Below are positions 1 to 64,000 of a stretch of 64,000 bases of DNA, one piece after another. Origin of the DNA: Acidocella aminolytica 101 = DSM 11237 (lineage in GTDB: Bacteria; Pseudomonadota; Alphaproteobacteria; Acetobacterales; Acetobacteraceae); assembly GCF_900129125.1 (NCBI RefSeq), contig NZ_FQVJ01000001.1:124001-188000 (forward strand), read 5' to 3'. Under the pieces are notes generated by a model. It was not told the DNA's origin and made no database searches. It saw only the letters and a program-made list of their open reading frames with translations. A program made the translations under genes and the position numbers. Numbering within the stretch: the first letter of the stretch is position 1; the number at the start of each line of letters is the position of its first letter.

Positions 1-194
1 ATGACAAAAATCTCACCAGCATGAATATCAAGCGACACGTCATGAACGCCGACGACAACGCCGGTGTCCTGCTGCACTTGTTGTTTGCCGATTCCGGCTT
101 CAAGCTGCCTTAAAGCCTTGGTCGAATTTTTTCCAAAAATACGACTGACTTTTTCAAGGCGGATTCTGGGTGAGTTTTCGTTACTGCGATGCAT
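1..194 (-). CDS. Glycine betaine/proline ABC transporter ATP-binding protein, N-terminal part (cut by window edge)
   Basis: The minus strand is open from an ATG at 194 to the left edge (64 codons) and continues outside the window. It reads MHRSNENSPRIRLEKVSRIF, then a stretch ending TGVVVGVHDVSLDIHAGEIF. This is how ProV/OpuAA ATPases begin: a short amphipathic lead with a TG-x-V-V-G-V-x-D-V-S-x-x-I-x-x-GEIFV block just before the Walker A motif, which would lie outside. The family energises uptake of glycine betaine or proline as compatible solutes. AAGG touches the ATG, so the ribosome site is poorly spaced, and a start further upstream is blocked by AT-rich sequence. Permease and binding-protein genes would be expected to the left. 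I infer the family from this N-terminal block only. Confidence 0.7.
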   Translation of the reverse strand, partial: MHRSNENSPRIRLEKVSRIFGKNSTKALRQLEAGIGKQQVQQDTGVVVGVHDVSLDIHAGEIFV

Positions 195-1178
195 CCTTGC
201 TACTGCTAAAATTAAAAATTTTTTTATAATTATGATTTGTGATGCGACTTGTCAACCGCTGTTTAAAATTTTCTAAAAAAATTAAACGCTTTCTTTTGTT
301 TTGTAGTATTTTTTGATTACTATTATGCACAGATCAAAAACGAACAACAATGATTTTATGGTAGGAAATTTCGATGTGAATATATAATGTATATTTTCGT
401 CTGCTGGGCGCGCCAAATGTTGTTGCGTTGTGTTGTGTTAATGAAATGGCGAAAATTCTGGATAGCGAATTGTATGTTGTTTAAGTATGTCATGACAATT
501 TCACATGGTGTTTGACTTCAGATTCGTGGAGCCATGATGAATCCAGGAGGGCCTGTTGGCATTTGTACTCGTGCTAGGATACTTTTGACTCTGTCTGGAT
601 AGTTGGAAGGTAAGCTATTGACGCGGAACTCGATCATACGAGAGTGTCGGTGACCTCTTTCATCGTTCAAGTGATTATCCTTAGGTCCGCCTTTTTTTCT
701 TCCGGTGCATCCGCTTCTTGCAGTGTTTCATGCGATGGTACGCAAAATGGTCGCGCCTCTGCTAGCTACGATAAGGGGTATATTCGGGAGAATGTCGGTG
801 AAGAACTTCGATAAATCGGTTTTACCGAGTCAAATTTCATAATTTACGGTGGTTTCCGGATCGGTTAGGAGACCGTCTCGCAAGTTTGGTTTTATCGCCA
901 TGACAGAAACCAAAACGCTCCAATCAAAAGAATAGTGGAATGTCTTTACTACGGTGTTGGCGTTTTCCAGCGTGCGAGAAGCTTTTTGGCGGAAGCAAGG
1001 CTTCCCGGATATTTGGAAGATTCCCGAGTTCAAAGAGGATATCGAGAGGTGATCGGCATTCCATGACAGCAGGAAAAATTGGAATTCTTGCCCCGTTTTT
1101 CGCTTGTTACGCCATATAGCGTGTCGTGTAGCTGGACACAGGACGAAGCCTGCCGACATTATAAGATAAGGCTCGCTT
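195..1178. other. AT-rich intergenic and decayed region
   Basis: About 1 kb with no convincing intact gene. The first 300 bases are clearly more AT-rich than the rest of the window (runs of T and A near 220-310) and probably include the promoter of the betaine transporter gene leaving to the left. The right half holds a possible LysR 3' remnant (881-1066) and borders a truncated phosphodiesterase. I see no terminal inverted repeats or transposase motifs that would explain the decay. Confidence 0.6.
881..1066 (+). pseudogene. Possible 3' remnant of a LysR-type regulator
   Basis: The plus-strand frame from 881 reads QVWFYRHDRNQNAPIKRIVE and runs to a TGA at 1064. The W-x-x-x-H-D-x-x-x-x-A-P-I-K-R-[IV]-[IV] pattern resembles the last helix of LysR effector domains. 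An in-frame stop lies just upstream (near 866) and no HTH domain is found before it. What follows (VFQRARSFLAEARLPGYLE) looks frame-damaged. This is a weak, motif-only call; it could be chance. Confidence 0.25.
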
Positions 1179-1412
1179 CTAGGTCGGGTTTTTAATCAGA
1201 GGTGCATTCTTGCCAACATAAGCGCCTTTTGAATCTCGGACGGCATCTGGATTAAGCCGAGGATCGTGGTGTACGATAACGATGCCACCAGCTGTGATGG
1301 CGATGTCAAATTCAACGCTTGTCAGACCAAGGTATTGCATGAAGGTAAAGGCTGGCAGCGTGCTCTCAGGCCGTCTTCCACGCGCGCCACGGTGTTCAAA
1401 GGCTGCGATCAT
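1179..1412 (-). pseudogene. Glycerophosphodiester phosphodiesterase, N-terminal fragment
   Basis: A 77-residue product starts MIAAFEHRGARGRRPESTLP and contains EFDIAITAGGIVIVHHDP. These are the first catalytic blocks of GDPD enzymes: H-R-G, the R-P-E-x-T loop, E-x-D metal ligands and H-D-P. The family hydrolyses glycerophosphodiesters to glycerol 3-phosphate and an alcohol and is normally 250-350 residues. Here the frame ends at a stop soon after LNPDAVRDSKG, and the sequence further downstream shows no GDPD continuation. About three quarters of the protein, including the rest of the TIM barrel, is missing, so it should be inactive. An export signal is also absent. It sits in the decayed zone left of the intact LysR gene. 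Confidence 0.75.
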
Positions 1413-1482
1413 AAAATATATTCCTGGATCTGCCTCTGATATAATATATCAGTGCCACAAGAAAACGGATATTCTATGGTTT

Positions 1483-2406
1483 CTATCTCGGTTTTGTAAG
1501 ATAGTGTTCACCAAGAAAAACTGTCTTGGCGAGAGCGGCTTCCTTTCGGATAAAATTAAGTGCAAGCCGAACATTTCTGCTGGCGGCAATATCCGTATGC
1601 ACGGCTGTCCAGTAGGTACGCCGCAGGGACAGGCTATGCGGCAAAATAGGCACAAGTTCTTTTCTATGACAGGCGATAAAAGCCGGGAGAATACATAATC
1701 CGTATCCGGCGCAAGCGGCTTCCATTTGTGCATGCAGGCTGGAACATTGCAGGCGGGCGCGCAGGTTTGGCTCCACTTCATTCAAATAGTCCAGCCCGCG
1801 CGTGAAAACGAGTTCGTCGATATAGCCGGTGAAATCGTGCTTCTTCAGGTCCTGAGCGGAATTTATAAGCGGCTTCGAGCGGAGATATGTTTCGGTACCG
1901 AACACGAAGAGTCGGTAGTCCGTTAGTTTTTCCAGCACGAGTTTCCGGGTGTCTGGTGGGGATAATGTAATGATGATGTCAGTGTCCCGTCGGGACATTG
2001 CAATCACCTGCTGAATGGTCAGCAATTCGACAGACAAGCGGGGGTGTTTGACAGCAAAATGGCTCAACCGCTTGGCTAGAAAAAAATTGCCAATTCCCTC
2101 CAGCGCGCTGATCTTAACAATGCCGCTGGCCCCTTGATTGCGGCCCCCGAGTTGTTCTTCCAGCTTCCCGGCCTCTGCTTCTATTCGTCCCGCATTTTCC
2201 AGCAGCCGCTCACCTTGGCGGGTGAGGCTGTAGCCGCGCGCGTTGCGGACAAAGAGCTGGGTATCCAAAGCCACCTCCAGGGCGCTGATGCGCCTTGCTA
2301 CGGTTGCGTGATCGGCAGCCGTCATGCGTCCCGCCTGAGAGATGGTCCCAGCCCGCGCCACCGCCAGAAAATAGCGTAAGTCATTCCAATCAAAAGAATT
2401 TTTCAT
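1483..2406 (-). CDS. LysR-family transcriptional regulator
   Basis: A 307-residue LysR-type regulator. The winged HTH covers about residues 5-65 (DWNDLRYFLAVARAGTISQA, then a recognition helix with ATVARRISALE). A substrate-binding-like effector domain follows from about residue 90. I chose the ATG at 2406 because MKNSFDWNDLRYF is the normal LysR N-terminus; an upstream in-frame start at 2484 would add 26 residues unlike the family. The gene is divergent from the alcohol dehydrogenase at 2506, the usual arrangement for a LysR regulator and its target, and a perfect inverted repeat sits 2 bases before its start codon. The ligand is unknown. Target assignment is inference from position. Confidence 0.88.
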   Translation of the reverse strand: MKNSFDWNDLRYFLAVARAGTISQAGRMTAADHATVARRISALEVALDTQLFVRNARGYSLTRQGERLLENAGRIEAEAGKLEEQLGGRNQGASGIVKISALEGIGNFFLAKRLSHFAVKHPRLSVELLTIQQVIAMSRRDTDIIITLSPPDTRKLVLEKLTDYRLFVFGTETYLRSKPLINSAQDLKKHDFTGYIDELVFTRGLDYLNEVEPNLRARLQCSSLHAQMEAACAGYGLCILPAFIACHRKELVPILPHSLSLRRTYWTAVHTDIAASRNVRLALNFIRKEAALAKTVFLGEHYLTKPR

Positions 2407-2407
2407 A

Positions 2408-2423
2408 TGTGCAATCCTGCACA
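2408..2423. promoter_or_regulatory. Candidate LysR operator, perfect inverted repeat
   Basis: TGTGCA-ATCC-TGCACA is a perfect 6+6 inverted repeat with a 4-base spacer. It ends 2 bases upstream of the LysR start codon, in the 99-base region shared with the divergent alcohol dehydrogenase. LysR proteins typically bind T-N11-A palindromes in such regions and autorepress. The function is inferred from symmetry and position. Confidence 0.45.
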
Positions 2424-2505
2424 GAGTATGCTCGACATTTCCTGTACTCTCGCAAAGATGTTCGGGGTAAGACAAGGGCAACAAAACACTGAAAAAGGAG
2501 GAAAA

Positions 2506-3663
2506 ATGTCAGCGCTTACCCTCCCTCGGATGATTCGTGTTGGCGGTGGCGTTCTTGCTGAGGCGGGACAGGCTGTTGCGTTGCTGTCAATCAAGCGTCT
2601 GGCGATTATTACGGACAAATATCTCTTAACCACCGGAGCCGTTGACCGGCTGCAAGGTGTGCTGGCGGCCCAGGGCATTGAAACACTTGTGTTTTCCGAC
2701 ACAGTACCGGACCCAACCAGCGATTGCGTGGATGCGGCGACCTGTTTTGTGCGCGCAGGCGGCTGTGATGGCGTGATTGGGTTTGGCGGCGGAAGTCCCA
2801 TTGATACGGCCAAGGCAGCGGCGGTTTTGGCAGTGCGCCAAGGCAAAATGCGCGATTTAAAGGCGCCTCACCAAGAAGATAACCCGGCTTTGCCCATCAT
2901 AGCGATTCCCACAACGGCGGGCACGGGCTCTGAAGCCACGCGCTTCACAATTGTCACGGATACTGAAACTGACGAAAAAATGCTTTGTGCCGGGCTGGCG
3001 TATCTGCCGGTTCTGTCGATTGTGGATTACGAACTGACTTTGACCATGCCCCCCCGCCTGACGGCTGACACGGGGATTGATGCGTTGACGCACGCAATCG
3101 AGGCTTATGTCTCCCGCTTAGCGAATCCTTTTTCAGACGCGATGGCTCTTTCGGCCATGCGGGCAATCTGGCCGTGGCTACCGAAAGCCTATCATGAGCC
3201 CGGAAACCGCACCGCGCGTGAACATGTTATGTTTGGCGCCCTGCAGGCCGGGATTGCTTTCTCCAATGCCTCGGTCGGTCTGGTGCATGGCATGAGCCGC
3301 CCAATTGGCGCGCATTTTCATGTTGCGCATGGGCTCTCCAATGCGATGCTGCTGCCGGCTGTCACGCGCTGGTCCATTAAAGGGCATGAGGCGCGCTATG
3401 CGGATTGTGCCAGGACCATGGGAATCGCCACTGCTGATGCTGAGAACGCTCAAGCGGCCGCATGGCTTGTGGAGGCCTTGCGGGCTTTGAACCAGGAGCT
3501 CGCCGTGCCGGGGCCGCGCCAATATGGCCTTGATGGGGAACGCTGGCGGAGCTTGCGGCCGTTAATGGCGGAACAGGCACTGGCTTCGGGCTCGCCGGGC
3601 AATAACCCTCGCGTGCCTGATGCGGCGCAAATTATTGCGATCTATGATGAGGTATGGGGGTAG
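2506..3663 (+). CDS. Iron-containing (group III) alcohol dehydrogenase
   Basis: A 385-residue NAD(P)-dependent alcohol dehydrogenase of the FucO/maleylacetate-reductase superfamily. It has the nucleotide loop GFGGGSPIDTAKAA (near residue 90) and PTTAGTGSEAT. The metal ligands are visible as D192 and H196 (DALTHAIEAY) plus H261 and H275 (HGMSRPIG, then HVAHG), with the family's 14-residue spacing. The start is set by AAGGAGG just before the ATG at 2506; an in-frame extension to 2407 would overlap the operator. It lies upstream of a liv-glc operon, so oxidation of a diol or interconversion of an aldehyde feeding glycolate (ethylene glycol/glycolaldehyde or lactaldehyde type) is plausible but unproven. 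Probable control by the divergent LysR. Confidence 0.9.
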   Translation: MSALTLPRMIRVGGGVLAEAGQAVALLSIKRLAIITDKYLLTTGAVDRLQGVLAAQGIETLVFSDTVPDPTSDCVDAATCFVRAGGCDGVIGFGGGSPIDTAKAAAVLAVRQGKMRDLKAPHQEDNPALPIIAIPTTAGTGSEATRFTIVTDTETDEKMLCAGLAYLPVLSIVDYELTLTMPPRLTADTGIDALTHAIEAYVSRLANPFSDAMALSAMRAIWPWLPKAYHEPGNRTAREHVMFGALQAGIAFSNASVGLVHGMSRPIGAHFHVAHGLSNAMLLPAVTRWSIKGHEARYADCARTMGIATADAENAQAAAWLVEALRALNQELAVPGPRQYGLDGERWRSLRPLMAEQALASGSPGNNPRVPDAAQIIAIYDEVWG

Positions 3664-3755
3664 AAACTGTCTCTCCGGCAAATGCCGGTAAATGGTCCTT
3701 TGAGGATGTTCACAAGGGTTTCATTAGTTGTTTCCTTTGTTTTGCTGGAGAGTTG

Positions 3756-3785
3756 TTGACAAGGCTGAGTGATCAGAAGAACATC
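3756..3785 (+). promoter_or_regulatory. Candidate promoter of the liv-glc operon
   Basis: TTGACA at 3756-3761 matches the -35 consensus and lies 85 bases before the binding-protein gene, in the 182-base gap after the dehydrogenase. The matching -10 (around 3779-3785, AACATC) is poor, so the call rests mainly on the -35 and on position. Confidence 0.3.
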
Positions 3786-3845
3786 TCACAGAGGGCCGAC
3801 GACCAAAGATAACAATGGCTTGCAGAAAAATGGAGGACGAACCTT

Positions 3846-5099
3846 ATGGTTTTCAAGAATACCGCGTCCCTGAATCGACGGAACCTTTTGCGCGCGGGGG
3901 CAGCTGCAGGGGTTTCCAGCCTAGCCATGCCGGAAGTGAGCTGGGCGCAAAGTGAAAAAACGGTTAAAATCGGCAACATAGACCCCCGTACCGGCACTTA
4001 TGCCGCGTTGGGCGGCAACCAGATTCGCGGCGCCACTATGGCCGTTGATGAAATTAACAAGAAAGGCGGTATTCTCGGCCGCCCCGTGCAGCTTCTTGTT
4101 GAGGACTCGCAAGGTCTGCCGGGCCCGGCGGTTAGTAAGGCACAAAAGCTGGTCAATCAGGACAAGGTGAATTTCCTGATGGGGTCGGTGAGTTCCGCCG
4201 TTTCGGGGTCTCTCAGCCAGTTTGCCAATCAGCATGATCTGGTTTTTGTTGATTCGGGCGGACACGCTGATGCGATCACCGGCAAGAAATGCACCTGGAA
4301 CACCTTCCGCACCTGCTCCACAACCTGGATGCTCACGGCAGGCGATTTTGAGCCGTTGTTCAAAAAATTCGGCAAGAAGTGGTTTTTTATCACGCCGGAT
4401 TATGCGTTTGGCCACGCGCTCTACACTGACTATGTCGCGCAGCTTACCAAGGCGGGTGGCACGGCATTGGGCAATGCGCTGGCGCCGCTAGGCACTACGG
4501 ACTTCTCCTCTTACCTGATCCAGGCGCGCGCCGCGAAACCTGACGTGCTGATCTGTTTGCAGGCGGGTGACGATCTCGTGAATCTGCTGAAGCAGACGGT
4601 ACAGTTCGGCATGAATACGCAGATGACCGTCGCTGGCGCAATGCAGGAGATGGAAGTTCTGGAGGCTCTGCCGCCTGCCGCCTTGCTTGGCTGGTGGACG
4701 TTTGAGTGGTATTGGAACCAGCCCAACGTGCCGCATGTCGCGGATTTCGTGAAGGCTTACAAGTCGCGCTACAATAACAAGGTGCCGACGGCGCGGTCTT
4801 GGTTCGGCTACGCCACCGCTCATGCGCTGGCGCTTGCCGCCAATCAGGCGAAGTCGCTTGATGCCTTGAAGGTAGTGCGCGCGTTGGAAGGACTGGAGCT
4901 GCCGCCTGAAGTCGCGCTGCAGCCGGGCAAGTGCTATTACCGGGCGCAAGATCACCAGATGATTGCCAATATGTTCCCTGGCTATGTGCCCAAGGATGCA
5001 TCTTACCCGAACCTCTTTGACGTATCCCAGACAATTCCGGGCGGTGACATCGCTAAATCGCCGGAAGAGGCAGGTTGTAAGATGGCCTATCCGAGCTGA
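3846..5099 (+). CDS. Branched-chain-amino-acid/amide-type ABC transporter substrate-binding protein, Tat-exported
   Basis: A 417-residue periplasmic binding protein of the Leu/Ile/Val (type I) fold. The N-terminus carries a twin-arginine signal (NRRNLLRAGAAAGVSSLAMP) with probable cleavage after a WAQ-like site near residue 35. The mature part begins VKIGNIDPRTGTYAALGGNQ, the standard strand entering lobe 1. TGGAGGA precedes the ATG. It opens a same-strand run with LivHMGF and GlcDEF, so its ligand is probably not an amino acid but the compound oxidised by GlcDEF (glycolate, lactate or a related 2-hydroxy acid). That inference comes from context; Liv-type binding proteins also take amides, urea and aromatics. 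A strong intercistronic hairpin separates it from livH. Confidence 0.85.
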   Translation: MVFKNTASLNRRNLLRAGAAAGVSSLAMPEVSWAQSEKTVKIGNIDPRTGTYAALGGNQIRGATMAVDEINKKGGILGRPVQLLVEDSQGLPGPAVSKAQKLVNQDKVNFLMGSVSSAVSGSLSQFANQHDLVFVDSGGHADAITGKKCTWNTFRTCSTTWMLTAGDFEPLFKKFGKKWFFITPDYAFGHALYTDYVAQLTKAGGTALGNALAPLGTTDFSSYLIQARAAKPDVLICLQAGDDLVNLLKQTVQFGMNTQMTVAGAMQEMEVLEALPPAALLGWWTFEWYWNQPNVPHVADFVKAYKSRYNNKVPTARSWFGYATAHALALAANQAKSLDALKVVRALEGLELPPEVALQPGKCYYRAQDHQMIANMFPGYVPKDASYPNLFDVSQTIPGGDIAKSPEEAGCKMAYPS

Positions 5100-5112
5100 T
5101 CTGTTTGCTCCA

Positions 5113-5157
5113 ACGGATGGAGCTGGCCGTGGCGAAGCCATTGCCAGCTCCATCCGT
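5113..5157 (+). promoter_or_regulatory. Long intercistronic hairpin between binding-protein and permease genes
   Basis: ACGGATGGAGCTGGC (5113-5127) and GCCAGCTCCATCCGT (5143-5157) are perfect 15-base complements. Inside them TGGC-GAA-GCCA (5030s position equivalent 5130-5140) forms a second small stem. No T-run follows, so it is not a classic terminator. Hairpins at this place in transport operons usually protect the upstream binding-protein mRNA or attenuate the permease genes, giving excess binding protein. Role inferred. Confidence 0.65.
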
Positions 5158-5216
5158 ATCGCACGGTCCTATCGTAAACCAGCGCTGTGAGCGCTCAAGA
5201 AAAGTGAAGAAAAACC

Positions 5217-6086
5217 GTGGAATCCCTGCTTTTATACAGCGTGTTCAACGGGTTGGTTGTCGGCATTTTCTATGCGCTCATGGCGCTGGGGTTGTCGCTG
5301 ATCCTCGGGTTGAATGGCGTCATCAATTTTGCCCATGGCACGTTCATGGCATTGGGCGGTTATATCGCTTTCACCATTGAGCCTTATGTCGGGTTTTGGG
5401 GAAGTCTTATTGTCGCGCCGCTCTTAACCGTTATCCTAGGGCTCGCGGTTGAGCGTGTGCTGATCCGGCCGCTTTATGGCCGTGACCCGCTTTTCTCATT
5501 GTTGCTGACATTTGGTCTGGCAATGATTATGGAAGATCTGATCCGCACCATCTGGGGCGCTGTTGGGCGGCCGTTTGTTTTGCCGGGCTATCTTAATGCG
5601 CCCTTGAGCAACACGTTCTTCTTTCTCACCGGTTATCGCGTGGTACTGATCCTGATCACCATTGTGGTCACCGGAGCTTTGTTCGCGGTATTGCGTTACA
5701 GCCGCATCGGCATCCGTATCCGCGCTGGCAATGCTGATCTTGAGACGATTTCTGCCATGGGCGTGAACATCTTCTTCTTGCGCGCGGCGAATTTCGGCAT
5801 TGGCATCTTCCTGGCCGGTGTGGCGGGCATTCTGGCGGCGGGGCAGTTGGGTCTGTCGCCCTCCATCGGGTCTTCGCTGATCATGCCGTCTTTCGTGGCG
5901 ATCATTGTGGGCGGTGTGGGCAGCTTGGTCGGCAGTGTGCTTGGCGGGCTGATCATCGGCATTGCTTCTGGCATCACCGCCGCGTTTTTCCCTGTCGCAC
6001 AGGAGGTCGTGATTTATGTGATCATGGCGATTGTGCTGGTCATCCGGCCTCGCGGCCTGCTGGGTCAAGAAGGATTGTTTGAATGA
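5217..6086 (+). CDS. livH: Liv-type ABC transporter permease (LivH family)
   Basis: A 289-residue inner-membrane permease with about eight hydrophobic segments. It has the family's early block (LYSVFNGLVVGIFYALMALG, then GLNGVINFAHGTFMALGGY) and the LivH loop GRDPLFSLLLTFGLAMI. The C-terminal part contains FVAIIVGGVGSLVGSVLGG, a conserved membrane hairpin that contacts the ATPases. The start is a GTG at 5217, as no in-frame ATG lies before the first membrane segment; the ribosome site is weak. The last bases overlap livM (ATGA), indicating translational coupling. It would form the translocation pore with LivM. Confidence 0.9.
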   Translation: MESLLLYSVFNGLVVGIFYALMALGLSLILGLNGVINFAHGTFMALGGYIAFTIEPYVGFWGSLIVAPLLTVILGLAVERVLIRPLYGRDPLFSLLLTFGLAMIMEDLIRTIWGAVGRPFVLPGYLNAPLSNTFFFLTGYRVVLILITIVVTGALFAVLRYSRIGIRIRAGNADLETISAMGVNIFFLRAANFGIGIFLAGVAGILAAGQLGLSPSIGSSLIMPSFVAIIVGGVGSLVGSVLGGLIIGIASGITAAFFPVAQEVVIYVIMAIVLVIRPRGLLGQEGLFE

Positions 6087-7060
6087 GCACTTCAATTGAC
6101 GCCAAGCTTGCCTTGAACCGAAAATCCGGCGGCCGTGTTGTCGCCGCCATGGTCATCTGGGTTGTGCTGCTGTTTGTGCCGTTCTGGCTGCCTATGATTG
6201 GTGGCTATACGGATCTGGCCACACGCGCTTTGATCTACGCCATTGCCGCCTCCGGGCTGAACTTGTTGCTGGGCTATACGGGCGGCCTGTCCTTTGGCCA
6301 TGCGGCCTATTTCGGGTTGGGGGCGTATGGCGCGGGGCTCTGTCTTATCCACATCGCGCCCTCCGTGCCCCTGGCCATTCTTGGCGGCACGGTGCTGGGT
6401 GGCATTGCCGGCATTCTCGTCGGCCCGATGGCTATGAAGCGCAAGGGCATCTATTTCGCCATGATCACCATTGCATTTGGCCAGATGTTCTATTTCATCG
6501 CGGTCCGCTGGAACAGCCTAACCGGCGGTGAGGACGGCCTGACCGGCTTCTCCCGCGTGCCGCTGCATATTGGCGGCGAGGCCATCAAGCTTGGCCCGGA
6601 GCGGTTCTATTATCTGGTGCTGGTGCTGTTTGCACTGGTGATGGCGATTATCTGGCAGATTTTGCGCTCACCGCTGGGCCACAGCTTTGTGGCGGTGCGT
6701 GAAAACACAACCCGTCTGCGTTTTCTGGGCGTCGCGGTGGATAAGCAAATCTGGGTGGCCTTTGCCATCTCCACTTTTATTGTGGCGTTGGCAGGCACAC
6801 TGAACGCGCTGCTCACGGGCTTTGCCTCGCCTGATAACCTCGGCTGGCAGCTTTCCGGGTCTTTCGTGGTGATTTGCGTGCTGGGGGGGATGCGCAGCTT
6901 CTGGGGACCGTTTCTGGGGGCGGTGATCTTCATTGTTGCGCAGGATTATCTCTCCAGCGTCACGCAGAACTGGATGAGCTTCATCGGACTTATCTTCGTG
7001 CTCGCGGTGCTGTTCTTCCCGCAAGGGCTGCTCGGCTTCATTAAGGGGAGGGGACGCTAA
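6083..7060 (+). CDS. livM: Liv-type ABC transporter permease (LivM family)
   Basis: A 325-residue integral membrane protein with around nine hydrophobic stretches. It has the LivM hallmarks NLLLGYTGGLSFGHAAYFGL and, near the end, a GGMRSFWGPFLGAVIF-like loop that docks on the ATPase, followed by FFPQGLLGF. It begins in the livH stop (ATGA overlap) and its own stop overlaps livG by one base. Pairs with LivH as a heterodimeric channel. Substrate inferred from the downstream glcDEF genes. Confidence 0.9.
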   Translation: MSTSIDAKLALNRKSGGRVVAAMVIWVVLLFVPFWLPMIGGYTDLATRALIYAIAASGLNLLLGYTGGLSFGHAAYFGLGAYGAGLCLIHIAPSVPLAILGGTVLGGIAGILVGPMAMKRKGIYFAMITIAFGQMFYFIAVRWNSLTGGEDGLTGFSRVPLHIGGEAIKLGPERFYYLVLVLFALVMAIIWQILRSPLGHSFVAVRENTTRLRFLGVAVDKQIWVAFAISTFIVALAGTLNALLTGFASPDNLGWQLSGSFVVICVLGGMRSFWGPFLGAVIFIVAQDYLSSVTQNWMSFIGLIFVLAVLFFPQGLLGFIKGRGR

Positions 7061-7824
7061 TGAGCTTCCTGAAGCTGGACAATGTCGGCCGCCGCTTCGG
7101 CGCCTTGCAGGCGTTGAAGGATATCTCGATCTCAGTCGAGCAGGGTGAGTTGCGTGCGGTTATCGGTCCCAACGGGGCAGGCAAAACCACGCTGTTCAAT
7201 CTAATCAGCGGGTTCTTCCCGCCCACTGAAGGGTCCATCAGCTTTGCCGGCCAGCCCATTACGGCCGTCAGCCCCAACGCGTTGGTCAGGCGCGGTATCA
7301 TCCGGACCTTCCAGATCACGCAGGTTTTCCTCTCGCTCACGGTTTATGAAAATCTGCGCGTTGCGGTGGAAACAGCGATGGGGTTGCAGCTCCGCCCCTG
7401 GATCTCACGCGCAACACGTGCCCAGGTGGAAGCCAAGGTGGAGGAGTTGGCGGACATCATCCGCATCACCCCGAAGCTCGACCGCATTGTGGGGGAGATG
7501 TCACACGGGGATCAGCGCGTGGTGGAGGTGGGTATTGCTCTCTCCCGGCATCCCAAGCTTCTGCTGCTGGATGAACCCACGGCTGGTATGGGAGACCAGG
7601 AAACTCATCACATGACTGACCTGATCCGCCGCCTGAACAAGGAGCAGGGCATCACCATCCTGTTCGTGGAGCATGATATGGCGATCGTCTTCGGGATCGC
7701 AGATAAGATCACCGTGCTTGATAACGGCACCATGCTGGCGGAAGGCACTGCGGCTGAAATCTCAGCCAATCCGCGTGTTCAGTCCGCTTATCTTGGTAAC
7801 GCGCTTGAGGAGACTGCCGTATGA
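7060..7824 (+). CDS. livG: Liv-type ABC transporter ATP-binding protein (LivG family)
   Basis: A 254-residue cytoplasmic ATPase. Walker A is GPNGAGKTTLFNLISG (near residue 37), the ABC signature is the LivG-type variant MSHGDQRVVEVGIAL, and Walker B with catalytic Glu is LLLLDEPTAGMG, followed by the switch His in FVEHDM. The ATG overlaps the livM stop and the 3' end overlaps livF by four bases (ATGA). It powers transport together with LivF. Confidence 0.92.
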   Translation: MSFLKLDNVGRRFGALQALKDISISVEQGELRAVIGPNGAGKTTLFNLISGFFPPTEGSISFAGQPITAVSPNALVRRGIIRTFQITQVFLSLTVYENLRVAVETAMGLQLRPWISRATRAQVEAKVEELADIIRITPKLDRIVGEMSHGDQRVVEVGIALSRHPKLLLLDEPTAGMGDQETHHMTDLIRRLNKEQGITILFVEHDMAIVFGIADKITVLDNGTMLAEGTAAEISANPRVQSAYLGNALEETAV

Positions 7825-8531
7825 GCGCTGTTCTCAATGTTGAAGGCCTCCATACCTACTATGGAAAGAGCCATATTCTGCATGGTGTTTCACTGAAGGT
7901 GGAGGAGGGCGAGTTGGTTGCCCTTCTAGGGCGTAACGGGGCGGGTAAAACCACCACCATGCGCAGCGTCATGAGCCTGACCCCTCCAAAATCCGGCAGT
8001 GTGAAGCTGTTTGGCAAGGATCTCACCCGCGCCTCGCCGCATAAAATCGCCGTGTCCGGAGTGGGGTATGTGCCGGAGGGGCGTAAGATTTTCGGCCACA
8101 TGACCGTGCATGAAAATCTGCAGGTCCCGCCTGATACCAGCGGCCCGTGGACGATCGAGACGATCTACGAGCTGTTTCCCCGCTTGTATGAACGCCGCAC
8201 CAGCAAAGGCGGGCGTCTTTCCGGCGGCGAGCAGGAGATGCTGGCGATCGCCCGCGCCCTGCTGCTGAACCCGAAGCTGCTGATCCTAGACGAACCTTCG
8301 CAAGGGCTTGCCCCGGTGATCGTGCAGGAGGTGATGCGCACCATTGCCCGCATGAAGAAAGAGGGCATGTCCGTGCTGTTGGTGGAGCAAAACGCCATGC
8401 TGGCGCTGCAACTTGCCGACCGTGCTTATGTGCTTTCCGATGGCGAAATGGTATATGATGGCTCTGCTGATGAACTGAGAGCTGACAAGGCGCGTATGGA
8501 GGCTTTGGCGGGCGTCAGTCACACCGCTTAG
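7821..8531 (+). CDS. livF: Liv-type ABC transporter ATP-binding protein (LivF family)
   Basis: A 236-residue ATPase, the short LivF partner. Walker A is GRNGAGKTTTMRSVM, the signature LSGGEQEMLAIARALLL, Walker B LLILDEPSQGLAP, switch His replaced by Gln in LLVEQNA, which is normal for LivF. It overlaps livG and is followed after 22 bases by glcD, with GGAGACG in the gap, so transporter and oxidase genes appear cotranscribed. Confidence 0.92.
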   Translation: MSAVLNVEGLHTYYGKSHILHGVSLKVEEGELVALLGRNGAGKTTTMRSVMSLTPPKSGSVKLFGKDLTRASPHKIAVSGVGYVPEGRKIFGHMTVHENLQVPPDTSGPWTIETIYELFPRLYERRTSKGGRLSGGEQEMLAIARALLLNPKLLILDEPSQGLAPVIVQEVMRTIARMKKEGMSVLLVEQNAMLALQLADRAYVLSDGEMVYDGSADELRADKARMEALAGVSHTA

Positions 8532-8553
8532 CCTTGGCTTTGGAGACGTTGGA

Positions 8554-10047
8554 ATGTCCTTGAAAATGCCCCTGCCGGACCAGAGGGTGCTCGCCCGGCG
8601 GGATGAAATTATAACCACCCTGCGCCGGATCGTGCCGGGTGAAGGTGTTATCGATCAGCCGCATGAACTGCGGCCTTTTGAGTCAGACGGCCTCACCGCT
8701 TATCGCCAGCCGCCAATGGTGGTGGTGTTGCCTGAAACGGTGGAGCAGGTGGCGACGATTTTGGCGTATTGCCACAAAAACAACGTTAAGGTGGTGCCGC
8801 GCGGGTCCGGCACCTCGCTCTCCGGCGGGGCGCTGCCTTTGGCGGATGCCGTTTTGCTCGGAATGGGCAAGTTCAACCGTGTGCTGGAAGTTGATTATGA
8901 GGACCGGCTGGCCGTGGTGCAGCCGGGCGTGACCAACCTTGCCATCACCAAGGCTGTGGAGGGGGAGGGGTTTTATTACGCCCCTGACCCGTCTAGCCAG
9001 ATTGCATGTTCCATCGGCGGCAATGTCGCGGAAAATTCCGGCGGGGTGCACTGCCTGAAATACGGCCTCACCACCAATAATGTCCTCGGCGTGGAGTTTG
9101 TGACGATGGAGGGCGAGATTCTGCGTATCGGTGGCAAGGCGCTGGATGCGCCGGGGCTGGACCTGCTGGGGATTATTGTCGGATCCGAGGGGCTGCTGGG
9201 CGTGGTAACAGAAGTCACCGTGCGGATTTTGCCCAAGCCCGAGACCGCGCGCGCCTTGCTCATCGGTTTTCCTACTGTGGAATCAGCAGGACAATGCGTG
9301 GCGGATACCATCGCGGCGGGCATCATTCCGGCGGGGATGGAGATGATGGACAGGCCCGCCATTCACGCGGCTGAAGCCTTCGTGAAAGTTGGCTACCCGC
9401 TGGATGTCGAGGCGCTGCTCATCGTTGAGCTGGACGGTCCAGGGGCGGAGTGCGATCATCTCATCGGAGAAGTTGAGGCCATTGCCCGCAAAAATGGCGC
9501 GGTCACGTTGCGCGCCTCGCGGGATGAGGCGGAGCGTCTTGCCTTCTGGGCCGGGCGTAAGGCGGCCTTCCCGGCGGTGGGGCGGCTTTCGCCAGATTAT
9601 TACTGTATGGACGGCACAATCCCGCGCGGCAAATTGCCGCGTGTGCTGCAGCGTATGAATGAGCTGTCCGCGCACTATGGCCTCGGCGTGGCCAATGTGT
9701 TCCACGCAGGAGATGGCAATTTACACCCGTTGATTCTCTACGATGCCAATAAGCCCGGCGAGTTAGAACGTGCCGAGGATTTCGGCGCTGACATTCTGCG
9801 CCTTTGTGTGGAGGTGGGTGGCGTGCTCACCGGTGAACATGGGGTAGGGGTGGAGAAACGGGATCTGATGCCGGATATGTTTTCTGAAGGTGATTTACGT
9901 CAGCAGCAACGGTTGAAATGCGCGTTTGACCCTGAATTGCTGCTCAACCCCGGCAAGGTGTTCCCCAGCCTGCATCGCTGCGCCGAGCTTGGGCGCATGC
10001 ATGTGCATCGCGGTCAGTTGCCGTTTCCTGAATTGCCGCGTTTCTAA
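8554..10047 (+). CDS. glcD: Glycolate oxidase FAD-binding subunit GlcD
   Basis: A 497-residue FAD enzyme of the vanillyl-alcohol-oxidase fold. The FAD-binding half has PRGSGTSLSGGALPLADAV (near residue 85) and IGGNVAENSGGVHCLKYGLT. The C-terminal cap has NVFHAGDGNLHPLILYD and LTGEHGVGVEKRDLM, which carry the conserved active-site histidines of the D-2-hydroxyacid oxidase/D-lactate dehydrogenase group. With GlcE and GlcF it oxidises glycolate (and often D-lactate) to glyoxylate, passing electrons to the respiratory chain. It follows livF by 22 bases and precedes glcE by 3. Length and order match E. coli glcDEF, though no glcG, glcB or glcA is nearby. Confidence 0.93.
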   Translation: MSLKMPLPDQRVLARRDEIITTLRRIVPGEGVIDQPHELRPFESDGLTAYRQPPMVVVLPETVEQVATILAYCHKNNVKVVPRGSGTSLSGGALPLADAVLLGMGKFNRVLEVDYEDRLAVVQPGVTNLAITKAVEGEGFYYAPDPSSQIACSIGGNVAENSGGVHCLKYGLTTNNVLGVEFVTMEGEILRIGGKALDAPGLDLLGIIVGSEGLLGVVTEVTVRILPKPETARALLIGFPTVESAGQCVADTIAAGIIPAGMEMMDRPAIHAAEAFVKVGYPLDVEALLIVELDGPGAECDHLIGEVEAIARKNGAVTLRASRDEAERLAFWAGRKAAFPAVGRLSPDYYCMDGTIPRGKLPRVLQRMNELSAHYGLGVANVFHAGDGNLHPLILYDANKPGELERAEDFGADILRLCVEVGGVLTGEHGVGVEKRDLMPDMFSEGDLRQQQRLKCAFDPELLLNPGKVFPSLHRCAELGRMHVHRGQLPFPELPRF

Positions 10048-10050
10048 GCC

Positions 10051-11187
10051 ATGGCCCAGCATCAACCACAAAATACCGATGAGATCTGTGGCATTGTCTC
10101 CGACGCCCTGACAAGTGGGGGCAAGCTGGAAATTATTGGCGGCGGCACTCGCGTTGATTTCGGCGCGCCTGAGCGCATGGCGGATCATCTCAGCCTGCGG
10201 GCACTTTCCGGCATCCTGGAATATGACCCGGCGGAGCTGGTGGTCACGGCCCGCGCCGGTACGCCATTGGCTGAGTTGAACGAGGTTGTGGCGGCACGTG
10301 GCCAGGCTTTTGCGTTTGAACCCTGGGGTGATGCGACATCCACCATTGGCGGCGTAATCGCGGCGGGCGTGGCGGGCCCGCGTCGAGTGTCGGCCGGAAG
10401 CGTGCGCGATCATCTCTTGGGGTTCGAGGCTGTTTCCGGCCGGGGCGAAGCATTCCGGGCTGGGGCCAAGGTGGTGAAGAATGTCACCGGCTACGACCTG
10501 CCAAAATTGCTCTGCGGTTCCTGGGGGCGGTTGGCGGTGTTGACGGAAGTGACGTTGAAAGTCCTGCCGTGCCCGCCTGAGCGCCTAACCTTGCTCTGGC
10601 ACGGGCTGGAGGACGAAGCGGCTTTCGCATTGATGCGTGAAGCCTTGCGTCAACCCGCTGATGTCGCGGCGGCCGCGCATCGCCCAGGCGAATATACGCT
10701 TATCCGTCTGGATGGCTTCGGCCCCTCCATTGCCGCGCGCAAGGCGCATCTCATCGCCGCACTGGCGCAGCATGGCCCGCCCGAAGCCTTGCATGAAGCT
10801 GATGCGGCAACGCTCTGGGCCAGCCTGCAAGCCGGTGGAGCTTTACCGCGGGATTTGCCCCTTTGGCGCCTCAGTCTGCCGCCGCGTCAGGCGTTTGCAG
10901 CCATCGCGCCCTTATGTGCCCTAGGCGGGCGTTACCTCGCGGATTGGGCGGGCGGTTTGGTTTGGCTGAGCCTCGCGGGCCATGATGCGGAAATACGCAA
11001 ACAGGCGGCGGAGGCAGGCGGTCACGCAGCCTTGTTCCGGGCATCGGCTAATTTACGCGCCCGCATCCCCGCGCTGCACCCGCAATCGCCCGGTATTGAA
11101 GCGCTGTCCCGCCGTGTGCGCCGCGCCTTCGACCCTCTGGGGGTGTTCGAGACCAACCGCTTCTTGGACGAACCAAATGCAGACTGA
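10051..11187 (+). CDS. glcE: Glycolate oxidase FAD-binding subunit GlcE
   Basis: A 378-residue shorter paralogue of GlcD. It keeps an FAD-binding half with GGGTRVDFGAPERM, the TARAGTPLAELNEVVAARGQ strand and VKNVTGYDLPKLLCGSWG, a GlcE-specific block. It lacks the long substrate cap of GlcD. Acts as a structural and flavin subunit of the membrane-associated glycolate oxidase. The start ATG lies 3 bases after the glcD stop. The end overlaps the glcF start by 11 bases, so translation of the two is probably coupled. Confidence 0.92.
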   Translation: MAQHQPQNTDEICGIVSDALTSGGKLEIIGGGTRVDFGAPERMADHLSLRALSGILEYDPAELVVTARAGTPLAELNEVVAARGQAFAFEPWGDATSTIGGVIAAGVAGPRRVSAGSVRDHLLGFEAVSGRGEAFRAGAKVVKNVTGYDLPKLLCGSWGRLAVLTEVTLKVLPCPPERLTLLWHGLEDEAAFALMREALRQPADVAAAAHRPGEYTLIRLDGFGPSIAARKAHLIAALAQHGPPEALHEADAATLWASLQAGGALPRDLPLWRLSLPPRQAFAAIAPLCALGGRYLADWAGGLVWLSLAGHDAEIRKQAAEAGGHAALFRASANLRARIPALHPQSPGIEALSRRVRRAFDPLGVFETNRFLDEPNAD

Positions 11188-12475
11188 TTTCACTCCCGCC
11201 CAGCTTGCGGACCCGAATATGGCGGCCTCTGAGGCCGTTATCCGCAAATGTGTCCATTGTGGCTTCTGCACCGCCACTTGCCCGACCTACACGCTGTTGG
11301 GCAATGAGCTGGATTCCCCGCGCGGGCGCATCTACCTCATCAAGGACATGCTGGAGAATGAGCGCACCCCGAGTGAGGAGGTAGTGAAGCATATCGATCG
11401 TTGCCTCTCTTGCCTCTCCTGCATGACCACGTGTCCCTCCGGCGTAAACTATATGCATTTGGTGGACCATGCGCGTGCTTATATCGAGACACGTTACCGC
11501 CGCCCCTGGCCTGAGCGGGTTTTGCGCGCCACCGTAGCGGCGATCTTGCCGAAGCCTGAACGCTTCCGCGCAGCCCTGAAAGTGGCGCGTCTGGCGCAAC
11601 CTGTCGCGCCACTTCTGCAAGGGGTGAAGCCCCTGCGCGCCGCTGCTGCCATGCTGAAGCTGGCGCCCGCCACTCTGCCCCCCAAGGCCGCGGTGACCAC
11701 GGCCAACGCATCAGGAGAACGCGGGCGGGTGGTGCTAATGCAAGGCTGTGCCGAGCCGGTGCTACGCCCAGAGATCCGCGCCGCCACGGTGCGGCTGCTG
11801 GAGCGGTGCGGCTATCAGGTCAGCTTCGCGGCGGGTGAGGAATGTTGCGGCGCGTTAACGCATCATATGGGCAAGGAGAAAGCGGCACTTCAATCAGTCC
11901 GCCGCAATGTGGAAGCCTGGACGCGTGAGATTGAAAAGGGCCTTGAAGCCATTGTCATCACCGCATCCGGCTGTGGCACCACTGTCAAGGATTACGGCTA
12001 CATGCTGCGGGACGATCCGACCTATGCTGACAAGGCCGCGAAAGTTTCCGCGCTCGCCAAGGACATAAGCGAAGTTCTGGAAGCCGCGGGCCTGCCGGAA
12101 CGCGCAGGACATAAGACGCTTACTGTTGCGTATCATCCGCCTTGTTCCATCCAGCACGGGCAGAAACTCACCACCGGGCCGCAGAATTTGCTGCGCGCGG
12201 CTGGATTTAATGTGCGTTTGCCGATGGACGCGCATCTCTGCTGTGGGTCAGCAGGTACCTACAATATTTTCCAGCCTGAGATTGCCACCCAGCTCGGCAC
12301 CCGCAAAGCGGAGACCTTGGCCAACTTGAGCCCGGATGTGATCGCCACCGGCAATATCGGCTGCGCGGTGCAGATCAGCCAGCATACGGGGGTGCCGGTG
12401 GTGCATATCGTTGAACTTTTGGATTGGGCGACCGGTGGCCCGGCTCCTGCGGCACTAGAGTCTCAGCCGGGATAA
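11177..12475 (+). CDS. glcF: Glycolate oxidase iron-sulfur subunit GlcF
   Basis: A 432-residue electron-transfer subunit. Two [4Fe-4S] sets are seen near the N-terminus: CVHCGFCTATCPTY and CLSCLSCMTTCPSGVNY. Two CCG domains follow, with EECCGALTHHMG and LCCGSAGTYNIFQP, which bind further clusters in this family. I placed the start at the ATG at 11177 (MQTDFTPAQLADPNM), because the in-frame extension upstream is the glcE shadow. It takes electrons from the flavins of GlcDE and hands them to quinone. Last gene of the liv-glc run; a convergent lipoprotein gene follows. Confidence 0.93.
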   Translation: MQTDFTPAQLADPNMAASEAVIRKCVHCGFCTATCPTYTLLGNELDSPRGRIYLIKDMLENERTPSEEVVKHIDRCLSCLSCMTTCPSGVNYMHLVDHARAYIETRYRRPWPERVLRATVAAILPKPERFRAALKVARLAQPVAPLLQGVKPLRAAAAMLKLAPATLPPKAAVTTANASGERGRVVLMQGCAEPVLRPEIRAATVRLLERCGYQVSFAAGEECCGALTHHMGKEKAALQSVRRNVEAWTREIEKGLEAIVITASGCGTTVKDYGYMLRDDPTYADKAAKVSALAKDISEVLEAAGLPERAGHKTLTVAYHPPCSIQHGQKLTTGPQNLLRAAGFNVRLPMDAHLCCGSAGTYNIFQPEIATQLGTRKAETLANLSPDVIATGNIGCAVQISQHTGVPVVHIVELLDWATGGPAPAALESQPG

Positions 12476-12551
12476 CCGGCCCTGATTCCCGCTAATTTGC
12501 AGTGATGCTAAAATCGTCAGGCGTCGCCATACAGAAGTTTAGCAGGGGAAG

Positions 12552-12587
12552 CGCCCAAGTCTGAGGATGAAATGTCAGGCTTGGGCG
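12552..12587. terminator. Stem-loop between convergent glcF and lipoprotein genes
   Basis: CGCCCAAGTCTGA (12552-12564) pairs with TCAGGCTTGGGCG (12575-12587), a 13-base stem with one G-T pair and a 10-base loop. It stands in the 126-base gap between two converging genes, where a bidirectional terminator is expected. Neither strand has a T-run after it, so it may stop transcription only weakly or mark 3' ends. Confidence 0.4.
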
Positions 12588-12601
12588 GATGATTCAGAGC
12601 T

Positions 12602-13072
12602 TTATGAGCCGTGGTAAACGTTGCCGTAGCTGGTCATGCACTGCACATAATTGATATTATATTGCTGTTGCATGTTTTGTTCAGACTTGTTGCTTCCCAG
12701 AGCAGCGGCGCCGCCGCCCAGCAACAAGCCGGACCCAGCGCCAATGGCCGCGCCCATGCCTGCATTGCCCGCTGCTGCCCCCAGCAACGCTCCTGCCGCG
12801 GTGCCGATCACGGTGCCGCCAACCGCCTTGGTGGTGGCGGAGCTCTTGGCCTGCTGGGCCGCGCTGTTCAGGTTCTGGCTGGCGATCTGGCGGCAATAGG
12901 CATCCTGCTGCTGGAATTCGGCTGGCGTTACTTTCTTGCCGGGCGTGACAAGAACGGTCGGCCCGGTTGGAGTCGGTACAGCGCAACCCGCCAAGGCCAG
13001 GGAAGCAACCAGCGCGCTACCGATGGCCGTGCCACGTACAAAACGGCGCGACTTGTTCATGCTCATATCCAT
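12602..13072 (-). CDS. Glycine-zipper outer-membrane lipoprotein
   Basis: A 156-residue lipoprotein. A basic start (MNKSRRFVRG) leads to a hydrophobic stretch and the lipobox LALAGC with the acylated Cys at residue 30. The middle holds a Gly/Ala-rich zipper (GGTVIGTAAGALLGAAAGNA, then AAIGAGSGLLLGGGAA), the type found in small membrane-spanning lipoproteins. A Gln/Asn-rich tail ends in YVQCMTSYGNVYHGS. AAGGAGGAG precedes the ATG at 13072. The gene begins only 30 bases after the end of the giant Hint-glycosyltransferase gene, on the same strand, so the two are probably cotranscribed. Its function is unknown; anchoring or helping export of the giant protein is a guess. Confidence 0.82.
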   Translation of the reverse strand: MDMSMNKSRRFVRGTAIGSALVASLALAGCAVPTPTGPTVLVTPGKKVTPAEFQQQDAYCRQIASQNLNSAAQQAKSSATTKAVGGTVIGTAAGALLGAAAGNAGMGAAIGAGSGLLLGGGAAALGSNKSEQNMQQQYNINYVQCMTSYGNVYHGS

Positions 13073-13087
13073 GATAACTCCTCCTTA

Positions 13088-13104
13088 AACCCCAAGGCGG
13101 GGTT
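13088..13104 (-). repeat. Small hairpin between the giant gene and the lipoprotein gene
   Basis: AACCCC-AAGGC-GGGGTT forms a 6-base stem overlapping the giant gene's stop codon and ending next to the lipoprotein ribosome site. It could tune translation or mRNA processing between the two genes. Short, so low confidence. Confidence 0.3.
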
Positions 13105-16100
13105 AAAAAATTCTGCCAGACCGGTTCGTGTCCGGCAACAGGGGGTGCACGGTCTCCACGGGCTGTAAGGCGCGTGAAAGCGCCATGATAACAGCTTTCT
13201 GCGAGAAATGCTCGCGCAACAAGGCACGGCCCTCGGTCACATGAACAGCGCTTTGCGGGGTATTGTTGTAAAGGGCCAGAATTTTATCCGCGAATGAGCG
13301 GGCTTCTCCGCCGATGGCCTCAGCCAGAACGGGCGTACAGGGCAGCCCTTCCGCCGCAACTGGGCTCATCACGCAAGGCACCCCGTATGCCCACGCCTCA
13401 AGTACTTTCCCTTTGATGCCAGCGCCGAACCGTAGCGGCGCCACGGCCAGTCGGGCTTGGGTATAGAGCGGGTCAAGATCCGCGACATAGCCGCGCAAAT
13501 CTACGCCGCGATCCTTCAAACGCGCGGTGATGCCGGACGGAATGCCTGCTCCCACCACAGTGAGTTGAATACCGGGCTGCTCTGCCTGGACAAGTGGCAT
13601 GACCTGTTCCACCAGCCAGATCAGCCCGTCAAGATTTGGTTCATGCGCAAAATGTCCAACAAAGATTAGTCCGGACCTGCCGCGCGCCGGGGCTGCCTTC
13701 GATTGCACCCGCACCCCCCAGGGCGCCACATGGATCAAGTGTTCATTAAGCCCAGCTTGGGCCAGAAAGGCGGCCTCGGCGTTGGAATGGGTGATGACGG
13801 CGCTGGCCTGTGCCATTGCCGCTAGTTCCTGCTGGCGCATATGCCGTGCCGCGCGGCTGACCTCCGGCCTGTTTTGTACCTTGGCCTGCCGTGCCAGACG
13901 CAAATGGTGTAGGTCCGCGACGCTATAGAGAATTTTAGCGCGCGGCTGATAATGACCGGCCAGAGCAATATAAGGAGCCGCCACGGAGATGCGGTGCAGA
14001 TAAATCAACTCGAACTGCCCGGCCTGACGGGCCAGCGCTTCTTCGATCGAGGTAATTGCGGGAGAGGTCAGGCAGGTAATGTCAAGCGCTTCCGGCTGGG
14101 CGATGGCGGCTGAATCTGTCATGGCGCCGGTTTTCGCGATGAAAGACACATGCCAGCCGAGCTTCTGCAAAGCCCGCATGTGCGAGACAATGGCCTGTGC
14201 GCCCGCATTGCGGTCTGGGCGTGGCCAGGCGTCGTCAATCACCAAAGCGCGCCGGGCTGGTTGTCTGGAGGTCTGGCCGCGCTGTTTACGCATGGGGCCG
14301 GCTTGTGCCAGCAGGCTGGCATGGCGTTGCTTGGTCTGCTCTGTTTCCTCTGTCAGCATGGCGAGCAGGTTCTGCGTCTGGGCCGCATTGCCAGCCCGGG
14401 AGGTGGCAATGCGTAATTGGGCCTGCAAGCTGTGTAAGGCGGCCTCATCCGCGCCAGTGACGGGCATGATACGCGAGGGCGCGCTGGAAAGCAGCATGCC
14501 GTTGCTTTTAGCGCGGACCGTGATGGCATGGGGCAGATGTGCCTCCAGCGGGCGGGCGAAAGGCAGATGGAAGCCGTGCCAGCCGTTGCCAATTCCCGCT
14601 TCAGCCAGATCCGCGCGGAATTCATTGGCCAGAACCGTGCCGATGAGCGCGCCGTTATCTAGTATCTCCAGCTCCACGGGCGTCTGGCTGTCACCTCTAA
14701 TCCAGGCCCAGCCTCGAACTCCAACCAAAGAGGCGTCGTCGATCACGCCATGCATTTCAGCCATGGGAGACATAACGGCTTGCGGCGCACGCGCCAAAAT
14801 GCGCCGTTGAATGGCGGTAAGGCGGCGTCCACCTTCAAGCATGGGGGCGCAGAACGCCCATTGTGCGCGCCTATCTTGCGGGTAAAGTGTCGAGAATTCC
14901 TCTGCGTTGTGGAACATGCTCCGGTTGCCGCAATCAACGAAGCTTTCAGTCGCGGTCCCCTCCGCGAAGATGATATCGTGGGTTTCGAGTTCGACATGGA
15001 AATAGTCGATCCGTTCCCGCCCTTCCACGACGGCGACATTGCGGCCATTGACCAGATGTTTCGCCTGAACCAGCCGCCGGTCGAGATACATGGCGTGTTC
15101 TGGCGACACATAAAGGTCGCGTTCCGGCATGTTCTCGCCCAGGGCTCCGGCGCTAATGCGGATGGGCCAGACATTACGGTTGACCGCCGCGAAGGCACCC
15201 AGATAGCTGCGTTTACCAATCCATTTAATAGGTCTGAACACGCCAGAAAGCGTCTTGACCCGGTCGCCGATCCGCAATGTTTCAACACGCATCGCGCCCG
15301 TATCAGTCAAAATGCGAGTGCCGGGGCAAAAGCAGGGTGTGCCGGTTTCTATCAGTGTCAGCACGTTACTTTGCTGGCTTAATTGAGCCCCAAGGCTGAC
15401 CGTGCCGGCACTGGTATTCGTGACGGCCTGATAATCCTGCATCGTGATATTGTAGGTACCGGGATTTAGGTTGAGCGACGTATTGGTTTGCCATTCACCG
15501 TCGATGTTGGCCGTAGCGGTTGTGGTGGTTACCACCGTGTTGTTGCTGGAAATTGTAATGACAACAAAATCCTCGCCATTCACCAGATTGGTGTTGCTGG
15601 AAATCCAGGACGCTACGCTGGTTGTCGTGCTGTTTTCGCCTGTCCAGGCAAAGGCCAGATTTTCCGCAGAGGATGTAATGGTATTGGAGACTAGGCTGGT
15701 CTGGCCCGCCAGCGCGGAGAACGTACCGTTCATTATCGTTCCCGCCACGGGAGCTGTTAGCACAGCCGCGCTCGACAGGCCGCTTGAAGCGACATTCTCA
15801 ACCATCAGGGCGGGGTTGCTGGCCATGCCGTCAGAGCCGGCCATGTTATAGGTCAGATAGCTCGTATATTGCGGCGCCGTTGTGCCACTTTCACCGTTCA
15901 CTGTGCCCAGCCCATCAATCCCGGCAGCGTTTGACTGGTTGGTATAGCTGGGGTTTTCAATCAGCACCTGGCTGGTGGCGGTGCCGTATGAAACATCAGA
16001 GCCAGGCAAGGAAGAAATTGAAATATCGCCGCTGTTGACGGAGGCGCCTGTCACGATACCGCCTGTCAAGGTCACATCCGTCAGCGTCGCACCGACGATT

Positions 16101-18274
16101 GAGCTGCTTGAGACGGTTGTGCCGCCGGTAATCTGAGTCGAGCCATTGGTAACAATCATTCCTGCCGTGACAGTTCCAGTCGTGATGCTGCCCGAAGACA
16201 AGGAGAAGCCATCCAATGAAGAGCCGGAGATCGTGCCGTCGGTCAGTGTGCCGCCATTCACGGTCTGGTTATCGATCGTGAAATTATAGAGGGAACCGTC
16301 GATCAGGCCGGTAGTGGCTGAGGTGCCGCTGCTGAGCGTGACATCGTTGATTATGACGCCATTGACCTCGACGGAGCTGATAGTGCCGCCCAATACAGTC
16401 CAGGTGCCGCCGGAGCCGCCCGCCAGTGTCGCATTGGTGATGGTGCCGGTGATTGTTCCGCTTTCGACCGAGGCGTTGACACTTGTATTAATGAGAGTGG
16501 GGGCGTTGATGCTGGCGCCCGTATAGCTACTGATCGTGGTTGAGGAGACATAGTTCGAGGTCAGATACAGATTGTAGGTTTTACTGGCACCGCTTAGCTC
16601 TTCCGTGACCTTGTACCAGGAGACCGCGCTGTTGCCGGTGTCCGCGGCAATGGGCAGGCCGCTGATTGTCAGTTGCCCGGTGGCCCCGGCCGTGCCCGCG
16701 GCCGTTGCCTCGAAGGAGATTGTGCCGTTCGTGGTGGTTTTGCTAATGTCCCAAACATGCCAGAGGCCGCCGTTGCTGGCGCCGTCCAGCGTGACATTGG
16801 TGAAGGTTGGCGTACCGAGGCCATCCGAGGTCATGATGCCGAGCACGATGGTGGCGTCCGGGTTTAGCACCACGCCTGGATTTTTGCCGCCGCCAGTTAC
16901 AAAATCCAATGCGATCGATGCGTTGCCGATCACCGTGTCCGATGCATAAGTCCCGCTGGCAGGCACCACAACATTGTTGATCGTGGGGGTGGTGTAGCCG
17001 GTTGGGGTATCACTCGCGCCAAAAACGGTCAGGCCAATCGTCGAGACATCAGTGCTGGTCCCTGGTTCCGCCAAAGAAAGGAGCGGTCCGCCAGCAGTAT
17101 AGGCAGCGGTTTGGGCGTCGGAATAGCCGTAGCCGTAGGAGTTGGAGTTATTGCCTATGACCGCTGCGTAACCATTATAAGTGTAACCGCTCACCACTGT
17201 GCCAGTTAAATGCTGGCCAAAACCGTAAGTGGGATCCCAGTTATAGCTGTCGTTCAGATTAACGCTGGATGCGGTGATCTGATTGTTCACCGGCGTGCCG
17301 GAGGTGCCGTAATAACCGGCATTGAAACCAACGACCATTTGCCGCAGCACCGTTCCCCATTGGTCGTTTGCGCCGGTATTGATGGAGGTATAGATTGTGC
17401 CGTTTTCCCAGATCGTTGCGTTTCCGTTGGTCTGGTAAATGCTGTTTTCAAGGTCCGTGGCGCTGATCTCGATGGTGCCGCGAATTTGGCTGCTGGATAC
17501 GGGGTCTAACCAGAATGTGCCGCCATTGGTGCCGGACGCCCAGTTGACCGTGTACGCAAAATAACCGGCATTATGATAAACGTTATTGGCGTCAGTGGCG
17601 CCATTGAAAAAACCAGAGATCTCGATGCTGCCTGAGAGAGAACTGACAGCGGCGACGTAAGAGTCCCAGTTGCTGGCGGAGGTGGGTGGCTCCACGCTGG
17701 AGATGGAGTTGGCTAGTGGCCCCGATGTGTAAGTGGTGATGGTGCCGCCGGCGGTGCTGAGCTGGCTGATCAGGCTGTCACCGCTGATATTATAACCAAC
17801 CGAGGCGCTTGAGCCGTTGGCATAGGTCACCCCCATGCCCATGGTCAGCCCGTATTCAACCACTGAGGTCAGGTTACCCGCATCCGTTGCGGTACCGCTT
17901 AGATTCAACTCGGCGGAATCATACCCAAAATCATAGGTCGCGGCATTGGTGGCGTTAATATCGCTTTGGGTGCTGATAATGCTGGGCAATGATGTGGTGC
18001 TGCTGCCATTCGCCTCGCTCTGGACCAGAATATACACTTTGCCGCTGACCATTGTATCGGGCAATGTGATGGGAATGCTCTCTCCTCCCAACGAGGAGGA
18101 TATGGTCACGGAGGCGCCGTTATTCACCGTGCCGTTGGCAAGCAGCGTGGTCCAGGTGCCGACGGTGGAAGCGCTGTCAAAATAAACCGCATAGACTGAG
18201 GACGCGGTATCTCCCCCCTGCGTTAAGCTGTCGATCAGCGTATTGCTGAGCGTGACATCCAACGTGGTGGCCAT
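13103..18274 (-). CDS. Giant chimera: GH64-like/beta-helix passenger, Hint self-processing domain, GT4 glycosyltransferase
   Basis: A single intact frame of 1723 codons. Residues 1-420 are Ser/Thr/Asn/Gly-rich and resemble the GH64 beta-1,3-glucanase (thaumatin-like) fold ([39 protein letters not shown]). Residues about 606-751 are short beta-helix-like repeats ([20 protein letters not shown]). A Hint domain starts at C981 ([14 protein letters not shown]), with block-B H1060 (VSPEHAMYL) and H1099 ([10 protein letters not shown]). A beta-sandwich at about 1170-1255 (VRGWAWIRG) follows. A GT4 glycosyltransferase spans about 1340-1700 with an E-rich nucleotide-sugar motif ([15 protein letters not shown]). 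No classical signal peptide is seen. AGGAG precedes the ATG. The Hint domain should break the chain before C981. The parts are recognisable; their combination and purpose are not known to me. Confidence 0.85.
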
Positions 18275-18422
18275 GAGCGTTTTCTCCTGGTTTTACCCGG
18301 TTTCCCAGATGAGACTTGGTTTGTATCTCTTAATGGAAAATTTCTTGTAATGTAATGGTTTGGAAAGCCTGAACGGTCAACGAATTTATCTGTTTGCCCG
18401 AAGCCTTGCGGTCAGGGTCGGA

Positions 18423-19277
18423 TCAGGCAGCTTCCAGCGCGCGGCGGCGTTCCGCGGTTGCGATGGCCAGAGACATGGCCAGTCCCATGGTGCCTGAAAG
18501 TGTACGAAAAGCTCCCAGATCAGCCTCCACCACTTCCAGCCAGGCTTGCGAGACGCTGGCAATGGGTGAGAATGCGGAATCCGTAATGGCCACAATCGGC
18601 ACGCCCCTGTCTGCCGCCTTGGTGGCGATTTGCACGGTGGCGGGGGCGTAGGGTGTGAAGGTAATGGCCAGCAACGCATCCTGCGGCCCGGCGCTGCTGG
18701 CCTGCACGTCGATCATTCCGCCGACATTGTCGAGCAGCAGGTGCGGCATTCCGAGATTTCCGAACATATAGGAAAGATATGCCGAAACCGGAAACGCGCG
18801 TCGTTGCGCTAGCAGATAAATCATTCGTGCGCCGGCCAGAGTTGTGACGGCGTGGTCAAAGGCCGCAGGGGTCACGCTGCTGGTCAGTCTTGTGAGAGAA
18901 TGCACGGAGATTTCAATCAGCCGTGTCAGCACCGGGGTGGAATCAGCGCCCTGGCCGGTTTCATCCTGAACCTTGGCCAGCCGTTCCTGATAATCGGGCC
19001 AACGTTCCCGTAAGCGTGCCCGCAACACTTGTTGAAGCTCCGAAAAGCCTGAATAGCCGAAGGTCTGGGCAAAGCGGACCAGGGCGGATGGCTGCACCCC
19101 TGCGGCGGCGGCCAGTTCCGCGATCGTGCCCAGAGCCATTTCATCCGGCCGGTCGAGCGTGAACTTCGCCACCTGGGCGAGACGCTTAGGCAGGTTGGCT
19201 TGGCGTTCGATCAACAGATCACGCAGGGAAGCGAAGCTGCTGGGGGCTTGGGGGGCGGTCGAGGCGGCGGTTTGCAT
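18423..19277 (-). CDS. MurR/RpiR-family transcriptional regulator
   Basis: A 284-residue regulator. Residues about 20-95 form the RpiR helix-turn-helix (GTIAELAAAAGVQPSALVRF, then FAQTFGYSGFSELQ). A SIS sugar-phosphate-binding domain covers about residues 130-270 (RMIYLLAQRRAFPVSAYLSY, then DALLAITFTPYAPATV). I start at the ATG at 19277; a TTG two codons earlier is possible, and neither has a good ribosome site. It is divergent from the methylmalonate-semialdehyde dehydrogenase gene. RpiR regulators often control inositol, sugar-acid or valine catabolism, so it probably represses that neighbour. The shared 211-base region holds matching palindromes. Confidence 0.88.
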   Translation of the reverse strand: MQTAASTAPQAPSSFASLRDLLIERQANLPKRLAQVAKFTLDRPDEMALGTIAELAAAAGVQPSALVRFAQTFGYSGFSELQQVLRARLRERWPDYQERLAKVQDETGQGADSTPVLTRLIEISVHSLTRLTSSVTPAAFDHAVTTLAGARMIYLLAQRRAFPVSAYLSYMFGNLGMPHLLLDNVGGMIDVQASSAGPQDALLAITFTPYAPATVQIATKAADRGVPIVAITDSAFSPIASVSQAWLEVVEADLGAFRTLSGTMGLAMSLAIATAERRRALEAA

Positions 19278-19313
19278 GAGCAAGAGTGTAGAGGAGTTAT
19301 GCTGGAAATAATA

Positions 19314-19336
19314 GAATAAAATTTCTAATTTTAGAA
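19314..19336. promoter_or_regulatory. Candidate RpiR operator, overlapping AGAA/TTCT inverted repeats
   Basis: AGAA at 19314 is followed by TTCTAA (19323-19328) and TTAGAA (19331-19336). The last two form a perfect inverted repeat with a TT spacer. It lies between the divergent regulator and dehydrogenase genes, and the AGAAT core recurs in a second palindrome nearby. Operator function is inferred. Confidence 0.45.
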
Positions 19337-19363
19337 TAAAAAGATAAGTGATCGGATATAAAA

Positions 19364-19379
19364 CAGAATTTAAATTCTG
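19364..19379. promoter_or_regulatory. Candidate RpiR operator, perfect 16-base palindrome
   Basis: CAGAATTTAAATTCTG reads the same on both strands and shares the AGAAT half-site with the repeats 28 bases upstream. It is 110 bases before the dehydrogenase start. Two sites with a common half-site suggest cooperative binding of an RpiR dimer or tetramer. Confidence 0.5.
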
Positions 19380-19488
19380 CTATTGCAGTTAAAATGGAAT
19401 TGGTGTTTCGTGCTGCCGCCGAATACGAAGTTCAGGGCGGTGCTGGTTCGTACTGCCCATTCATGGCTTGTGAGGATAGGAACGCCGC

Positions 19489-20982
19489 ATGGAAACTCTT
19501 GGTCATTTTATAAACGGCAAGGCCGTGCCGGGTGCCGGTACGCGCACATTGGCCGTGTTCAACCCCGCCACAGGTGCGCAGAGCAAGCAGGTGGCAGTTG
19601 CCACGGCGGATGAGGTGAACAGCGCCATTGAAGCCGCCGCCGCGGCTTTCCCGGACTGGGCCGCCACCCCGCCGCTGCGCCGTGCGCGCGTGATGTTCCG
19701 CTTCAAGGACCTGCTTGAGCAACATGCTGATGAACTCGCTTCGCTCATTTCCTCCGAGCATGGCAAAGTGCATTCCGATGCCAAGGGGGAGGTCACTCGT
19801 GGGCTTGAGGTGGTGGAATTTGCCTGCGGTATCCCTGAGCTATTGAAGGGTGAGTTCACTGAGAATGTCGGCACCAATATCGACAGCTACAGCGTCCGTC
19901 AGGCCCTGGGGGTGTGCGCGGGTATTACCCCGTTCAACTTTCCGGCCATGGTGCCGATGTGGATGTTTCCCATGGCCATCGCCTGCGGCAATACCTTCAT
20001 TCTGAAAATTTCTGAGAAAGTGCCTTCCGCCGCGCTACGTATGGCCGAACTGTTGAAGCAGGCCGGGCTGCCTGATGGCGTGTTTAACGTCGTGAATGGC
20101 GACAAGGATGTTGTGGACCAACTGCTGCATGACCCGCGCATCGCCGCCGTCAGCTTCGTCGGTTCCACGCCGATTGCCGAGTATGTTTACTCCACCGGCA
20201 CTAAGGCGGGTAAGCGCGTGCAGGCGCTGGGCGGAGCCAAGAACCATCTGGTGATCATGCCGGATGCGAATCTGGACCAAGCCGTGGATGCGCTGATGGG
20301 CGCCGCATACGGTTCCGCCGGTGAGCGTTGCATGGCCGTTTCCGTTGCCGTGCCCATCGGGCCGATCGCCGAGCCGCTGATCGAGCGCATTACCGAGCGC
20401 GCGCGCGCCCTGAAGATCGGCCCGGGCACGGACAAAGAAGCGGAAATGGGCCCGCTGGTCACCGCGCAGCATAAGGCGAAGGTGGAAGGCTATATTGCCA
20501 AGGGCGTTGAGGAAGGCGCCACGCTGGTGCTGGATGGGCGCGGGCTGAAGCTCCAGGGCAATGAAGATGGCTATTTCACTGGCCCGACCTTGTTCGACAA
20601 TGTCACGCCGGACATGAGCATCTACAAAGAGGAAATCTTTGGCCCGGTGCTGAGCGTTGTCCGCCAGAACAGCTTTGATGACGCGCTGGCGCTGGTGAAC
20701 AAGCATGAATTTGGTAATGGCGCGGTGATCTACACCTCCGATGGCGACACTGCCCGCGCTTTCTCCAACGGTGTGCTGGCTGGCATGGTGGGCGTGAACG
20801 TGCCTATTCCGGTGCCGATGGCGTTCCATTCCTTCGGCGGTTGGAAGCGTTCCATTTTTGGTGACCATGCCATCCATGGGCGCGAGGGGGTGCGCTTCTA
20901 TACCCGCATCAAGACTATCACCTCCCGTTGGCCGACCGGCATCCGCAAGGGCGCCGAGTTCGCCATGCCGACGATGAAGTAA
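19489..20982 (+). CDS. mmsA: CoA-acylating methylmalonate-semialdehyde dehydrogenase
   Basis: A 497-residue aldehyde dehydrogenase of the MmsA/IolA group. These convert methylmalonate or malonate semialdehyde, NAD+ and CoA to propionyl- or acetyl-CoA in valine, beta-alanine and inositol breakdown. It starts [11 protein letters not shown], has the NAD-binding [16 protein letters not shown] block, [13 protein letters not shown], and the catalytic Cys at residue 281 in [11 protein letters not shown], where the CM following GER is typical of this subgroup. [12 protein letters not shown] and the C-terminal [11 protein letters not shown] fit too. It is divergent from an RpiR regulator and ends in a strong terminator, so it is probably monocistronic. 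No mmsB lies next to it. Confidence 0.93.
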
Positions 20983-21005
20983 GCTGTAAGATTTTAAACG
21001 TTATA

Positions 21006-21040
21006 AGAGGCGGTGCCGTTGGCGCCGCCTCTTTCTTTTT
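21006..21040 (+). terminator. Rho-independent terminator of mmsA
   Basis: AGAGGCGGTGCC (21006-21017), a GTT loop, and GGCGCCGCCTCT (21021-21032) form a 12-base stem with one G-T pair, followed by a T-rich tail (TTCTTTTT) to 21040. It begins 24 bases after the mmsA stop. Confidence 0.9.
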
Positions 21041-21085
21041 GTAAGCAAATTTGCCACGAGAACAGGGCATACCCTTGGAGGAACA

Positions 21086-21277
21086 ATGCGCCTGATTCTT
21101 GCCTTGCTGCTGCCCTGGCTTCAGTTTTTCACGATTGGCCGGCCTTTTGCCGGGCTGATCTGCCTCATCTTGCAGGTTACGCTAATCGGCTGGATTCCCG
21201 CGGCCATCTGGTCCGTCTATGCGCTCAGCCAATACAAGACGGATCAGAAGATCGAAAAAGCGTTCGGTGGGCGGTAA
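21086..21277 (+). CDS. Pmp3/YqaE-family small membrane protein
   Basis: A 63-residue, very hydrophobic protein with two membrane helices (LILALLLPWLQFFTIGRPFA and GLICLILQVTLIGWIPAAIW), ending in a polar tail with YALSQYKTDQKIEKAF. The layout, with W-I-P-A-x-I-W and a YALSxY end, matches the Pmp3/UPF0057 proteolipids. In yeast and plants these affect membrane potential and salt tolerance; the bacterial role is unclear. TTGGAGGAAC precedes the ATG. It stands alone between the mmsA terminator and the convergent cytochrome b561 gene. Confidence 0.8.
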   Translation: MRLILALLLPWLQFFTIGRPFAGLICLILQVTLIGWIPAAIWSVYALSQYKTDQKIEKAFGGR

Positions 21278-21281
21278 GGCC

Positions 21282-21914
21282 TTAGCCGCGTTCGGGAAGC
21301 ATCCGCCGCAGCACTCCGTCTTTCAGGACATAATGGTGAAATAAGGCTGCGGCGGCATGCAGGCCCGCCAGTATGATAATCCCCCAGGCCACGAAGTCAT
21401 GCACCTGGTCTGTGTAGTAGCCCGTCGCCTTGGAGAATGCTCCAAAGGGGGAAGGGATCGTGAGGCCAAAAAAGCTGAGAGCCTGATTGTCTGTCCAGCG
21501 CGTGAAGAAACCAAGCGGAATTTCAGCGGCCAGCAGCACATACAGTAAATGATGCATCATCTTTGCAATGCGGCTCATATACCCATCCCCGTCATCAAAA
21601 TGCGTGCGGCCAGGGCGCATGCGCCAGAACAGCCGCAGCACCAGCACGGCTGCGAGAATCAGTCCAAAGGACATATGCGACACGATCATCAGATGGCGCG
21701 TCGGGCGGGGGAAAAACCCCCAGAATTCAGCCAGGAGAAATTGTACGACCACGAGAAGTGCGGTCGCCCAGTGCAGGATAATGGTCAGCCTGTCATGCTG
21801 GCTATCCAGGGCCGATATGTCAGGCGCGGTATTTTGCTGCAAAACCAAGTCTCCAAACCTCGTGTGATGAGCGGCTTTTAAACCGCAAGCTGTTTGACCG
21901 GAACATGACGGCAT
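21282..21914 (-). CDS. Cytochrome b561 family protein
   Basis: Up to 210 residues; the conserved protein starts near DRLTIILHWATALLVVVQFL. Four membrane helices are visible: the opening one, MIVSHMSFGLILAAVLVLRL, KMMHHLLYVLLAAEIPLGFF and VAWGIIILAGLHAAAALFHH. Pairs of His in helices 1, 3 and 4 fit the two haem b sites of bacterial b561 proteins. These shuttle electrons between quinol and periplasmic acceptors such as superoxide. The ATG at 21914 gives a leader of about 42 residues with no clear role; TTG codons near 21840 are alternative starts. It converges with the Pmp3-like gene, the two stops being 4 bases apart. Confidence 0.85.
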   Translation of the reverse strand: MPSCSGQTACGLKAAHHTRFGDLVLQQNTAPDISALDSQHDRLTIILHWATALLVVVQFLLAEFWGFFPRPTRHLMIVSHMSFGLILAAVLVLRLFWRMRPGRTHFDDGDGYMSRIAKMMHHLLYVLLAAEIPLGFFTRWTDNQALSFFGLTIPSPFGAFSKATGYYTDQVHDFVAWGIIILAGLHAAAALFHHYVLKDGVLRRMLPERG

Positions 21915-22011
21915 CCTTACATGCGGCGACTAAAGCGGCTTGAGTTGATTGATAACAAAAATTTAATGTTTTTGTGAGGACGATGTCGCTCCCAAAGGCC
22001 ATATCAAAAAG

Positions 22012-22752
22012 ATGGATCCTCATAAGCCTCTCCCCGCGTTAACGCGGGACTGTGCTCTGTTCCTTGATATAGATGGAACGTTGCTGGATTTTTCCTTGTC
22101 TCCCGACCGCGTTAGGATACCGGAAGGGTTGCCTGCTCTGTTGGCGGCTCTCAAATCCCGGTTGAATGGCGCCTTGGCGTTGCTATCGGGGCGGACCTTG
22201 CCGGATATCGAGCGGTTTTTCGGTTGTGGTCTAGCCACTGGCGCGGAGCATGGCGCCTTATTGCGCGCTGCTGATGGCCGCCTGATCTCCGTGATCACGC
22301 CGGACCCCGCTCTGAAAACGCTGATCCCCCTTCTGCGTGCCGCCACTGAGGCCCGCCCAGGCACATTGCTGGAGACAAAGAGCTTTGGCCTAGCCCTCCA
22401 TTGGCGCATGGTACCGCAGATGGGCGCAGAACTGACCGCCCTGGCGGAAAAGCTGGCTGCGTCTCATTCAGGATTGATGCTGATGCCCGCGCATGAGGCG
22501 TTGGAGATTCGCCAACGCGGCACGGATAAAGGTGCAGCGCTTAGCCAGTTCATGGCGTTGCCACCTTTTGCCGGACGGCGGCCGATTTTCATCGGCGATG
22601 ATGTAACGGATGAACCCGCGATTGCCCGTGCGCGTGAGATGGGCGGGGTGGGCCTGCATGTCGGGCGTGATTTTGGAGGGCGAACACAGGCGGTGCGCAC
22701 TTGGCTGGCCACAGGATTGGAAGGAGACGATGTGAATGCAATCAAGGCCTGA
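22012..22752 (+). CDS. otsB: Trehalose-6-phosphate phosphatase
   Basis: A 246-residue HAD-type phosphatase. The nucleophile motif DIDGTLLDF lies near residue 19, the mid-protein ALLSGRTLPDIERF motif II near 60, and GDDVTDEPAI motif IV near 198, all typical of OtsB. It removes phosphate from trehalose 6-phosphate made by OtsA, which is encoded two genes downstream. The last 17 bases overlap the start of the GH15 gene. Trehalose protects against osmotic, acid and desiccation stress. The ribosome site is weak (AAAGG somewhat far upstream). Confidence 0.92.
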   Translation: MDPHKPLPALTRDCALFLDIDGTLLDFSLSPDRVRIPEGLPALLAALKSRLNGALALLSGRTLPDIERFFGCGLATGAEHGALLRAADGRLISVITPDPALKTLIPLLRAATEARPGTLLETKSFGLALHWRMVPQMGAELTALAEKLAASHSGLMLMPAHEALEIRQRGTDKGAALSQFMALPPFAGRRPIFIGDDVTDEPAIARAREMGGVGLHVGRDFGGRTQAVRTWLATGLEGDDVNAIKA

Positions 22753-24547
22753 CTTGAATCTTGCCGTGATTGGCAACGGCGCCATTGCTTCATTGATCGA
22801 TCGCCAGGGCACGCATGTCTGGTGCTGTTGGCCCCGGCTGGATGGTGACCCGGTCTTTCATGCCTTATTGGGCGATGGCGGCGGCAAGGGCGAGTTCAGC
22901 ATTGAATTGGCGGGACAGACAGAAAGCAGCCAGGCATATCTGGGAAATAACGCGGTGCTGGAGACTATTCTGCGGGATGATCAAGGCAACGCCTTGCGGA
23001 TTTTGGATTTTTGTCCACGCTTCAATCTTTATGGCCGAATTTTTCACCCGCCCATGCTGATCCGGCGGCTGGAGCCGCTCTCTGGCCGTCCCCGTGTCAC
23101 CGTGCGGCTGCGCCCGGGTTTTTCTTATGGCGAGCAACATCCGGCCCCCGCGCTGGGCAGCAACCACCTGCGGTTTGCAGGGCCGGATTTTACCCTGCGC
23201 GCTACGACGGATATGCCGATTTCTCATATTTTATATGAGACCTCGTTTACACTGGGCCGTCCCGGCACGCTGGTTTTGAGCGCGGATGAGCCGCTGAACC
23301 AAGCGCCCGGCCCGCTTTCCACCCATTTTCTTGGAGAAACGCAGGGTTATTGGGAAAGTTGGGTCGCCAATCTCAACATTCCATTTGACTGGCAGGATGC
23401 CGTGATCCGCGCCGCGATCACGCTGAAACTTTGCTCTTTTGACGACACGGGCGGGATTGTCGCGGCGCTGACCACCTCCATCCCCGAGGCGCCGGGCTCG
23501 GGGCGCAACTGGGATTACCGTTTCTGCTGGCTGCGTGATTCAATGTTCACCATCGCTTCGCTCAACCAGCTCTGCGCGACCCGAACGATGGAGACCTATC
23601 TCAGCTTCGTGCTGGATAATGTCACTGCCGCCGGGCCGCGTGAGCTGCCGCCACTTTTCCCCATTGCACCGGGTATGTCGCTGGAGGAGCGGATCGCCAG
23701 CGGTTTGTCCGGTTACGGTGATGGCGATGGGCCGGTGCGTATCGGCAATGGCGCGGCCTCGCAGCGGCAGAATGACGCGTACGGTGCCATTATTCTCAGT
23801 CTGACGCAGCTTTTCTTTGACCGCCGTTTGCAGGTGCGCGGGGATGATTCGCTCTATGAGCAGCTTTGTCCACTGGGCGAAATGGCTGAGCGTGTGGCTC
23901 TGGAGCCTGACGCGGGGCCGTGGGAGTTCCGGGGCATGGCGCGGGTGCATAGTTTTTCCGCCGCCATGTGTTGGGCGGCTCTGTCGCGCCTGGCGATGAT
24001 GGCCGGTGCGGTGGGCCGCGAGGCCGAGGCCGAACAATGGAGCATCCGCGCGCAAGCCTTACGCAATGAGATCATGCAACGGATCGTCACGCCGGAGGGA
24101 TGGCTATCTGGTGTTTTGGATCAGGAGGTTGCGGACGCTTCAGTGCTGGTTTTCCCGAATATCGGCTTTATCGACGCGAAAGCGCCGGAATTCAGCGCCA
24201 CGCTGGATATGGTGGAACGCAAGCTGCTGAATGGCGGCTTTGTGATGCGTTACGATGACCCGGACGATTTTGGCCTGCCGGAAACCGCCTTTCTACTATG
24301 CAGCTTCTGGTATGTCAGCGCCCTGGCACTGGCTGGGCGGAGGACGCAGGCGCTGGAGTTGTTTGAGCGGATTTTGGCGATCCGCAACCATGTCGGCCTG
24401 CTTTCAGAGGATGTAGAGCCCGCCCAGGACGGCACGCATGGCCGGTTGTGGGGCAATTTCCCGCAGACTTATTCTCACGTTGGTCTGATTTTATGCGCCA
24501 TGCAGCTTTCGCGTGGCTGGGAGGAGGGGCTGTGGCGCGCCTCGTAA
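22736..24547 (+). CDS. Glycoside hydrolase family 15 protein (trehalase or glucoamylase type)
   Basis: A 603-residue GH15 enzyme. Residues 1-210 form the beta-sandwich N-domain (LAVIGNGAIASLIDRQGTHV), and an alpha/alpha-barrel follows. Catalytic-region blocks are WDYRFCWLRDSMFTIASL (near residue 258), GNGAASQRQNDAYGAI and, at the end, LSEDVEPAQDG with GNFPQTYSHVGLI. GH15 bacterial proteins hydrolyse alpha-glucosides including trehalose. AAGGAG lies before the ATG, which falls inside otsB, and the 3' end overlaps otsA by 16 bases. Because it is sandwiched between otsB and otsA, trehalase activity, or trimming of a related glucoside, is more likely than starch breakdown. It has no signal peptide, so it acts in the cytoplasm. 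Confidence 0.88.
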   Translation: MQSRPDLNLAVIGNGAIASLIDRQGTHVWCCWPRLDGDPVFHALLGDGGGKGEFSIELAGQTESSQAYLGNNAVLETILRDDQGNALRILDFCPRFNLYGRIFHPPMLIRRLEPLSGRPRVTVRLRPGFSYGEQHPAPALGSNHLRFAGPDFTLRATTDMPISHILYETSFTLGRPGTLVLSADEPLNQAPGPLSTHFLGETQGYWESWVANLNIPFDWQDAVIRAAITLKLCSFDDTGGIVAALTTSIPEAPGSGRNWDYRFCWLRDSMFTIASLNQLCATRTMETYLSFVLDNVTAAGPRELPPLFPIAPGMSLEERIASGLSGYGDGDGPVRIGNGAASQRQNDAYGAIILSLTQLFFDRRLQVRGDDSLYEQLCPLGEMAERVALEPDAGPWEFRGMARVHSFSAAMCWAALSRLAMMAGAVGREAEAEQWSIRAQALRNEIMQRIVTPEGWLSGVLDQEVADASVLVFPNIGFIDAKAPEFSATLDMVERKLLNGGFVMRYDDPDDFGLPETAFLLCSFWYVSALALAGRRTQALELFERILAIRNHVGLLSEDVEPAQDGTHGRLWGNFPQTYSHVGLILCAMQLSRGWEEGLWRAS

Positions 24548-25899
24548 TCGTTTCCAACCGTGTGCCAGATGTATCAGACGGCTCGGCGCCACGCGCGGGT
24601 GGATTAGTGGTGGGTTTGGCGGACGCGCTCAAGCCCGGCTCATTGTGGTTTGGGTGGTCAGGGCGGCAGAACCAGGGGCGTTCAGAGACGGTTCATAGCA
24701 TGGAGGCTGCGGGCGTCACTTACGCCACCATCGATCTCGCTGAGCCAGATTATCGCGCTTACTATCTGGGGTTTTCCAACAGCACGCTCTGGCCGCTGTT
24801 CCACATGATGCCAAGTTACGTGACCTTCGACCGGGCGGAGTACGCCGCGTACAAGGCCGTGAATGAGCAGTTTGCCCAGGCCCTGACCTGCCTGTTGCAA
24901 CCGGATGATTTAGTTTGGATTCACGACTACCAACTGCTGGGCGTCGCCGCCGCGTTGCGCAAGCTGGGGGTGCGTAACCGCATTGGCTTCTTTCTGCATA
25001 TTCCTTTTCCGGCCCCGGCTTTATTCGCGCTGCTGCCCCCAGCCGATGAGCTTCTGGAGGCACTGCTGGCCCATGACCTTTTGGGCTTCCAGACGGCGCA
25101 GGACCAGGAGCATTTCCTGGCGGCTTTGCTGGCGCATGGCATTGCGGCGCAGGATGGTGAAGTGCGGCGTGGCGGGAGTGTGACCCGGTCCATCGTGGTG
25201 CCGGTGGGGATTGATGTGGAGGAATTTCGTCGCCTTGCTGGTCGCGCGGTGAGGCGTGTGGAGGCGCGGCGCATGGTAGAAAGCCTCGCCGGGCGCGCTT
25301 TAATGATCAGCGCCGACCGGGCGGATTATACCAAAGGCCTGCCCGCCCGGTTTGATGCTTATGAACGGTTCCTGGCCAGCTACCCAGAGCAAAGGCGGAG
25401 GATCAGCTTTTTACAGGTGGCCGCCCCCTCGCGTGAGGAAGTGGAGAAATACAAGATCCTGCGCGATGAGCTGGACTACAAGGCAGGCGCGATCAACGGA
25501 AAATTCTCGGATTTCGATTGGGTGCCGTTGCGTTACATCACCCGTGCGGCGGGGCGGGGGCTGTTGGCCGGGTTGTTCCGCGTTTCCCGTATCGGGCTGG
25601 TGACGCCGCTGCGGGACGGGATGAACCTTGTCGGCATGGAATATATCGCCGCGCAGGAGGAAGTAGACCCAGGCGTGCTGATTCTCTCGCGCTTCGCGGG
25701 GGCGGCGGGCTTGCTGCCGGAAGCTTTGCAGGTGAATCCCTATGACATCGACATGGTCGCCGCGGCCATCAATACAGCCATGTCGATGAGCCTTGAGGAG
25801 CGCAAAGAGCGCCACGCCGCGCTGCTGGCGCATGCCCGCACTCATGATGCCAGCGCCTATAGCCGCAGTTTCATCGCAGAGCTGAACCGGGCCTTGTAA
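24532..25899 (+). CDS. otsA: Trehalose-6-phosphate synthase
   Basis: A 455-residue GT20 enzyme that makes trehalose 6-phosphate from UDP-glucose (or another NDP-glucose) and glucose 6-phosphate. It has SNRVPDVSDGSAPRAGGLVV at the N-terminus, IHDYQLLGVAAALR, GFFLHIPFPAP, DYTKGLPARFDAYERFL and TPLRDGMNLVGMEYIAAQ. The start is a GTG at 24532 (VARLVIVSNRV); it follows GAGGAGGGGC directly, and the longer in-frame extension is the GH15 shadow. The gene overlaps GH15 by 16 bases. The otsB-GH15-otsA order puts synthesis, dephosphorylation and hydrolysis under one transcript. Confidence 0.94.
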   Translation: MARLVIVSNRVPDVSDGSAPRAGGLVVGLADALKPGSLWFGWSGRQNQGRSETVHSMEAAGVTYATIDLAEPDYRAYYLGFSNSTLWPLFHMMPSYVTFDRAEYAAYKAVNEQFAQALTCLLQPDDLVWIHDYQLLGVAAALRKLGVRNRIGFFLHIPFPAPALFALLPPADELLEALLAHDLLGFQTAQDQEHFLAALLAHGIAAQDGEVRRGGSVTRSIVVPVGIDVEEFRRLAGRAVRRVEARRMVESLAGRALMISADRADYTKGLPARFDAYERFLASYPEQRRRISFLQVAAPSREEVEKYKILRDELDYKAGAINGKFSDFDWVPLRYITRAAGRGLLAGLFRVSRIGLVTPLRDGMNLVGMEYIAAQEEVDPGVLILSRFAGAAGLLPEALQVNPYDIDMVAAAINTAMSMSLEERKERHAALLAHARTHDASAYSRSFIAELNRAL

Positions 25900-25961
25900 C
25901 CTCGACGCGCCTGGGCTGGGTTGATAAGCCCATACCGGCGGAAGGAGGCATAGACTCGGGC

Positions 25962-27458
25962 ATGACGGTTGCGATTGAGATGGGGCATGGGCCGGGCGGC
26001 GGTCCGGAATCAATGGATCTGGAGGAGCTGCTGGCCACGCGTCTGCTGGTGCAGGGCAATTCCGGTTCGGGCAAATCCCATTTGCTTCGCCGGCTTCTGG
26101 AGCAAAGCGCACCTTGGGTGCAGCAGGCGATCATCGACCCCGAAGGTGATTTCGTAACCCTGGCCGAACGCTTTGGCCATCTTGTCATTGATGCCGAGGC
26201 GCATAGTGAGCAAGGGCTGCAACTGGCGGGGGAGCGTGCGCGCATCCATCGTGTTTCCACCGTGCTGAACCTCGAAGGGCTGGATGCCGAACACCAGATG
26301 CGCCGCGCGGCGGCCTTTCTGGGCGGCATGTTCGAAGTGTCGCGTGACCATTGGTACCCGGTGTTGGTGGTAGTGGATGAGGCGCAGCTTTTTGCTCCTG
26401 CGGCGGGTGGTGAGGTGCCAGACGAAGCCCGCAAACTCTCCCTGGGAGCCATGACCAACCTGATGTGCCGTGGGCGTAAGCGCGGTCTGGCGGGAGTAAT
26501 TGCTACCCAGCGCCTGGCCAAGCTGGCTAAGAACGTCGCGGCGGAAGCCTCCAACTTTCTGATGGGCCGGACCTTTCTGGACATCGACATGATGCGCGCC
26601 GCTGAGTTGCTGGGCATGGAACGCCGTCAGGCGGAGTCCTTCCGGGACCTAGAGCGGGGTCACTTCATGGCGCTCGGCCCGGCTTTATCTCGCCGCCCGC
26701 TGAGCATCCGTATCGGCGTGACCGAAACGGCGCCGCGCACCGCTCCGCCTAAGCTGATGCCCTTGCCCGGTGCGCTGGAGGATGCGCAAGCGGTGATCCT
26801 GGCCGCTCCGCCGCCTGACACACCTCGGCCGGCTCGCCGCGCGCCCGCCCCGCCGCCGCCGGACCTGATCAGCCAACTCATGGCCGCCGCTCCGGTGGTT
26901 GAGGAAACGCCGGAGGAAGCTCCGGAGCCGCCGAGCCCCGAGAAGCTTGCTGAACGCCGCACCAAGCTGGATAAAATTCTCGCCGCTATTCTGGCTGATC
27001 CGGAAGCCGGATTCCGCACTGTCGGCGTATTATACCAAGACTTCCTTGTCCGTTGCCGGATTGAGGGCATGGGTACCGGCGCGCCGGACCTTGCCGCTTT
27101 CCGACGTATGCTCACCCGCGCGCGGGCTGGCATTTCCACGGACATGGCGGAAGAAGCGGTCTGGCAGGATATTGCCTCCCGCGCCGCTTTTCTGCCGGAA
27201 GATATGCAGGGGATTTATATGATGATCGCCCGCGCTGCGAAGGATGGCGCGCCGTGCCCCTCAGACCCCGCCATTGCCCGGGCTTATGGCACGCGCTCCA
27301 TGGGCCGGGCGCGCCGCCTGCTCACTTATATGGAGGAGCAGGGGCTGGTTGTTTGCCAGCAGGACGGCGCCGGGCGGCGTATCGTCACGCTAGTGGAACT
27401 CGCCTGGGCCACCGCGCCGGGTGACCCAAATGAGGATGAAGCGAAACTGGCGGGTTAA
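25962..27458 (+). CDS. HerA-like/DUF87 P-loop ATPase
   Basis: A 498-residue cytoplasmic ATPase. Walker A is GNSGSGKS (residues 32-39), Walker B PVLVVVDEAQLFAP (near 130), then RGRKRGLAGVIATQRLAKL, which carries the sensor Gln and arginines of the FtsK/HerA class. Residues 255-320 are Pro/Ala-rich and probably disordered. The C-terminal 170 residues (DKILAAILADPEAGFRTVGV, RAYGTRSMGRARRLLTYMEE) look like a winged-helix DNA-binding unit. HerA-type ATPases move or remodel DNA, often with a NurA nuclease. No nuclease gene is next to it; the nearest neighbours are metabolic. Its stop overlaps the convergent amine-oxidase stop (TTAA). Confidence 0.82.
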   Translation: MTVAIEMGHGPGGGPESMDLEELLATRLLVQGNSGSGKSHLLRRLLEQSAPWVQQAIIDPEGDFVTLAERFGHLVIDAEAHSEQGLQLAGERARIHRVSTVLNLEGLDAEHQMRRAAAFLGGMFEVSRDHWYPVLVVVDEAQLFAPAAGGEVPDEARKLSLGAMTNLMCRGRKRGLAGVIATQRLAKLAKNVAAEASNFLMGRTFLDIDMMRAAELLGMERRQAESFRDLERGHFMALGPALSRRPLSIRIGVTETAPRTAPPKLMPLPGALEDAQAVILAAPPPDTPRPARRAPAPPPPDLISQLMAAAPVVEETPEEAPEPPSPEKLAERRTKLDKILAAILADPEAGFRTVGVLYQDFLVRCRIEGMGTGAPDLAAFRRMLTRARAGISTDMAEEAVWQDIASRAAFLPEDMQGIYMMIARAAKDGAPCPSDPAIARAYGTRSMGRARRLLTYMEEQGLVVCQQDGAGRRIVTLVELAWATAPGDPNEDEAKLAG

Positions 27459-28693
27459 GCCGCCAGTTTGGCCAGAGCCGTCAAGGTTTCCTCCGCCGCG
27501 CGCGAGCCGCTATCGTGTGCGCCGTGAGCGGTGGTGTAGTCCAGAGGGCTGGTGGCCTCACCTGCGAAGAAAATCCGGTCCTCGAAAGGCAGTGCCAGAC
27601 GTTGCCGCGCGCTAGCCTGGCCGGGACGGGCGTAGCTGTAAGAGCCCTGAATATGGGTGGTGCGCGTCCAGCTTGAGGTGATCAGCGGCCGCAGGCAACG
27701 CCGCACATCCGTGCCGAACAGATTTGCCAGCCCGTCTATCACATGGGCAAAAGCCGCCGCCGGGCCTTGCTCGGACACAATCGCGGCGCTGTCATTGCCC
27801 AGATAACATTCGATCAAGGGCAGTCCCATTGAGCGGATATTGTAGCTGGCCGAAAGCAGGTCATGTGGATTGCCCATCACATGCGTTTCGGGCTCAAAGG
27901 GGCTGTTGCCGACAACTTCCAGAACCACCTTTTCATCCCGTCCCAGCGGCAGCTGTGCTGCGGCCTCTTGCCAGAGCTGCATCGACGCGGGCAGCTTGAT
28001 CGCCCCTCTGGCCAAAATCGCGGTGGAAACGGTTAGAATCACCGCCCGGGCGCGTAATGTGCCGGACAGCGTTTCCAATGTCACCCCATTGCCTCTCAGG
28101 CTGATGGCGTTCACCGGGGTTGACAGGCGCAGGCTTGTTTCGGTGGGCAGGTGCGAGGTGATGAGGGTTCCATAACCTCCGGGCAGGCGCCAATTCTCGT
28201 CCGTGGCAGCGGTTTCGTAGGCTGCATAATCCTGGGCGGACATATCCTCCAGTACCCCGCCGCTGATATAGCCGACCTTGGTGCGGATGGAATTGTTCCA
28301 TTCGTCCCCAGGCTTCAGTGCGTCGGCGGCAATGTCGCTCGCGGGGGGAGTATCGATCAACCTCTGGGTGAAATCTTCGAAGCTTTGCCGAGCAGCCTCC
28401 TGCTCCGCCTTGGTAAAACCAAGATCACGATGTTGGGTACGCCAGGCAGATTCCCGCCGGTCGATCTTTACCCCCGCTTTTTCAGCCAGCCCGGTCCAGA
28501 CATTGCGGCTGGCCGAATGCAGCCACGCGCAGCCCATATCCACCGGAATGCCCGCTATATCCAATGTCCAGGCCCGCCCGCCAATGCGTGGCGCGGCCTC
28601 AAGCATCATAACTTTGAGCTTGCTGCCTTTGAGCCGCCTTGCCGCGCCAATCCCCGCAGCCCCAGCCCCTATAATTGCGACGTCCATATCCAT
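27455..28693 (-). CDS. Flavin-containing amine oxidase
   Basis: A 412-residue FAD enzyme of the monoamine/polyamine oxidase family. The dinucleotide motif VAIIGAGAAGIGAARRL is at the very start, then EAAPRIGGRAWTLDI and GCAWLHSAS, the family's flavin contacts. The C-terminal RIFFAGEATSPLDYTTAHGA is the second FAD block. I start at the ATG at 28693 with GGAAGGAG in front; a longer in-frame extension lacks family features. No signal or membrane anchor is seen. The substrate is unknown; polyamines are possible, and a PuuB-like oxidase lies 2 kb away. It is divergent from a LysR gene that probably regulates it. Confidence 0.9.
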   Translation of the reverse strand: MDMDVAIIGAGAAGIGAARRLKGSKLKVMMLEAAPRIGGRAWTLDIAGIPVDMGCAWLHSASRNVWTGLAEKAGVKIDRRESAWRTQHRDLGFTKAEQEAARQSFEDFTQRLIDTPPASDIAADALKPGDEWNNSIRTKVGYISGGVLEDMSAQDYAAYETAATDENWRLPGGYGTLITSHLPTETSLRLSTPVNAISLRGNGVTLETLSGTLRARAVILTVSTAILARGAIKLPASMQLWQEAAAQLPLGRDEKVVLEVVGNSPFEPETHVMGNPHDLLSASYNIRSMGLPLIECYLGNDSAAIVSEQGPAAAFAHVIDGLANLFGTDVRRCLRPLITSSWTRTTHIQGSYSYARPGQASARQRLALPFEDRIFFAGEATSPLDYTTAHGAHDSGSRAAEETLTALAKLAA

Positions 28694-28737
28694 GCGCACA
28701 CTCCTTCCCGTCCTGATCATATTTAGGCGCGGGAGTA

Positions 28738-28758
28738 ATTCGATTAATATGATAGAAT
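28738..28758. promoter_or_regulatory. Candidate LysR binding site
   Basis: ATTC at 28738 and GAAT at 28755-28758 are inverted arms around an AT-rich centre (GATTAATATGATA), in the 95-base region between the divergent amine oxidase and LysR genes. The layout fits a LysR T-N11-A type site, but the symmetry is partial. Confidence 0.3.
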
Positions 28759-28788
28759 TGAAACACGCTATTCGAATTTGGAGATATA

Positions 28789-29688
28789 ATGCGTGGAAGT
28801 GAGTTTGCCCGGCTGCGTGCTTTTGCAGCGGTGGTAGAAGAGCAGAATTTCGCCCGTGCTGCGGCGCGTCTGCGGATTGCTCCGCCGACATTGAGCCAGA
28901 TGATCCGTGAATTGGAAGAAGCGCTTGGTGTGCGTCTGCTCAACCGCACAACGCGCAGCCTCTCTTTAACCGCGCCCGGGCAGAAATTGCTGGTGCGACT
29001 TAAACCTGCGATGGCCGAGATGCAGGCTGCCATGGAGGATGCCGCCAGCCTGAGCGACAAACCGGCAGGGCTGGTCAAGCTGCATACGCCTGCCCAGCCC
29101 TGCGCCATGTTGATTGAACCGCTGCTGGGGGCGTTTCATGCGGCCTATCCGGATATCGTGCTAGATATCACCGTGGATGATGCGGTGACCAACATTGTCG
29201 AAGGCGGGTTTGATGCCGGGATCAGGATTGGTGAATTGCTGGAGCAGGATATGGTGGCCATTCGCCTGACCGGCGACATGCGCCAGATCGCCGTGGCGGC
29301 GCCTGCTTATCTCGCTCGCCATGGTGTGCCTGAAACGCCGGGTGATTTGCTCGCGCATCGTTGCATTAACTGGCGCCCGCCGGGGCGCAGCGGCATTTAT
29401 AACTGGGAATTCGGTAAAGAGGGGCGCTGGTTTGCCGTGGCGGTGGGGGGACCCTTGCTGGTGTCTCACCGGGAGGTCGCATTGCAGGCCGCCCTGCAGG
29501 GGGTGGGCATCGCCTTCTGGAGCGAGCATATCTTGCGCCCGTATATTCAGGCGGGCCAGCTGGTACCCTTGCTGGAAGAGTTTTCCCCATCTTTTCCGGG
29601 GTGGCATTTATATTATCCCAGCCAGCGTTATTTACCTGGCGCGGTGCGGGCGTTTGTGGATTTTTGCCGGGATCATGCCGTCATCTGA
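28789..29688 (+). CDS. LysR-family transcriptional regulator
   Basis: A 299-residue LysR regulator. The HTH is seen in SEFARLRAFAAVVEEQNFAR and the following RIAPPTLSQMIRELEEALGV; RLLNRTTRSLSLTAPGQKLL follows, very typical of the group that includes regulators of aldehyde and oxidoreductase genes. The effector domain starts near residue 90. GGAGATATA precedes the ATG. Divergent from the flavin amine oxidase, which is the likely target. Ligand unknown. Confidence 0.9.
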   Translation: MRGSEFARLRAFAAVVEEQNFARAAARLRIAPPTLSQMIRELEEALGVRLLNRTTRSLSLTAPGQKLLVRLKPAMAEMQAAMEDAASLSDKPAGLVKLHTPAQPCAMLIEPLLGAFHAAYPDIVLDITVDDAVTNIVEGGFDAGIRIGELLEQDMVAIRLTGDMRQIAVAAPAYLARHGVPETPGDLLAHRCINWRPPGRSGIYNWEFGKEGRWFAVAVGGPLLVSHREVALQAALQGVGIAFWSEHILRPYIQAGQLVPLLEEFSPSFPGWHLYYPSQRYLPGAVRAFVDFCRDHAVI

Positions 29689-29854
29689 CCAAGGGCGTGC
29701 AAGATTGAAACGGGTGCCCCAAAAGAGTGACTACCTTGCCCTGCCGTGCCGGGTAACGTTCATCTGCTCGGGAGGCGGCTTATAAACAAAGCCCAAGAAC
29801 GGGCCGAACCAGGGGATAGCCAAATGCGGTTGAATAGGGAAGGGCAGGGTGGCC

Positions 29855-30385
29855 ATGGCTGATACGGGGCCCAAAAAAGCAATGAACCCGCTTATGAGGG
29901 AATGGAAGAGCCTGCTCAGGGTACTGCGCGAGGCCTCGCCTTTTGAGAGTTTCGAGCATGTCATTCTGCTGACCCTCTCCGTGCTGATCATCGTCATTAC
30001 CTTCGTGGCGACGCTGACATTGGTGCGCGATGTATGGGACCTTGTCTGGACCAACCAGATCAACCCGAACGACCCCGCCGAATTTCAAAGCGTATTCGGC
30101 AACATCTTCACCGTCATCATCGCGCTGGAGTTTAAAAGCTCCCTGCGGCTGAGCTTTTTTGACCGCAAGGAGGTCGTGCGCGGCCGGACTATCATGCTAA
30201 TCGCGCTGCTGGCGGTGGCGCGAAAATTCATCATTCTGGATTTACAGAAAACCGCCCCGCTAGAGCTGCTGGCGCTGTCTGGCGCGTCGCTGGCGTTGGG
30301 GGTGATTTATTGGCTGATCCGGGAGCAGGATTCGCATATCATGATGCGGAAAGCGATGTCGGAAAGTGTGGGCGCTAACGATTGA
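29855..30385 (+). CDS. PsiE-like phosphate-starvation membrane protein
   Basis: A 176-residue protein with four hydrophobic segments (VILLTLSVLIIVITFVATLT, VFGNIFTVIIALEFKSSL, IMLIALLAVARKFIILDL and LLALSGASLALGVIYWLI). The FTVIIALEFKSSL and VARKFIILDL blocks and the ESFEH start match the PsiE family. E. coli psiE is induced by phosphate starvation, but its function is unknown. I start at the ATG at 29855; a GTG two codons earlier is also possible. The gene stands alone between LysR and the tRNA. Confidence 0.75.
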   Translation: MADTGPKKAMNPLMREWKSLLRVLREASPFESFEHVILLTLSVLIIVITFVATLTLVRDVWDLVWTNQINPNDPAEFQSVFGNIFTVIIALEFKSSLRLSFFDRKEVVRGRTIMLIALLAVARKFIILDLQKTAPLELLALSGASLALGVIYWLIREQDSHIMMRKAMSESVGAND

Positions 30386-30406
30386 GAGGGCCGCCATTAG
30401 GTAGTC

Positions 30407-30481
30407 TGGTGCCGGCTGAGGGATTTGAACCCCCGACCTTCGGTTTACAAAACCGCTGCACTACCACTGTGCTAAGCCGGC
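30407..30481 (-). tRNA. tRNA-Thr (anticodon UGU)
   Basis: The minus strand folds as a complete cloverleaf of 72 bases plus an encoded CCA. The acceptor stem is GCCGGCT/AGCCGGC, the D-stem GCAC/GTGC with loop AGTGGTA, the anticodon loop TTTGTAA giving TGT, and the T-arm GGGGG-TTCGAAT-CCCTC. The D-stem GCAC/GTGC replaces the common GCTC/GAGC with a matched change. It reads ACA and other Thr codons. It lies between the PsiE-like and PuuB-like genes. No integrase or attachment-site repeat is seen beside it. Confidence 0.95.
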
Positions 30482-30484
30482 CTG

Positions 30485-30523
30485 GGTTGCAGCCTGTACT
30501 GGAAAAAAACCAAGGCAGCAACC
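30485..30523. repeat. Inverted repeat between tRNA-Thr and the PuuB-like gene
   Basis: GGTTGCAGCC (30485-30494) and GGCAGCAACC (30514-30523) are inverted with one central mismatch. They enclose CTGG-AAAAAAA-CCAA, which can extend the stem. It sits 10 bases after the PuuB-like stop, where a terminator would be expected. No T-run follows the outer stem on the minus strand, so its action is uncertain. Confidence 0.4.
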
Positions 30524-30532
30524 GTTTAGGCG

Positions 30533-31810
30533 TTATAGCTTGAGCCAATCCCTGAAACGGTACCACCAGGATCCGGCAACCGTGAGCGGCACCCGGAAAT
30601 TACGGCCGCCAGGGAAGGGGAAATAAGGCAGCCCGGCGAAAACGTCGAAACGCTGCGTATCGCCGGTGACGGCTTCGGCTAGCAAACGGGCCAAAAGATG
30701 CGTCGTGGTCACGCCATGGCCGCTATCGCCATGCGAGAAAAACACGTTCGGGGCCAGCTTGCCGATTTGCGGGAAACGCGTGAGGGTGAGGGCAAAATTG
30801 CCGCTCCAGGCAAAGTCGATTCGCGCTTCCTTGAGGCTGGGAAAGGTCTTGTGCAACAGGGGCAGAATCTTCGCGCGCACGCTTTCCGGATCCTGTCCGC
30901 CATAGACAATCCCACCGCCATACAAAATGCGGTTATCCGCGGTGCGGCGGAAGTAATCGAGGATGTAGTTACAATCCTCCACGCACATATCGGTGGGCAG
31001 CAGGGCTGCGGCTTCTTCGCCCAACGGTTCGGTGGCCAGAACCTGGGTGGAGACGGGCATCACCCGTCCCTCAAGGTCCGGCAGCACATTATGCAGATAG
31101 GCATTGCCGCAGACCAGGACGTTTTTCGCCGTGACTTCGCCCTGAGCGGTTTTCACAGTGACTGTCTCACCGAATTTCACTTCGGTCACGGCTGATTCTT
31201 CGTAAATCACCCCGCCCAGTGCTTCAAAAGCAGCCGCTTCGCCTTGCACGAGGTTGAGCGGATGCAGATGCCCGCCATGGTGGTCGATCAGCCCGCCAAC
31301 ATAACGCTCTGTTTTTACGTGTTTTTGCAGGGCGGTTTTGTCCAACGGCTCAAACCCCTCGGAGAAACCGAATTCCCGCCAGACCTTCATGTGGTGCGTG
31401 AGGCCACGCATCTGGGAATGGGTGAGTGCTGCGAAAATGCCGCCCGGCTTCAGGTCGCACTGAATATTATAGTCCGCCACGCGCTCACGAATGATGTTTC
31501 CGCCTTCACGGGCCAGCCCACCGATCACCTGCCCGGCTGCTTTGCCGTAACGTGAGGCGATCACGTCGAGGTCCCTTGAATAGCCATTGACGATCTGTCC
31601 GCCATTACGGCCGGACGCGCCGAAGCCGATCTTCACGGCCTCTAGCAGCATCACCTGGCGGCCTCTTTGGGTCAGCTCCAGTGCCGCGTTCACGCCGGTA
31701 AACCCGCCGCCGATCACGCATACATCAGCTGTGACGCTGCCGCTGAGCGGGGGGCGTGCATCCTTTTTGTTGGCGGTTGCGGCGTAATAGGAATTGATAT
31801 GATCAGTCAT
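30533..31810 (-). CDS. FAD-dependent amine oxidoreductase, gamma-glutamylputrescine-oxidase (PuuB/OrdL) type
   Basis: A 425-residue DAO-superfamily flavoprotein. VCVIGGGFTGVNAALELTQR is the dinucleotide fold near residue 30, followed by GFGASGRNGGQIVNGYSRD, the block characteristic of PuuB/OrdL proteins. The C-terminus has FFSHGDSGHGVTTTHLLARL. PuuB oxidises gamma-glutamylputrescine; other members act on sarcosine-like or quaternary amines, so the exact substrate is open. No puuA, puuC or puuD is nearby. The start overlaps the end of an upstream two-helix membrane protein gene by 8 bases, so they are likely cotranscribed and translationally coupled. Confidence 0.88.
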   Translation of the reverse strand: MTDHINSYYAATANKKDARPPLSGSVTADVCVIGGGFTGVNAALELTQRGRQVMLLEAVKIGFGASGRNGGQIVNGYSRDLDVIASRYGKAAGQVIGGLAREGGNIIRERVADYNIQCDLKPGGIFAALTHSQMRGLTHHMKVWREFGFSEGFEPLDKTALQKHVKTERYVGGLIDHHGGHLHPLNLVQGEAAAFEALGGVIYEESAVTEVKFGETVTVKTAQGEVTAKNVLVCGNAYLHNVLPDLEGRVMPVSTQVLATEPLGEEAAALLPTDMCVEDCNYILDYFRRTADNRILYGGGIVYGGQDPESVRAKILPLLHKTFPSLKEARIDFAWSGNFALTLTRFPQIGKLAPNVFFSHGDSGHGVTTTHLLARLLAEAVTGDTQRFDVFAGLPYFPFPGGRNFRVPLTVAGSWWYRFRDWLKL

Positions 31811-32219
31811 TTTTGTCCGGTCCCATCAACATGACGCCAAAAATTGCGCTGAGTATTGTCATGGTAATCACCATTAATCTGATTTTGTAAGCCTCCGCCC
31901 GTGCTTGTGCCACGGCCTCGTGCCGCATATTGCGGCTCGCCGCCGCCACCCTTTGGGCAAGTGGGGCCGTGCCGTTGATCACAAGGGCCGCCGTGTCCGC
32001 ATCCACTCTTGCCGGCAATGCGGCCATGGCGGCTTGCCGTGCGGCTGGTGTGGGGGCGCTCAGCACCGCATCCAACGCATCTTGCTGGTGCATCGCATCC
32101 ACCACTGGGGCGGGGATGGAGAAGCTGGCAAAGGTGCCAATTAGCCCCGGCAACAGGAAGCAGCACAGCATGAAGCCGATGCGGGAAGGTGAAACCTGAC
32201 GAGGCATAGAGCCTCGCAT
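31803..32219 (-). CDS. Small membrane protein of unknown function, coupled to the PuuB-like oxidase
   Basis: A 138-residue protein I do not recognise. It has a hydrophobic segment near the N-terminus (IGFMLCCFLLPGLIGTFASF) and another at the C-terminus (IRLMVITMTILSAIFGVMLM), with a helical, Ala-rich stretch of about 75 residues between, containing APAPVV-like and AAMAALPARVDADTAALVIN. The N- and C-terminal helices would leave the middle in the periplasm, or the reverse. Its last 8 bases overlap the oxidase start, which suggests a joint role, for example membrane docking of the flavoprotein. The start at 32219 is the first in-frame ATG; a second ATG four codons later is possible. Confidence 0.65.
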   Translation of the reverse strand: MRGSMPRQVSPSRIGFMLCCFLLPGLIGTFASFSIPAPVVDAMHQQDALDAVLSAPTPAARQAAMAALPARVDADTAALVINGTAPLAQRVAAASRNMRHEAVAQARAEAYKIRLMVITMTILSAIFGVMLMGPDKND

Positions 32220-32265
32220 CGGATTAAAATGGCTTCATGTCAAATGACGGACTCGTGGCGGCGTG

Positions 32266-35061
32266 TCAGGCCGCCGCAGCGGACTGCCTGGACGATGTGT
32301 CCAGGGGCGGCGGGTCCTCCAGATTTGCCTTCAGCGCTTCCAGCAGGGCGCGGCGGAGTTGGCTGAGCTTACGCTCATTTTCCACCTTCATGCCGAACAC
32401 ATCCTTTACATAGAACACGTCCACGGCGCGCACGCCGTATGTGGTGACGTGCGCGGAGGCAATTTGCAGCCCTTGCGCGGAGATGGCAGCGGTAACGTCA
32501 TGCAGTAGGCCAGGACGGTCGCGCCCATTAACCTCGATAACGGTGTGGCGGTTGGAGGCGCGGTTATCCACCACCACGCGCGGTGGCACATGGATGGCAC
32601 GTGTCCGGCCAGGGATCAGGCTCTTGGCCGCCTTACGGATTTCTGTCGCCAGCCTGATCCGCCCGGTCAGTGCTTGTTCAATCATGGCGGAGAGCCGCGC
32701 CAGACGGTGGGAGGATTCGAACGGCCCGCCATTGGCATCCTGAATCCAGAATGTATCCAGCGCCATGCCGTCGGTGAGGGTATGGATACGCGCATCCACG
32801 ATCGAAGCGCCCGCGATGGCCAACGCCCCGGCGATCCGGCTGAACAGCCCGGCATGGTCGGCGGTATAAACTACCACTTCCGTGACCGAGCGGGCGGGCA
32901 GGGGTTCGGTCTGGATGGTTAAAGGCGCGTTGCGGGCCTTGGCATCGCGGATCATGCGTCCATGACGCTCAATGCTCTCTGGATCGAAGCCGAGCCAATA
33001 GCTGGGGTAACCGAGAGAGAGAAAATCCTCCCGTTCCTGCGCCGGCCAGTCCGTGATCAAAGTTGTCACGACTTCTTTCACCCTTGCGATACGCGTATCG
33101 CGCTCAGTAGTGGAAAGCCCGCCCTCAAGCACTTCTGCGACGCGGGTGTAAAGTTCGCGTAGCAGCGTGGCTTTCCAGCCGTTCCAGACTTTCGGGGAGA
33201 CGGCCCGGATGTCTGACACGGTAAGTATTTGCAGCAATCGCAGCCGCTCAGGCGACTGGATGGAATCCGCCAGGTCGAGAATTGTCTTAGGGTCGTCGAT
33301 ATCGCGGGAGAACGCGGTCTGGCTGAGCAGCAGATGGTGCAACACCAGCCAGGAGACCATCTCGGTTTCTTCCTGGTCCAGCCCCAATGCGGGGCAAATG
33401 GTCAAGGCCAGCTCCGCCCCCAGCACGGAATGGTCTCCGCCACGGCCCTTGGCGATGTCATGCAGCAGCAGCGCCACATAAAGCGCGCGGCGGGACTGGA
33501 TTTGGCCGACAAGCTCCGTCGAAAGCGGCGCGATGTCTTTCAGCTTGCCCGCTTCCAGGCTGTTGAGGTTACGGATTGCCTGTACGGTGTGAACATCGAC
33601 CGTGTAAACATGGTAGGTGTCGAACTGCATCTGCCCGACAATGCGCCGCCAGTCCGGCAGATAGCGGCCGAGTATCCCGCTATCGTTGAGAATGGCCAGC
33701 CATTCGGCGGAATCGCATTCCTTGTCCGGTATTTCCTCACTGTCCCCGCAGAGCAGATTGAGAAACAGGCCAGCCGCCTTCTTGTTGCCGCGCAGCTTAG
33801 CCCCAAGCCCGGCATGGCGGATGAGGGTGCGTTTGGCTAGCGGGTGTAGCTTGAGCCCCCGGTCCCGCGCCGCGATGAGGATGCGGAAGATACTCGTCGG
33901 GTCCGTTGCCGGATCATGCCCGGGCGCAAACAGAATCTGCCCATCCGCCAGCACAAACCCCGCGGCGATCAGTGAGGCGTCCGTGGCGGGGGCGATGGCA
34001 GGCGGCCCGAGGGCGGTGCGGATGAGAGCGGGTTCCAGCACGCCGGTAACGCGTGCAACCTCACGCACCACCAGGAAGTAATGACGCATGAAACGCTCCA
34101 CCCCGTCCTGGCGGCCATGGCGGGTATAGCCCATGCGCGCGCCCACCACGGGCTGCAGGTCGAAGGTCAGCCGTTCCTCAGCCCGGCCTGCGACGTAATG
34201 CAGATGGAAGCGCACCGTCCAGAGATATTCCCAGGCACGCTTGCAGGCACGGGCCTCAGTTTCGGTGAGGATACCGCCGCCGGGCGAGTCTTTGCCCACC
34301 AGTTCCGTCATGGCGAAGGTGTTGAAAACGTAGCGGGAGAGCCAATAAAGCGTCTGCAGGTCGCGTAGGCCGCCTTTGCCTTCCTTCACGTTAGGCTCGA
34401 CCATGAAGGGCGTTTCGCCAAAACGTTTATGGCGTGCGGCGCGTTCGGCCTGTTTCTCCTGAATATAGCCGCTGGGTCCGGCGGCGGCGCAATCGGACCG
34501 GAACGCGGTCTGGAAATCCGCGAACAGACTACGGTCTCCCGCCAAGCAGCGTGCGTCCAGCATGGAGGTGCGAATGGTCACATCGCCTTTGGCCTCGCGC
34601 AAACATTCTGCCACGGTGCGGGTGGCGTGGCCAACTTTCAGCCCAAGATCCCACAACATGTAAAGGATAAACTCCACCGCTTTATTAAGCGCGGCGGAGG
34701 GAGAGGGGCCGGTGACGAACAGCAGGTCGATATCAGAGAATGGCGCCAGCGTGGCGCGGCCATAGCCACCCGTTGCCGCCATGGCCAGCTTGTCTTTCGG
34801 GCCTAGCGGAATCGCCCTTAAAGTAAACGTGAACAGCACACCGGCCAACTCATCCATGAGCCGCGCATGCAGCCGGGAGGCTTGCAGCCCGTTCAATCCG
34901 TCCTGCTCAAAGCAGGTCTGAACATGCGTTTGCAACCGTCCCAGTTGGCGGCGGAGGGCGGCCAGCGCCTCGTCCCGTGCTGGTGTGGCTTCGGCCTCGA
35001 GCAATTCAGCGAGGGCGGCGGCGATATCGGGCTGTTTCCTGGCGGCGGGCATGTCGGTCAA
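32266..35061 (-). CDS. glnD: Bifunctional PII uridylyltransferase/uridylyl-removing enzyme
   Basis: A 931-residue nitrogen sensor that uridylylates and deuridylylates PII proteins in response to glutamine. The nucleotidyltransferase is at about residues 70-180 (ATGGYGRATLAPFSDIDLL, giving G-G-x-G-R and S-D-x-D). An HD hydrolase follows near 500 (LLHDIAKGRGGDHSVLGAEL). Two C-terminal ACT domains are visible (TADHAGLFSRIAGALAIAG and VNGRDRPGLLHDVTAAISAQ). The length matches alphaproteobacterial GlnD. It lies 42 bases downstream of mutS on the same strand, a common neighbourhood in this class. Confidence 0.96.
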   Translation of the reverse strand: MTDMPAARKQPDIAAALAELLEAEATPARDEALAALRRQLGRLQTHVQTCFEQDGLNGLQASRLHARLMDELAGVLFTFTLRAIPLGPKDKLAMAATGGYGRATLAPFSDIDLLFVTGPSPSAALNKAVEFILYMLWDLGLKVGHATRTVAECLREAKGDVTIRTSMLDARCLAGDRSLFADFQTAFRSDCAAAGPSGYIQEKQAERAARHKRFGETPFMVEPNVKEGKGGLRDLQTLYWLSRYVFNTFAMTELVGKDSPGGGILTETEARACKRAWEYLWTVRFHLHYVAGRAEERLTFDLQPVVGARMGYTRHGRQDGVERFMRHYFLVVREVARVTGVLEPALIRTALGPPAIAPATDASLIAAGFVLADGQILFAPGHDPATDPTSIFRILIAARDRGLKLHPLAKRTLIRHAGLGAKLRGNKKAAGLFLNLLCGDSEEIPDKECDSAEWLAILNDSGILGRYLPDWRRIVGQMQFDTYHVYTVDVHTVQAIRNLNSLEAGKLKDIAPLSTELVGQIQSRRALYVALLLHDIAKGRGGDHSVLGAELALTICPALGLDQEETEMVSWLVLHHLLLSQTAFSRDIDDPKTILDLADSIQSPERLRLLQILTVSDIRAVSPKVWNGWKATLLRELYTRVAEVLEGGLSTTERDTRIARVKEVVTTLITDWPAQEREDFLSLGYPSYWLGFDPESIERHGRMIRDAKARNAPLTIQTEPLPARSVTEVVVYTADHAGLFSRIAGALAIAGASIVDARIHTLTDGMALDTFWIQDANGGPFESSHRLARLSAMIEQALTGRIRLATEIRKAAKSLIPGRTRAIHVPPRVVVDNRASNRHTVIEVNGRDRPGLLHDVTAAISAQGLQIASAHVTTYGVRAVDVFYVKDVFGMKVENERKLSQLRRALLEALKANLEDPPPLDTSSRQSAAAA

Positions 35062-35103
35062 GCTAGATCAAACCCCTGGAAGTTGGAATTCATCAGACAC
35101 GGA

Positions 35104-37716
35104 TCAGGCCCCATTTTCCATGGAGCCGGTGCGAATTTGCCGCACTTGCTCACGCAACCGGTAGAGCTGGGCCAGAGCTTCTCGCGGAGAAAGTGTATCC
35201 GGGTCTAGCACGGCCAGATCGTCCAGTAGCGCTTCGTGCTCTGGCGCGTGCGCGGGCGGTGCCACGGCAGCGAACAAAGGCAAGGGTGCGGCGGCGTTTT
35301 GCTGACGTTCGGCGGCTTTCAGCAGAGCGTCCGCACGGCGCAGCACCGCCTCGGGCACCCCCGCCAGACGGGCCACATGCACCCCCCAACTTTTCTGAGC
35401 GGCACCCTGCACCACTTCATGCATAAACACGACCTCGCCCCGGAATTCCTTAACCCGCATCGTGTAAGCCTTGAGGCGCGGCAATGTTTCCGTGAGCTGC
35501 ACTAACTCATGGAAATGTGTAGCAAATATGGCGCGGCAGCGGTTTTGGTTGTGCAAGCTCTCCAGCACTGCCTGGGCAATGGCCAGCCCATCCCTCGTGC
35601 CGGTGCCGCGCCCGATCTCATCCACAATAACAAAGCTTTTTGGCCCAGCCTGATGCAGGATGGCAGCGGTTTCAGTCATTTCTACCATGAAGGTGGAGCG
35701 GCCGGAGGCAAGATCGTCCGCCGCCCCCACGCGGGAGAACAGCCGGTCAACCAGTCCAAGTTGCATGTTTTCTGCCGGAACCGGCAGGCCCGCCTGGGCC
35801 AGCACCACCAAAAGCGCGTTTTGGCGCAGGAAGGTGGATTTGCCCGCCATGTTGGGGCCGGTGAGCAGCATCAGCCGTTGGCTGGGGGACAATTCGCCGC
35901 CGTTAGGAATGAAGCCGGTGCCCGGTGGCAAGGCCGCCTCCACCACCGGGTGGCGGCCGGCTGTGATCGAAAAAGCCTCGTCATCTGAAAGTTCAGGAGA
36001 GCAATAACGGCCAGACAACGAAAGATGTGCCGCGTTTTGCAACACATCCACTAGCGCCAGCGCGTCCGCGCAGGCTGCCAGCTGTTCGGCGATCTCTAAA
36101 ACCTGCTTGACCAGCCAGGAGAAAACCAGCCTTTCTCGGGCGCTGGTGCGCGCGGCGGCCTCGGTGATGCGGCGGTCAAGATCCGAGAGCTCCGGGTGGG
36201 TAAAACGTGACCCGTTGGCCATGCCCTGGCGCAGCTGCAATTCAGGATAGGCGCGCAACCCTTCCACTGCCGTAGCGGGAGCCTCCAGCACGTAGCCAAG
36301 CTGGGCGTGGTGGCGGATTTTTAAGCTGGCGATGCCGTAACGCTGTGTAAGTTCGGTCTGAAACGCCGCAATCACCTGCCGGGTATCGTCACGCAGGGCG
36401 CGTTCGGCATCCAGCTCCGCATCGAAATCGGGGGCGATGGCGTTCCCCTCATCAAGCCGCAGCGGTGCAGGTTCGGCCAGGGCGTTCTGCAAGGTGACGA
36501 GCAAAGCTGGAGCCGGGGTGAGCGCGGTCGCTGCTTCATCCAGCAATTTCGCACCCGCTGGCAGTAGCGGCGCCAGCGCACTGCCCGCCTGCAGCCCGCC
36601 GCGTATGGCGGCAAGGTCGCGCGGGCTGGCGCGGCCAAGCGCGATACGGCCCAAGGCCCGGGCCATGTCAGGCGTGCCGCGCAAGGCGTCGCGGACGGCC
36701 TCCGCCTGGCCTGACTCGCATAACGCCATCCAGGCTTGCTGCCTGTCCTGCAATGGCGACAGCGTACAGAGCGGCGCGGTGATCCAGCTTGCCAGCTTCC
36801 GTGCTCCGGCGGGGCTGACTGTCCGCTTCACGGCTCCAAGCAGGCTGCCCGCTTCCATTCCGTCGCGCGCGCTGGCGAGTTCCAGGCTGGCGCGGGTGGC
36901 GGCATCCATGGCAAGCTGCCCGGCAAGGCCCGCGCTGGTTGGGCGTGAAAGCCGGGGCAGGGTGCCCATTTGCGTGGCCTCTATATAAGCCAACATAAAA
37001 CACGCGGCAAACACCTCCGCCCCGGAGAAATCGCCAAAAGCCTCAAGGCTGGCGGCACCGAATCTTTGTGCCAGATCACGCCGCGCGCCTTCCGCGTTGG
37101 CGGGCAAAGACAGCGCCATGCGTTGTGTGTCCACCCGCCGGGCCGTGTATGTGCCGAGCGGGATTTCCGCCGAAGCGAGAATTTCTGATGGGTCGAGCCG
37201 CCCCAAAATCGCCGCCAGCCCGTCCAGGGCTGTCTGCTCCGTTTCAAACTGTCCGGTTGAGATATCTGCCCAGGCAAGGCCTAACTTGCCCTCATGCGCC
37301 GTGATGGCCAAGCAGAAATTGGCCCGTCCGGCCTCCAGCAGCGCTTCCTCGGTCAGTGTGCCGGGGGTTACAAGCCGCACTACGCCGCGCTTCAACGGAC
37401 CTTTGGCGCCGCGTGCCTTGGCGGCGGCCGGGTCTTCAAGCTGCTCCACAATGGCCACCCGGAATCCGCGCCGGATCAGCCGGGCCAGATACATCTCCGC
37501 CTGGGAAACCGGGACGCCGCACATTGGGATGGGTTGGCCCTGATGCTGGCCGCGCGCGGTAAGCGCGATGTCCAGCGCCGCGCTGGCGGCCTGTGCATCG
37601 GCAAAAAATAGCTCGTAAAAATCGCCCATACGGAAGAAGAGGAGGGCATCCTCATGCTCTGCTTTGATGGCGAACCATTGCGCCATCGCCGGCGACGCAC
37701 CTTTAGCTTCCTTCAT
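35104..37716 (-). CDS. mutS: DNA mismatch repair protein MutS
   Basis: An 870-residue mismatch-recognition ATPase, close to the usual 850-900. The mismatch-probing F-x-E is in FFRMGDFYELF (near residue 35). Walker A is LTGPNMAGKSTFLRQNALLV (near 625), then VGAADDLASGRSTFMVEMTE and a Walker B FVIVDEIGRGTGTRDGLA, all core MutS motifs. It binds mispaired bases and recruits MutL. The start at 37716 (MKEAKGASPAMAQWF) fits the family. It is followed by glnD on the same strand. Confidence 0.97.
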   Translation of the reverse strand: MKEAKGASPAMAQWFAIKAEHEDALLFFRMGDFYELFFADAQAASAALDIALTARGQHQGQPIPMCGVPVSQAEMYLARLIRRGFRVAIVEQLEDPAAAKARGAKGPLKRGVVRLVTPGTLTEEALLEAGRANFCLAITAHEGKLGLAWADISTGQFETEQTALDGLAAILGRLDPSEILASAEIPLGTYTARRVDTQRMALSLPANAEGARRDLAQRFGAASLEAFGDFSGAEVFAACFMLAYIEATQMGTLPRLSRPTSAGLAGQLAMDAATRASLELASARDGMEAGSLLGAVKRTVSPAGARKLASWITAPLCTLSPLQDRQQAWMALCESGQAEAVRDALRGTPDMARALGRIALGRASPRDLAAIRGGLQAGSALAPLLPAGAKLLDEAATALTPAPALLVTLQNALAEPAPLRLDEGNAIAPDFDAELDAERALRDDTRQVIAAFQTELTQRYGIASLKIRHHAQLGYVLEAPATAVEGLRAYPELQLRQGMANGSRFTHPELSDLDRRITEAAARTSARERLVFSWLVKQVLEIAEQLAACADALALVDVLQNAAHLSLSGRYCSPELSDDEAFSITAGRHPVVEAALPPGTGFIPNGGELSPSQRLMLLTGPNMAGKSTFLRQNALLVVLAQAGLPVPAENMQLGLVDRLFSRVGAADDLASGRSTFMVEMTETAAILHQAGPKSFVIVDEIGRGTGTRDGLAIAQAVLESLHNQNRCRAIFATHFHELVQLTETLPRLKAYTMRVKEFRGEVVFMHEVVQGAAQKSWGVHVARLAGVPEAVLRRADALLKAAERQQNAAAPLPLFAAVAPPAHAPEHEALLDDLAVLDPDTLSPREALAQLYRLREQVRQIRTGSMENGA

Positions 37717-37777
37717 AGGCGTCTATTAAGCCATCCTAGGCGCTTCAGGCCAAGAGGCGCCAGAGCAAAACAGATAT

Positions 37778-40180
37778 CTACAGAACCCTGGGCAAAGCCC
37801 GCTCAGACCCGGCCTGTTGGGCCGTTAGCAATTTGGCGAGCTCTGTGCCCTCCATGGGCTCATGGAACAAGAAACCTTGGGCTTGTGGGCAGCCATAGGC
37901 CCGCAGCAGGTTGGCTTGTGTTTGCGTTTCAACACCTTCGGCCGTGACTTGCATGTTCATTGTCTCGGCAATGCCGATGATAGCGAGAATAATGGAACTG
38001 TCCGCCTTCTCGTACCCCAGATCGCAGACAAAAGAACGGTCGATCTTTACTTTGCTGAACGGAAAGCGGCGCAGATAGGAAAGGGAGGAGTAGCCGGTGC
38101 CGAAATCATCAAGCACGATTTTAACGCCCTGGCGGTGCAACTGCCACAGCACGTCCTCGGTCGGGCTGCCGGTTTCGAGCATCGTGGTTTCCACAATTTC
38201 CAGTTCCAGTCGGTCTGGCGGCAGTTCCGTGGTGGCCAGAATATCCGCGATGATGTGGACAAGCTGCGTGTCATTGCTCTGCTGGGGTGAAAGGTTGATG
38301 GCGATGCTGGTGTCGCCGGGCCAACTGGCGGCCTCTGCGCAGGCGGTACGCAGTACAAACGTCCCGATTTTTTCGATCAGTCCGCATTCCTCCGCAAGCG
38401 GGATGAATTGCGCGGGCGGGATAAAACCGTGTTCTGGGTGGCGCCAGCGCACAAGCGCCTCCGCCCCGATGATGTGCTGGCTGGTCAGGTTGACGATCGG
38501 CTGATAGGCGACGGATAGCTCTCCGCGTGTAATGGCTTGACGAAGAGCCGCCTGCAGGCTCCGCCGGGCTTGCATGGCCTCGTCCATCTCCTGATCATAA
38601 ACGCGGACGATCCCGCGCCCGTCTGACTTGGCCCGGTAGAGGGCTAGGTCGGCGCTTTTCATGAGCTGGGCGGGGGTGTTGCCGTCCTCCGGCGCCATGG
38701 CGATGCCGATGGAAACACCAGTTTGCAGCATTTGTCCGTCAAACTGGAAAGGCCGCAGGATGCGGTCGACAATCCGCTTGGCAATCGCCTCCGCTTCCTT
38801 CCTTTCATTTGTAATGACGATGATTGCGAACTCATCCCCGCCCAGCCGCGCGGCAATATCAAATTCCCGGATGGAACCGCGCAGACGCTCCGCCACGGCC
38901 ACCAGCACCGCATCTCCCGTGGCGTGGCCAAGTGTGTCGTTGATGATTTTGAAATTGTCCAAGTCAAGGCAGAGCAGGGCGAAGCCAGTTGACGCGGAAT
39001 TATCGCAACATTGATGCAGCACTTCCGAGAACAGCATACGGTTGGCCAGCTTGGTCAGGCTGTCATGCCGCGCCAAGAACGAGATATGCTCCTGCTGGCG
39101 TCGCTGGCCGGTAATGTCTGAGCCAACACCATGATACCCGCTAAAATTGCCATGTTTATCCACAATGGGCTTGCCGGTAAGAGACCAGTACCGTTGCTCG
39201 CCTTCAATAACCAGCGGGATTACCAGATCCCGGAAGGGAGAACGCTCGGTGATGGCGCGTTGCAGCTTGTCGATCGTGGAGCCCGGCGGCGCGTTGTCTA
39301 AAGCCGTTTTGCCTAACAGAACTGCGGGAAATGGACCTTTCAGGCTTTCAGCCGGGCGCCGGGAGACCTGGGCCAAGCGTTGGCTGACCTGTTGCAGTTC
39401 CATGTCGGCATTGGTTTCCCACAACCAGTCTGACGCGTTCTCCTCAAAGTCGCGTAACAGCAGGCGGATCACCTCGGCAGTTTCTTCCAGCTTGATGGCA
39501 TTGACGGCGCGCTCATTCATGCGGCGGTTGAGATAAAGAATGCAAAAGCCGGTGAGGCCGATGAACGAGAGCAGGTCCAACACCGCGAACAGGTCCGCCT
39601 GATGGGAGGCAATGACCGCCAAACAGATGCCTGCGGACACAGGCATCCAGAAGGCAAAGGCGCAGAGGGCTGGGGAGACCATCACCGGCGTCGCTAGGCA
39701 GCCGGCCATGATGCCGTAAAGCAGGTTGAGCTGCCCAGGATTAGCCTGTTTGACGGTGATGACCAGAAGGCAGGACCAGAAGATCCCGAGAAAGCTCAGG
39801 ATGCGCGACATGGTGGCGATATAGGTTCGCGCTTCCTCCTGGGTGGAGACCGGACGACGCAGCCAACGGTAGGCGTTGAACAGGATGGCGAAATAGCAAA
39901 GACAGACGGCAAAAATTGCCGTCACACGCTCAGCGGGTGCGGGAGAGGATGAGAAGTCAAAAAAAATCAAAGCGATCGTGCTCATCCCCAGGACGGCGAT
40001 GGCGCTGATAACGTAACTGAAGTCTGTCGCCTGATCGAGCAGTAGCCGCTCACTCAGGTCTGGCGGCATCTGTAAGGCCGTGCTGAGGCTATGAACCGCT
40101 TGGCGCAGCTTGGCGGTCAATCGTGACAGGTTTGGCTGGGGAGAGGTTGGTTCGGAAGAGGCGGGGTGCGAGTCGGTCAT
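37778..40180 (-). CDS. Membrane-bound c-di-GMP enzyme with PAS, GGDEF and EAL domains
   Basis: An 800-residue signalling protein. About six hydrophobic segments at residues 40-230 form a membrane sensor, followed by a PAS domain near 240-350 (SDWLWETNADMELQQVS). The GGDEF core is intact at residues 447-451 and is preceded by the inhibitory R-x-x-D site (REFD) with the standard 5-residue spacing. The EAL motif is intact at 574-576 (GAEALVRWRHPEHG), and DDFGTGYSSLSYL is the phosphodiesterase loop. So both cyclase and phosphodiesterase could be active. I start at the ATG at 40180; a GTG at 40204 would add 8 residues, and neither has a good ribosome site. It is divergent from the FeeM-type gene across an AT-rich gap. 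Confidence 0.9.
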   Translation of the reverse strand: MTDSHPASSEPTSPQPNLSRLTAKLRQAVHSLSTALQMPPDLSERLLLDQATDFSYVISAIAVLGMSTIALIFFDFSSSPAPAERVTAIFAVCLCYFAILFNAYRWLRRPVSTQEEARTYIATMSRILSFLGIFWSCLLVITVKQANPGQLNLLYGIMAGCLATPVMVSPALCAFAFWMPVSAGICLAVIASHQADLFAVLDLLSFIGLTGFCILYLNRRMNERAVNAIKLEETAEVIRLLLRDFEENASDWLWETNADMELQQVSQRLAQVSRRPAESLKGPFPAVLLGKTALDNAPPGSTIDKLQRAITERSPFRDLVIPLVIEGEQRYWSLTGKPIVDKHGNFSGYHGVGSDITGQRRQQEHISFLARHDSLTKLANRMLFSEVLHQCCDNSASTGFALLCLDLDNFKIINDTLGHATGDAVLVAVAERLRGSIREFDIAARLGGDEFAIIVITNERKEAEAIAKRIVDRILRPFQFDGQMLQTGVSIGIAMAPEDGNTPAQLMKSADLALYRAKSDGRGIVRVYDQEMDEAMQARRSLQAALRQAITRGELSVAYQPIVNLTSQHIIGAEALVRWRHPEHGFIPPAQFIPLAEECGLIEKIGTFVLRTACAEAASWPGDTSIAINLSPQQSNDTQLVHIIADILATTELPPDRLELEIVETTMLETGSPTEDVLWQLHRQGVKIVLDDFGTGYSSLSYLRRFPFSKVKIDRSFVCDLGYEKADSSIILAIIGIAETMNMQVTAEGVETQTQANLLRAYGCPQAQGFLFHEPMEGTELAKLLTAQQAGSERALPRVL

Positions 40181-40204
40181 AACCGGAAAAGATTTGCCTT
40201 TCAC

Positions 40205-40586
40205 ATGGCGAAAAAAACAGAAAACGCCACCTCGGATGGATACAACCTTACGTACTTTCTTTTTTTAGAAAACGCTATCTTTAATTGATTGATAGGGTTG
40301 TTGACCAAAAGGCCATCGAAAAGTTTTAAAGAAACGACCAAAAATTGCAAAAATTCAAAAAATCAATCCTCAAGGTAGAATAGAAAAAATGCAATGAAAT
40401 AACCATAACAGCCTAGTGTTTTAAAAAGTTAAGATTTTGAAAGAAGAGAACCAGAATGTCTACGCTTCTGGTCGTGAGTCAAAAAGTACGTGATTCTGAC
40501 TTAGAAACGAATAATTGACCTACATCTTTGGGGGGATTTCGTTTCTAATCTTTCTTGTTTTGGTTGCAAATCAAGGAAGATTTACC
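40205..40586. other. AT-rich divergent regulatory region
   Basis: About 380 bases with no gene, much richer in A and T than the flanks (poly-A and poly-T runs from 40250 to 40440). It separates the GGDEF/EAL gene from the FeeM-type gene. A small hairpin, ACCAGAA (40451-40457) with TTCTGGT (40467-40473), lies about 115 bases before the FeeM-type start and could be an operator. Curved AT-rich DNA of this kind often binds nucleoid proteins; I see no clear -10/-35 pair. Confidence 0.5.
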
Positions 40587-41312
40587 ATGAGCTCACTAAA
40601 ATATCAGACAACTGGTCTTGTCCGCGGTCGGGTTCTCGACCATCCAAAAGGGCTAACCGCGAAGTTGGCCCTGGATGAGCAGACGAAGGCGGATGCTTTT
40701 TCTATCCGCCATGCCAGCTATCTTTCTGGTGGATATATCGATCCCATGCCTGGCGGGCAGTTTTCGGACACGGATGATCTTCTGCCCAACAGCCGGTCTG
40801 TGGTGATTTATAAGCATGGGCGGCCAGCGGCGTCCGTGCGGCTGTGCACACTGGTTAACGACCCCGCGCTGAGCGGATGGGGCGATATTCCGGCTAGGCG
40901 CATCTTTCCAGAAGAGGTGATGGCCCTGGCTGACGGGGTGCGGACCGGGCGCCCGGCGAAACTCACTGAGATCAACCGCCTCGTACGCCATCCCGATTAT
41001 GCCAATGACTTCATGCTGGTGTTTGTTCTGTACCGCTTTGTCTCGTTCCTGGTGATTGAGGAGGGGGCGGACATGATGCTGAACTGCGTGCGCCGTAACC
41101 ACACGACTTTCTATAAACGCATGCATTTTGAGTATGTCGCTGGACCGCGCCGCTATGCCGGCGTGAAGTTCGAGACGAATCTGATGTTCTGCCCCAACGC
41201 ACGTTACGACAGACTGATGTCGGACATCCCTTTCGTCGCCACGGACGCGTCCACCAAGCAGGCCTATGGCAGCCTGCTTGAAGGTGAGGTTGTGAAGGTT
41301 TTCGCAGACTGA
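40587..41312 (+). CDS. N-acyl amino acid synthase, FeeM-type (GNAT-fold)
   Basis: A 241-residue protein resembling FeeM, an acyltransferase that joins acyl groups from acyl-carrier protein to amino acids such as tyrosine. Key blocks are PMPGGQFSDTDDLLPNSRSV, HGRPAASVRLCTLV, the conserved KLTEINRLVRHPDYANDFML and RNHTTFYKRMHFEYVAGPRR, seen across this acyl-homoserine-synthase-like group. I start at the ATG at 40587 (MSSLKYQTTG) with AAGGAAG before it; the TTG start at 40515 would add a hydrophobic leader without a ribosome site. An ICMT-type methyltransferase follows after 48 bases on the same strand. The product is probably an N-acyl amino acid signal or surfactant; the amino acid and chain length cannot be read from sequence. 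Confidence 0.72.
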   Translation: MSSLKYQTTGLVRGRVLDHPKGLTAKLALDEQTKADAFSIRHASYLSGGYIDPMPGGQFSDTDDLLPNSRSVVIYKHGRPAASVRLCTLVNDPALSGWGDIPARRIFPEEVMALADGVRTGRPAKLTEINRLVRHPDYANDFMLVFVLYRFVSFLVIEEGADMMLNCVRRNHTTFYKRMHFEYVAGPRRYAGVKFETNLMFCPNARYDRLMSDIPFVATDASTKQAYGSLLEGEVVKVFAD

Positions 41313-41360
41313 TTCCTACCCAGCGTTCCACCATTCAAAAAATCCTGAAGGATTCTTCAA

Positions 41361-41921
41361 ATGCACATCGTTTACAACGCCATTACCGGTTTTGACGCCA
41401 CCATCTGCTTTGCCGCCTTCTCCTGGGGTGTGAAAAAGCATTTCCGCTCGACTGGCGCGATGCCACTGGGCATGAAGGTGACTAGCTTGCTCAGCCTAGT
41501 ACTGTTTGCGGCTTTCGTATGGCGTATCGCGCAGGGGACGTCTGGGTTGTGGCTGGTTGCGCTGGGGCTGTTCACCGCCTCGCTCGCCGTGTTCGCCGCG
41601 GCCGTGGCCGCCAGCCATCGCACCCCGCCAACCCTGGCCTTCGATACGGATGCCCCGAACTTCCTGCTCCAGGACGGCCCGTACCGCTATGTGCGTCACC
41701 CGTTCTATCTGGCTTATGTGCTGTTCTGGCTGGGAACTGCCGTGGCCGTGCAGGGGATGCTAGGCTGGATCGCCCCGGCGGTGATGATGGCACTCTATAT
41801 CGAGGCGGCTTCCCGCGAAGAACGTAAATTTGCCAATTCCAGCCTAGCGGATGCCTATAAAGCCTACCGTGCGCGCGCCGGGATGTTCTGGCCCCGCCCG
41901 ATTGCTTTGCTAGTTGGTTAA
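41361..41921 (+). CDS. Isoprenylcysteine-carboxyl-methyltransferase-like membrane protein
   Basis: A 186-residue integral membrane protein with four to five hydrophobic segments. The signature GPYRYVRHPFYLAY (near residue 113) and the later AASREERKF match the ICMT/PEMT-type membrane methyltransferase group, which takes SAM and methylates carboxyls or head groups. AAGGATT precedes the ATG. It follows the FeeM-type synthase by 48 bases, so methylation of an N-acyl amino acid carboxyl is an attractive but unproven role. ICMT-like bacterial proteins have varied substrates; this could also be unrelated lipid methylation. Confidence 0.7.
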   Translation: MHIVYNAITGFDATICFAAFSWGVKKHFRSTGAMPLGMKVTSLLSLVLFAAFVWRIAQGTSGLWLVALGLFTASLAVFAAAVAASHRTPPTLAFDTDAPNFLLQDGPYRYVRHPFYLAYVLFWLGTAVAVQGMLGWIAPAVMMALYIEAASREERKFANSSLADAYKAYRARAGMFWPRPIALLVG

Positions 41922-41939
41922 GTAGGGCCGATAAACAGA

Positions 41940-41967
41940 CAGTCAGGGGCTTATGGGTTCCTGACTG
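41940..41967 (+). terminator. Stem-loop after the ICMT-like gene
   Basis: CAGTCAGG (41940-41947) pairs with CCTGACTG (41960-41967), an 8-base perfect stem with a 12-base loop, 18 bases after the stop. No T-run follows, so it may be a weak or factor-dependent 3' end. Confidence 0.4.
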
Positions 41968-41989
41968 CCGGATAGGGGCGGGTGCAAAG

Positions 41990-42016
41990 CAAAAAGCCCG
42001 GCAAATTGCCGGGCTG
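41990..42016 (-). terminator. Rho-independent terminator of rpmJ
   Basis: On the minus strand a stem of AGCCCGGCAA and TTGCCGGGCT (41995-42015) is followed by a T-run (41995 down to 41991). It lies 28 bases after the rpmJ stop. Confidence 0.85.
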
Positions 42017-42043
42017 CTTGCCGTCGCATAAAAGCGAAAGCTT

Positions 42044-42169
42044 TTAGCCCTGGCGGGCCTTCATGCGCGGGTTCTTTTTATTGATCACGTATACCCGGCC
42101 GTGGCGGCGGACAACGCGGCAGTTCTTGTCGCGAAGCTTCGCGGACTTAAGGGAATTGCGGATCTTCAT
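42044..42169 (-). CDS. rpmJ: 50S ribosomal protein L36
   Basis: A 41-residue gene reading [20 protein letters not shown], then [20 protein letters not shown] and a final G. It is the zinc-free form of L36: it keeps one Cys but lacks the C-x2-C-x12-C-x4-H set and has the RRxGRxYVINKxNPRxKARQG tail common in alphaproteobacteria. It binds 23S rRNA in the large subunit. The stop is at 42044-42046, and a clear terminator follows. It stands alone, facing away from the GT2 gene to its right. Confidence 0.95.
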
Positions 42170-42403
42170 CACATATCTCGGCTAGAAATGGAACAATTGG
42201 AGGCGCGATATGCCGTCCTGACACGCAGATGTCAACCGTTACTGGCTGATACCGGTGCCGCCAGCCCGGCAAGAGGCCGAAAATTGATGAAAAAGGCCGT
42301 TCATTCCGGGTTTCATCAAAAGGTCATTCGCCTTTGCCGACGCTCCTCTGTTGATAGAGGTTTAAGGTGCCCCGTGCCCCCGAGTCTCAGGAGCTTTTGC
42401 GTA

Positions 42404-43156
42404 ATGAAGATCAGTTTCGTTGTTCCGGCCTATAATGAGCAAACATTGCTCATCGGCTCCCTGACCGCAATCCGCGAGGAAATCGACCGCACGGGGCTGA
42501 AATTGGGTGAGGAAGCGGAGATTATCGTCGTGAATAATGCCAGCACGGATAATACCCGCCAAGTGGCGCTCGCGGTTGAAGGGGTGAGAGTAGTCGATGA
42601 ACCGCGCAAGGGGCTGGTACAGGCCAGATGGAGCGGCTTTGAAAACTCAACTGGAGCGTTGATTGCCAATATCGATGCTGACACAGTGATTCCGCCAGGC
42701 TGGCTGGCGGAGGTGCTGCGGCAGTTCGGCCGGTCAACGGCGTTGGTCGGGCTATCTGGGCCTTATGTTTATTATGGCGTACCGAAGAAAGTGAATGTTG
42801 TCGTTGCCTGCTATTATCGGCTGGCTTGGTTGGCTTACGTCTTCAACCATTACGTCCTGAATGTAGGGGCGATGCTCCAGGGCGGTAATTTCGTCGTCAA
42901 GAGATCGGCAATGCTCAAGCTCGGCAACCCAGATCTGCGGTTCTCTTTCTATGGCGAGGATACGGATATGGCGAACAGGCTTGCCAAGGTCGGTAAGGTA
43001 AAATTCACCTTCCGTTTGCCCGCACGTTCCTCGGGGCGCAGGCTGGTGGGGGAAGGGGTGTTCACCATCGGGGTGCGATATACAATGAATTTCTTTTGGG
43101 CGACCTTCCGCAAGAAGCCCTTTACCGAAGACTGGCAGGACATACGCGAGGCCTGA
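42404..43156 (+). CDS. Family 2 glycosyltransferase
   Basis: A 250-residue GT2 enzyme. The Rossmann start KISFVVPAYNEQTLLIGSL is followed by VVNNASTDNTRQVA, and the metal site is ANIDADTVIPPGWL (D-x-D). Near the end is FSFYGEDTDMANRLAKVG, the ED-type catalytic region. No strong membrane segment is present, apart from one moderately hydrophobic stretch. Start at the ATG at 42404, after CAGGAG; longer in-frame sequence upstream is the reverse of rpmJ. It borders the rhamnose and polysaccharide genes to its right but is on the opposite strand. Donor and acceptor unknown. Confidence 0.85.
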   Translation: MKISFVVPAYNEQTLLIGSLTAIREEIDRTGLKLGEEAEIIVVNNASTDNTRQVALAVEGVRVVDEPRKGLVQARWSGFENSTGALIANIDADTVIPPGWLAEVLRQFGRSTALVGLSGPYVYYGVPKKVNVVVACYYRLAWLAYVFNHYVLNVGAMLQGGNFVVKRSAMLKLGNPDLRFSFYGEDTDMANRLAKVGKVKFTFRLPARSSGRRLVGEGVFTIGVRYTMNFFWATFRKKPFTEDWQDIREA

Positions 43157-43163
43157 CAGGTGG

Positions 43164-44189
43164 TCAGCCTTTTGTGTCCTGGTAGCTGCGCGCGGCGGGG
43201 AGGGATGGAAACACCCGGCTAACCGCCGGCTGCACGCCCATGAAGCCCCGATTGGTCAAAAACCAATAGCGAAAGAGAAGATTCTCCAGGGCAGTCCGAC
43301 GACGGAAGCGCTGGCACCGCAAGGCGGCGAAGCGCTGGATCAGCCGGCCCTGCAGGCCCCGGCGCACCAACTCTAAGTCTTGCCGGGCCTGAGGTGTCAG
43401 GCGGGCGCTTTGGAGCGCAAGCGCTTCCGCGTGGCGGCGCATCATGGTCATATATACTACAGGCCCGCGCCGCAGCGCGGCCAGGGCACGGCCATAAAGC
43501 GGCTGAGCGCGGCCGATCAGGTTTTTTTGATGCAGCCGGTAGAGCACCTGCGGCCTGTCATCGAAGAAGATTTTTCCACCGAAGGCAGAGACAACGATAT
43601 AGCTCCACCAGTCATGTACCGTCCCCTCCGGCTCGCGTGTGCTGGCGATAAGTGCCACCGCCGCCGCGTTGAGGACCAGCGTATTCCCATTGGCGATATT
43701 TTGGGTAAGGCTGGCCGGAAAGCCGATATTGCTTCGGTGCCGAATGGAGAGTGTGGCGTTTTGCAGAGATTCATCGACCAGATATTGCCGAGCGCAATAG
43801 AGGGCGGGGGCTTCTTCCGCTTCAGCGAGGGCTTTCAGCGCGCAATCCAGCTTCTCCGGCAGCCAGACATCGTCCTGGTCCGCGAAAGCAATTGCCATGG
43901 CCCCGAGATTTTCACGCAGTAAGGCCAGGAAGCTCGCCGATGCGCCGAGATGCGGCCCGGAAGTGGTAGACTCCACGCATTGTTCTGGGCCGACGAGTGC
44001 TGCGAACGCCCGCATGATGGCCACGGTTTCGTCTGTGGAGCCGTCATCCCGCCAGTGCAGGACCCAGCGTTCATGTGTTTGCGCCAGAAAGCTGTTTAAC
44101 TGCTCACGCAGAAAGCTTGCTCCATTAAAGGTGGAAAGCAGTATGGTGACGCTTGTATGCGTGGTATTTTCTGACAACGCGGGGCTCAT
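43164..44189 (-). CDS. Family 2 glycosyltransferase, rhamnosyltransferase-like
   Basis: A 341-residue GT2 enzyme. TSVTILLSTFNGASFLREQL is the nucleotide-binding strand, RDDGSTDETVAIMRAF the second block and AFADQDDVWLPEKLDCAL the DxD metal site, a pattern frequent in rhamnosyltransferases of O-antigen loci. Later, NGNTLVLNAAAV and TVHDWWSYIVVSAFG fit the acceptor side. I start at the ATG at 44189; a TTG at 44210 would add 7 residues. It is on the same strand as rfbBACD, 180 bases downstream, so it may use the dTDP-L-rhamnose made there. Convergent with the GT2 gene at 42404. Confidence 0.85.
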   Translation of the reverse strand: MSPALSENTTHTSVTILLSTFNGASFLREQLNSFLAQTHERWVLHWRDDGSTDETVAIMRAFAALVGPEQCVESTTSGPHLGASASFLALLRENLGAMAIAFADQDDVWLPEKLDCALKALAEAEEAPALYCARQYLVDESLQNATLSIRHRSNIGFPASLTQNIANGNTLVLNAAAVALIASTREPEGTVHDWWSYIVVSAFGGKIFFDDRPQVLYRLHQKNLIGRAQPLYGRALAALRRGPVVYMTMMRRHAEALALQSARLTPQARQDLELVRRGLQGRLIQRFAALRCQRFRRRTALENLLFRYWFLTNRGFMGVQPAVSRVFPSLPAARSYQDTKG

Positions 44190-44328
44190 CGGGCCTAGGC
44201 TTCCCTTCAACGCCCAAGTACAGAGTTGGGATCCATGATCTGCTCACAGATCAAAAAAAACATCCCTATAAAAGTAAATATACATTTACAATCCGCTAAT
44301 TAACAAATGAATTACACTCATAAAGTGC

Positions 44329-44361
44329 ATAGAGTTGTTTTTTTTAAAAAATCAACTCTAT
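44329..44361. repeat. AT-rich hairpin downstream of rfbD
   Basis: ATAGAGTTG (44329-44337) and CAACTCTAT (44353-44361) are perfect 9-base inverted arms around TTTTTTTTAAAAAAT, which can itself pair, giving a stem of about 15 bases. It lies just beyond the rfbD stop in a 180-base AT-rich gap before the GT2 gene. It may terminate or cut back the rfb mRNA; the stem is unusually AT-rich for a terminator. Confidence 0.5.
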
Positions 44362-44368
44362 ATTGTGC

Positions 44369-45250
44369 TCATGTATCCATAAGGTCAGATACAATTAAGG
44401 GGAGCGTTGCGCGCCACTCTGGAAGCGACACCCCAAAGACCTGCTTCAGCTTGGTGCAATCCAATCGGGAATCCGACGGGCGGCGGGTTGGGGTTGGCCA
44501 GTCGGCGGTTGAGATGGGCTGCACCTCCGGCGCCGGATAGCCTAGCTTAGCTGCATTCTCGAAAATGGCGGTGGCAAAACCGTGCCAAGTGGTCTCACCG
44601 CTGCCGGTGGCGTGGTATATGCCACGATAAGCCGCTTGCCATCCCGTGGCCTCAATTTTGTCCGCGATGGCGAGAATGGCATCCGCCAGATCGCCTGCTG
44701 CCGTGGGGGTGCCGTGCTGGTCAGCAACCACGCGCAGGACGGGCATCTTGCGTCCGGCATTGATCATGGTGCGGGCGAAGTTCTTGCCGTGGGCGGAGTA
44801 AACCCAGGCGGTACGTAGAATGATGGCCTTGGCGCTGGTGGCCAGAATCGCTTCCTCGCCATCGCGTTTGGTGGCACCGTACACGCCGGTGGGGCCGGTA
44901 GGATCGCTTTCCAAATAAGGCGCGCCCTTGTCGCCGTCGAACACATAGTCGGTCGAGACGTGGATGAAAGGAATGTCCGCCGCTTCGCATAGCTTAGCCA
45001 GCGCCAATGGGCCGGTGTGATTACAGGCTTTTGCGGCCGCTTGGTCGGTCTCGGCCTTGTCCACAGCCGTATAGGCGGCGGCGTTGATCACCAGAGTTGG
45101 CCTTGCGTCTTCAAAGCTAGTGGTGAGTGTTTCCGGCTTCTCGAAATCAAAAGCCGGGCGCTGCACGGCGGTGAAGGGAGTGTCGCGCGCGGTAAGGCGC
45201 CGGGAGAGAGCATCTCCTAATTGCCCGGAGGCACCGGTGACGAGGATCAT
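44369..45250 (-). CDS. rfbD: dTDP-4-dehydrorhamnose reductase
   Basis: A 293-residue short-chain reductase, last enzyme of dTDP-L-rhamnose synthesis (NADPH reduces the 4-keto group). It has MILVTGASGQLGDALSRRL at the N-terminus, INAAAYTAVDKAETDQAAAK, HVSTDYVFDGDKGAPYLESD and the catalytic YGATKRDGEEAIL (Y-x-x-x-K). The start overlaps the rfbC stop by one base. It ends the rfbBACD run on the minus strand. Confidence 0.95.
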   Translation of the reverse strand: MILVTGASGQLGDALSRRLTARDTPFTAVQRPAFDFEKPETLTTSFEDARPTLVINAAAYTAVDKAETDQAAAKACNHTGPLALAKLCEAADIPFIHVSTDYVFDGDKGAPYLESDPTGPTGVYGATKRDGEEAILATSAKAIILRTAWVYSAHGKNFARTMINAGRKMPVLRVVADQHGTPTAAGDLADAILAIADKIEATGWQAAYRGIYHATGSGETTWHGFATAIFENAAKLGYPAPEVQPISTADWPTPTRRPSDSRLDCTKLKQVFGVSLPEWRATLPLIVSDLMDT

Positions 45251-45807
45251 CAGTAGGTGAACCAGTGGTCTGTTGCATTGAACGGGGGGGCAGCTTGATC
45301 CTTTTCAGATAACAGGGCCTCATCGGGGGCTATCGGCCAGGGCAGGGCCAGCGTCGGATCGTTCCAGCGTACGGCACGTTCGCAGTCCTTTGCGTAATCG
45401 CCCGTGACTTTATAAATCACCTCGGTATCCGGAAGGAGAGTGCAGAAGCCGTGCAGAAAGCCGCCTGGCACCCAAAGCTGCGCCCATTTCTCAGTTGAAA
45501 GCTCTGCCGCTACCCATTTACCGTAGGTGGGCGACCCCTGGCGGATATCCACCGCCACATCCCAGATGGCGCCTTTGATAACACGCACCAGCTTACCCTG
45601 CACATGCGGGGCCACCTGACAATGGAGGCCGCGAATGGTTCCTTTTTGGGCGGAGAAACTCTGATTGTCCTGCACGAAATGCTCGTCGAAGCCTTGGGCC
45701 TTAAGCTTGGACGCACTCCAGGTTTCGGAGAAGAAACCCCGACTATCGCTGAATTTCGGCGGGGTGATGAGTTTGACCTCAGGGATAGCGAGAGCTTCAA
45801 CCTTCAT
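45250..45807 (-). CDS. rfbC: dTDP-4-dehydrorhamnose 3,5-epimerase
   Basis: A 185-residue cupin-fold epimerase that inverts C3 and C5 of dTDP-4-keto-6-deoxyglucose. Motifs: FSDSRGFFSETWSASKL, VQDNQSFSAQKGTIRGLHCQ with the catalytic His, LVRVIKGAIWDVAVDIRQGS and WVPGGFLHGFCTL. The length is standard. Ends overlap rfbA and rfbD by a base or so each, so the four genes are coupled. Confidence 0.95.
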   Translation of the reverse strand: MKVEALAIPEVKLITPPKFSDSRGFFSETWSASKLKAQGFDEHFVQDNQSFSAQKGTIRGLHCQVAPHVQGKLVRVIKGAIWDVAVDIRQGSPTYGKWVAAELSTEKWAQLWVPGGFLHGFCTLLPDTEVIYKVTGDYAKDCERAVRWNDPTLALPWPIAPDEALLSEKDQAAPPFNATDHWFTY

Positions 45808-46688
45808 CAGTGATGCACCCCATCCGCGATATTGTTGAGAATCCGGCCTAGTTCGGTTTTGGAGATCAGCTTGGCGCGTTCGCGAAGTTGGTCCGCGTCA
45901 ATGAAGCCCATCCTATACGCTACCTCTTCCGGGCTGCCGACGAGATTACCTTGCCGGTCCTGGATAGTCTGTACGAAATTGGCGGATTGCAGCAGGCTAT
46001 CCGGCGTACCGGCATCCAGCCAAGCGGTGCCGCGCCCCAGCCGTTCCACCTTCAGCGTGCCTTCTTGCAGATATATATTGTTGAGGTCGGTGATCTCCAG
46101 CTCTCCACGGGCCGAGGGGTTCACTTTTTTGGCGAATTCGGTCACGCGATGATCGTAGAAATAAAGCCCGGTAACCGCCCAGTTGGAGCTTGGCTCCTTG
46201 GGCTTTTCTATAATGTTCACGGCCCGGCCATCCGCATCGAACCAGACGACGCCGTAGCGCTCCGGGTCACGCACCTGATAGGCGAACACGGTTGCCCCTT
46301 CGGGCCGCGCGCCGGCGGCACGCAGTAGGGTGGAGAGATGATCGCCATGGATGAGGTTATCCCCCAGTGCCAGGGCGCAGGCATCGCCGTCGATCCATTC
46401 TTCGCCGATTAGAAAGGCCTGGGCGAGACCGTCCGGACTTGGTTGTTCAGCGTAAGAGATGCGGATGCCAAGATGTGACCCGTCGTGGAACAAGCGCTGA
46501 AATTGCGGCAGGTCCTGCGGGGTAGAGATAATCAGCACTTCCCGAATGCCCGCCAGCATCAGCGTACAGAGTGGGTAGTAGATCATTGGCTTGTCGAACA
46601 CTGGGAGCAGTTGCTTCGAGCTGGCTTGAGTTATGGGATGCAGCCGTGTCCCAGACCCGCCCGCGAGAATGATGCCTTTGGTGATCAT
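45807..46688 (-). CDS. rfbA: Glucose-1-phosphate thymidylyltransferase
   Basis: A 293-residue nucleotidyltransferase that makes dTDP-glucose from dTTP and glucose 1-phosphate. It starts [20 protein letters not shown] (sugar-nucleotide binding G-G-x-G-T-R), then [20 protein letters not shown] and [12 protein letters not shown] with the metal Asp, and later [20 protein letters not shown] start at the ATG at 46688; the in-frame upstream part is the rfbB shadow. It overlaps the rfbB end by 4 bases. Confidence 0.95.
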
Positions 46689-47740
46689 GCCCCGGCCCCC
46701 AGACGTTGCCCGGAATATTTTTTCGACCGGATACCCTCCCACCACGGACGATGATCCAGATACCAGCCAATCGTTACCGCCAGTCCGCGTTCAAAATCAT
46801 GCGCGGCGGTCCAGTCCAGAGCAGTCTCGGCGGAGGATGGATCAATTTCGTAACGGTGGTCGTGGCCAGGACGGTCGGTGACATAGGTTATCAGCCGTTC
46901 ACGCGCGCCGTTTTCGCTCGGCAGCTTCCGGTCCAGAATGGAGCAGATGGCTTTCACCACGTCGATATTTTTCTGGGGCTGGCGGGCGCCAATGCAATAG
47001 GTCTCGCCGGGCACGCCTTGCGTGACAACCTTCAAGAGCGCCTCGGCATGATCGTCGACAAACAGCCAGTCACGCGTGTTCTTACCGTCGCCATAGACGG
47101 GGAGTGGCTTTTCCTCGATAGCGTTGATCAGCATCAACGGAATCAGCTTCTCGGGGAATTGCCATTTGCCGTAATTGTTAGTGGTGTTGGAAACGATCAC
47201 CGGCAAGTTATAAGTGTGCATCCAGGCGCGGGCCAGATGGTCGGACGCGGCCTTGGAGGAGGAGTACGGGCTACGCGGGTCGTAAGGAGTATGTTCGTTA
47301 AACGGCGGCTCTTCATCCGCCAGCGCACCAAACACTTCGTCTGTCGAAATGTGATGGAACCGGAATTTTTCTTTCTTCTCACCGGAGAGTGTCGCGAAAT
47401 ATTCACGCGCGGCTTCCAGCATCACGAAGGTGCCGGTGATATTTGTGTGAACAAACGCGGCCGGACCGTCTATGGAGCGGTCCACATGGCTTTCAGCGGC
47501 CAGATGCATCACCACGTCTGGCTGGTGCGTGGCAAAGGCCACGCGGATGCCCGCCAGATCACAAATATCCTGCTTCAGCAGTGCATGATTCGGGTGGTGC
47601 AGCGCATCCTCAAGCGCATCTTCGGAAGCGGCATAGGTCATCTTGTCGATATTGATGATCTGATGCCCTGCCTGCCGGACCGCACGCCTGACAACGGCGG
47701 AACCGATAAAGCCGCAACCGCCGGTCAATAGGATCTTCAT
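46685..47740 (-). CDS. rfbB: dTDP-glucose 4,6-dehydratase
   Basis: A 351-residue NAD-dependent SDR. It has [80 protein letters not shown] and the catalytic [15 protein letters not shown] (Y-x-x-x-K). It converts dTDP-glucose to the 4-keto-6-deoxy sugar. TTGGAG lies before the ATG at 47740; a GTG two codons earlier is possible. It follows the WbsX-type glycosyltransferase gene by 41 bases on the same strand, so the operon probably starts there. Confidence 0.95.
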
Positions 47741-47781
47741 GGACACTCCAATCGTTTCGCAAGGATCTGAGGTCAGTACAA

Positions 47782-50700
47782 TCAGACCTTTTTGCGTCTG
47801 GCAACACGTGAAACCACTTTCTTTTTTGCACGTGCGAACTGGTTTGAAAGTTGGGCACGATACGCCGCCTGGGAGGCGATATCCGCCTCATCCAACGCCA
47901 ACAAATCAGCCGCCACGTCATGCAGCCGTTCCACTTCCGCGAGATGAGACGCTGCGTCCAGCCGCTTTGTGACGCCGCCTTCATGCCGCCTGTGGGTATT
48001 TAGCGGTTCGGCCAGAAAAGCTACCTGGCCCACCTGTGCAGTCAACGCCGCAAGATAAATCCGCCAATCCCCTGCCAGCTTCCAGCTTTCCAGATCCGGC
48101 AGAGCCGCCAAAGCCCGCAATAACGCCTCACGGCGCCAGAGCACGGCACTGACATTCGGGATGAGATTGCGAATTTTCAAGAATTTGTTAGCAAAATCCT
48201 TGGCATCCCAACTGCCGGAGGCGGCTAGGTTGCGTATACCCGATTGGAAATAATAGCCTTGATAGCTGGGCATGACTTCCAACCCTTGCGCATCCACCGC
48301 GCGGCTGTCGGCAAAGGCGAAGAGCGGCGCGTCCTCGTGCTCCATCGCTTCGACCAGCCGGGCCAGAAAGGTAGGGTGGGCAGCGTCGTCGGCCTCGCAG
48401 AGCCATACATAATCACCCCGCGCGGCCTCGGCGGCCCGGCGCCACTGCGCGAAAACCGAGCCTGAGTTTGAGGCGTTGAGATGCACTTGAATATCCCGCC
48501 CGGCGGCTTCGGCATGCTGCCGCGCAACCTGCAGGCTGTCATCCGTTGAGGCGTCGTCAAGCAGGAGGATGTCCTGCACTGGATAACTCTGCTCGAAAAT
48601 GCTGGAGAGTCGCTCAGGCAGATAGGCGGCATAATTATAGTTGAGTATAGCGGCAGTGACGCGCTTGAGGCCCGGCACGGCAAGGCGCAGGAGTTCATCC
48701 ACATAATGCTGGAAATCAAAACGCTGTTCAGCCGCTTGCATCAGGCGGGGGCGTTGTCTCTTCAGGGCCTTGTGGTCCAGCAGCGCTTCCAGACCGGCCT
48801 GATAATCATCCAAATCAGCCCGCCGGGCCACATAGCCTCCCTGGTCGGCACGCAGCAATTCGGGTATTCCGCCGCTTTCGTCAAAGGCGACGCACGGTAC
48901 GCCGCAAGCGAGGGCCTCTATGACCACGGTTGGCAGAGGGTCCTCGCGTGAGGTTAGTGCCAATATGTCCGCGGCGGAGAAATAAGCCGAGATCTCCTGG
49001 GTAAAGGGGATATGGCTGAAAGCCCCGCTCTTTTGCAGCTTGTCCATTTCCGGTTCGAGATAGGTTTTTAGTTTGAAGTCGATGTTCCCGACCCAGAGGA
49101 AATGCACTTTTTGCTGCGTGGCCGAAACCCGGCGGGCGAGTTGCAAAAACAGATCAAATCCCTTGCGGATATCCCCAAATCCAGCGCCCAGAATAAGGAA
49201 ATGCTGCTCTGAAAGCCCCAGGTCCGCGCGGATACGAGTCCTGGCCAGTGGGTCGAAGCTGATGCACTGGTAATTGCCTTGGGGCAGGATAACCTCGTTG
49301 TGACCATCCAGCCCTATTGTGGTCCGGAACGTATCCGCTGCGAAACCAGAGGAGAAGATCACCTTCCGTGCCGCTTGGCTGCCAAGCTGGGCTTGTACCT
49401 CGAGGTTATATTCCTTCAATAGCTGCGGTAGCTCATGCACCAGTAGCACGCTTTGGATATTATGCGCTTCAGCCATGGGCGTCACCCGCGCCGAGGCGGA
49501 GGAGTTAATGATGGCGTGGCGGACGCCCATGCGCCGATACTGGTCCAGGTGGCTTTTTATGATCGTCTCATCATGGCTGACCGTGACTTCGGCGGTATCG
49601 TAATACTGCCCCAGCAATGGGCCAACGCCGAGTAGCAGCAGGTGTACTCTCATCCCCCATTGGCGCCGTAACTGCCTAGCAATGTGCAACAACAGAAGCT
49701 GTGCACCGTGGGGTTGCGCGTCGTGGCCCACCAGCAGGATACCTGCCGCCAAGCTTCCGGTCTCGCCTGCGCAAATGGCACGTGCGGTAGCGTTGAGAAA
49801 AGCGGCCCCCGCATGAATGTCGGGTTCCAGAAACGCACCCTCGGCCCATTCATTCCAGGCATTCACGCAAATAATCTGCTGGCCGTAGAATGGGTGATCC
49901 GCCGCGTAGCGGACGAGTTTTTCCAGCCATTCCTGGTATTTGGCAGGGGTGACGTTGTGCAAGGCTAGCCCCTTGCCTTCGCGGCGCGGGTCATTGTCCC
50001 AGCCGGGGACGATTGCTTTGATCAGTGGATAATCAGGCACCGGCATGGTGAGTGAGGTTTCGGCCAGGGCCGCATAATCATGCACGGTGGCGCTGAAATC
50101 CGGGTCCAGAAGGTCCAGCGTCTCGTTGATTCGCGGAGTGGCTTGGCTCAGCTTGTGGGGTGGAAATTCCACCGCGCCGTCTAGCCCATAAGGGGTGGGA
50201 TCGTAATCATCGCCCAGGCTTTGCGCCATGATTAGCAGCGGGCGCTCACCATGTTTTTTTTCAAACAGCTTGCGCCACTTTCGTAGACGCGCCTGTGTAT
50301 CGGGGATCAGCCCCACCCGGTAGATCATCAGCAGGGGCCGTCCTTCGATGCGAATGTATCGCTTATCCGCGAACAGCCTGGCGAAGCTGGCGATCAGCGC
50401 AGCGTCATCCTCCTCCAGATATTCCTGCGCGATTAGCACCTCACGTTCTTGACCATCCCACCGGCGCGTCCAATTCTCGTTCGCCCACATGGCGCAGAAA
50501 GAGAAATCTAGAGATTCGTCGGCCAGAAACTGCTCAAGCGGTTTTTCCAGAAGCCGGTGGCGGTTGAACCAATAATAATAGAACACAAAGCCAGAGAGCC
50601 CGGCGGCTCTGGCCATCTCCACTTGGCGTTTCAGCGTGGACGGATCATCCAGCGAGTAATGGCCCAGATCGCGCGGCACACGCGGCTGCACATGGCCCAC

Positions 50701-51525
50701 GAAACGCGGTATGGCGCGGCCGAGATTCGTCCAGTCCGTAAAGCCCTTGCCCCACCAGGCGTCATTTTCAGCAACGCGGTGGAATTGCGGCAGGTAATAG
50801 GCCAGCAGCATTGCCTTGCGGGCGGCGTGGGGCGGGGCAGGGGTAAAGTTCTCAAAAAACGTTGCGGGACGGGTGGAACGCCGGATGGCGGAGGGGATCA
50901 GGCCTTCCTGTTCCGGCCGCTTTGGGAGAAACAGTCCGTTATCTATATTGGCGAGATAATGCAGCAACGGGTTTTGCCCGTTCAGATTTTTTTTGTAACG
51001 GCCGAGATAAAACCTGACATCGAAGTCCGGTGAGGGATCACGATGTTCTGCAGCTCCAAACGCCAGAAAGTGCTCGAATGGATCCGCGCCGCCCTCGGCC
51101 ACGTCCCGATTTTGGTCCAGATACCAGGCGCCATCGAACACCGGAACCGGATTTACTTGTCCTGTGCGGTGGCGGCGCAGAAAATGCTCCAGGCAGGAGA
51201 CACTTGGGGGCAAGCTGTAAGTTTCACGATACCAGTTCGTGTGGAAGTAGGGGCAAGGGTCACGTCCCTCGGCCTCTCCGGCGAGAAAGTAATGCAGCAA
51301 GGGGTTGCCGCCATCCGCGGCCACGTCCGGGTAACGCTCCAGGTACCATTGCGGATGGAAATAAGGGTTGGGCCGTGCGCCCTTCCTCCAGCCAGTGCGG
51401 CAAAAATGCGCGATTCCGTCTTTTCCCTCATCCGCGGCCTGCGGATGTTGGCCGAGATACCACTCTGAAAGAAACAGTCCGCTCCGCCGGATTATGTCGA
51501 TTTCAGCCTGTGATTGTGCGTCCAC
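47782..51525 (-). CDS. Trimodular glycosyltransferase: five W-Y-L repeats, WbsX/GH99-like, GT4 and GT2 domains
   Basis: A 1247-residue protein. Residues 15-200 hold five repeats of about 38 residues with a F-x-x-x-W-Y-L start and an HF/HY-L-x-x-G-x-x-E-x-R-x-P end (FHPQWYLERYPDVAADGGNP, FDGAWYLDQNRDVAEGGADP, FDVRFYLGRYKKNLNGQNPL). Residues about 240-585 are WbsX-like (LAYYLPQFHRVAENDAWWG, FVFYYYWFNRHRLLEKPLEQ, ENWTRRWDG). A GT4 fold covers about 598-945 (GAGFGDIRKGFDLFLQLARR, ALACGVPCVAFDESGGIPEL). A GT2 domain starts near 955 (ILNYNYAAYLPERLSSIF, LLDDASTDDS, CEADDAAHPTFL). The start is a GTG at 51525. It probably builds several linkages of one rhamnose-containing glycan. Confidence 0.86.
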   Translation of the reverse strand: MDAQSQAEIDIIRRSGLFLSEWYLGQHPQAADEGKDGIAHFCRTGWRKGARPNPYFHPQWYLERYPDVAADGGNPLLHYFLAGEAEGRDPCPYFHTNWYRETYSLPPSVSCLEHFLRRHRTGQVNPVPVFDGAWYLDQNRDVAEGGADPFEHFLAFGAAEHRDPSPDFDVRFYLGRYKKNLNGQNPLLHYLANIDNGLFLPKRPEQEGLIPSAIRRSTRPATFFENFTPAPPHAARKAMLLAYYLPQFHRVAENDAWWGKGFTDWTNLGRAIPRFVGHVQPRVPRDLGHYSLDDPSTLKRQVEMARAAGLSGFVFYYYWFNRHRLLEKPLEQFLADESLDFSFCAMWANENWTRRWDGQEREVLIAQEYLEEDDAALIASFARLFADKRYIRIEGRPLLMIYRVGLIPDTQARLRKWRKLFEKKHGERPLLIMAQSLGDDYDPTPYGLDGAVEFPPHKLSQATPRINETLDLLDPDFSATVHDYAALAETSLTMPVPDYPLIKAIVPGWDNDPRREGKGLALHNVTPAKYQEWLEKLVRYAADHPFYGQQIICVNAWNEWAEGAFLEPDIHAGAAFLNATARAICAGETGSLAAGILLVGHDAQPHGAQLLLLHIARQLRRQWGMRVHLLLLGVGPLLGQYYDTAEVTVSHDETIIKSHLDQYRRMGVRHAIINSSASARVTPMAEAHNIQSVLLVHELPQLLKEYNLEVQAQLGSQAARKVIFSSGFAADTFRTTIGLDGHNEVILPQGNYQCISFDPLARTRIRADLGLSEQHFLILGAGFGDIRKGFDLFLQLARRVSATQQKVHFLWVGNIDFKLKTYLEPEMDKLQKSGAFSHIPFTQEISAYFSAADILALTSREDPLPTVVIEALACGVPCVAFDESGGIPELLRADQGGYVARRADLDDYQAGLEALLDHKALKRQRPRLMQAAEQRFDFQHYVDELLRLAVPGLKRVTAAILNYNYAAYLPERLSSIFEQSYPVQDILLLDDASTDDSLQVARQHAEAAGRDIQVHLNASNSGSVFAQWRRAAEAARGDYVWLCEADDAAHPTFLARLVEAMEHEDAPLFAFADSRAVDAQGLEVMPSYQGYYFQSGIRNLAASGSWDAKDFANKFLKIRNLIPNVSAVLWRREALLRALAALPDLESWKLAGDWRIYLAALTAQVGQVAFLAEPLNTHRRHEGGVTKRLDAASHLAEVERLHDVAADLLALDEADIASQAAYRAQLSNQFARAKKKVVSRVARRKKV

Positions 51526-51592
51526 GCTTTGCCCTTTCTTTGCGCGGCATCATGCCTGGGGCGATTTTTCGTGTCGATGGGGGAGGAGCCAT

Positions 51593-51622
51593 AAAAAAGG
51601 CGCCAATATCGGCGCCTTTTTC
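51593..51622. terminator. Bidirectional-type terminator after typA
   Basis: AAAAAAGGCGCC (51593-51604) and GGCGCCTTTTT (51611-51621) form a GC-rich stem flanked by A/T runs. On the minus strand a six-base T-run follows, 12 bases after the typA stop. It also marks the upstream end of the WbsX-type gene. Confidence 0.85.
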
Positions 51623-51633
51623 GATAAGATGGC

Positions 51634-53469
51634 TTAGGCCGCGTCGTCCGCGCGGCGCTCGGCCTTCTTGCGGTCATGCGGGTTCAGGTAACGCTTGCGG
51701 ATCCGCACGGCGGAGGGAGTGACTTCCACCAGTTCGTCGTCCTGGATGTAGGCAATGGCCTGCTCCAGGCTCATCCGCCGGGGTGGCACCAGCAGCAACG
51801 CCTCGTCCTTGCCAGCGGCGCGAATGTTGGTGAGCTTCTTCTCCTTGACCGGGTTCACGTCCAGGTCGTTCTCACGGCTATGCTCGCCGAGGATCATACC
51901 GACATAAACCTTGTCGCCTGGGTTCACGAACAGCACGCCCCGATCCTGCAGGGAGAACAGGGAGTACTGCACGGCCTCGCCGTCCTCGGAGGAGATCAGC
52001 GCACCATTGCGGCGGCCCTCGATCTTGCCTTTCCAGGGGCCGTAGCCAGCAAACAGGCGGTTCATCACGCCGGTGCCGCGCGTGTCGGTCAGGAACTCCC
52101 CATGATAGCCGATGAGGCCGCGGGATGGGATCTTGAAGGTTAGGCGCTGCTTGTCACCGCCGGAGGGGCGCAGGTCAGTCAGTTCGCCCTTGCGGCGGCT
52201 CATCTTCTCGACGACGGCGCCGGAATAGGGCTCATCCACGTCGATCAGCACCTCTTCGTAAGGCTCTTCCTTCTCGCCGGTCTCCGCGTTGGTGCGGGTG
52301 AGCACGCGGGGACGACCGATAGTCAGCTCGAAGCCTTCACGGCGCATGGTTTCGATCAGCACGCCGAGCTGGAGTTCGCCACGGCCGGACACCTCGAACG
52401 CGTCGGTCTCTGTGGAGACTGCAACCTGAATGGCGACGTTGCCTTCCGTTTCTTGGAACAGGCGGTCGCGGATCTGACGGGAGGTGACCTTCTTGCCCTC
52501 GCGGCCGCCCAGCGGGCCGTCATTGATGCGGAATGTCATTGAGAGTGTTGGCGGGTCGATCGGTGTGGCGGGCAGCGGCGTGGCCACTTCAGGCGCGCAG
52601 ATTGTGTATGGAATGGTGGTGTCGGAAAGACCTGCGACGGCGACGATGTCACCAGCACTTACCTCGTCTACCGGCACGCGCTCCAGCCCACGGAAGGAGA
52701 GCAGCTTGGTCAGGCGGCCGGTTTCCACCACCTTGCCGTCCAAGTCTAGCACCTTCACCGGCATATTGACGGTTGCCTTGCCCTGCTCGACGCGACCGGT
52801 CAGCACGCGGCCAAGGAAGGTGTCGGATTCCAGAATAGTCGCGACCATGGCGAAGGGCGCTTCGGTGTCCAGCGCTGGGGCGGGAACATGGTTCAGGATC
52901 AACTCGAAAAGTGGGGTCAGGCTTTCACGCGGATCGTTCAGGTCCTTCACTGCCCAGCCCTGGCGGCCGGAGGCGAATAGCATCGGGAAGTCCAGCTGTT
53001 CCTCATTTGCATCTAGAGAGGCGAACAGGTCGAACATCTCATTATGCACATCGTCCGGGCGGGCATCGCCACGGTCGATCTTGTTGACCACCACGATCGG
53101 CTTCAGGCCGCGCTTCAGGGCCTTGCCCAGCACGAACTTGGTTTGCGGCAGCACGCCCTCGGCGGCGTCCACCAGAATCACGGCGCCGTCCACCATGCTC
53201 AGAATACGTTCAACCTCGCCGCCGAAATCGGCGTGGCCTGGTGTATCGATGATGTTGATGCGCACATCGTTCCACACCACGGAGGCGACTTTGGCCAGAA
53301 TGGTGATGCCGCGCTCTTTTTCTAGGTCGTTGCGGTCGAGCGCGCGCTCGGCCACGGCCTGGTGGGCGGCAAAGGCACCGGACTGCTTCAGGAGTTGGTC
53401 GGTGAGGGTGGTTTTGCCATGGTCAACGTGAGCGATGATGGCAATATTGCGGATTTTCGGCGCAGACAT
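51634..53469 (-). CDS. typA: Translational GTPase TypA/BipA
   Basis: A 611-residue ribosome-associated GTPase, normal length for the family. The G1 motif is AHVDHGKTTLTDQLLKQSG and G3 is DTPGHADFGGEVERILS; NKIDRGDARPDDVHNE provides G4. An EF-G-like domain with KKVTSRQIRDRLFQE and a C-terminal TypA block (KEKKLTNIRAAGKDEALLLV) follow. It binds 70S ribosomes under stress and affects assembly and growth at low temperature. It has its own terminator downstream. Confidence 0.96.
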   Translation of the reverse strand: MSAPKIRNIAIIAHVDHGKTTLTDQLLKQSGAFAAHQAVAERALDRNDLEKERGITILAKVASVVWNDVRINIIDTPGHADFGGEVERILSMVDGAVILVDAAEGVLPQTKFVLGKALKRGLKPIVVVNKIDRGDARPDDVHNEMFDLFASLDANEEQLDFPMLFASGRQGWAVKDLNDPRESLTPLFELILNHVPAPALDTEAPFAMVATILESDTFLGRVLTGRVEQGKATVNMPVKVLDLDGKVVETGRLTKLLSFRGLERVPVDEVSAGDIVAVAGLSDTTIPYTICAPEVATPLPATPIDPPTLSMTFRINDGPLGGREGKKVTSRQIRDRLFQETEGNVAIQVAVSTETDAFEVSGRGELQLGVLIETMRREGFELTIGRPRVLTRTNAETGEKEEPYEEVLIDVDEPYSGAVVEKMSRRKGELTDLRPSGGDKQRLTFKIPSRGLIGYHGEFLTDTRGTGVMNRLFAGYGPWKGKIEGRRNGALISSEDGEAVQYSLFSLQDRGVLFVNPGDKVYVGMILGEHSRENDLDVNPVKEKKLTNIRAAGKDEALLLVPPRRMSLEQAIAYIQDDELVEVTPSAVRIRKRYLNPHDRKKAERRADDAA

Positions 53470-53644
53470 CTAAAGACTACCTATCGAAATGAGCAAACCG
53501 GCCGGGCCGGGGCGCTTGGGGCGCGCCGGTCTGGCCGGGATGCTCGTTGCTGAATATGTGCCCCCGCATAGCGATATTGCGGCGCAAAAGCGAGGGTAAA
53601 ATCGCTGTTTGTACGGCATGGGCGCCTTGCGGCGCCCATTTTGG

Positions 53645-54166
53645 CTATTGCGCCGGTGCGGCGAGGGGCTTCATGGCGCCATTCGTGGGAGTCATGGGGG
53701 CATTACCGGGCGGTGGCGGCTGGATGGCCTGCATCGCGGCATCCGTCTGTTGCATGGCGGTTACGGTGTCATGTGACTGGAGAGCCTTGCGCGCTTGCTC
53801 GATCGCGCTCACCGCCGGTGAGTTGTCCACCGGGATGCTAGAGCCCTGGTCAACGGAGCGGGTCAGTAGCAAGGTTTCCGCGTGAGAGAGCGCGTCATTC
53901 GCCCGGCCGTAATCATGATGCGCTAGCGCGGCCTTGGCGATATGCAGATAAACCTGCGGCGGCTCATTCTCCGGCAAGGGGCCGCGCAGCCAGTTTTTTA
54001 CATTGGCGGGTGGTGCCATTGCGGAGGGCGCGGGTGGCGCCATGGTGGAAGGCGGGGTGGCCGGCGTACTGCTTGCGCCGGGCGGCTGCATGGGGGAGGT
54101 GGTTTGCGCACAGGCAGCGCCGGCACTCAGAAGCAGGGCGGCGGAAGCCATCCAGATGAAACGCAT
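53645..54166 (-). CDS. Exported Pro/Ala-rich protein of unknown function
   Basis: A 173-residue protein. A signal peptide is clear (MRFIWMASAALLLSAGAACA, cleavage after ACA). A Pro/Ala/Ser/Thr/Met-rich, probably unfolded segment follows to about residue 55. A helical part then has LPENEPPQVYLHIAKAALAH and YGRANDALSHAETLLLTRSV, which read like one or two TPR-type helices, and a Pro-rich tail. AAGGAGA lies before the ATG at 54166; an in-frame upstream extension lacks a signal. Function unknown; similar short repeat-bearing periplasmic proteins are common in Acetobacteraceae. A 9-base GC hairpin (ATGGGCGCC...GGCGCCCAT, 53618-53640 approximately) lies just beyond its end. Confidence 0.72.
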   Translation of the reverse strand: MRFIWMASAALLLSAGAACAQTTSPMQPPGASSTPATPPSTMAPPAPSAMAPPANVKNWLRGPLPENEPPQVYLHIAKAALAHHDYGRANDALSHAETLLLTRSVDQGSSIPVDNSPAVSAIEQARKALQSHDTVTAMQQTDAAMQAIQPPPPGNAPMTPTNGAMKPLAAPAQ

Positions 54167-54325
54167 GAGGCTTTCTCCTTGGCTGATGGTTGTCGTCCGG
54201 TTTGCCCCTTCAAGCTGGGGGGAGCTGCGCGGATGCCAAGGCGGCAAGGCTGGAGAGGATATTAAAGCCTCGTCATCGGGCGCCAGTTTGGCTAGAACAA
54301 GGCTTGCTTCACTAAGTTCAAATCA

Positions 54326-55045
54326 TTGGCCGGTATCAGCAAAGACGTGACCTTCCGCCTTGCCTTGGGTTTTTTATGCCTGTGCGCCATGCCGGCTCTG
54401 GCCGATATGGCAGATGGCGCCGCCTGTGTTTCAGCGGGCCGCACGGCGGAGCAGGTGGATGCGTTACCAACCAATCTATTGTTGTCAATCGGCATGGTGG
54501 AGAGCGGCCGGATCGAACCCCAGACTGGCCATGTGGTGCCCTGGCCCTGGACGGTGAATGTGGACGGCCATGGCAGCTACTTCGCCAGCCAGCAGGACGC
54601 GGAGGCATTTGTACGACTGGCGAGGGCCTCCGGTGCGCGGGATATTGATGTAGGCTGTTTCCAAATCAGCCTGGAGCATCACCCCGGTGCGTTTGCCTCG
54701 CTGGCCGATGCGTTCAATCCCTCCAGGAACGCCGCTTACGCTGCCAGCTATCTCACGCGGCTGAAGTTTCAATCTGGCTCCTGGAAGGCCGCCATCGCGG
54801 ATTATCACTCTGTCTTGCCGGATCTCGGGCTGCCTTATCAGCATCGGGTGCTGGCGGCTTGGAAGCGCCTTGGCGACATGCCGCCAGATTTGGACGCGGA
54901 TATCGCCTCGGCGGCTTTTTCAGGCCCCGACCCGGTGGCGGTGATCCAGTCTCCCGAGGCGAAAAAGGTGCATGTTTATTCAATGAACGCACCGGACAAC
55001 GCGACCTGGCGCCCAGGCTTGCCGCGTGTAATCGGTAATCCGTGA
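54326..55045 (+). CDS. Exported lytic-transglycosylase-like protein
   Basis: A protein of up to 239 residues with a signal peptide (VTFRLALGFLCLCAMPALAD). The core matches the SLT lysozyme-like fold: LPTNLLLSIGMVESGR with the catalytic Glu, a W-P-W-T-V-N block, DVGCFQISLEHHPGAFASLA and NAAYAASYLTRLKFQSGSWK, ending in a YHS motif (AIADYHSVLPDLGLPYQHRV). These enzymes cleave peptidoglycan and often help envelope machines cross the wall. The start is uncertain: TTG at 54326 or GTG at 54347, neither with a strong ribosome site; the first 7 residues are doubtful. It is divergent from the Pro/Ala-rich exported protein and precedes lysK. Confidence 0.72.
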   Translation: MAGISKDVTFRLALGFLCLCAMPALADMADGAACVSAGRTAEQVDALPTNLLLSIGMVESGRIEPQTGHVVPWPWTVNVDGHGSYFASQQDAEAFVRLARASGARDIDVGCFQISLEHHPGAFASLADAFNPSRNAAYAASYLTRLKFQSGSWKAAIADYHSVLPDLGLPYQHRVLAAWKRLGDMPPDLDADIASAAFSGPDPVAVIQSPEAKKVHVYSMNAPDNATWRPGLPRVIGNP

Positions 55046-55107
55046 TGCAGCACTGCTCGCTTGGGAGATTGAACTGAAACCGATCCGGCTCTAGAGCAAG
55101 CTTCACC

Positions 55108-56694
55108 ATGAGCGATAATACAAGCACCTCCCAGCCGAGCTGGCCCTTCCGTGAAGCCGAACGTATTGCCGAGCGGCTGAAACAGAAAGGTAAAACCGAG
55201 GCGCTGTTTGAGACGGGCTACGGCCCCTCAGGCCTGCCGCATATCGGAACGTTTGGCGAGGTGGCGCGTACCAGCTGGGTGCGCAAGGCGTTCACGGACC
55301 TCACGGGCCTGAAGTCTCGCCTGCTGGCCTTTTCCGACGACATGGACGGGCTGCGCAAGGTGCCGGACAATGTGCCGAACAAGGAGATGCTGCGCCAGCA
55401 TCTTGGCAAGCCGCTAACGCGTATCCCCGACCCGTTCGGCAAGTTCGACAGTTTCGGTGCCCACAACAATAACATGCTGCAGGACTTCCTGCGCGCCTTC
55501 GGGTTTGAGTTCGAGTTTGCCTCCGCCAGTGACTATTATGAGTCCGGGCGGTTTGATGATGCGCTGCTGCATGTGCTGCGGCACCATGAGGAGATTGTAG
55601 AGATCATCCTGCCCACGCTGGGCAAGGAGCGTCAGGCGACCTATTCGCCAATTCTTCCCATCCATCCGCGCACCGGCATCGTGATGCAGGTGCCCATCGA
55701 CAAGGTAGATGCCGACCATGGCACCGTGTTCTGGATGGACCCGGAGAGCGGGATCAAACTCGAGACCTCAGTGCTGGGCGGCAATGCCAAACTCCAATGG
55801 AAGGCGGATTGGGCGATGCGCTGGTACGCGCTGGATGTGGATTATGAGATGTCCGGCAAGGACCTCATCGATTCCGTGAAGCTCTCCTCCTCCATCTGCC
55901 GCGCCTTGGGCAAGGAGCCGCCGGTCACCCTGACCTACGAACTGTTTCTGGACGAAAAGGGGCAGAAAATCTCCAAGTCCAAGGGCAATGGTCTCTCCAT
56001 TGAGCAATGGCTGACCTACGCGCCAAAGGAATCTCTGGCGCAGTTCATGTACCATGCGCCGCAACGCGCCAAGCGGCTGTTTTTTGATGTGATCCCCCGT
56101 TCCACGGATGATTATATCAATAATGTCGCTTCACTTCCGACGGCGGCGGACAAGAAGGTGAACCCGGCTTGGCATATTCATGGTGGGGAGCTGCCGGAAC
56201 ATGCAGGATCGCCGATTAGCTTCACCATGCTGCTGAACCTCGCCTCGGTGAGCAATGCGGATAATGCCGAAATGCTATGGGGCTTCATCCGCGCTTATAT
56301 GCCCGAGGCCGATGCCGAGAACTATCCGTTCTTGGCCGAACTGGTGCATTATGCCGTGGCCTATAACCGCGACTTCGTAGCGCCGAAGCGCCATTACCGC
56401 GCCCCGACGGACGTGGAGCGCGCGGCGCTGGAGGATCTGGCGAACGGCCTGCGCGTGGGTGAGCAAGCGGCATATCCGGGCGAGACAGAGGCGGAACGGC
56501 TGCAAAACCTTGTCTATGCCATTGGTAAACGCCATCCCTTCAGTCCGCTGAAGGCGTGGTTCGATTGCCTCTATCAAGTGCTGCTTGGCACGCAGGAAGG
56601 GCCGCGCTTTGGCGGGTTTATCGCACTTTACGGTGTGAAGCGGACCATCGCTTTGATCGAGACCAGCCTGGCGCGCCAGGAGGCGGCGGCCTGA
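55108..56694 (+). CDS. lysK: Lysyl-tRNA synthetase, class I
   Basis: A 528-residue class I LysRS, the archaeal-type enzyme also found in many alphaproteobacteria. It has the HIGH signature as SGLPHIGTFGEVART (near residue 45) and the KMSKS loop as KISKSKGNG (near 290), with a C-terminal helical domain. It charges tRNA-Lys. The start has no canonical ribosome site (AAGCTTCACC before ATG). It is followed after 4 bases by a membrane protein related to the flippase half of lysyl-phosphatidylglycerol synthases. Confidence 0.95.
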   Translation: MSDNTSTSQPSWPFREAERIAERLKQKGKTEALFETGYGPSGLPHIGTFGEVARTSWVRKAFTDLTGLKSRLLAFSDDMDGLRKVPDNVPNKEMLRQHLGKPLTRIPDPFGKFDSFGAHNNNMLQDFLRAFGFEFEFASASDYYESGRFDDALLHVLRHHEEIVEIILPTLGKERQATYSPILPIHPRTGIVMQVPIDKVDADHGTVFWMDPESGIKLETSVLGGNAKLQWKADWAMRWYALDVDYEMSGKDLIDSVKLSSSICRALGKEPPVTLTYELFLDEKGQKISKSKGNGLSIEQWLTYAPKESLAQFMYHAPQRAKRLFFDVIPRSTDDYINNVASLPTAADKKVNPAWHIHGGELPEHAGSPISFTMLLNLASVSNADNAEMLWGFIRAYMPEADAENYPFLAELVHYAVAYNRDFVAPKRHYRAPTDVERAALEDLANGLRVGEQAAYPGETEAERLQNLVYAIGKRHPFSPLKAWFDCLYQVLLGTQEGPRFGGFIALYGVKRTIALIETSLARQEAAA

Positions 56695-56698
56695 TCCA

Positions 56699-57649
56699 TT
56701 GCGCCGCTACCTGAAGCTGCTGCCGCCCGTTTTCGGGCTTCTGCTTCTGACGGGAATAGCCCTCGGGCTGCATAGGGTCTTGGCTAAGGTTGGGTTGGCC
56801 GAGATTTTTGAAGCCTTCCTGGCCACACCGTTCTGGGACGTGGCGCGTGCCGTGGGGCTGCTGCTGGCCTCCATCTGCATCATGGTAACTTATGATTTGC
56901 CGGGTGTGTTCTTTGCCCGCCGGGCGGGGGACAGCCCCAGGCTGCCTTATACAAATATCGGCTTGGCGTCTTTTTGCGCTTATTCGCTCAGCCATGTTTT
57001 GGGGGCACCTGCGCTTACGGCCGCAGCAATCCGGTTGCGTTTTTATGCCCATTGGGCGGTGCCGCCGGGCGGTATTGCGAGGATCGTCGCGCTGTCCGGC
57101 AGCAGTTTCACGCTGGGGGTCTTAACTTTGCTGGGCGCGCTTTTGCTGCTGGACCCAGTCTCCGTTCCATTGCCCGGGGATTTGGCGCCTGCCTTACTGC
57201 GTGTTGTTGGGGCTGTGCTGCTGGCGGTGCCGGTAGCTTATATTACGGCCGCGCGGGGGAGGGAGGCTGTGGTCTTGTTCGGCAAACGCATCGCGCTGCC
57301 GGGCGGGCGGATCGCCCTGGCGCAGATCTGCCTCTCCTGCCTGGACATTACATGCGCCTGCGCCATTCTGCACGCTGTTCTGCCCGCCTCGTCAGGCCTG
57401 ACATATCCGCATACGCTCAGCCTTTACCTGGGGGCTTTCGCGGCGGGGTCGCTCTCTGGACTGCCAGGCGGGGTAGGGGTGTTTGATTCCGTGCTGCTGC
57501 TCGGGTTTTCAGGGTTTATGCCCGCTGCCTCGGCGCTGGGTGCGATCTTGCTGTTCCGCGTCATGTATTTTCTGGTGCCCGCCACCTTGGCGGGACTTTG
57601 CTATGCCGTGCATGAACTCTGGATTTATATTTCCAGGAATCGACGCTGA
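56699..57649 (+). CDS. MprF-like membrane domain (lysylphosphatidylglycerol synthase TM region), flippase half only
   Basis: A 316-residue protein with about eight hydrophobic helices. The YDLPGVFFARRAGDSPRLPY loop, SLSHVLGAPALTAAAIRLRF and AAGSLSGLPGGVGVFDSVLL are conserved in the membrane half of MprF/UPF0104 proteins, which flips aminoacylated lipids. The C-terminal GNAT-like synthase domain of full MprF (about 300 more residues) is absent. The start is a TTG at 56699, four bases after the lysK stop; no closer ATG precedes the first helix. The AGGAGG inside the lysK end may serve both. Cotranscription with lysK ties it to lysine charging, but a separate synthase would be needed. Confidence 0.78.
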   Translation: MRRYLKLLPPVFGLLLLTGIALGLHRVLAKVGLAEIFEAFLATPFWDVARAVGLLLASICIMVTYDLPGVFFARRAGDSPRLPYTNIGLASFCAYSLSHVLGAPALTAAAIRLRFYAHWAVPPGGIARIVALSGSSFTLGVLTLLGALLLLDPVSVPLPGDLAPALLRVVGAVLLAVPVAYITAARGREAVVLFGKRIALPGGRIALAQICLSCLDITCACAILHAVLPASSGLTYPHTLSLYLGAFAAGSLSGLPGGVGVFDSVLLLGFSGFMPAASALGAILLFRVMYFLVPATLAGLCYAVHELWIYISRNRR

Positions 57650-57660
57650 TAAAAACGTGC

Positions 57661-58239
57661 TCAGGCGGCGTGTTCTTCCCGCGCGGCTTCCCAGACTTCC
57701 TTTGCCGCGTCCAAATTCATCGCGCCTATGCCAATACCCGCGATCAGGTCCGGCCAGAGGCTATGCCAGAGAAGGGCTGTGACTGCCCCGGCCAGGATGA
57801 TGGCGACATTGGCCAGCACATCGTTACGGGCCGAGAGGAACGCGGCGCGGGTTATGCTGCCGCCGGTATGACGATGTTGGGCGAGGATCATTGCCGCGGT
57901 GAAATTCACCGCCATGGCGGCAAGGCCGGTGAGGGAGAGCCAGGTGGCGTCCGGCGCATCCGGGTGCCAGATTTTTAACAAGGCCTGCCAAAGGGTTGCG
58001 AGGCTGGGCACGAAGATCAGCCCGGCCATGACCATGCCCGCTTTGGCGCGCGCCTTGGGGGGCCAGCCAAGAGCCGCGAGCAGCAGGAAGTTCACGGCTG
58101 AATCTTCCAGAAAATCCACGCTGTCGGCAAAGAGGGAAACAGAGCCGATGGCCCGCGCCACCGCGAATTCAAAGAAAAAGAACCCGAAATTCAGGATAAG
58201 CACTACCAGCGCGGCGCGGCGCAAGGCGTGATGGTTCAT
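57661..58239 (-). CDS. Cation diffusion facilitator-type transporter, short form
   Basis: A 192-residue membrane protein with five or six hydrophobic segments. ALVVLILNFGFFFFEFAVAR leads to SVSLFADSVDFLEDSAVNF, where the paired Asp residues of TM2 sit in the CDF metal site (S-x-x-x-D/x-x-x-D). A later NDVLANVAIILAGAVTALLW matches the TM5 N-D-x-x-A-N motif. CDF proteins export Zn, Co, Cd or similar ions in exchange for protons. GGGAGGAGACC precedes the ATG. It lacks the roughly 80-100-residue cytoplasmic C-terminal domain of most CDF proteins, so dimer control may differ. It converges on the MprF-like gene (11 bases apart). Confidence 0.75.
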   Translation of the reverse strand: MNHHALRRAALVVLILNFGFFFFEFAVARAIGSVSLFADSVDFLEDSAVNFLLLAALGWPPKARAKAGMVMAGLIFVPSLATLWQALLKIWHPDAPDATWLSLTGLAAMAVNFTAAMILAQHRHTGGSITRAAFLSARNDVLANVAIILAGAVTALLWHSLWPDLIAGIGIGAMNLDAAKEVWEAAREEHAA

Positions 58240-58250
58240 GGTCTCCTCCC

Positions 58251-58281
58251 GAAAAGAAAACGGGGCCTTGCGGCCCCGTTT
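58251..58281 (-). terminator. Rho-independent terminator of rpsO
   Basis: On the minus strand AAACGGGGCC, a GCAA loop and GGCCCCGTTT form a 10-base stem (58258-58281), followed by TTTTCTTTT. It starts 5 bases after the rpsO stop. Confidence 0.92.
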
Positions 58282-58285
58282 CGGA

Positions 58286-58555
58286 TCAGCGGCGCAGGTT
58301 GAGGCGCGCGATCAGGTCTTGATAGCGCTTGACGCTCTTGCGCTTCAGATAGTCCAGCAGCGAGCGGCGCTGACCAACCAGCATCAGCAGGCCGCGGCGG
58401 GAATGGTAATCCTTCGCGTGGGTCTTCAGATGCTCGGTGAGGTTGGAGATGCGCTCGGAGAGCAGGGCGATCTGTACTTCCGGGGAGCCCGTGTCATTGG
58501 CCGCGGTGGCGTATTCCTTGATAAGCTCTGCGCGGCGCTCAGGTGTAATCGACAT
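58286..58555 (-). CDS. rpsO: 30S ribosomal protein S15
   Basis: An 89-residue ribosomal protein, exactly the usual length. It starts [20 protein letters not shown], then [20 protein letters not shown] and [20 protein letters not shown], ending LIARLNLRR. It binds the central domain of 16S rRNA. AAGGGATATCACG precedes the ATG at 58555. It follows truB by 23 bases, the conserved truB-rpsO order, and has a strong terminator. Confidence 0.97.
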
Positions 58556-58578
58556 CGTGATATCCCTTAAAAAAGACG

Positions 58579-59502
58579 TTAAAACAAGCGCTCGGGCTTC
58601 AGCCACCCATCAGAGAGTCGGGCCAGGGCCTTTACACGCCCCGCCGCCGTTACGCGCACCAGCCCTTCGTCGGGGTTGGCAGCTTCCGGAATGCGCCCCA
58701 TCAGGTCCACCAGGCTGATCGCCTGGCCCTGGGACAGGGCGAAAAACTCTGCTTGGTTCAGGGCCAGAGCCGGGATGTCGTCCAGCGCGGTCTCGAGCGG
58801 CAGCAAAGTTTCGGCAAGAGTGGCGGGGTTCTGCTCCGAATTGAGAAAAAAGTCTAGAGGAACTGCCATGTTCTCCTTGAATGGCCCCACGCGCAGGCGG
58901 CGCAGGACGGCGATATGCCCCACGCTGCCGCAGGCGCGGGCGAGGTCGCGCGCCAGGGAGCGCATATAGACCCCCTTGCCGGACTGCACCTCGAACACCG
59001 CATGGTCGGCGTCTGGGCGGGAGATCAGCTCGAATCGGTCCACCTGCGCCGGGCGAGGCGGCAGTTCGGGCGGGCGGCCGTCGCGGGCCATGTCGTAAGC
59101 GCGCTCACCATCCACCTTGATGGCGGAGAACACAGGCGGGGTTTGCATGATAGTGCCAATGAACTGGGGCAGGGCGGCGAGAATTTCCGCATCGCTGGGC
59201 CGCGCTTCAGAGATGGCGATAACCGCGCCCTCGGCATCGTCCGTATCCCGCGCCTCGCCAAATTTCAGGGTGAAGTGATAGATTTTTGTGCTGTCCATCA
59301 CATAAGGCACGGTTTTGGTGGCGGCGCCGAAGGCCAGCGGCAGAATGCCGGTGGCCAGCGGGTCCAGCGTGCCGCCATGCCCGGCTTTCTGGGCGTCCAG
59401 AGCACGCTTCACCTTGTTCAGCGCCTGCGTGCTGGTGATGCCTTGCGGTTTATCGAGAATGATCCAGCCGTCCAGTTTGCGGCCTTTTTTCTGCCGAGCC
59501 AT
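58579..59502 (-). CDS. truB: tRNA pseudouridine(55) synthase
   Basis: A 307-residue enzyme that makes pseudouridine 55 in the T-loop of tRNAs. It has [20 protein letters not shown], the catalytic block [20 protein letters not shown] with the nucleophilic Asp, [39 protein letters not shown] and [21 protein letters not shown] start at the ATG at 59502 (MARQKKGRK) because an upstream in-frame extension is not like the family; AGGATAAG precedes it. Cotranscribed with rpsO. Confidence 0.94.
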
Positions 59503-59657
59503 CTTATCCTGTGAAAATCCAAAATGAGCGGCGCTGATAGAGCGCCGCGCCATGCCCCGCAACCTCATTGCAATACAGGCACCCATGCCAGCCAGGACAT
59601 TAACGTGATGGCAATTCCACTCTGCTGAAATTTCCCGATTGAAAAGGAGATGCCGCC

Positions 59658-63427
<3,770 letters not shown>

Positions 63428-63449
63428 TGCCGTAAAGTTTTTGCACTTT

Positions 63450-63487
63450 AAAAAAGGCGTCTCTTTTCAAAAAGAGACGCCTTTTTT
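63450..63487. terminator. Bidirectional terminator between gyrB and phaB
   Basis: AAAAAAGGCGTCTCTTTT (63450-63467) pairs with AAAAGAGACGCCTTTTTT (63470-63487), a stem of up to 18 bases with a tiny loop. A/T runs flank it on both strands, and it lies between convergent gyrB and the SDR gene, serving both. Confidence 0.95.
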
Positions 63488-63521
63488 ATGTTTGAAGATC
63501 TGTGCGAAGTATTATGGCGCC

Positions 63522-64000
63522 TCAGTACATATGCTGACCGCCATTGATAGAGATTGTGGAACCGGTCACGAAATCCGCTTCGTCAGCCGTCAGGAAGAGT
63601 ACTCCGCGCGCGATATCTTCCGCTTTTCCCAGGCGGCCACGGGGAATTTTCGCAATGATCTTTTCCAGAACGTCAGGCGGAACGGCGCGCACCATGTCCG
63701 TATCCACATAGCCGGGCGCGATGGCGTTAACGGTAACACCGTAACGGGCACCTTCCTGTGCCAGGGCCTTAGTGAAACCATGAATACCGGACTTCGCGGC
63801 AGCATAATTCACCTGACCATATTGCCCGGCTTGGCCGTTAATAGAGCCGATATTCACGATACGCCCAAACTTCGCAGCTTTCATACCATCGAACGTGGCC
63901 TTGCAAAGATTGAAGCAGGAGCCGAGATTGGTGTCGATCACCGCATCCCACATTTCGCGGGTCATCTTGCTGAGCACGGCATCGCGCGTGATGCCTGCAT
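63522..64000 (-). CDS. phaB: Acetoacetyl-CoA/3-oxoacyl reductase (PhaB type), cut by the window edge
   Basis: The minus strand stays open from the stop at 63522 to the right edge, so the N-terminal Rossmann part is missing. The visible 159 codons begin AGITRDAVLSKMTREMWDAV. They include INGQAGQYGQVNYAAAKSG with the Y-x-x-x-K catalytic pair and the GQYGQ insertion typical of PhaB, then PRGRLGKAEDIARGVLFLT and GSTISINGGQHMY at the C-terminus. PhaB reduces acetoacetyl-CoA for polyhydroxybutyrate, though FabG-type activity cannot be excluded from this fragment. Convergent with gyrB, sharing its terminator. Confidence 0.88.
   Translation of the reverse strand, partial: AGITRDAVLSKMTREMWDAVIDTNLGSCFNLCKATFDGMKAAKFGRIVNIGSINGQAGQYGQVNYAAAKSGIHGFTKALAQEGARYGVTVNAIAPGYVDTDMVRAVPPDVLEKIIAKIPRGRLGKAEDIARGVLFLTADEADFVTGSTISINGGQHMY

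Follow-up and report, generated by a model that had tools for sequence, protein, structure and literature searches.

Domain architecture of the fusion gene

In the window (the whole 64,000-nucleotide stretch of Acidocella aminolytica DNA analyzed here), positions 13103 to 18274 of the minus strand carry an ATG-initiated open reading frame (ORF) of 1,723 codons with no internal stop and an AGGAG upstream of the ATG. The encoded protein consists, in order, of a GH64-like passenger (residues 1 to 980), a Hint_2 domain, a beta-sandwich, and a GT4 glycosyltransferase (GT) (Table 1). A preliminary description of this DNA had read the same domains in a single uninterrupted frame; both readings held, with domain boundaries falling within about 15 residues of the profile matches. 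A frameshift or assembly error, which that description had named as one finding that could overturn it, is excluded by a full-length, syntenic orthologue in another species (L048, 5324 to 10474). Identity between the window protein and that of genome G037 is 62% in the GH64 part, 41% in the remaining passenger, 62% in Hint, 57% in the sandwich, and 59% in the GT, and glcDEF-like neighbor genes are common to the two loci; conservation of the frame in G037 argues against chance or misassembly. Artifactual joining of separate genes, to which the split forms of some relatives lend support, is therefore ruled out with near certainty by the orthologue and by 44 fused ORFs (see below).

Table 1. Features of the fusion gene, in window coordinates
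Feature	Position	Strand	Basis
Whole gene, 1,723 aa, 179.8 kDa	13103..18274	-	Single open frame; full-length syntenic orthologue
GH64-like N-terminal passenger part, residues 1-420	17015..18274	-	PF16483 match at the cut-off score
Remaining Ser/Thr/Asn/Gly-rich passenger, residues 421-980, ending ...IETGTP	15335..17014	-	Composition
Hint_2 domain, residues 981-1135; nucleophile Cys981, block-B-like Ser1057-x-x-His1060, His1122-Asn1123 near the end	14870..15334	-	Pfam PF13403, E 3e-46
Beta-sandwich, residues 1174-1270 (approximate), not in Pfam	14465..14755	-	Recurrence, model
Linker, residues 1271-1340, helices predicted at low confidence	14255..14464	-	Block-mean pLDDT 29-43; alignment
GT4 glycosyltransferase, predicted GT-B fold, residues 1341-1705, ten-residue stretch at 1617	13160..14254	-	Pfam, model
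Stem-loop plus T run resembling a terminator, located at the stop codon	13138-13113	-	Consensus match only

The passenger of the window protein contains no Cys, 7 Lys plus Arg, and 288 Ser plus Thr residues, with a pI of 4.05. Its GH64-like character lies at the threshold: PF16483 matches residues 9 to 160 over only part of the profile, at 27.0 bits (exactly the cut-off of 27), and matches 2 of 4 orthologous passengers. At the positions that we take, from a by-eye alignment, to be the GH64 catalytic Glu and Asp, Glu122 is present in all four, and the second site is Glu, Gln, Glu, and Glu, not Asp. A PDB search with the GH64-like profile gave no believable match. The beta-helix also proposed earlier was not confirmed, the single-sequence model (residues 1 to 420 only) being unusable at a pLDDT of 31. 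No hydrophobic signal was found at the N terminus, and no C-terminal type I secretion signal was identified. The lack of a Sec signal, the acidity, and the paucity of Cys are traits of type I secretion substrates, the last extending across all 44 fused passengers.

The C-terminal region is assigned to GT4 by Pfam group 1/GT4 profiles and a predicted GT-B fold. Glyco_trans_1_4 matches residues 1536 to 1671 (E = 1e-22; 81.3 bits versus a cut-off of 27), Glyco_transf_4 matches residues 1363 to 1523 below its cut-off (22.6 versus 28.5 bits), and PF13439 and PF00534 both fall under their own cut-offs; the fold matches come from a structure model with a mean pLDDT of 52. The best NCBIfam match is TIGR03087, the glycosyltransferases of the stp1/PEP-CTERM-XrtA type, at 116 bits over residues 1390 to 1704, far under the family cut-off of 316.65 bits. 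The beta-sandwich of the window protein has no Pfam match; the domain proved real in that it recurs across relatives and is modeled with block-mean pLDDT values of 66 to 92 (model residues 201 to 300). It also occurs on Hint proteins lacking a GT and on GT proteins lacking Hint. A PDB search with the sandwich profile returned only fluorinase matches, which spanned about 40 positions and had E values of 0.002 or higher.

The Hint junction

PF13403 matches residues 980 to 1115 with 157.8 bits against a cut-off of 28.4. Cys981, Ser1057, His1060, His1099, Glu1110, and Asn1123 are invariant across the 44 fused Hint domains (44/44); excerpts of PMC4031507 and PMC7765530 describe roles for residues such as the Hint Cys, Ser, and His. 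The domain thus carries the N-terminal Cys and block B His common to both types of bacterial intein-like (BIL) domain. At the usual place of the intein His-Asn-nucleophile motif, located by eye, residue 1110 is Glu in 44/44, 1111 is Ser in 21 and Thr in 23, and 1112 is Phe in 42 and Tyr in 2. This Glu-Ser/Thr-Phe resembles type B, which has no block G, yet a His-Asn pair recalling the C terminus of type A lies 12 residues further on, outside the Pfam domain, in 36/44 fused Hint domains (where His1122 is kept) and 17/33 nonfused ones. Splicing inteins have His-Asn in the usual block G position with Cys, Ser, or Thr as the next residue; this arrangement is absent. The likeness to BIL domains is drawn from the residue pattern; the solved BIL 2lwy gave only a weak match (E = 0.3). 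The Hint part of the AlphaFold model of Hint-sandwich-GT was poor and unusable. The VIA rows were nearly all GT-like, so the absence of a Hint entry among the matches listed is uninformative.

Composition changes sharply at the junction. The 44 fused passengers hold 29 Cys in 34,644 residues and 1.8% Lys plus Arg (beyond residue 60), versus 382 Cys in 34,632 residues and 10.4% Lys plus Arg after the junction. The likelihood change point lies within 15 residues of the Hint Cys in 33/44 proteins and within 40 in 40/44 (median, -1). The same break is present in Hint ORFs without a GT (within 15 residues in 17/22, a set that includes four split forms) and so speaks for Hint, not for the GT. Together, residue conservation and the composition break suggest that the Hint domain may cleave its own chain.

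Recurrence of the Hint-sandwich-GT module

We sought the same domain order in other Acetobacteraceae and found it: Hint, one or two sandwiches, and the GT form the C-terminal end of 44 fused ORFs, which come from two strains of Acetobacter estunensis and from 36 further genomes spanning 14 genera. The alternative outcome envisaged in the preliminary description, that homologues always carry these parts as separate proteins, therefore fails, and its label of "chimera" is misleading for so recurrent an architecture. The module is one family (946/946 pairs similar), and Hint and GT distances are correlated (r = 0.84 over 40 proteins; 0 of 2,000 shuffles reached this value). The passengers are mostly dissimilar (149/903 pairs similar), with AIDA repeats in 4 of the 10 fused passengers scanned. 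Ser plus Thr content was not significantly raised in fused compared to nonfused Hint passengers (0.237 versus 0.211; P = 0.09; 43 and 30 passengers, some incomplete); in the same sets, Asn was lower in the fused passengers. The passengers of nonfused Hint proteins resemble the fused ones.

Elsewhere, separate genes that overlap or lie close together encode Hint and GT, with overlaps of 1, 4, and 8 bases in L050, L135, and L136, respectively, if the first possible start codon is assumed. The split form L135 falls inside a clade with five fused rows (support, 100/100). Related GT4s without Hint occur in other clusters (eight Solo rows and L059), and seven of the eight Solo GTs form one group in the tree. 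Seven of the 44 GTs lack the GAGxK motif: those of L099, L111, and L112, those of both A. estunensis strains, and those of two truncated ORFs. Hint_2 is present in 151/199 family genomes; the source genome contains 10 matches to this profile, of which a single one was seen joined to a GT. Around the fusion genes, the commonest neighbor family occurs at 6/47 loci, and PADLOC gave no match. Partial matches occurred in 116 plasmid records, but in no record did a single place account for 80% of Hint-sandwich-GT.

A type I secretion locus with glycosyltransferases

A secretion locus unlinked to the fusion gene keeps the order ABC-HlyD-Sel1-GT2/GT4-p264-GT4 in G000, G037, G366, and G231, so that it has its own glycosyltransferases in each of the four genomes in which we observed the complete cluster. 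The p264 protein showed no likeness to the sandwich. The best score of the ABC protein of this cluster was to TIGR01846, below the cut-off; for TIGR01842, 3/20 proteins exceeded the cut-off and all 14 controls registered below it, so the TIGR01842 result says little. HlyD, not adjoining the fusion gene, is present in 194/199 family genomes, and with Hint_2 in 151/199 the co-occurrence profile is uninformative. Among the five HlyD-lacking genomes, Hint_2 is absent from three, G202 has six Hint_2 matches, and G284 is outside the listed rows.

Discussion

The reading that we tentatively favor, with somewhat less than even confidence, is that the fusion gene encodes a self-processing export precursor carrying its own modifying enzyme. 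The 180-kDa chain, which has no Sec signal, would be synthesized in the cytoplasm, where its C-terminal GT4, possibly aided by the beta-sandwich, would glycosylate the Ser/Thr/Asn-rich passenger in cis. Hint would then convert the bond before Cys981 into a thioester, which water or another nucleophile would cut, giving a 99-kDa acidic passenger and an 81-kDa basic Hint-sandwich-GT fragment. Export of the passenger would follow by way of the conserved type I secretion system, with the enzyme left inside; release of the enzyme after translation, as surmised earlier, may occur. That many relatives have the same joint with different surface proteins suggests a route by which a protein could first be modified and afterward freed for export.

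In support of this mechanism, we count the invariant Cys981, Ser1057, and His1060, the composition break, the variable passengers on a constant module, the Hint-GT correlation, the overlapping split genes, the AIDA repeats, the conserved secretion cluster order, the lack of an N-terminal hydrophobic signal, and the precedent of HMW1C. Against it, we count the displaced His-Asn, the loss of GAGxK in some GTs, the Ser plus Thr content and lower Asn of fused passengers, the break in proteins without a GT, the unlinked and nearly ubiquitous HlyD, the six Hint_2 matches of the HlyD-lacking G202, the lack of a type I signal, and the single GT fusion among the 10 Hint_2 matches of the source genome.

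AIDA-I and TibA are adhesins with dedicated cytoplasmic glycosyltransferases. HMW1C is characterized in an excerpt of PMC5422565 as a cytoplasmic glycosyltransferase dedicated to an adhesin. HMW1A/HMW1C and AIDA-I/TibA share with the present case, in which some fused passengers have AIDA repeats, a large surface protein with its own cytoplasmic GT, but they have a separate GT gene and type V export, whereas here the GT is fused via Hint and the window protein has no signal peptide. BIL domains likewise occur in variable bacterial proteins, with cleavage reported for both classes in portions of PMC7765530 and PMC4031507, but here a constant sandwich-GT4 module flanks the domain on its C-terminal side. 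Our literature search, with most subscription papers outside it, found nothing on a Hint-glycosyltransferase fusion.

The first alternative, which we consider unlikely though still the strongest, is that Hint separates two parts with little further connection once made, a passenger for export and a cytoplasmic GT responsible for matrix or surface polysaccharide, the fusion fixing only ratio and timing. The Hint-less GT4s in other clusters, the frequency of Hint_2 passengers without a GT, and the Ser plus Thr comparison are consistent with this, but in many genera the GT is part of a Hint-passenger gene or immediately adjoins one, and all but one of the Solo GTs form a single group.

Quite unlikely is a Hedgehog-like transfer, in which the passenger C terminus, held as a thioester at Cys981, would be passed to a sugar or glycan that the sandwich-GT of the same chain makes or holds, yielding a surface protein with an ester link to carbohydrate; the preliminary description had likewise surmised attachment of the passenger end to a glycan. 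Hedgehog too has an N-terminal passenger, Hint, and a C-terminal region, the last being here a beta-sandwich and glycosyltransferase. The Hint nucleophile is conserved, and a conserved stretch and possible sugar-handling part follow Hint where Hedgehog has its sterol-recognition region (PMC7765530, in excerpt); matching regions in Hedgehog relatives are named adduct recognition regions in part of PMC2362128. Against such transfer, Hint_2 proteins with the sandwich only, or with neither part, keep the same residues, the GT decays in some members, and the split forms have no need of covalent fusion.

It is improbable that processing is dead or slow and that the whole chain acts as one protein. 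The poor Hint model would allow this, but the invariance of Cys981, Ser1057, and His1060 and a composition break placed so sharply at the cysteine argue otherwise.

The displaced, conserved His-Asn pair led us to consider a further cut after Asn1123, which would either set passenger, Hint, and sandwich-GT free from one another or splice the passenger to the sandwich-GT. Asn1123 is invariant in the fused domains, the pair stands in most of them and in about half of the nonfused ones, and the position of His-Asn in type A BIL domains is diverse, according to an excerpt of PMC7765530. The location of the pair, 12 residues past the usual place and outside the Pfam domain, nevertheless makes two-sided processing improbable, as do the next residue (Ala in 39/44, Ser in only 2) and conservation that continues past the pair, unlike a domain end (of 44: Tyr1131, 42; Pro1132, 42; Cys1142, 41; Pro1144, 43).

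A Hint that follows a long passenger and precedes a C-terminal enzyme is reminiscent of polymorphic toxins such as MafB. That resemblance, and the BIL domain described in a CdiA protein, would allow an adhesin carrying a GT effector that Hint frees in a target cell. We rejected this as the main reading and give it very little probability: a constant C-terminal module with a variable passenger is the reverse of the toxin plan, no neighbor recurs as an immunity gene would, and PADLOC found nothing.

The fusion unites an export-type passenger, a self-processing Hint, and a cytoplasmic glycosyltransferase, which are usually found separately. If the export-precursor mechanism is true, a surface protein would be modified in the cytoplasm at a fixed one-to-one ratio and the enzyme shed before export, and self-releasing enzyme fusions could serve as tools. 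It would also give a testable job to Hint_2 domains; in a portion of PMC11999647, on cellulose-producing bacteria, a Hint_2-type protein is called "of unknown function." Acetobacter is culturable, which makes cleavage, glycosylation, and export testable.

The fusion gene is intact and shared with a congener

The preliminary description had read the gene as one uninterrupted frame of 1,723 codons, and this was borne out: the ORF is intact, AGGAG lies 5' of the start codon, a terminator-like stem is predicted at the 3' end (consensus match only), and a full-length orthologue of 1,716 aa (residues 1 to 1707 matched at 55%) occupies the same locus in another genome of the genus (G037), adjoining glcDEF-like genes as the window gene does. 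Identity between the two proteins was 62% in the GH64 part, 41% in the remaining passenger (the region N-terminal of Hint), 62% in Hint, 57% in the sandwich, and 59% in the glycosyltransferase (GT). A small gene separates the glcF-like gene from the fusion gene (see table); the matching gap at the G037 locus contained no ORF.

The proposed domain order stood in its C-terminal part, where Pfam matched Hint_2 and a GT4-type profile (two further GT profiles fell below their own cut-offs) and where a beta-sandwich was modeled between them, with no Pfam match to the sandwich of the window copy. The GH64 assignment proved marginal: when residues 1 to 420 were scanned separately, the profile reached exactly its cut-off (27.0 bits, covering 9 to 160), and it matched two of four orthologous passengers. 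The GT part is predicted to be of GT-B fold and PglA-like, in a model of Hint, sandwich, and GT that is weak overall (mean pLDDT 52).

Features of the fusion gene, its relatives, and associated loci
Feature	Location	Strand	Detail
Fusion gene	window 13103-18274	minus	1,723 aa, ATG start
Hint_2	residues 980-1115		Pfam, 157.8 bits
Beta-sandwich	residues ~1174-1270		predicted; block-mean pLDDT 66-92
Glyco_trans_1_4	residues 1536-1671		Pfam, 81.3 bits
His1122-Asn1123	window ~14906-14911	minus	conserved displaced pair
Small gene	window 12602-13072	minus	glycine-rich, lipoprotein-like (by eye)
Tandem repeat	window 54006-54061		24-base unit, 2.4 copies
Type I secretion cluster	L145 (G000:C65:74000-93000) 920-11459	minus	ABC, HlyD, Sel1-repeat, GT2-GT4, 264-aa protein, GT4
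Sandwich-GT4 locus	L059 (G000:C80) 1436-12573		GT4 protein plus two proteins bearing the sandwich; no Hint found there
A. estunensis fusions	L045 3822-10421; L046 3822-10424		2,200 aa; GT part decayed
Tandem frames	L100 (G308) 6244-9213 and 9186-11390		overlapping Hint-sandwich-GT; GT of first truncated
1,431-aa frame	L054 13058-17353		signal-peptide-like start, barrel-like end (by eye); directly 3' of Hint-sandwich-GT gene

A constant module carries variable cargo

When 397 family genomes were searched with a profile (two candidates scored per genome; E of 1e-40 or better), at least 267 gave some match, in many cases to Hint only or to GT only. Sixty regions, part of the listed candidates, were taken for ORF and domain calling, with profiles built from four fusions. 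The same domain order in relatives, which the preliminary description had named as a check, was found in at least 44 fused ORFs. Two A. estunensis strains contribute one each; the other 42 belong to 36 genomes in 14 genera, 35 of these genomes coming from the 397-genome search and the last being G010. All 44 kept the order Hint, one or two sandwiches, and C-terminal GT, followed by a tail of 3 to 46 aa (145 to 146 aa in A. estunensis). The passenger ahead of the Hint match spans 124 to 3,417 aa, except in the second ORF of locus L100, where 16 aa precede the match. The GT is truncated in two (first ORF of L100; L116); L115, L129, and L133 begin at a contig or region end, and the second ORF of L100 ends at one. 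The L100 frames may reflect a tandem duplication or a frameshift.

The module is constant and the cargo variable: 946 of 946 module pairs were alike (867 over at least half), as were 149 of 903 passenger pairs; in 80 of these 149 the likeness covered half or more of the shorter passenger. AIDA repeats were present in 4 of 10 passengers scanned. Hint and GT distances among 40 fused proteins correlated at 0.84, a value reached by none of 2,000 shuffles and to which shared species history contributes.

Composition breaks at the Hint cysteine

By composition, the window protein is two proteins in one. Residues 1 to 980 (98.8 kDa; pI 4.05) have no cysteine, 7 Lys+Arg, and 288 Ser+Thr; residues 981 to 1723 (81.0 kDa; pI 9.32) have 7 cysteines and 79 Lys+Arg, and the Hint nucleophile, Cys981, is the first cysteine anywhere in the chain. 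Inspection of the N terminus revealed no signal-peptide-like stretch. In 33 of the 44 fused ORFs, a domain-blind, two-segment composition model located its change point no more than 15 residues from the Hint cysteine; in 40 ORFs the distance was at most 40 residues (median offset, -1). Passengers held 29 cysteines per 34,644 residues versus 382 per 34,632 after the junction, and 28 of the 44 were cysteine-free. Since 17 of 22 GT-less Hint ORFs (4 of the 22 being split forms, with Hint and GT as separate genes) showed the same break, it is a property of Hint_2 proteins generally.

Conserved Hint residues and a proposed single cut

The Hint domain looks active from its sequence. Cys981, Ser1057, His1060, His1099, Glu1110, and Asn1123 (window-protein numbering) are each conserved in all 44 fused domains; in non-fused domains, Cys981 is present in 31 of 33 and Asn1123 in 28. 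Glu-Ser/Thr-Phe/Tyr occupies the usual site of the intein His-Asn end (placed by eye), and 12 residues farther on lies the His1122-Asn1123 pair. Of the 44 fused domains 36 have this pair, as do 17 of the 33 non-fused ones. The next residue is Ala in 39 of the 44 fused domains, and conservation extends beyond the pair. Two reviews (PMC7765530, PMC4031507) describe type B bacterial intein-like domains as lacking the C-terminal block and undergoing N-terminal cleavage, and type A domains as having a His-Asn end of diverse position. A single cut, predicted to fall before Cys981, is tentatively favored.

Some fusions lack a GT motif, and split forms occur

GAGxK occurs in 37 of the 44 fused GTs; the exceptions are the two ORFs with a truncated GT, the fusions of the two A. 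estunensis strains, L099, L111, and L112. The architecture can thus outlast GT activity, which argues against the view that the GT is catalytic in all members.

Separate Hint and GT genes overlap by 1, 4, and 8 bases in genomes G043, G377, and G322 (first possible start codon taken), adjoin on the same strand in G441, and lie about 4 kb apart in A. musti. The A. musti locus has two stretches in common with G441, a "same family" genome: one of 4.5 kb at 72% DNA identity and one of 2.5 kb at 78%. Together with the named Acetobacter loci, this locus points to Acetobacteraceae as the family. The split falls after the first sandwich in loci L050, L134, and L136 and just ahead of the GT in L135. In a GT tree (56 rows; root for drawing only; several other forks without resolution), L135 and five fused rows form a 100/100 clade, so its split looks derived from a fused form. 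Genomes G022 and G019 carry an orthologous passenger with Hint, and no GT was found there; G019 runs to the contig end.

Possible mechanism and link to secretion

In the likeliest reading, which we hold tentatively and at less than even odds, the chain would glycosylate its own passenger in the cytoplasm (in cis), Hint would then cut before Cys981, and the passenger would be exported through a type I system. The weakest step is glycosylation in cis, because fused passengers showed no significant rise in Ser+Thr and were lower in Asn relative to non-fused Hint passengers. The main rival, in which Hint would only separate two proteins made together, is rather unlikely; the boldest reading, in which the end of the passenger would be transferred to sugar in the manner of Hedgehog, is still less likely. 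For self-glycosylation before export, adhesins with their own cytoplasmic glycosyltransferase offer a likeness to passenger and GT here. AIDA-I and TibA have such dedicated enzymes. HMW1C is a dedicated cytoplasmic glycosyltransferase for an adhesin (PMC5422565).

A type I secretion cluster in the genome holding the window (G000) has all genes on the same strand; its HlyD gene scored above the cut-off, and its ABC transporter matched TIGR01846 best, below the cut-off. The order is conserved in G037, G366, and G231, making four genomes of three genera with G000, and shorter stretches in G059 and G337 have ABC-HlyD-Sel1. G337, G231, and G407 have further type I transporters, in short loci where nothing matched Sel1 or the GTs of this cluster. 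The link that emerges is between type I secretion and glycosyltransferases across the family; it does not single out the window gene, and since HlyD is nearly everywhere (194 of 199 genomes), co-occurrence cannot test its link to the fusion gene.

Taken singly, the parts are all of known kinds. The literature searched yielded no paper describing a cargo-Hint-glycosyltransferase fusion, and no account of cargo, Hint, and enzyme joined covalently or of that arrangement spreading as its cargo changes. Genome-wide, G000 has 10 Hint_2 matches, 1 of them observed fused to a GT.
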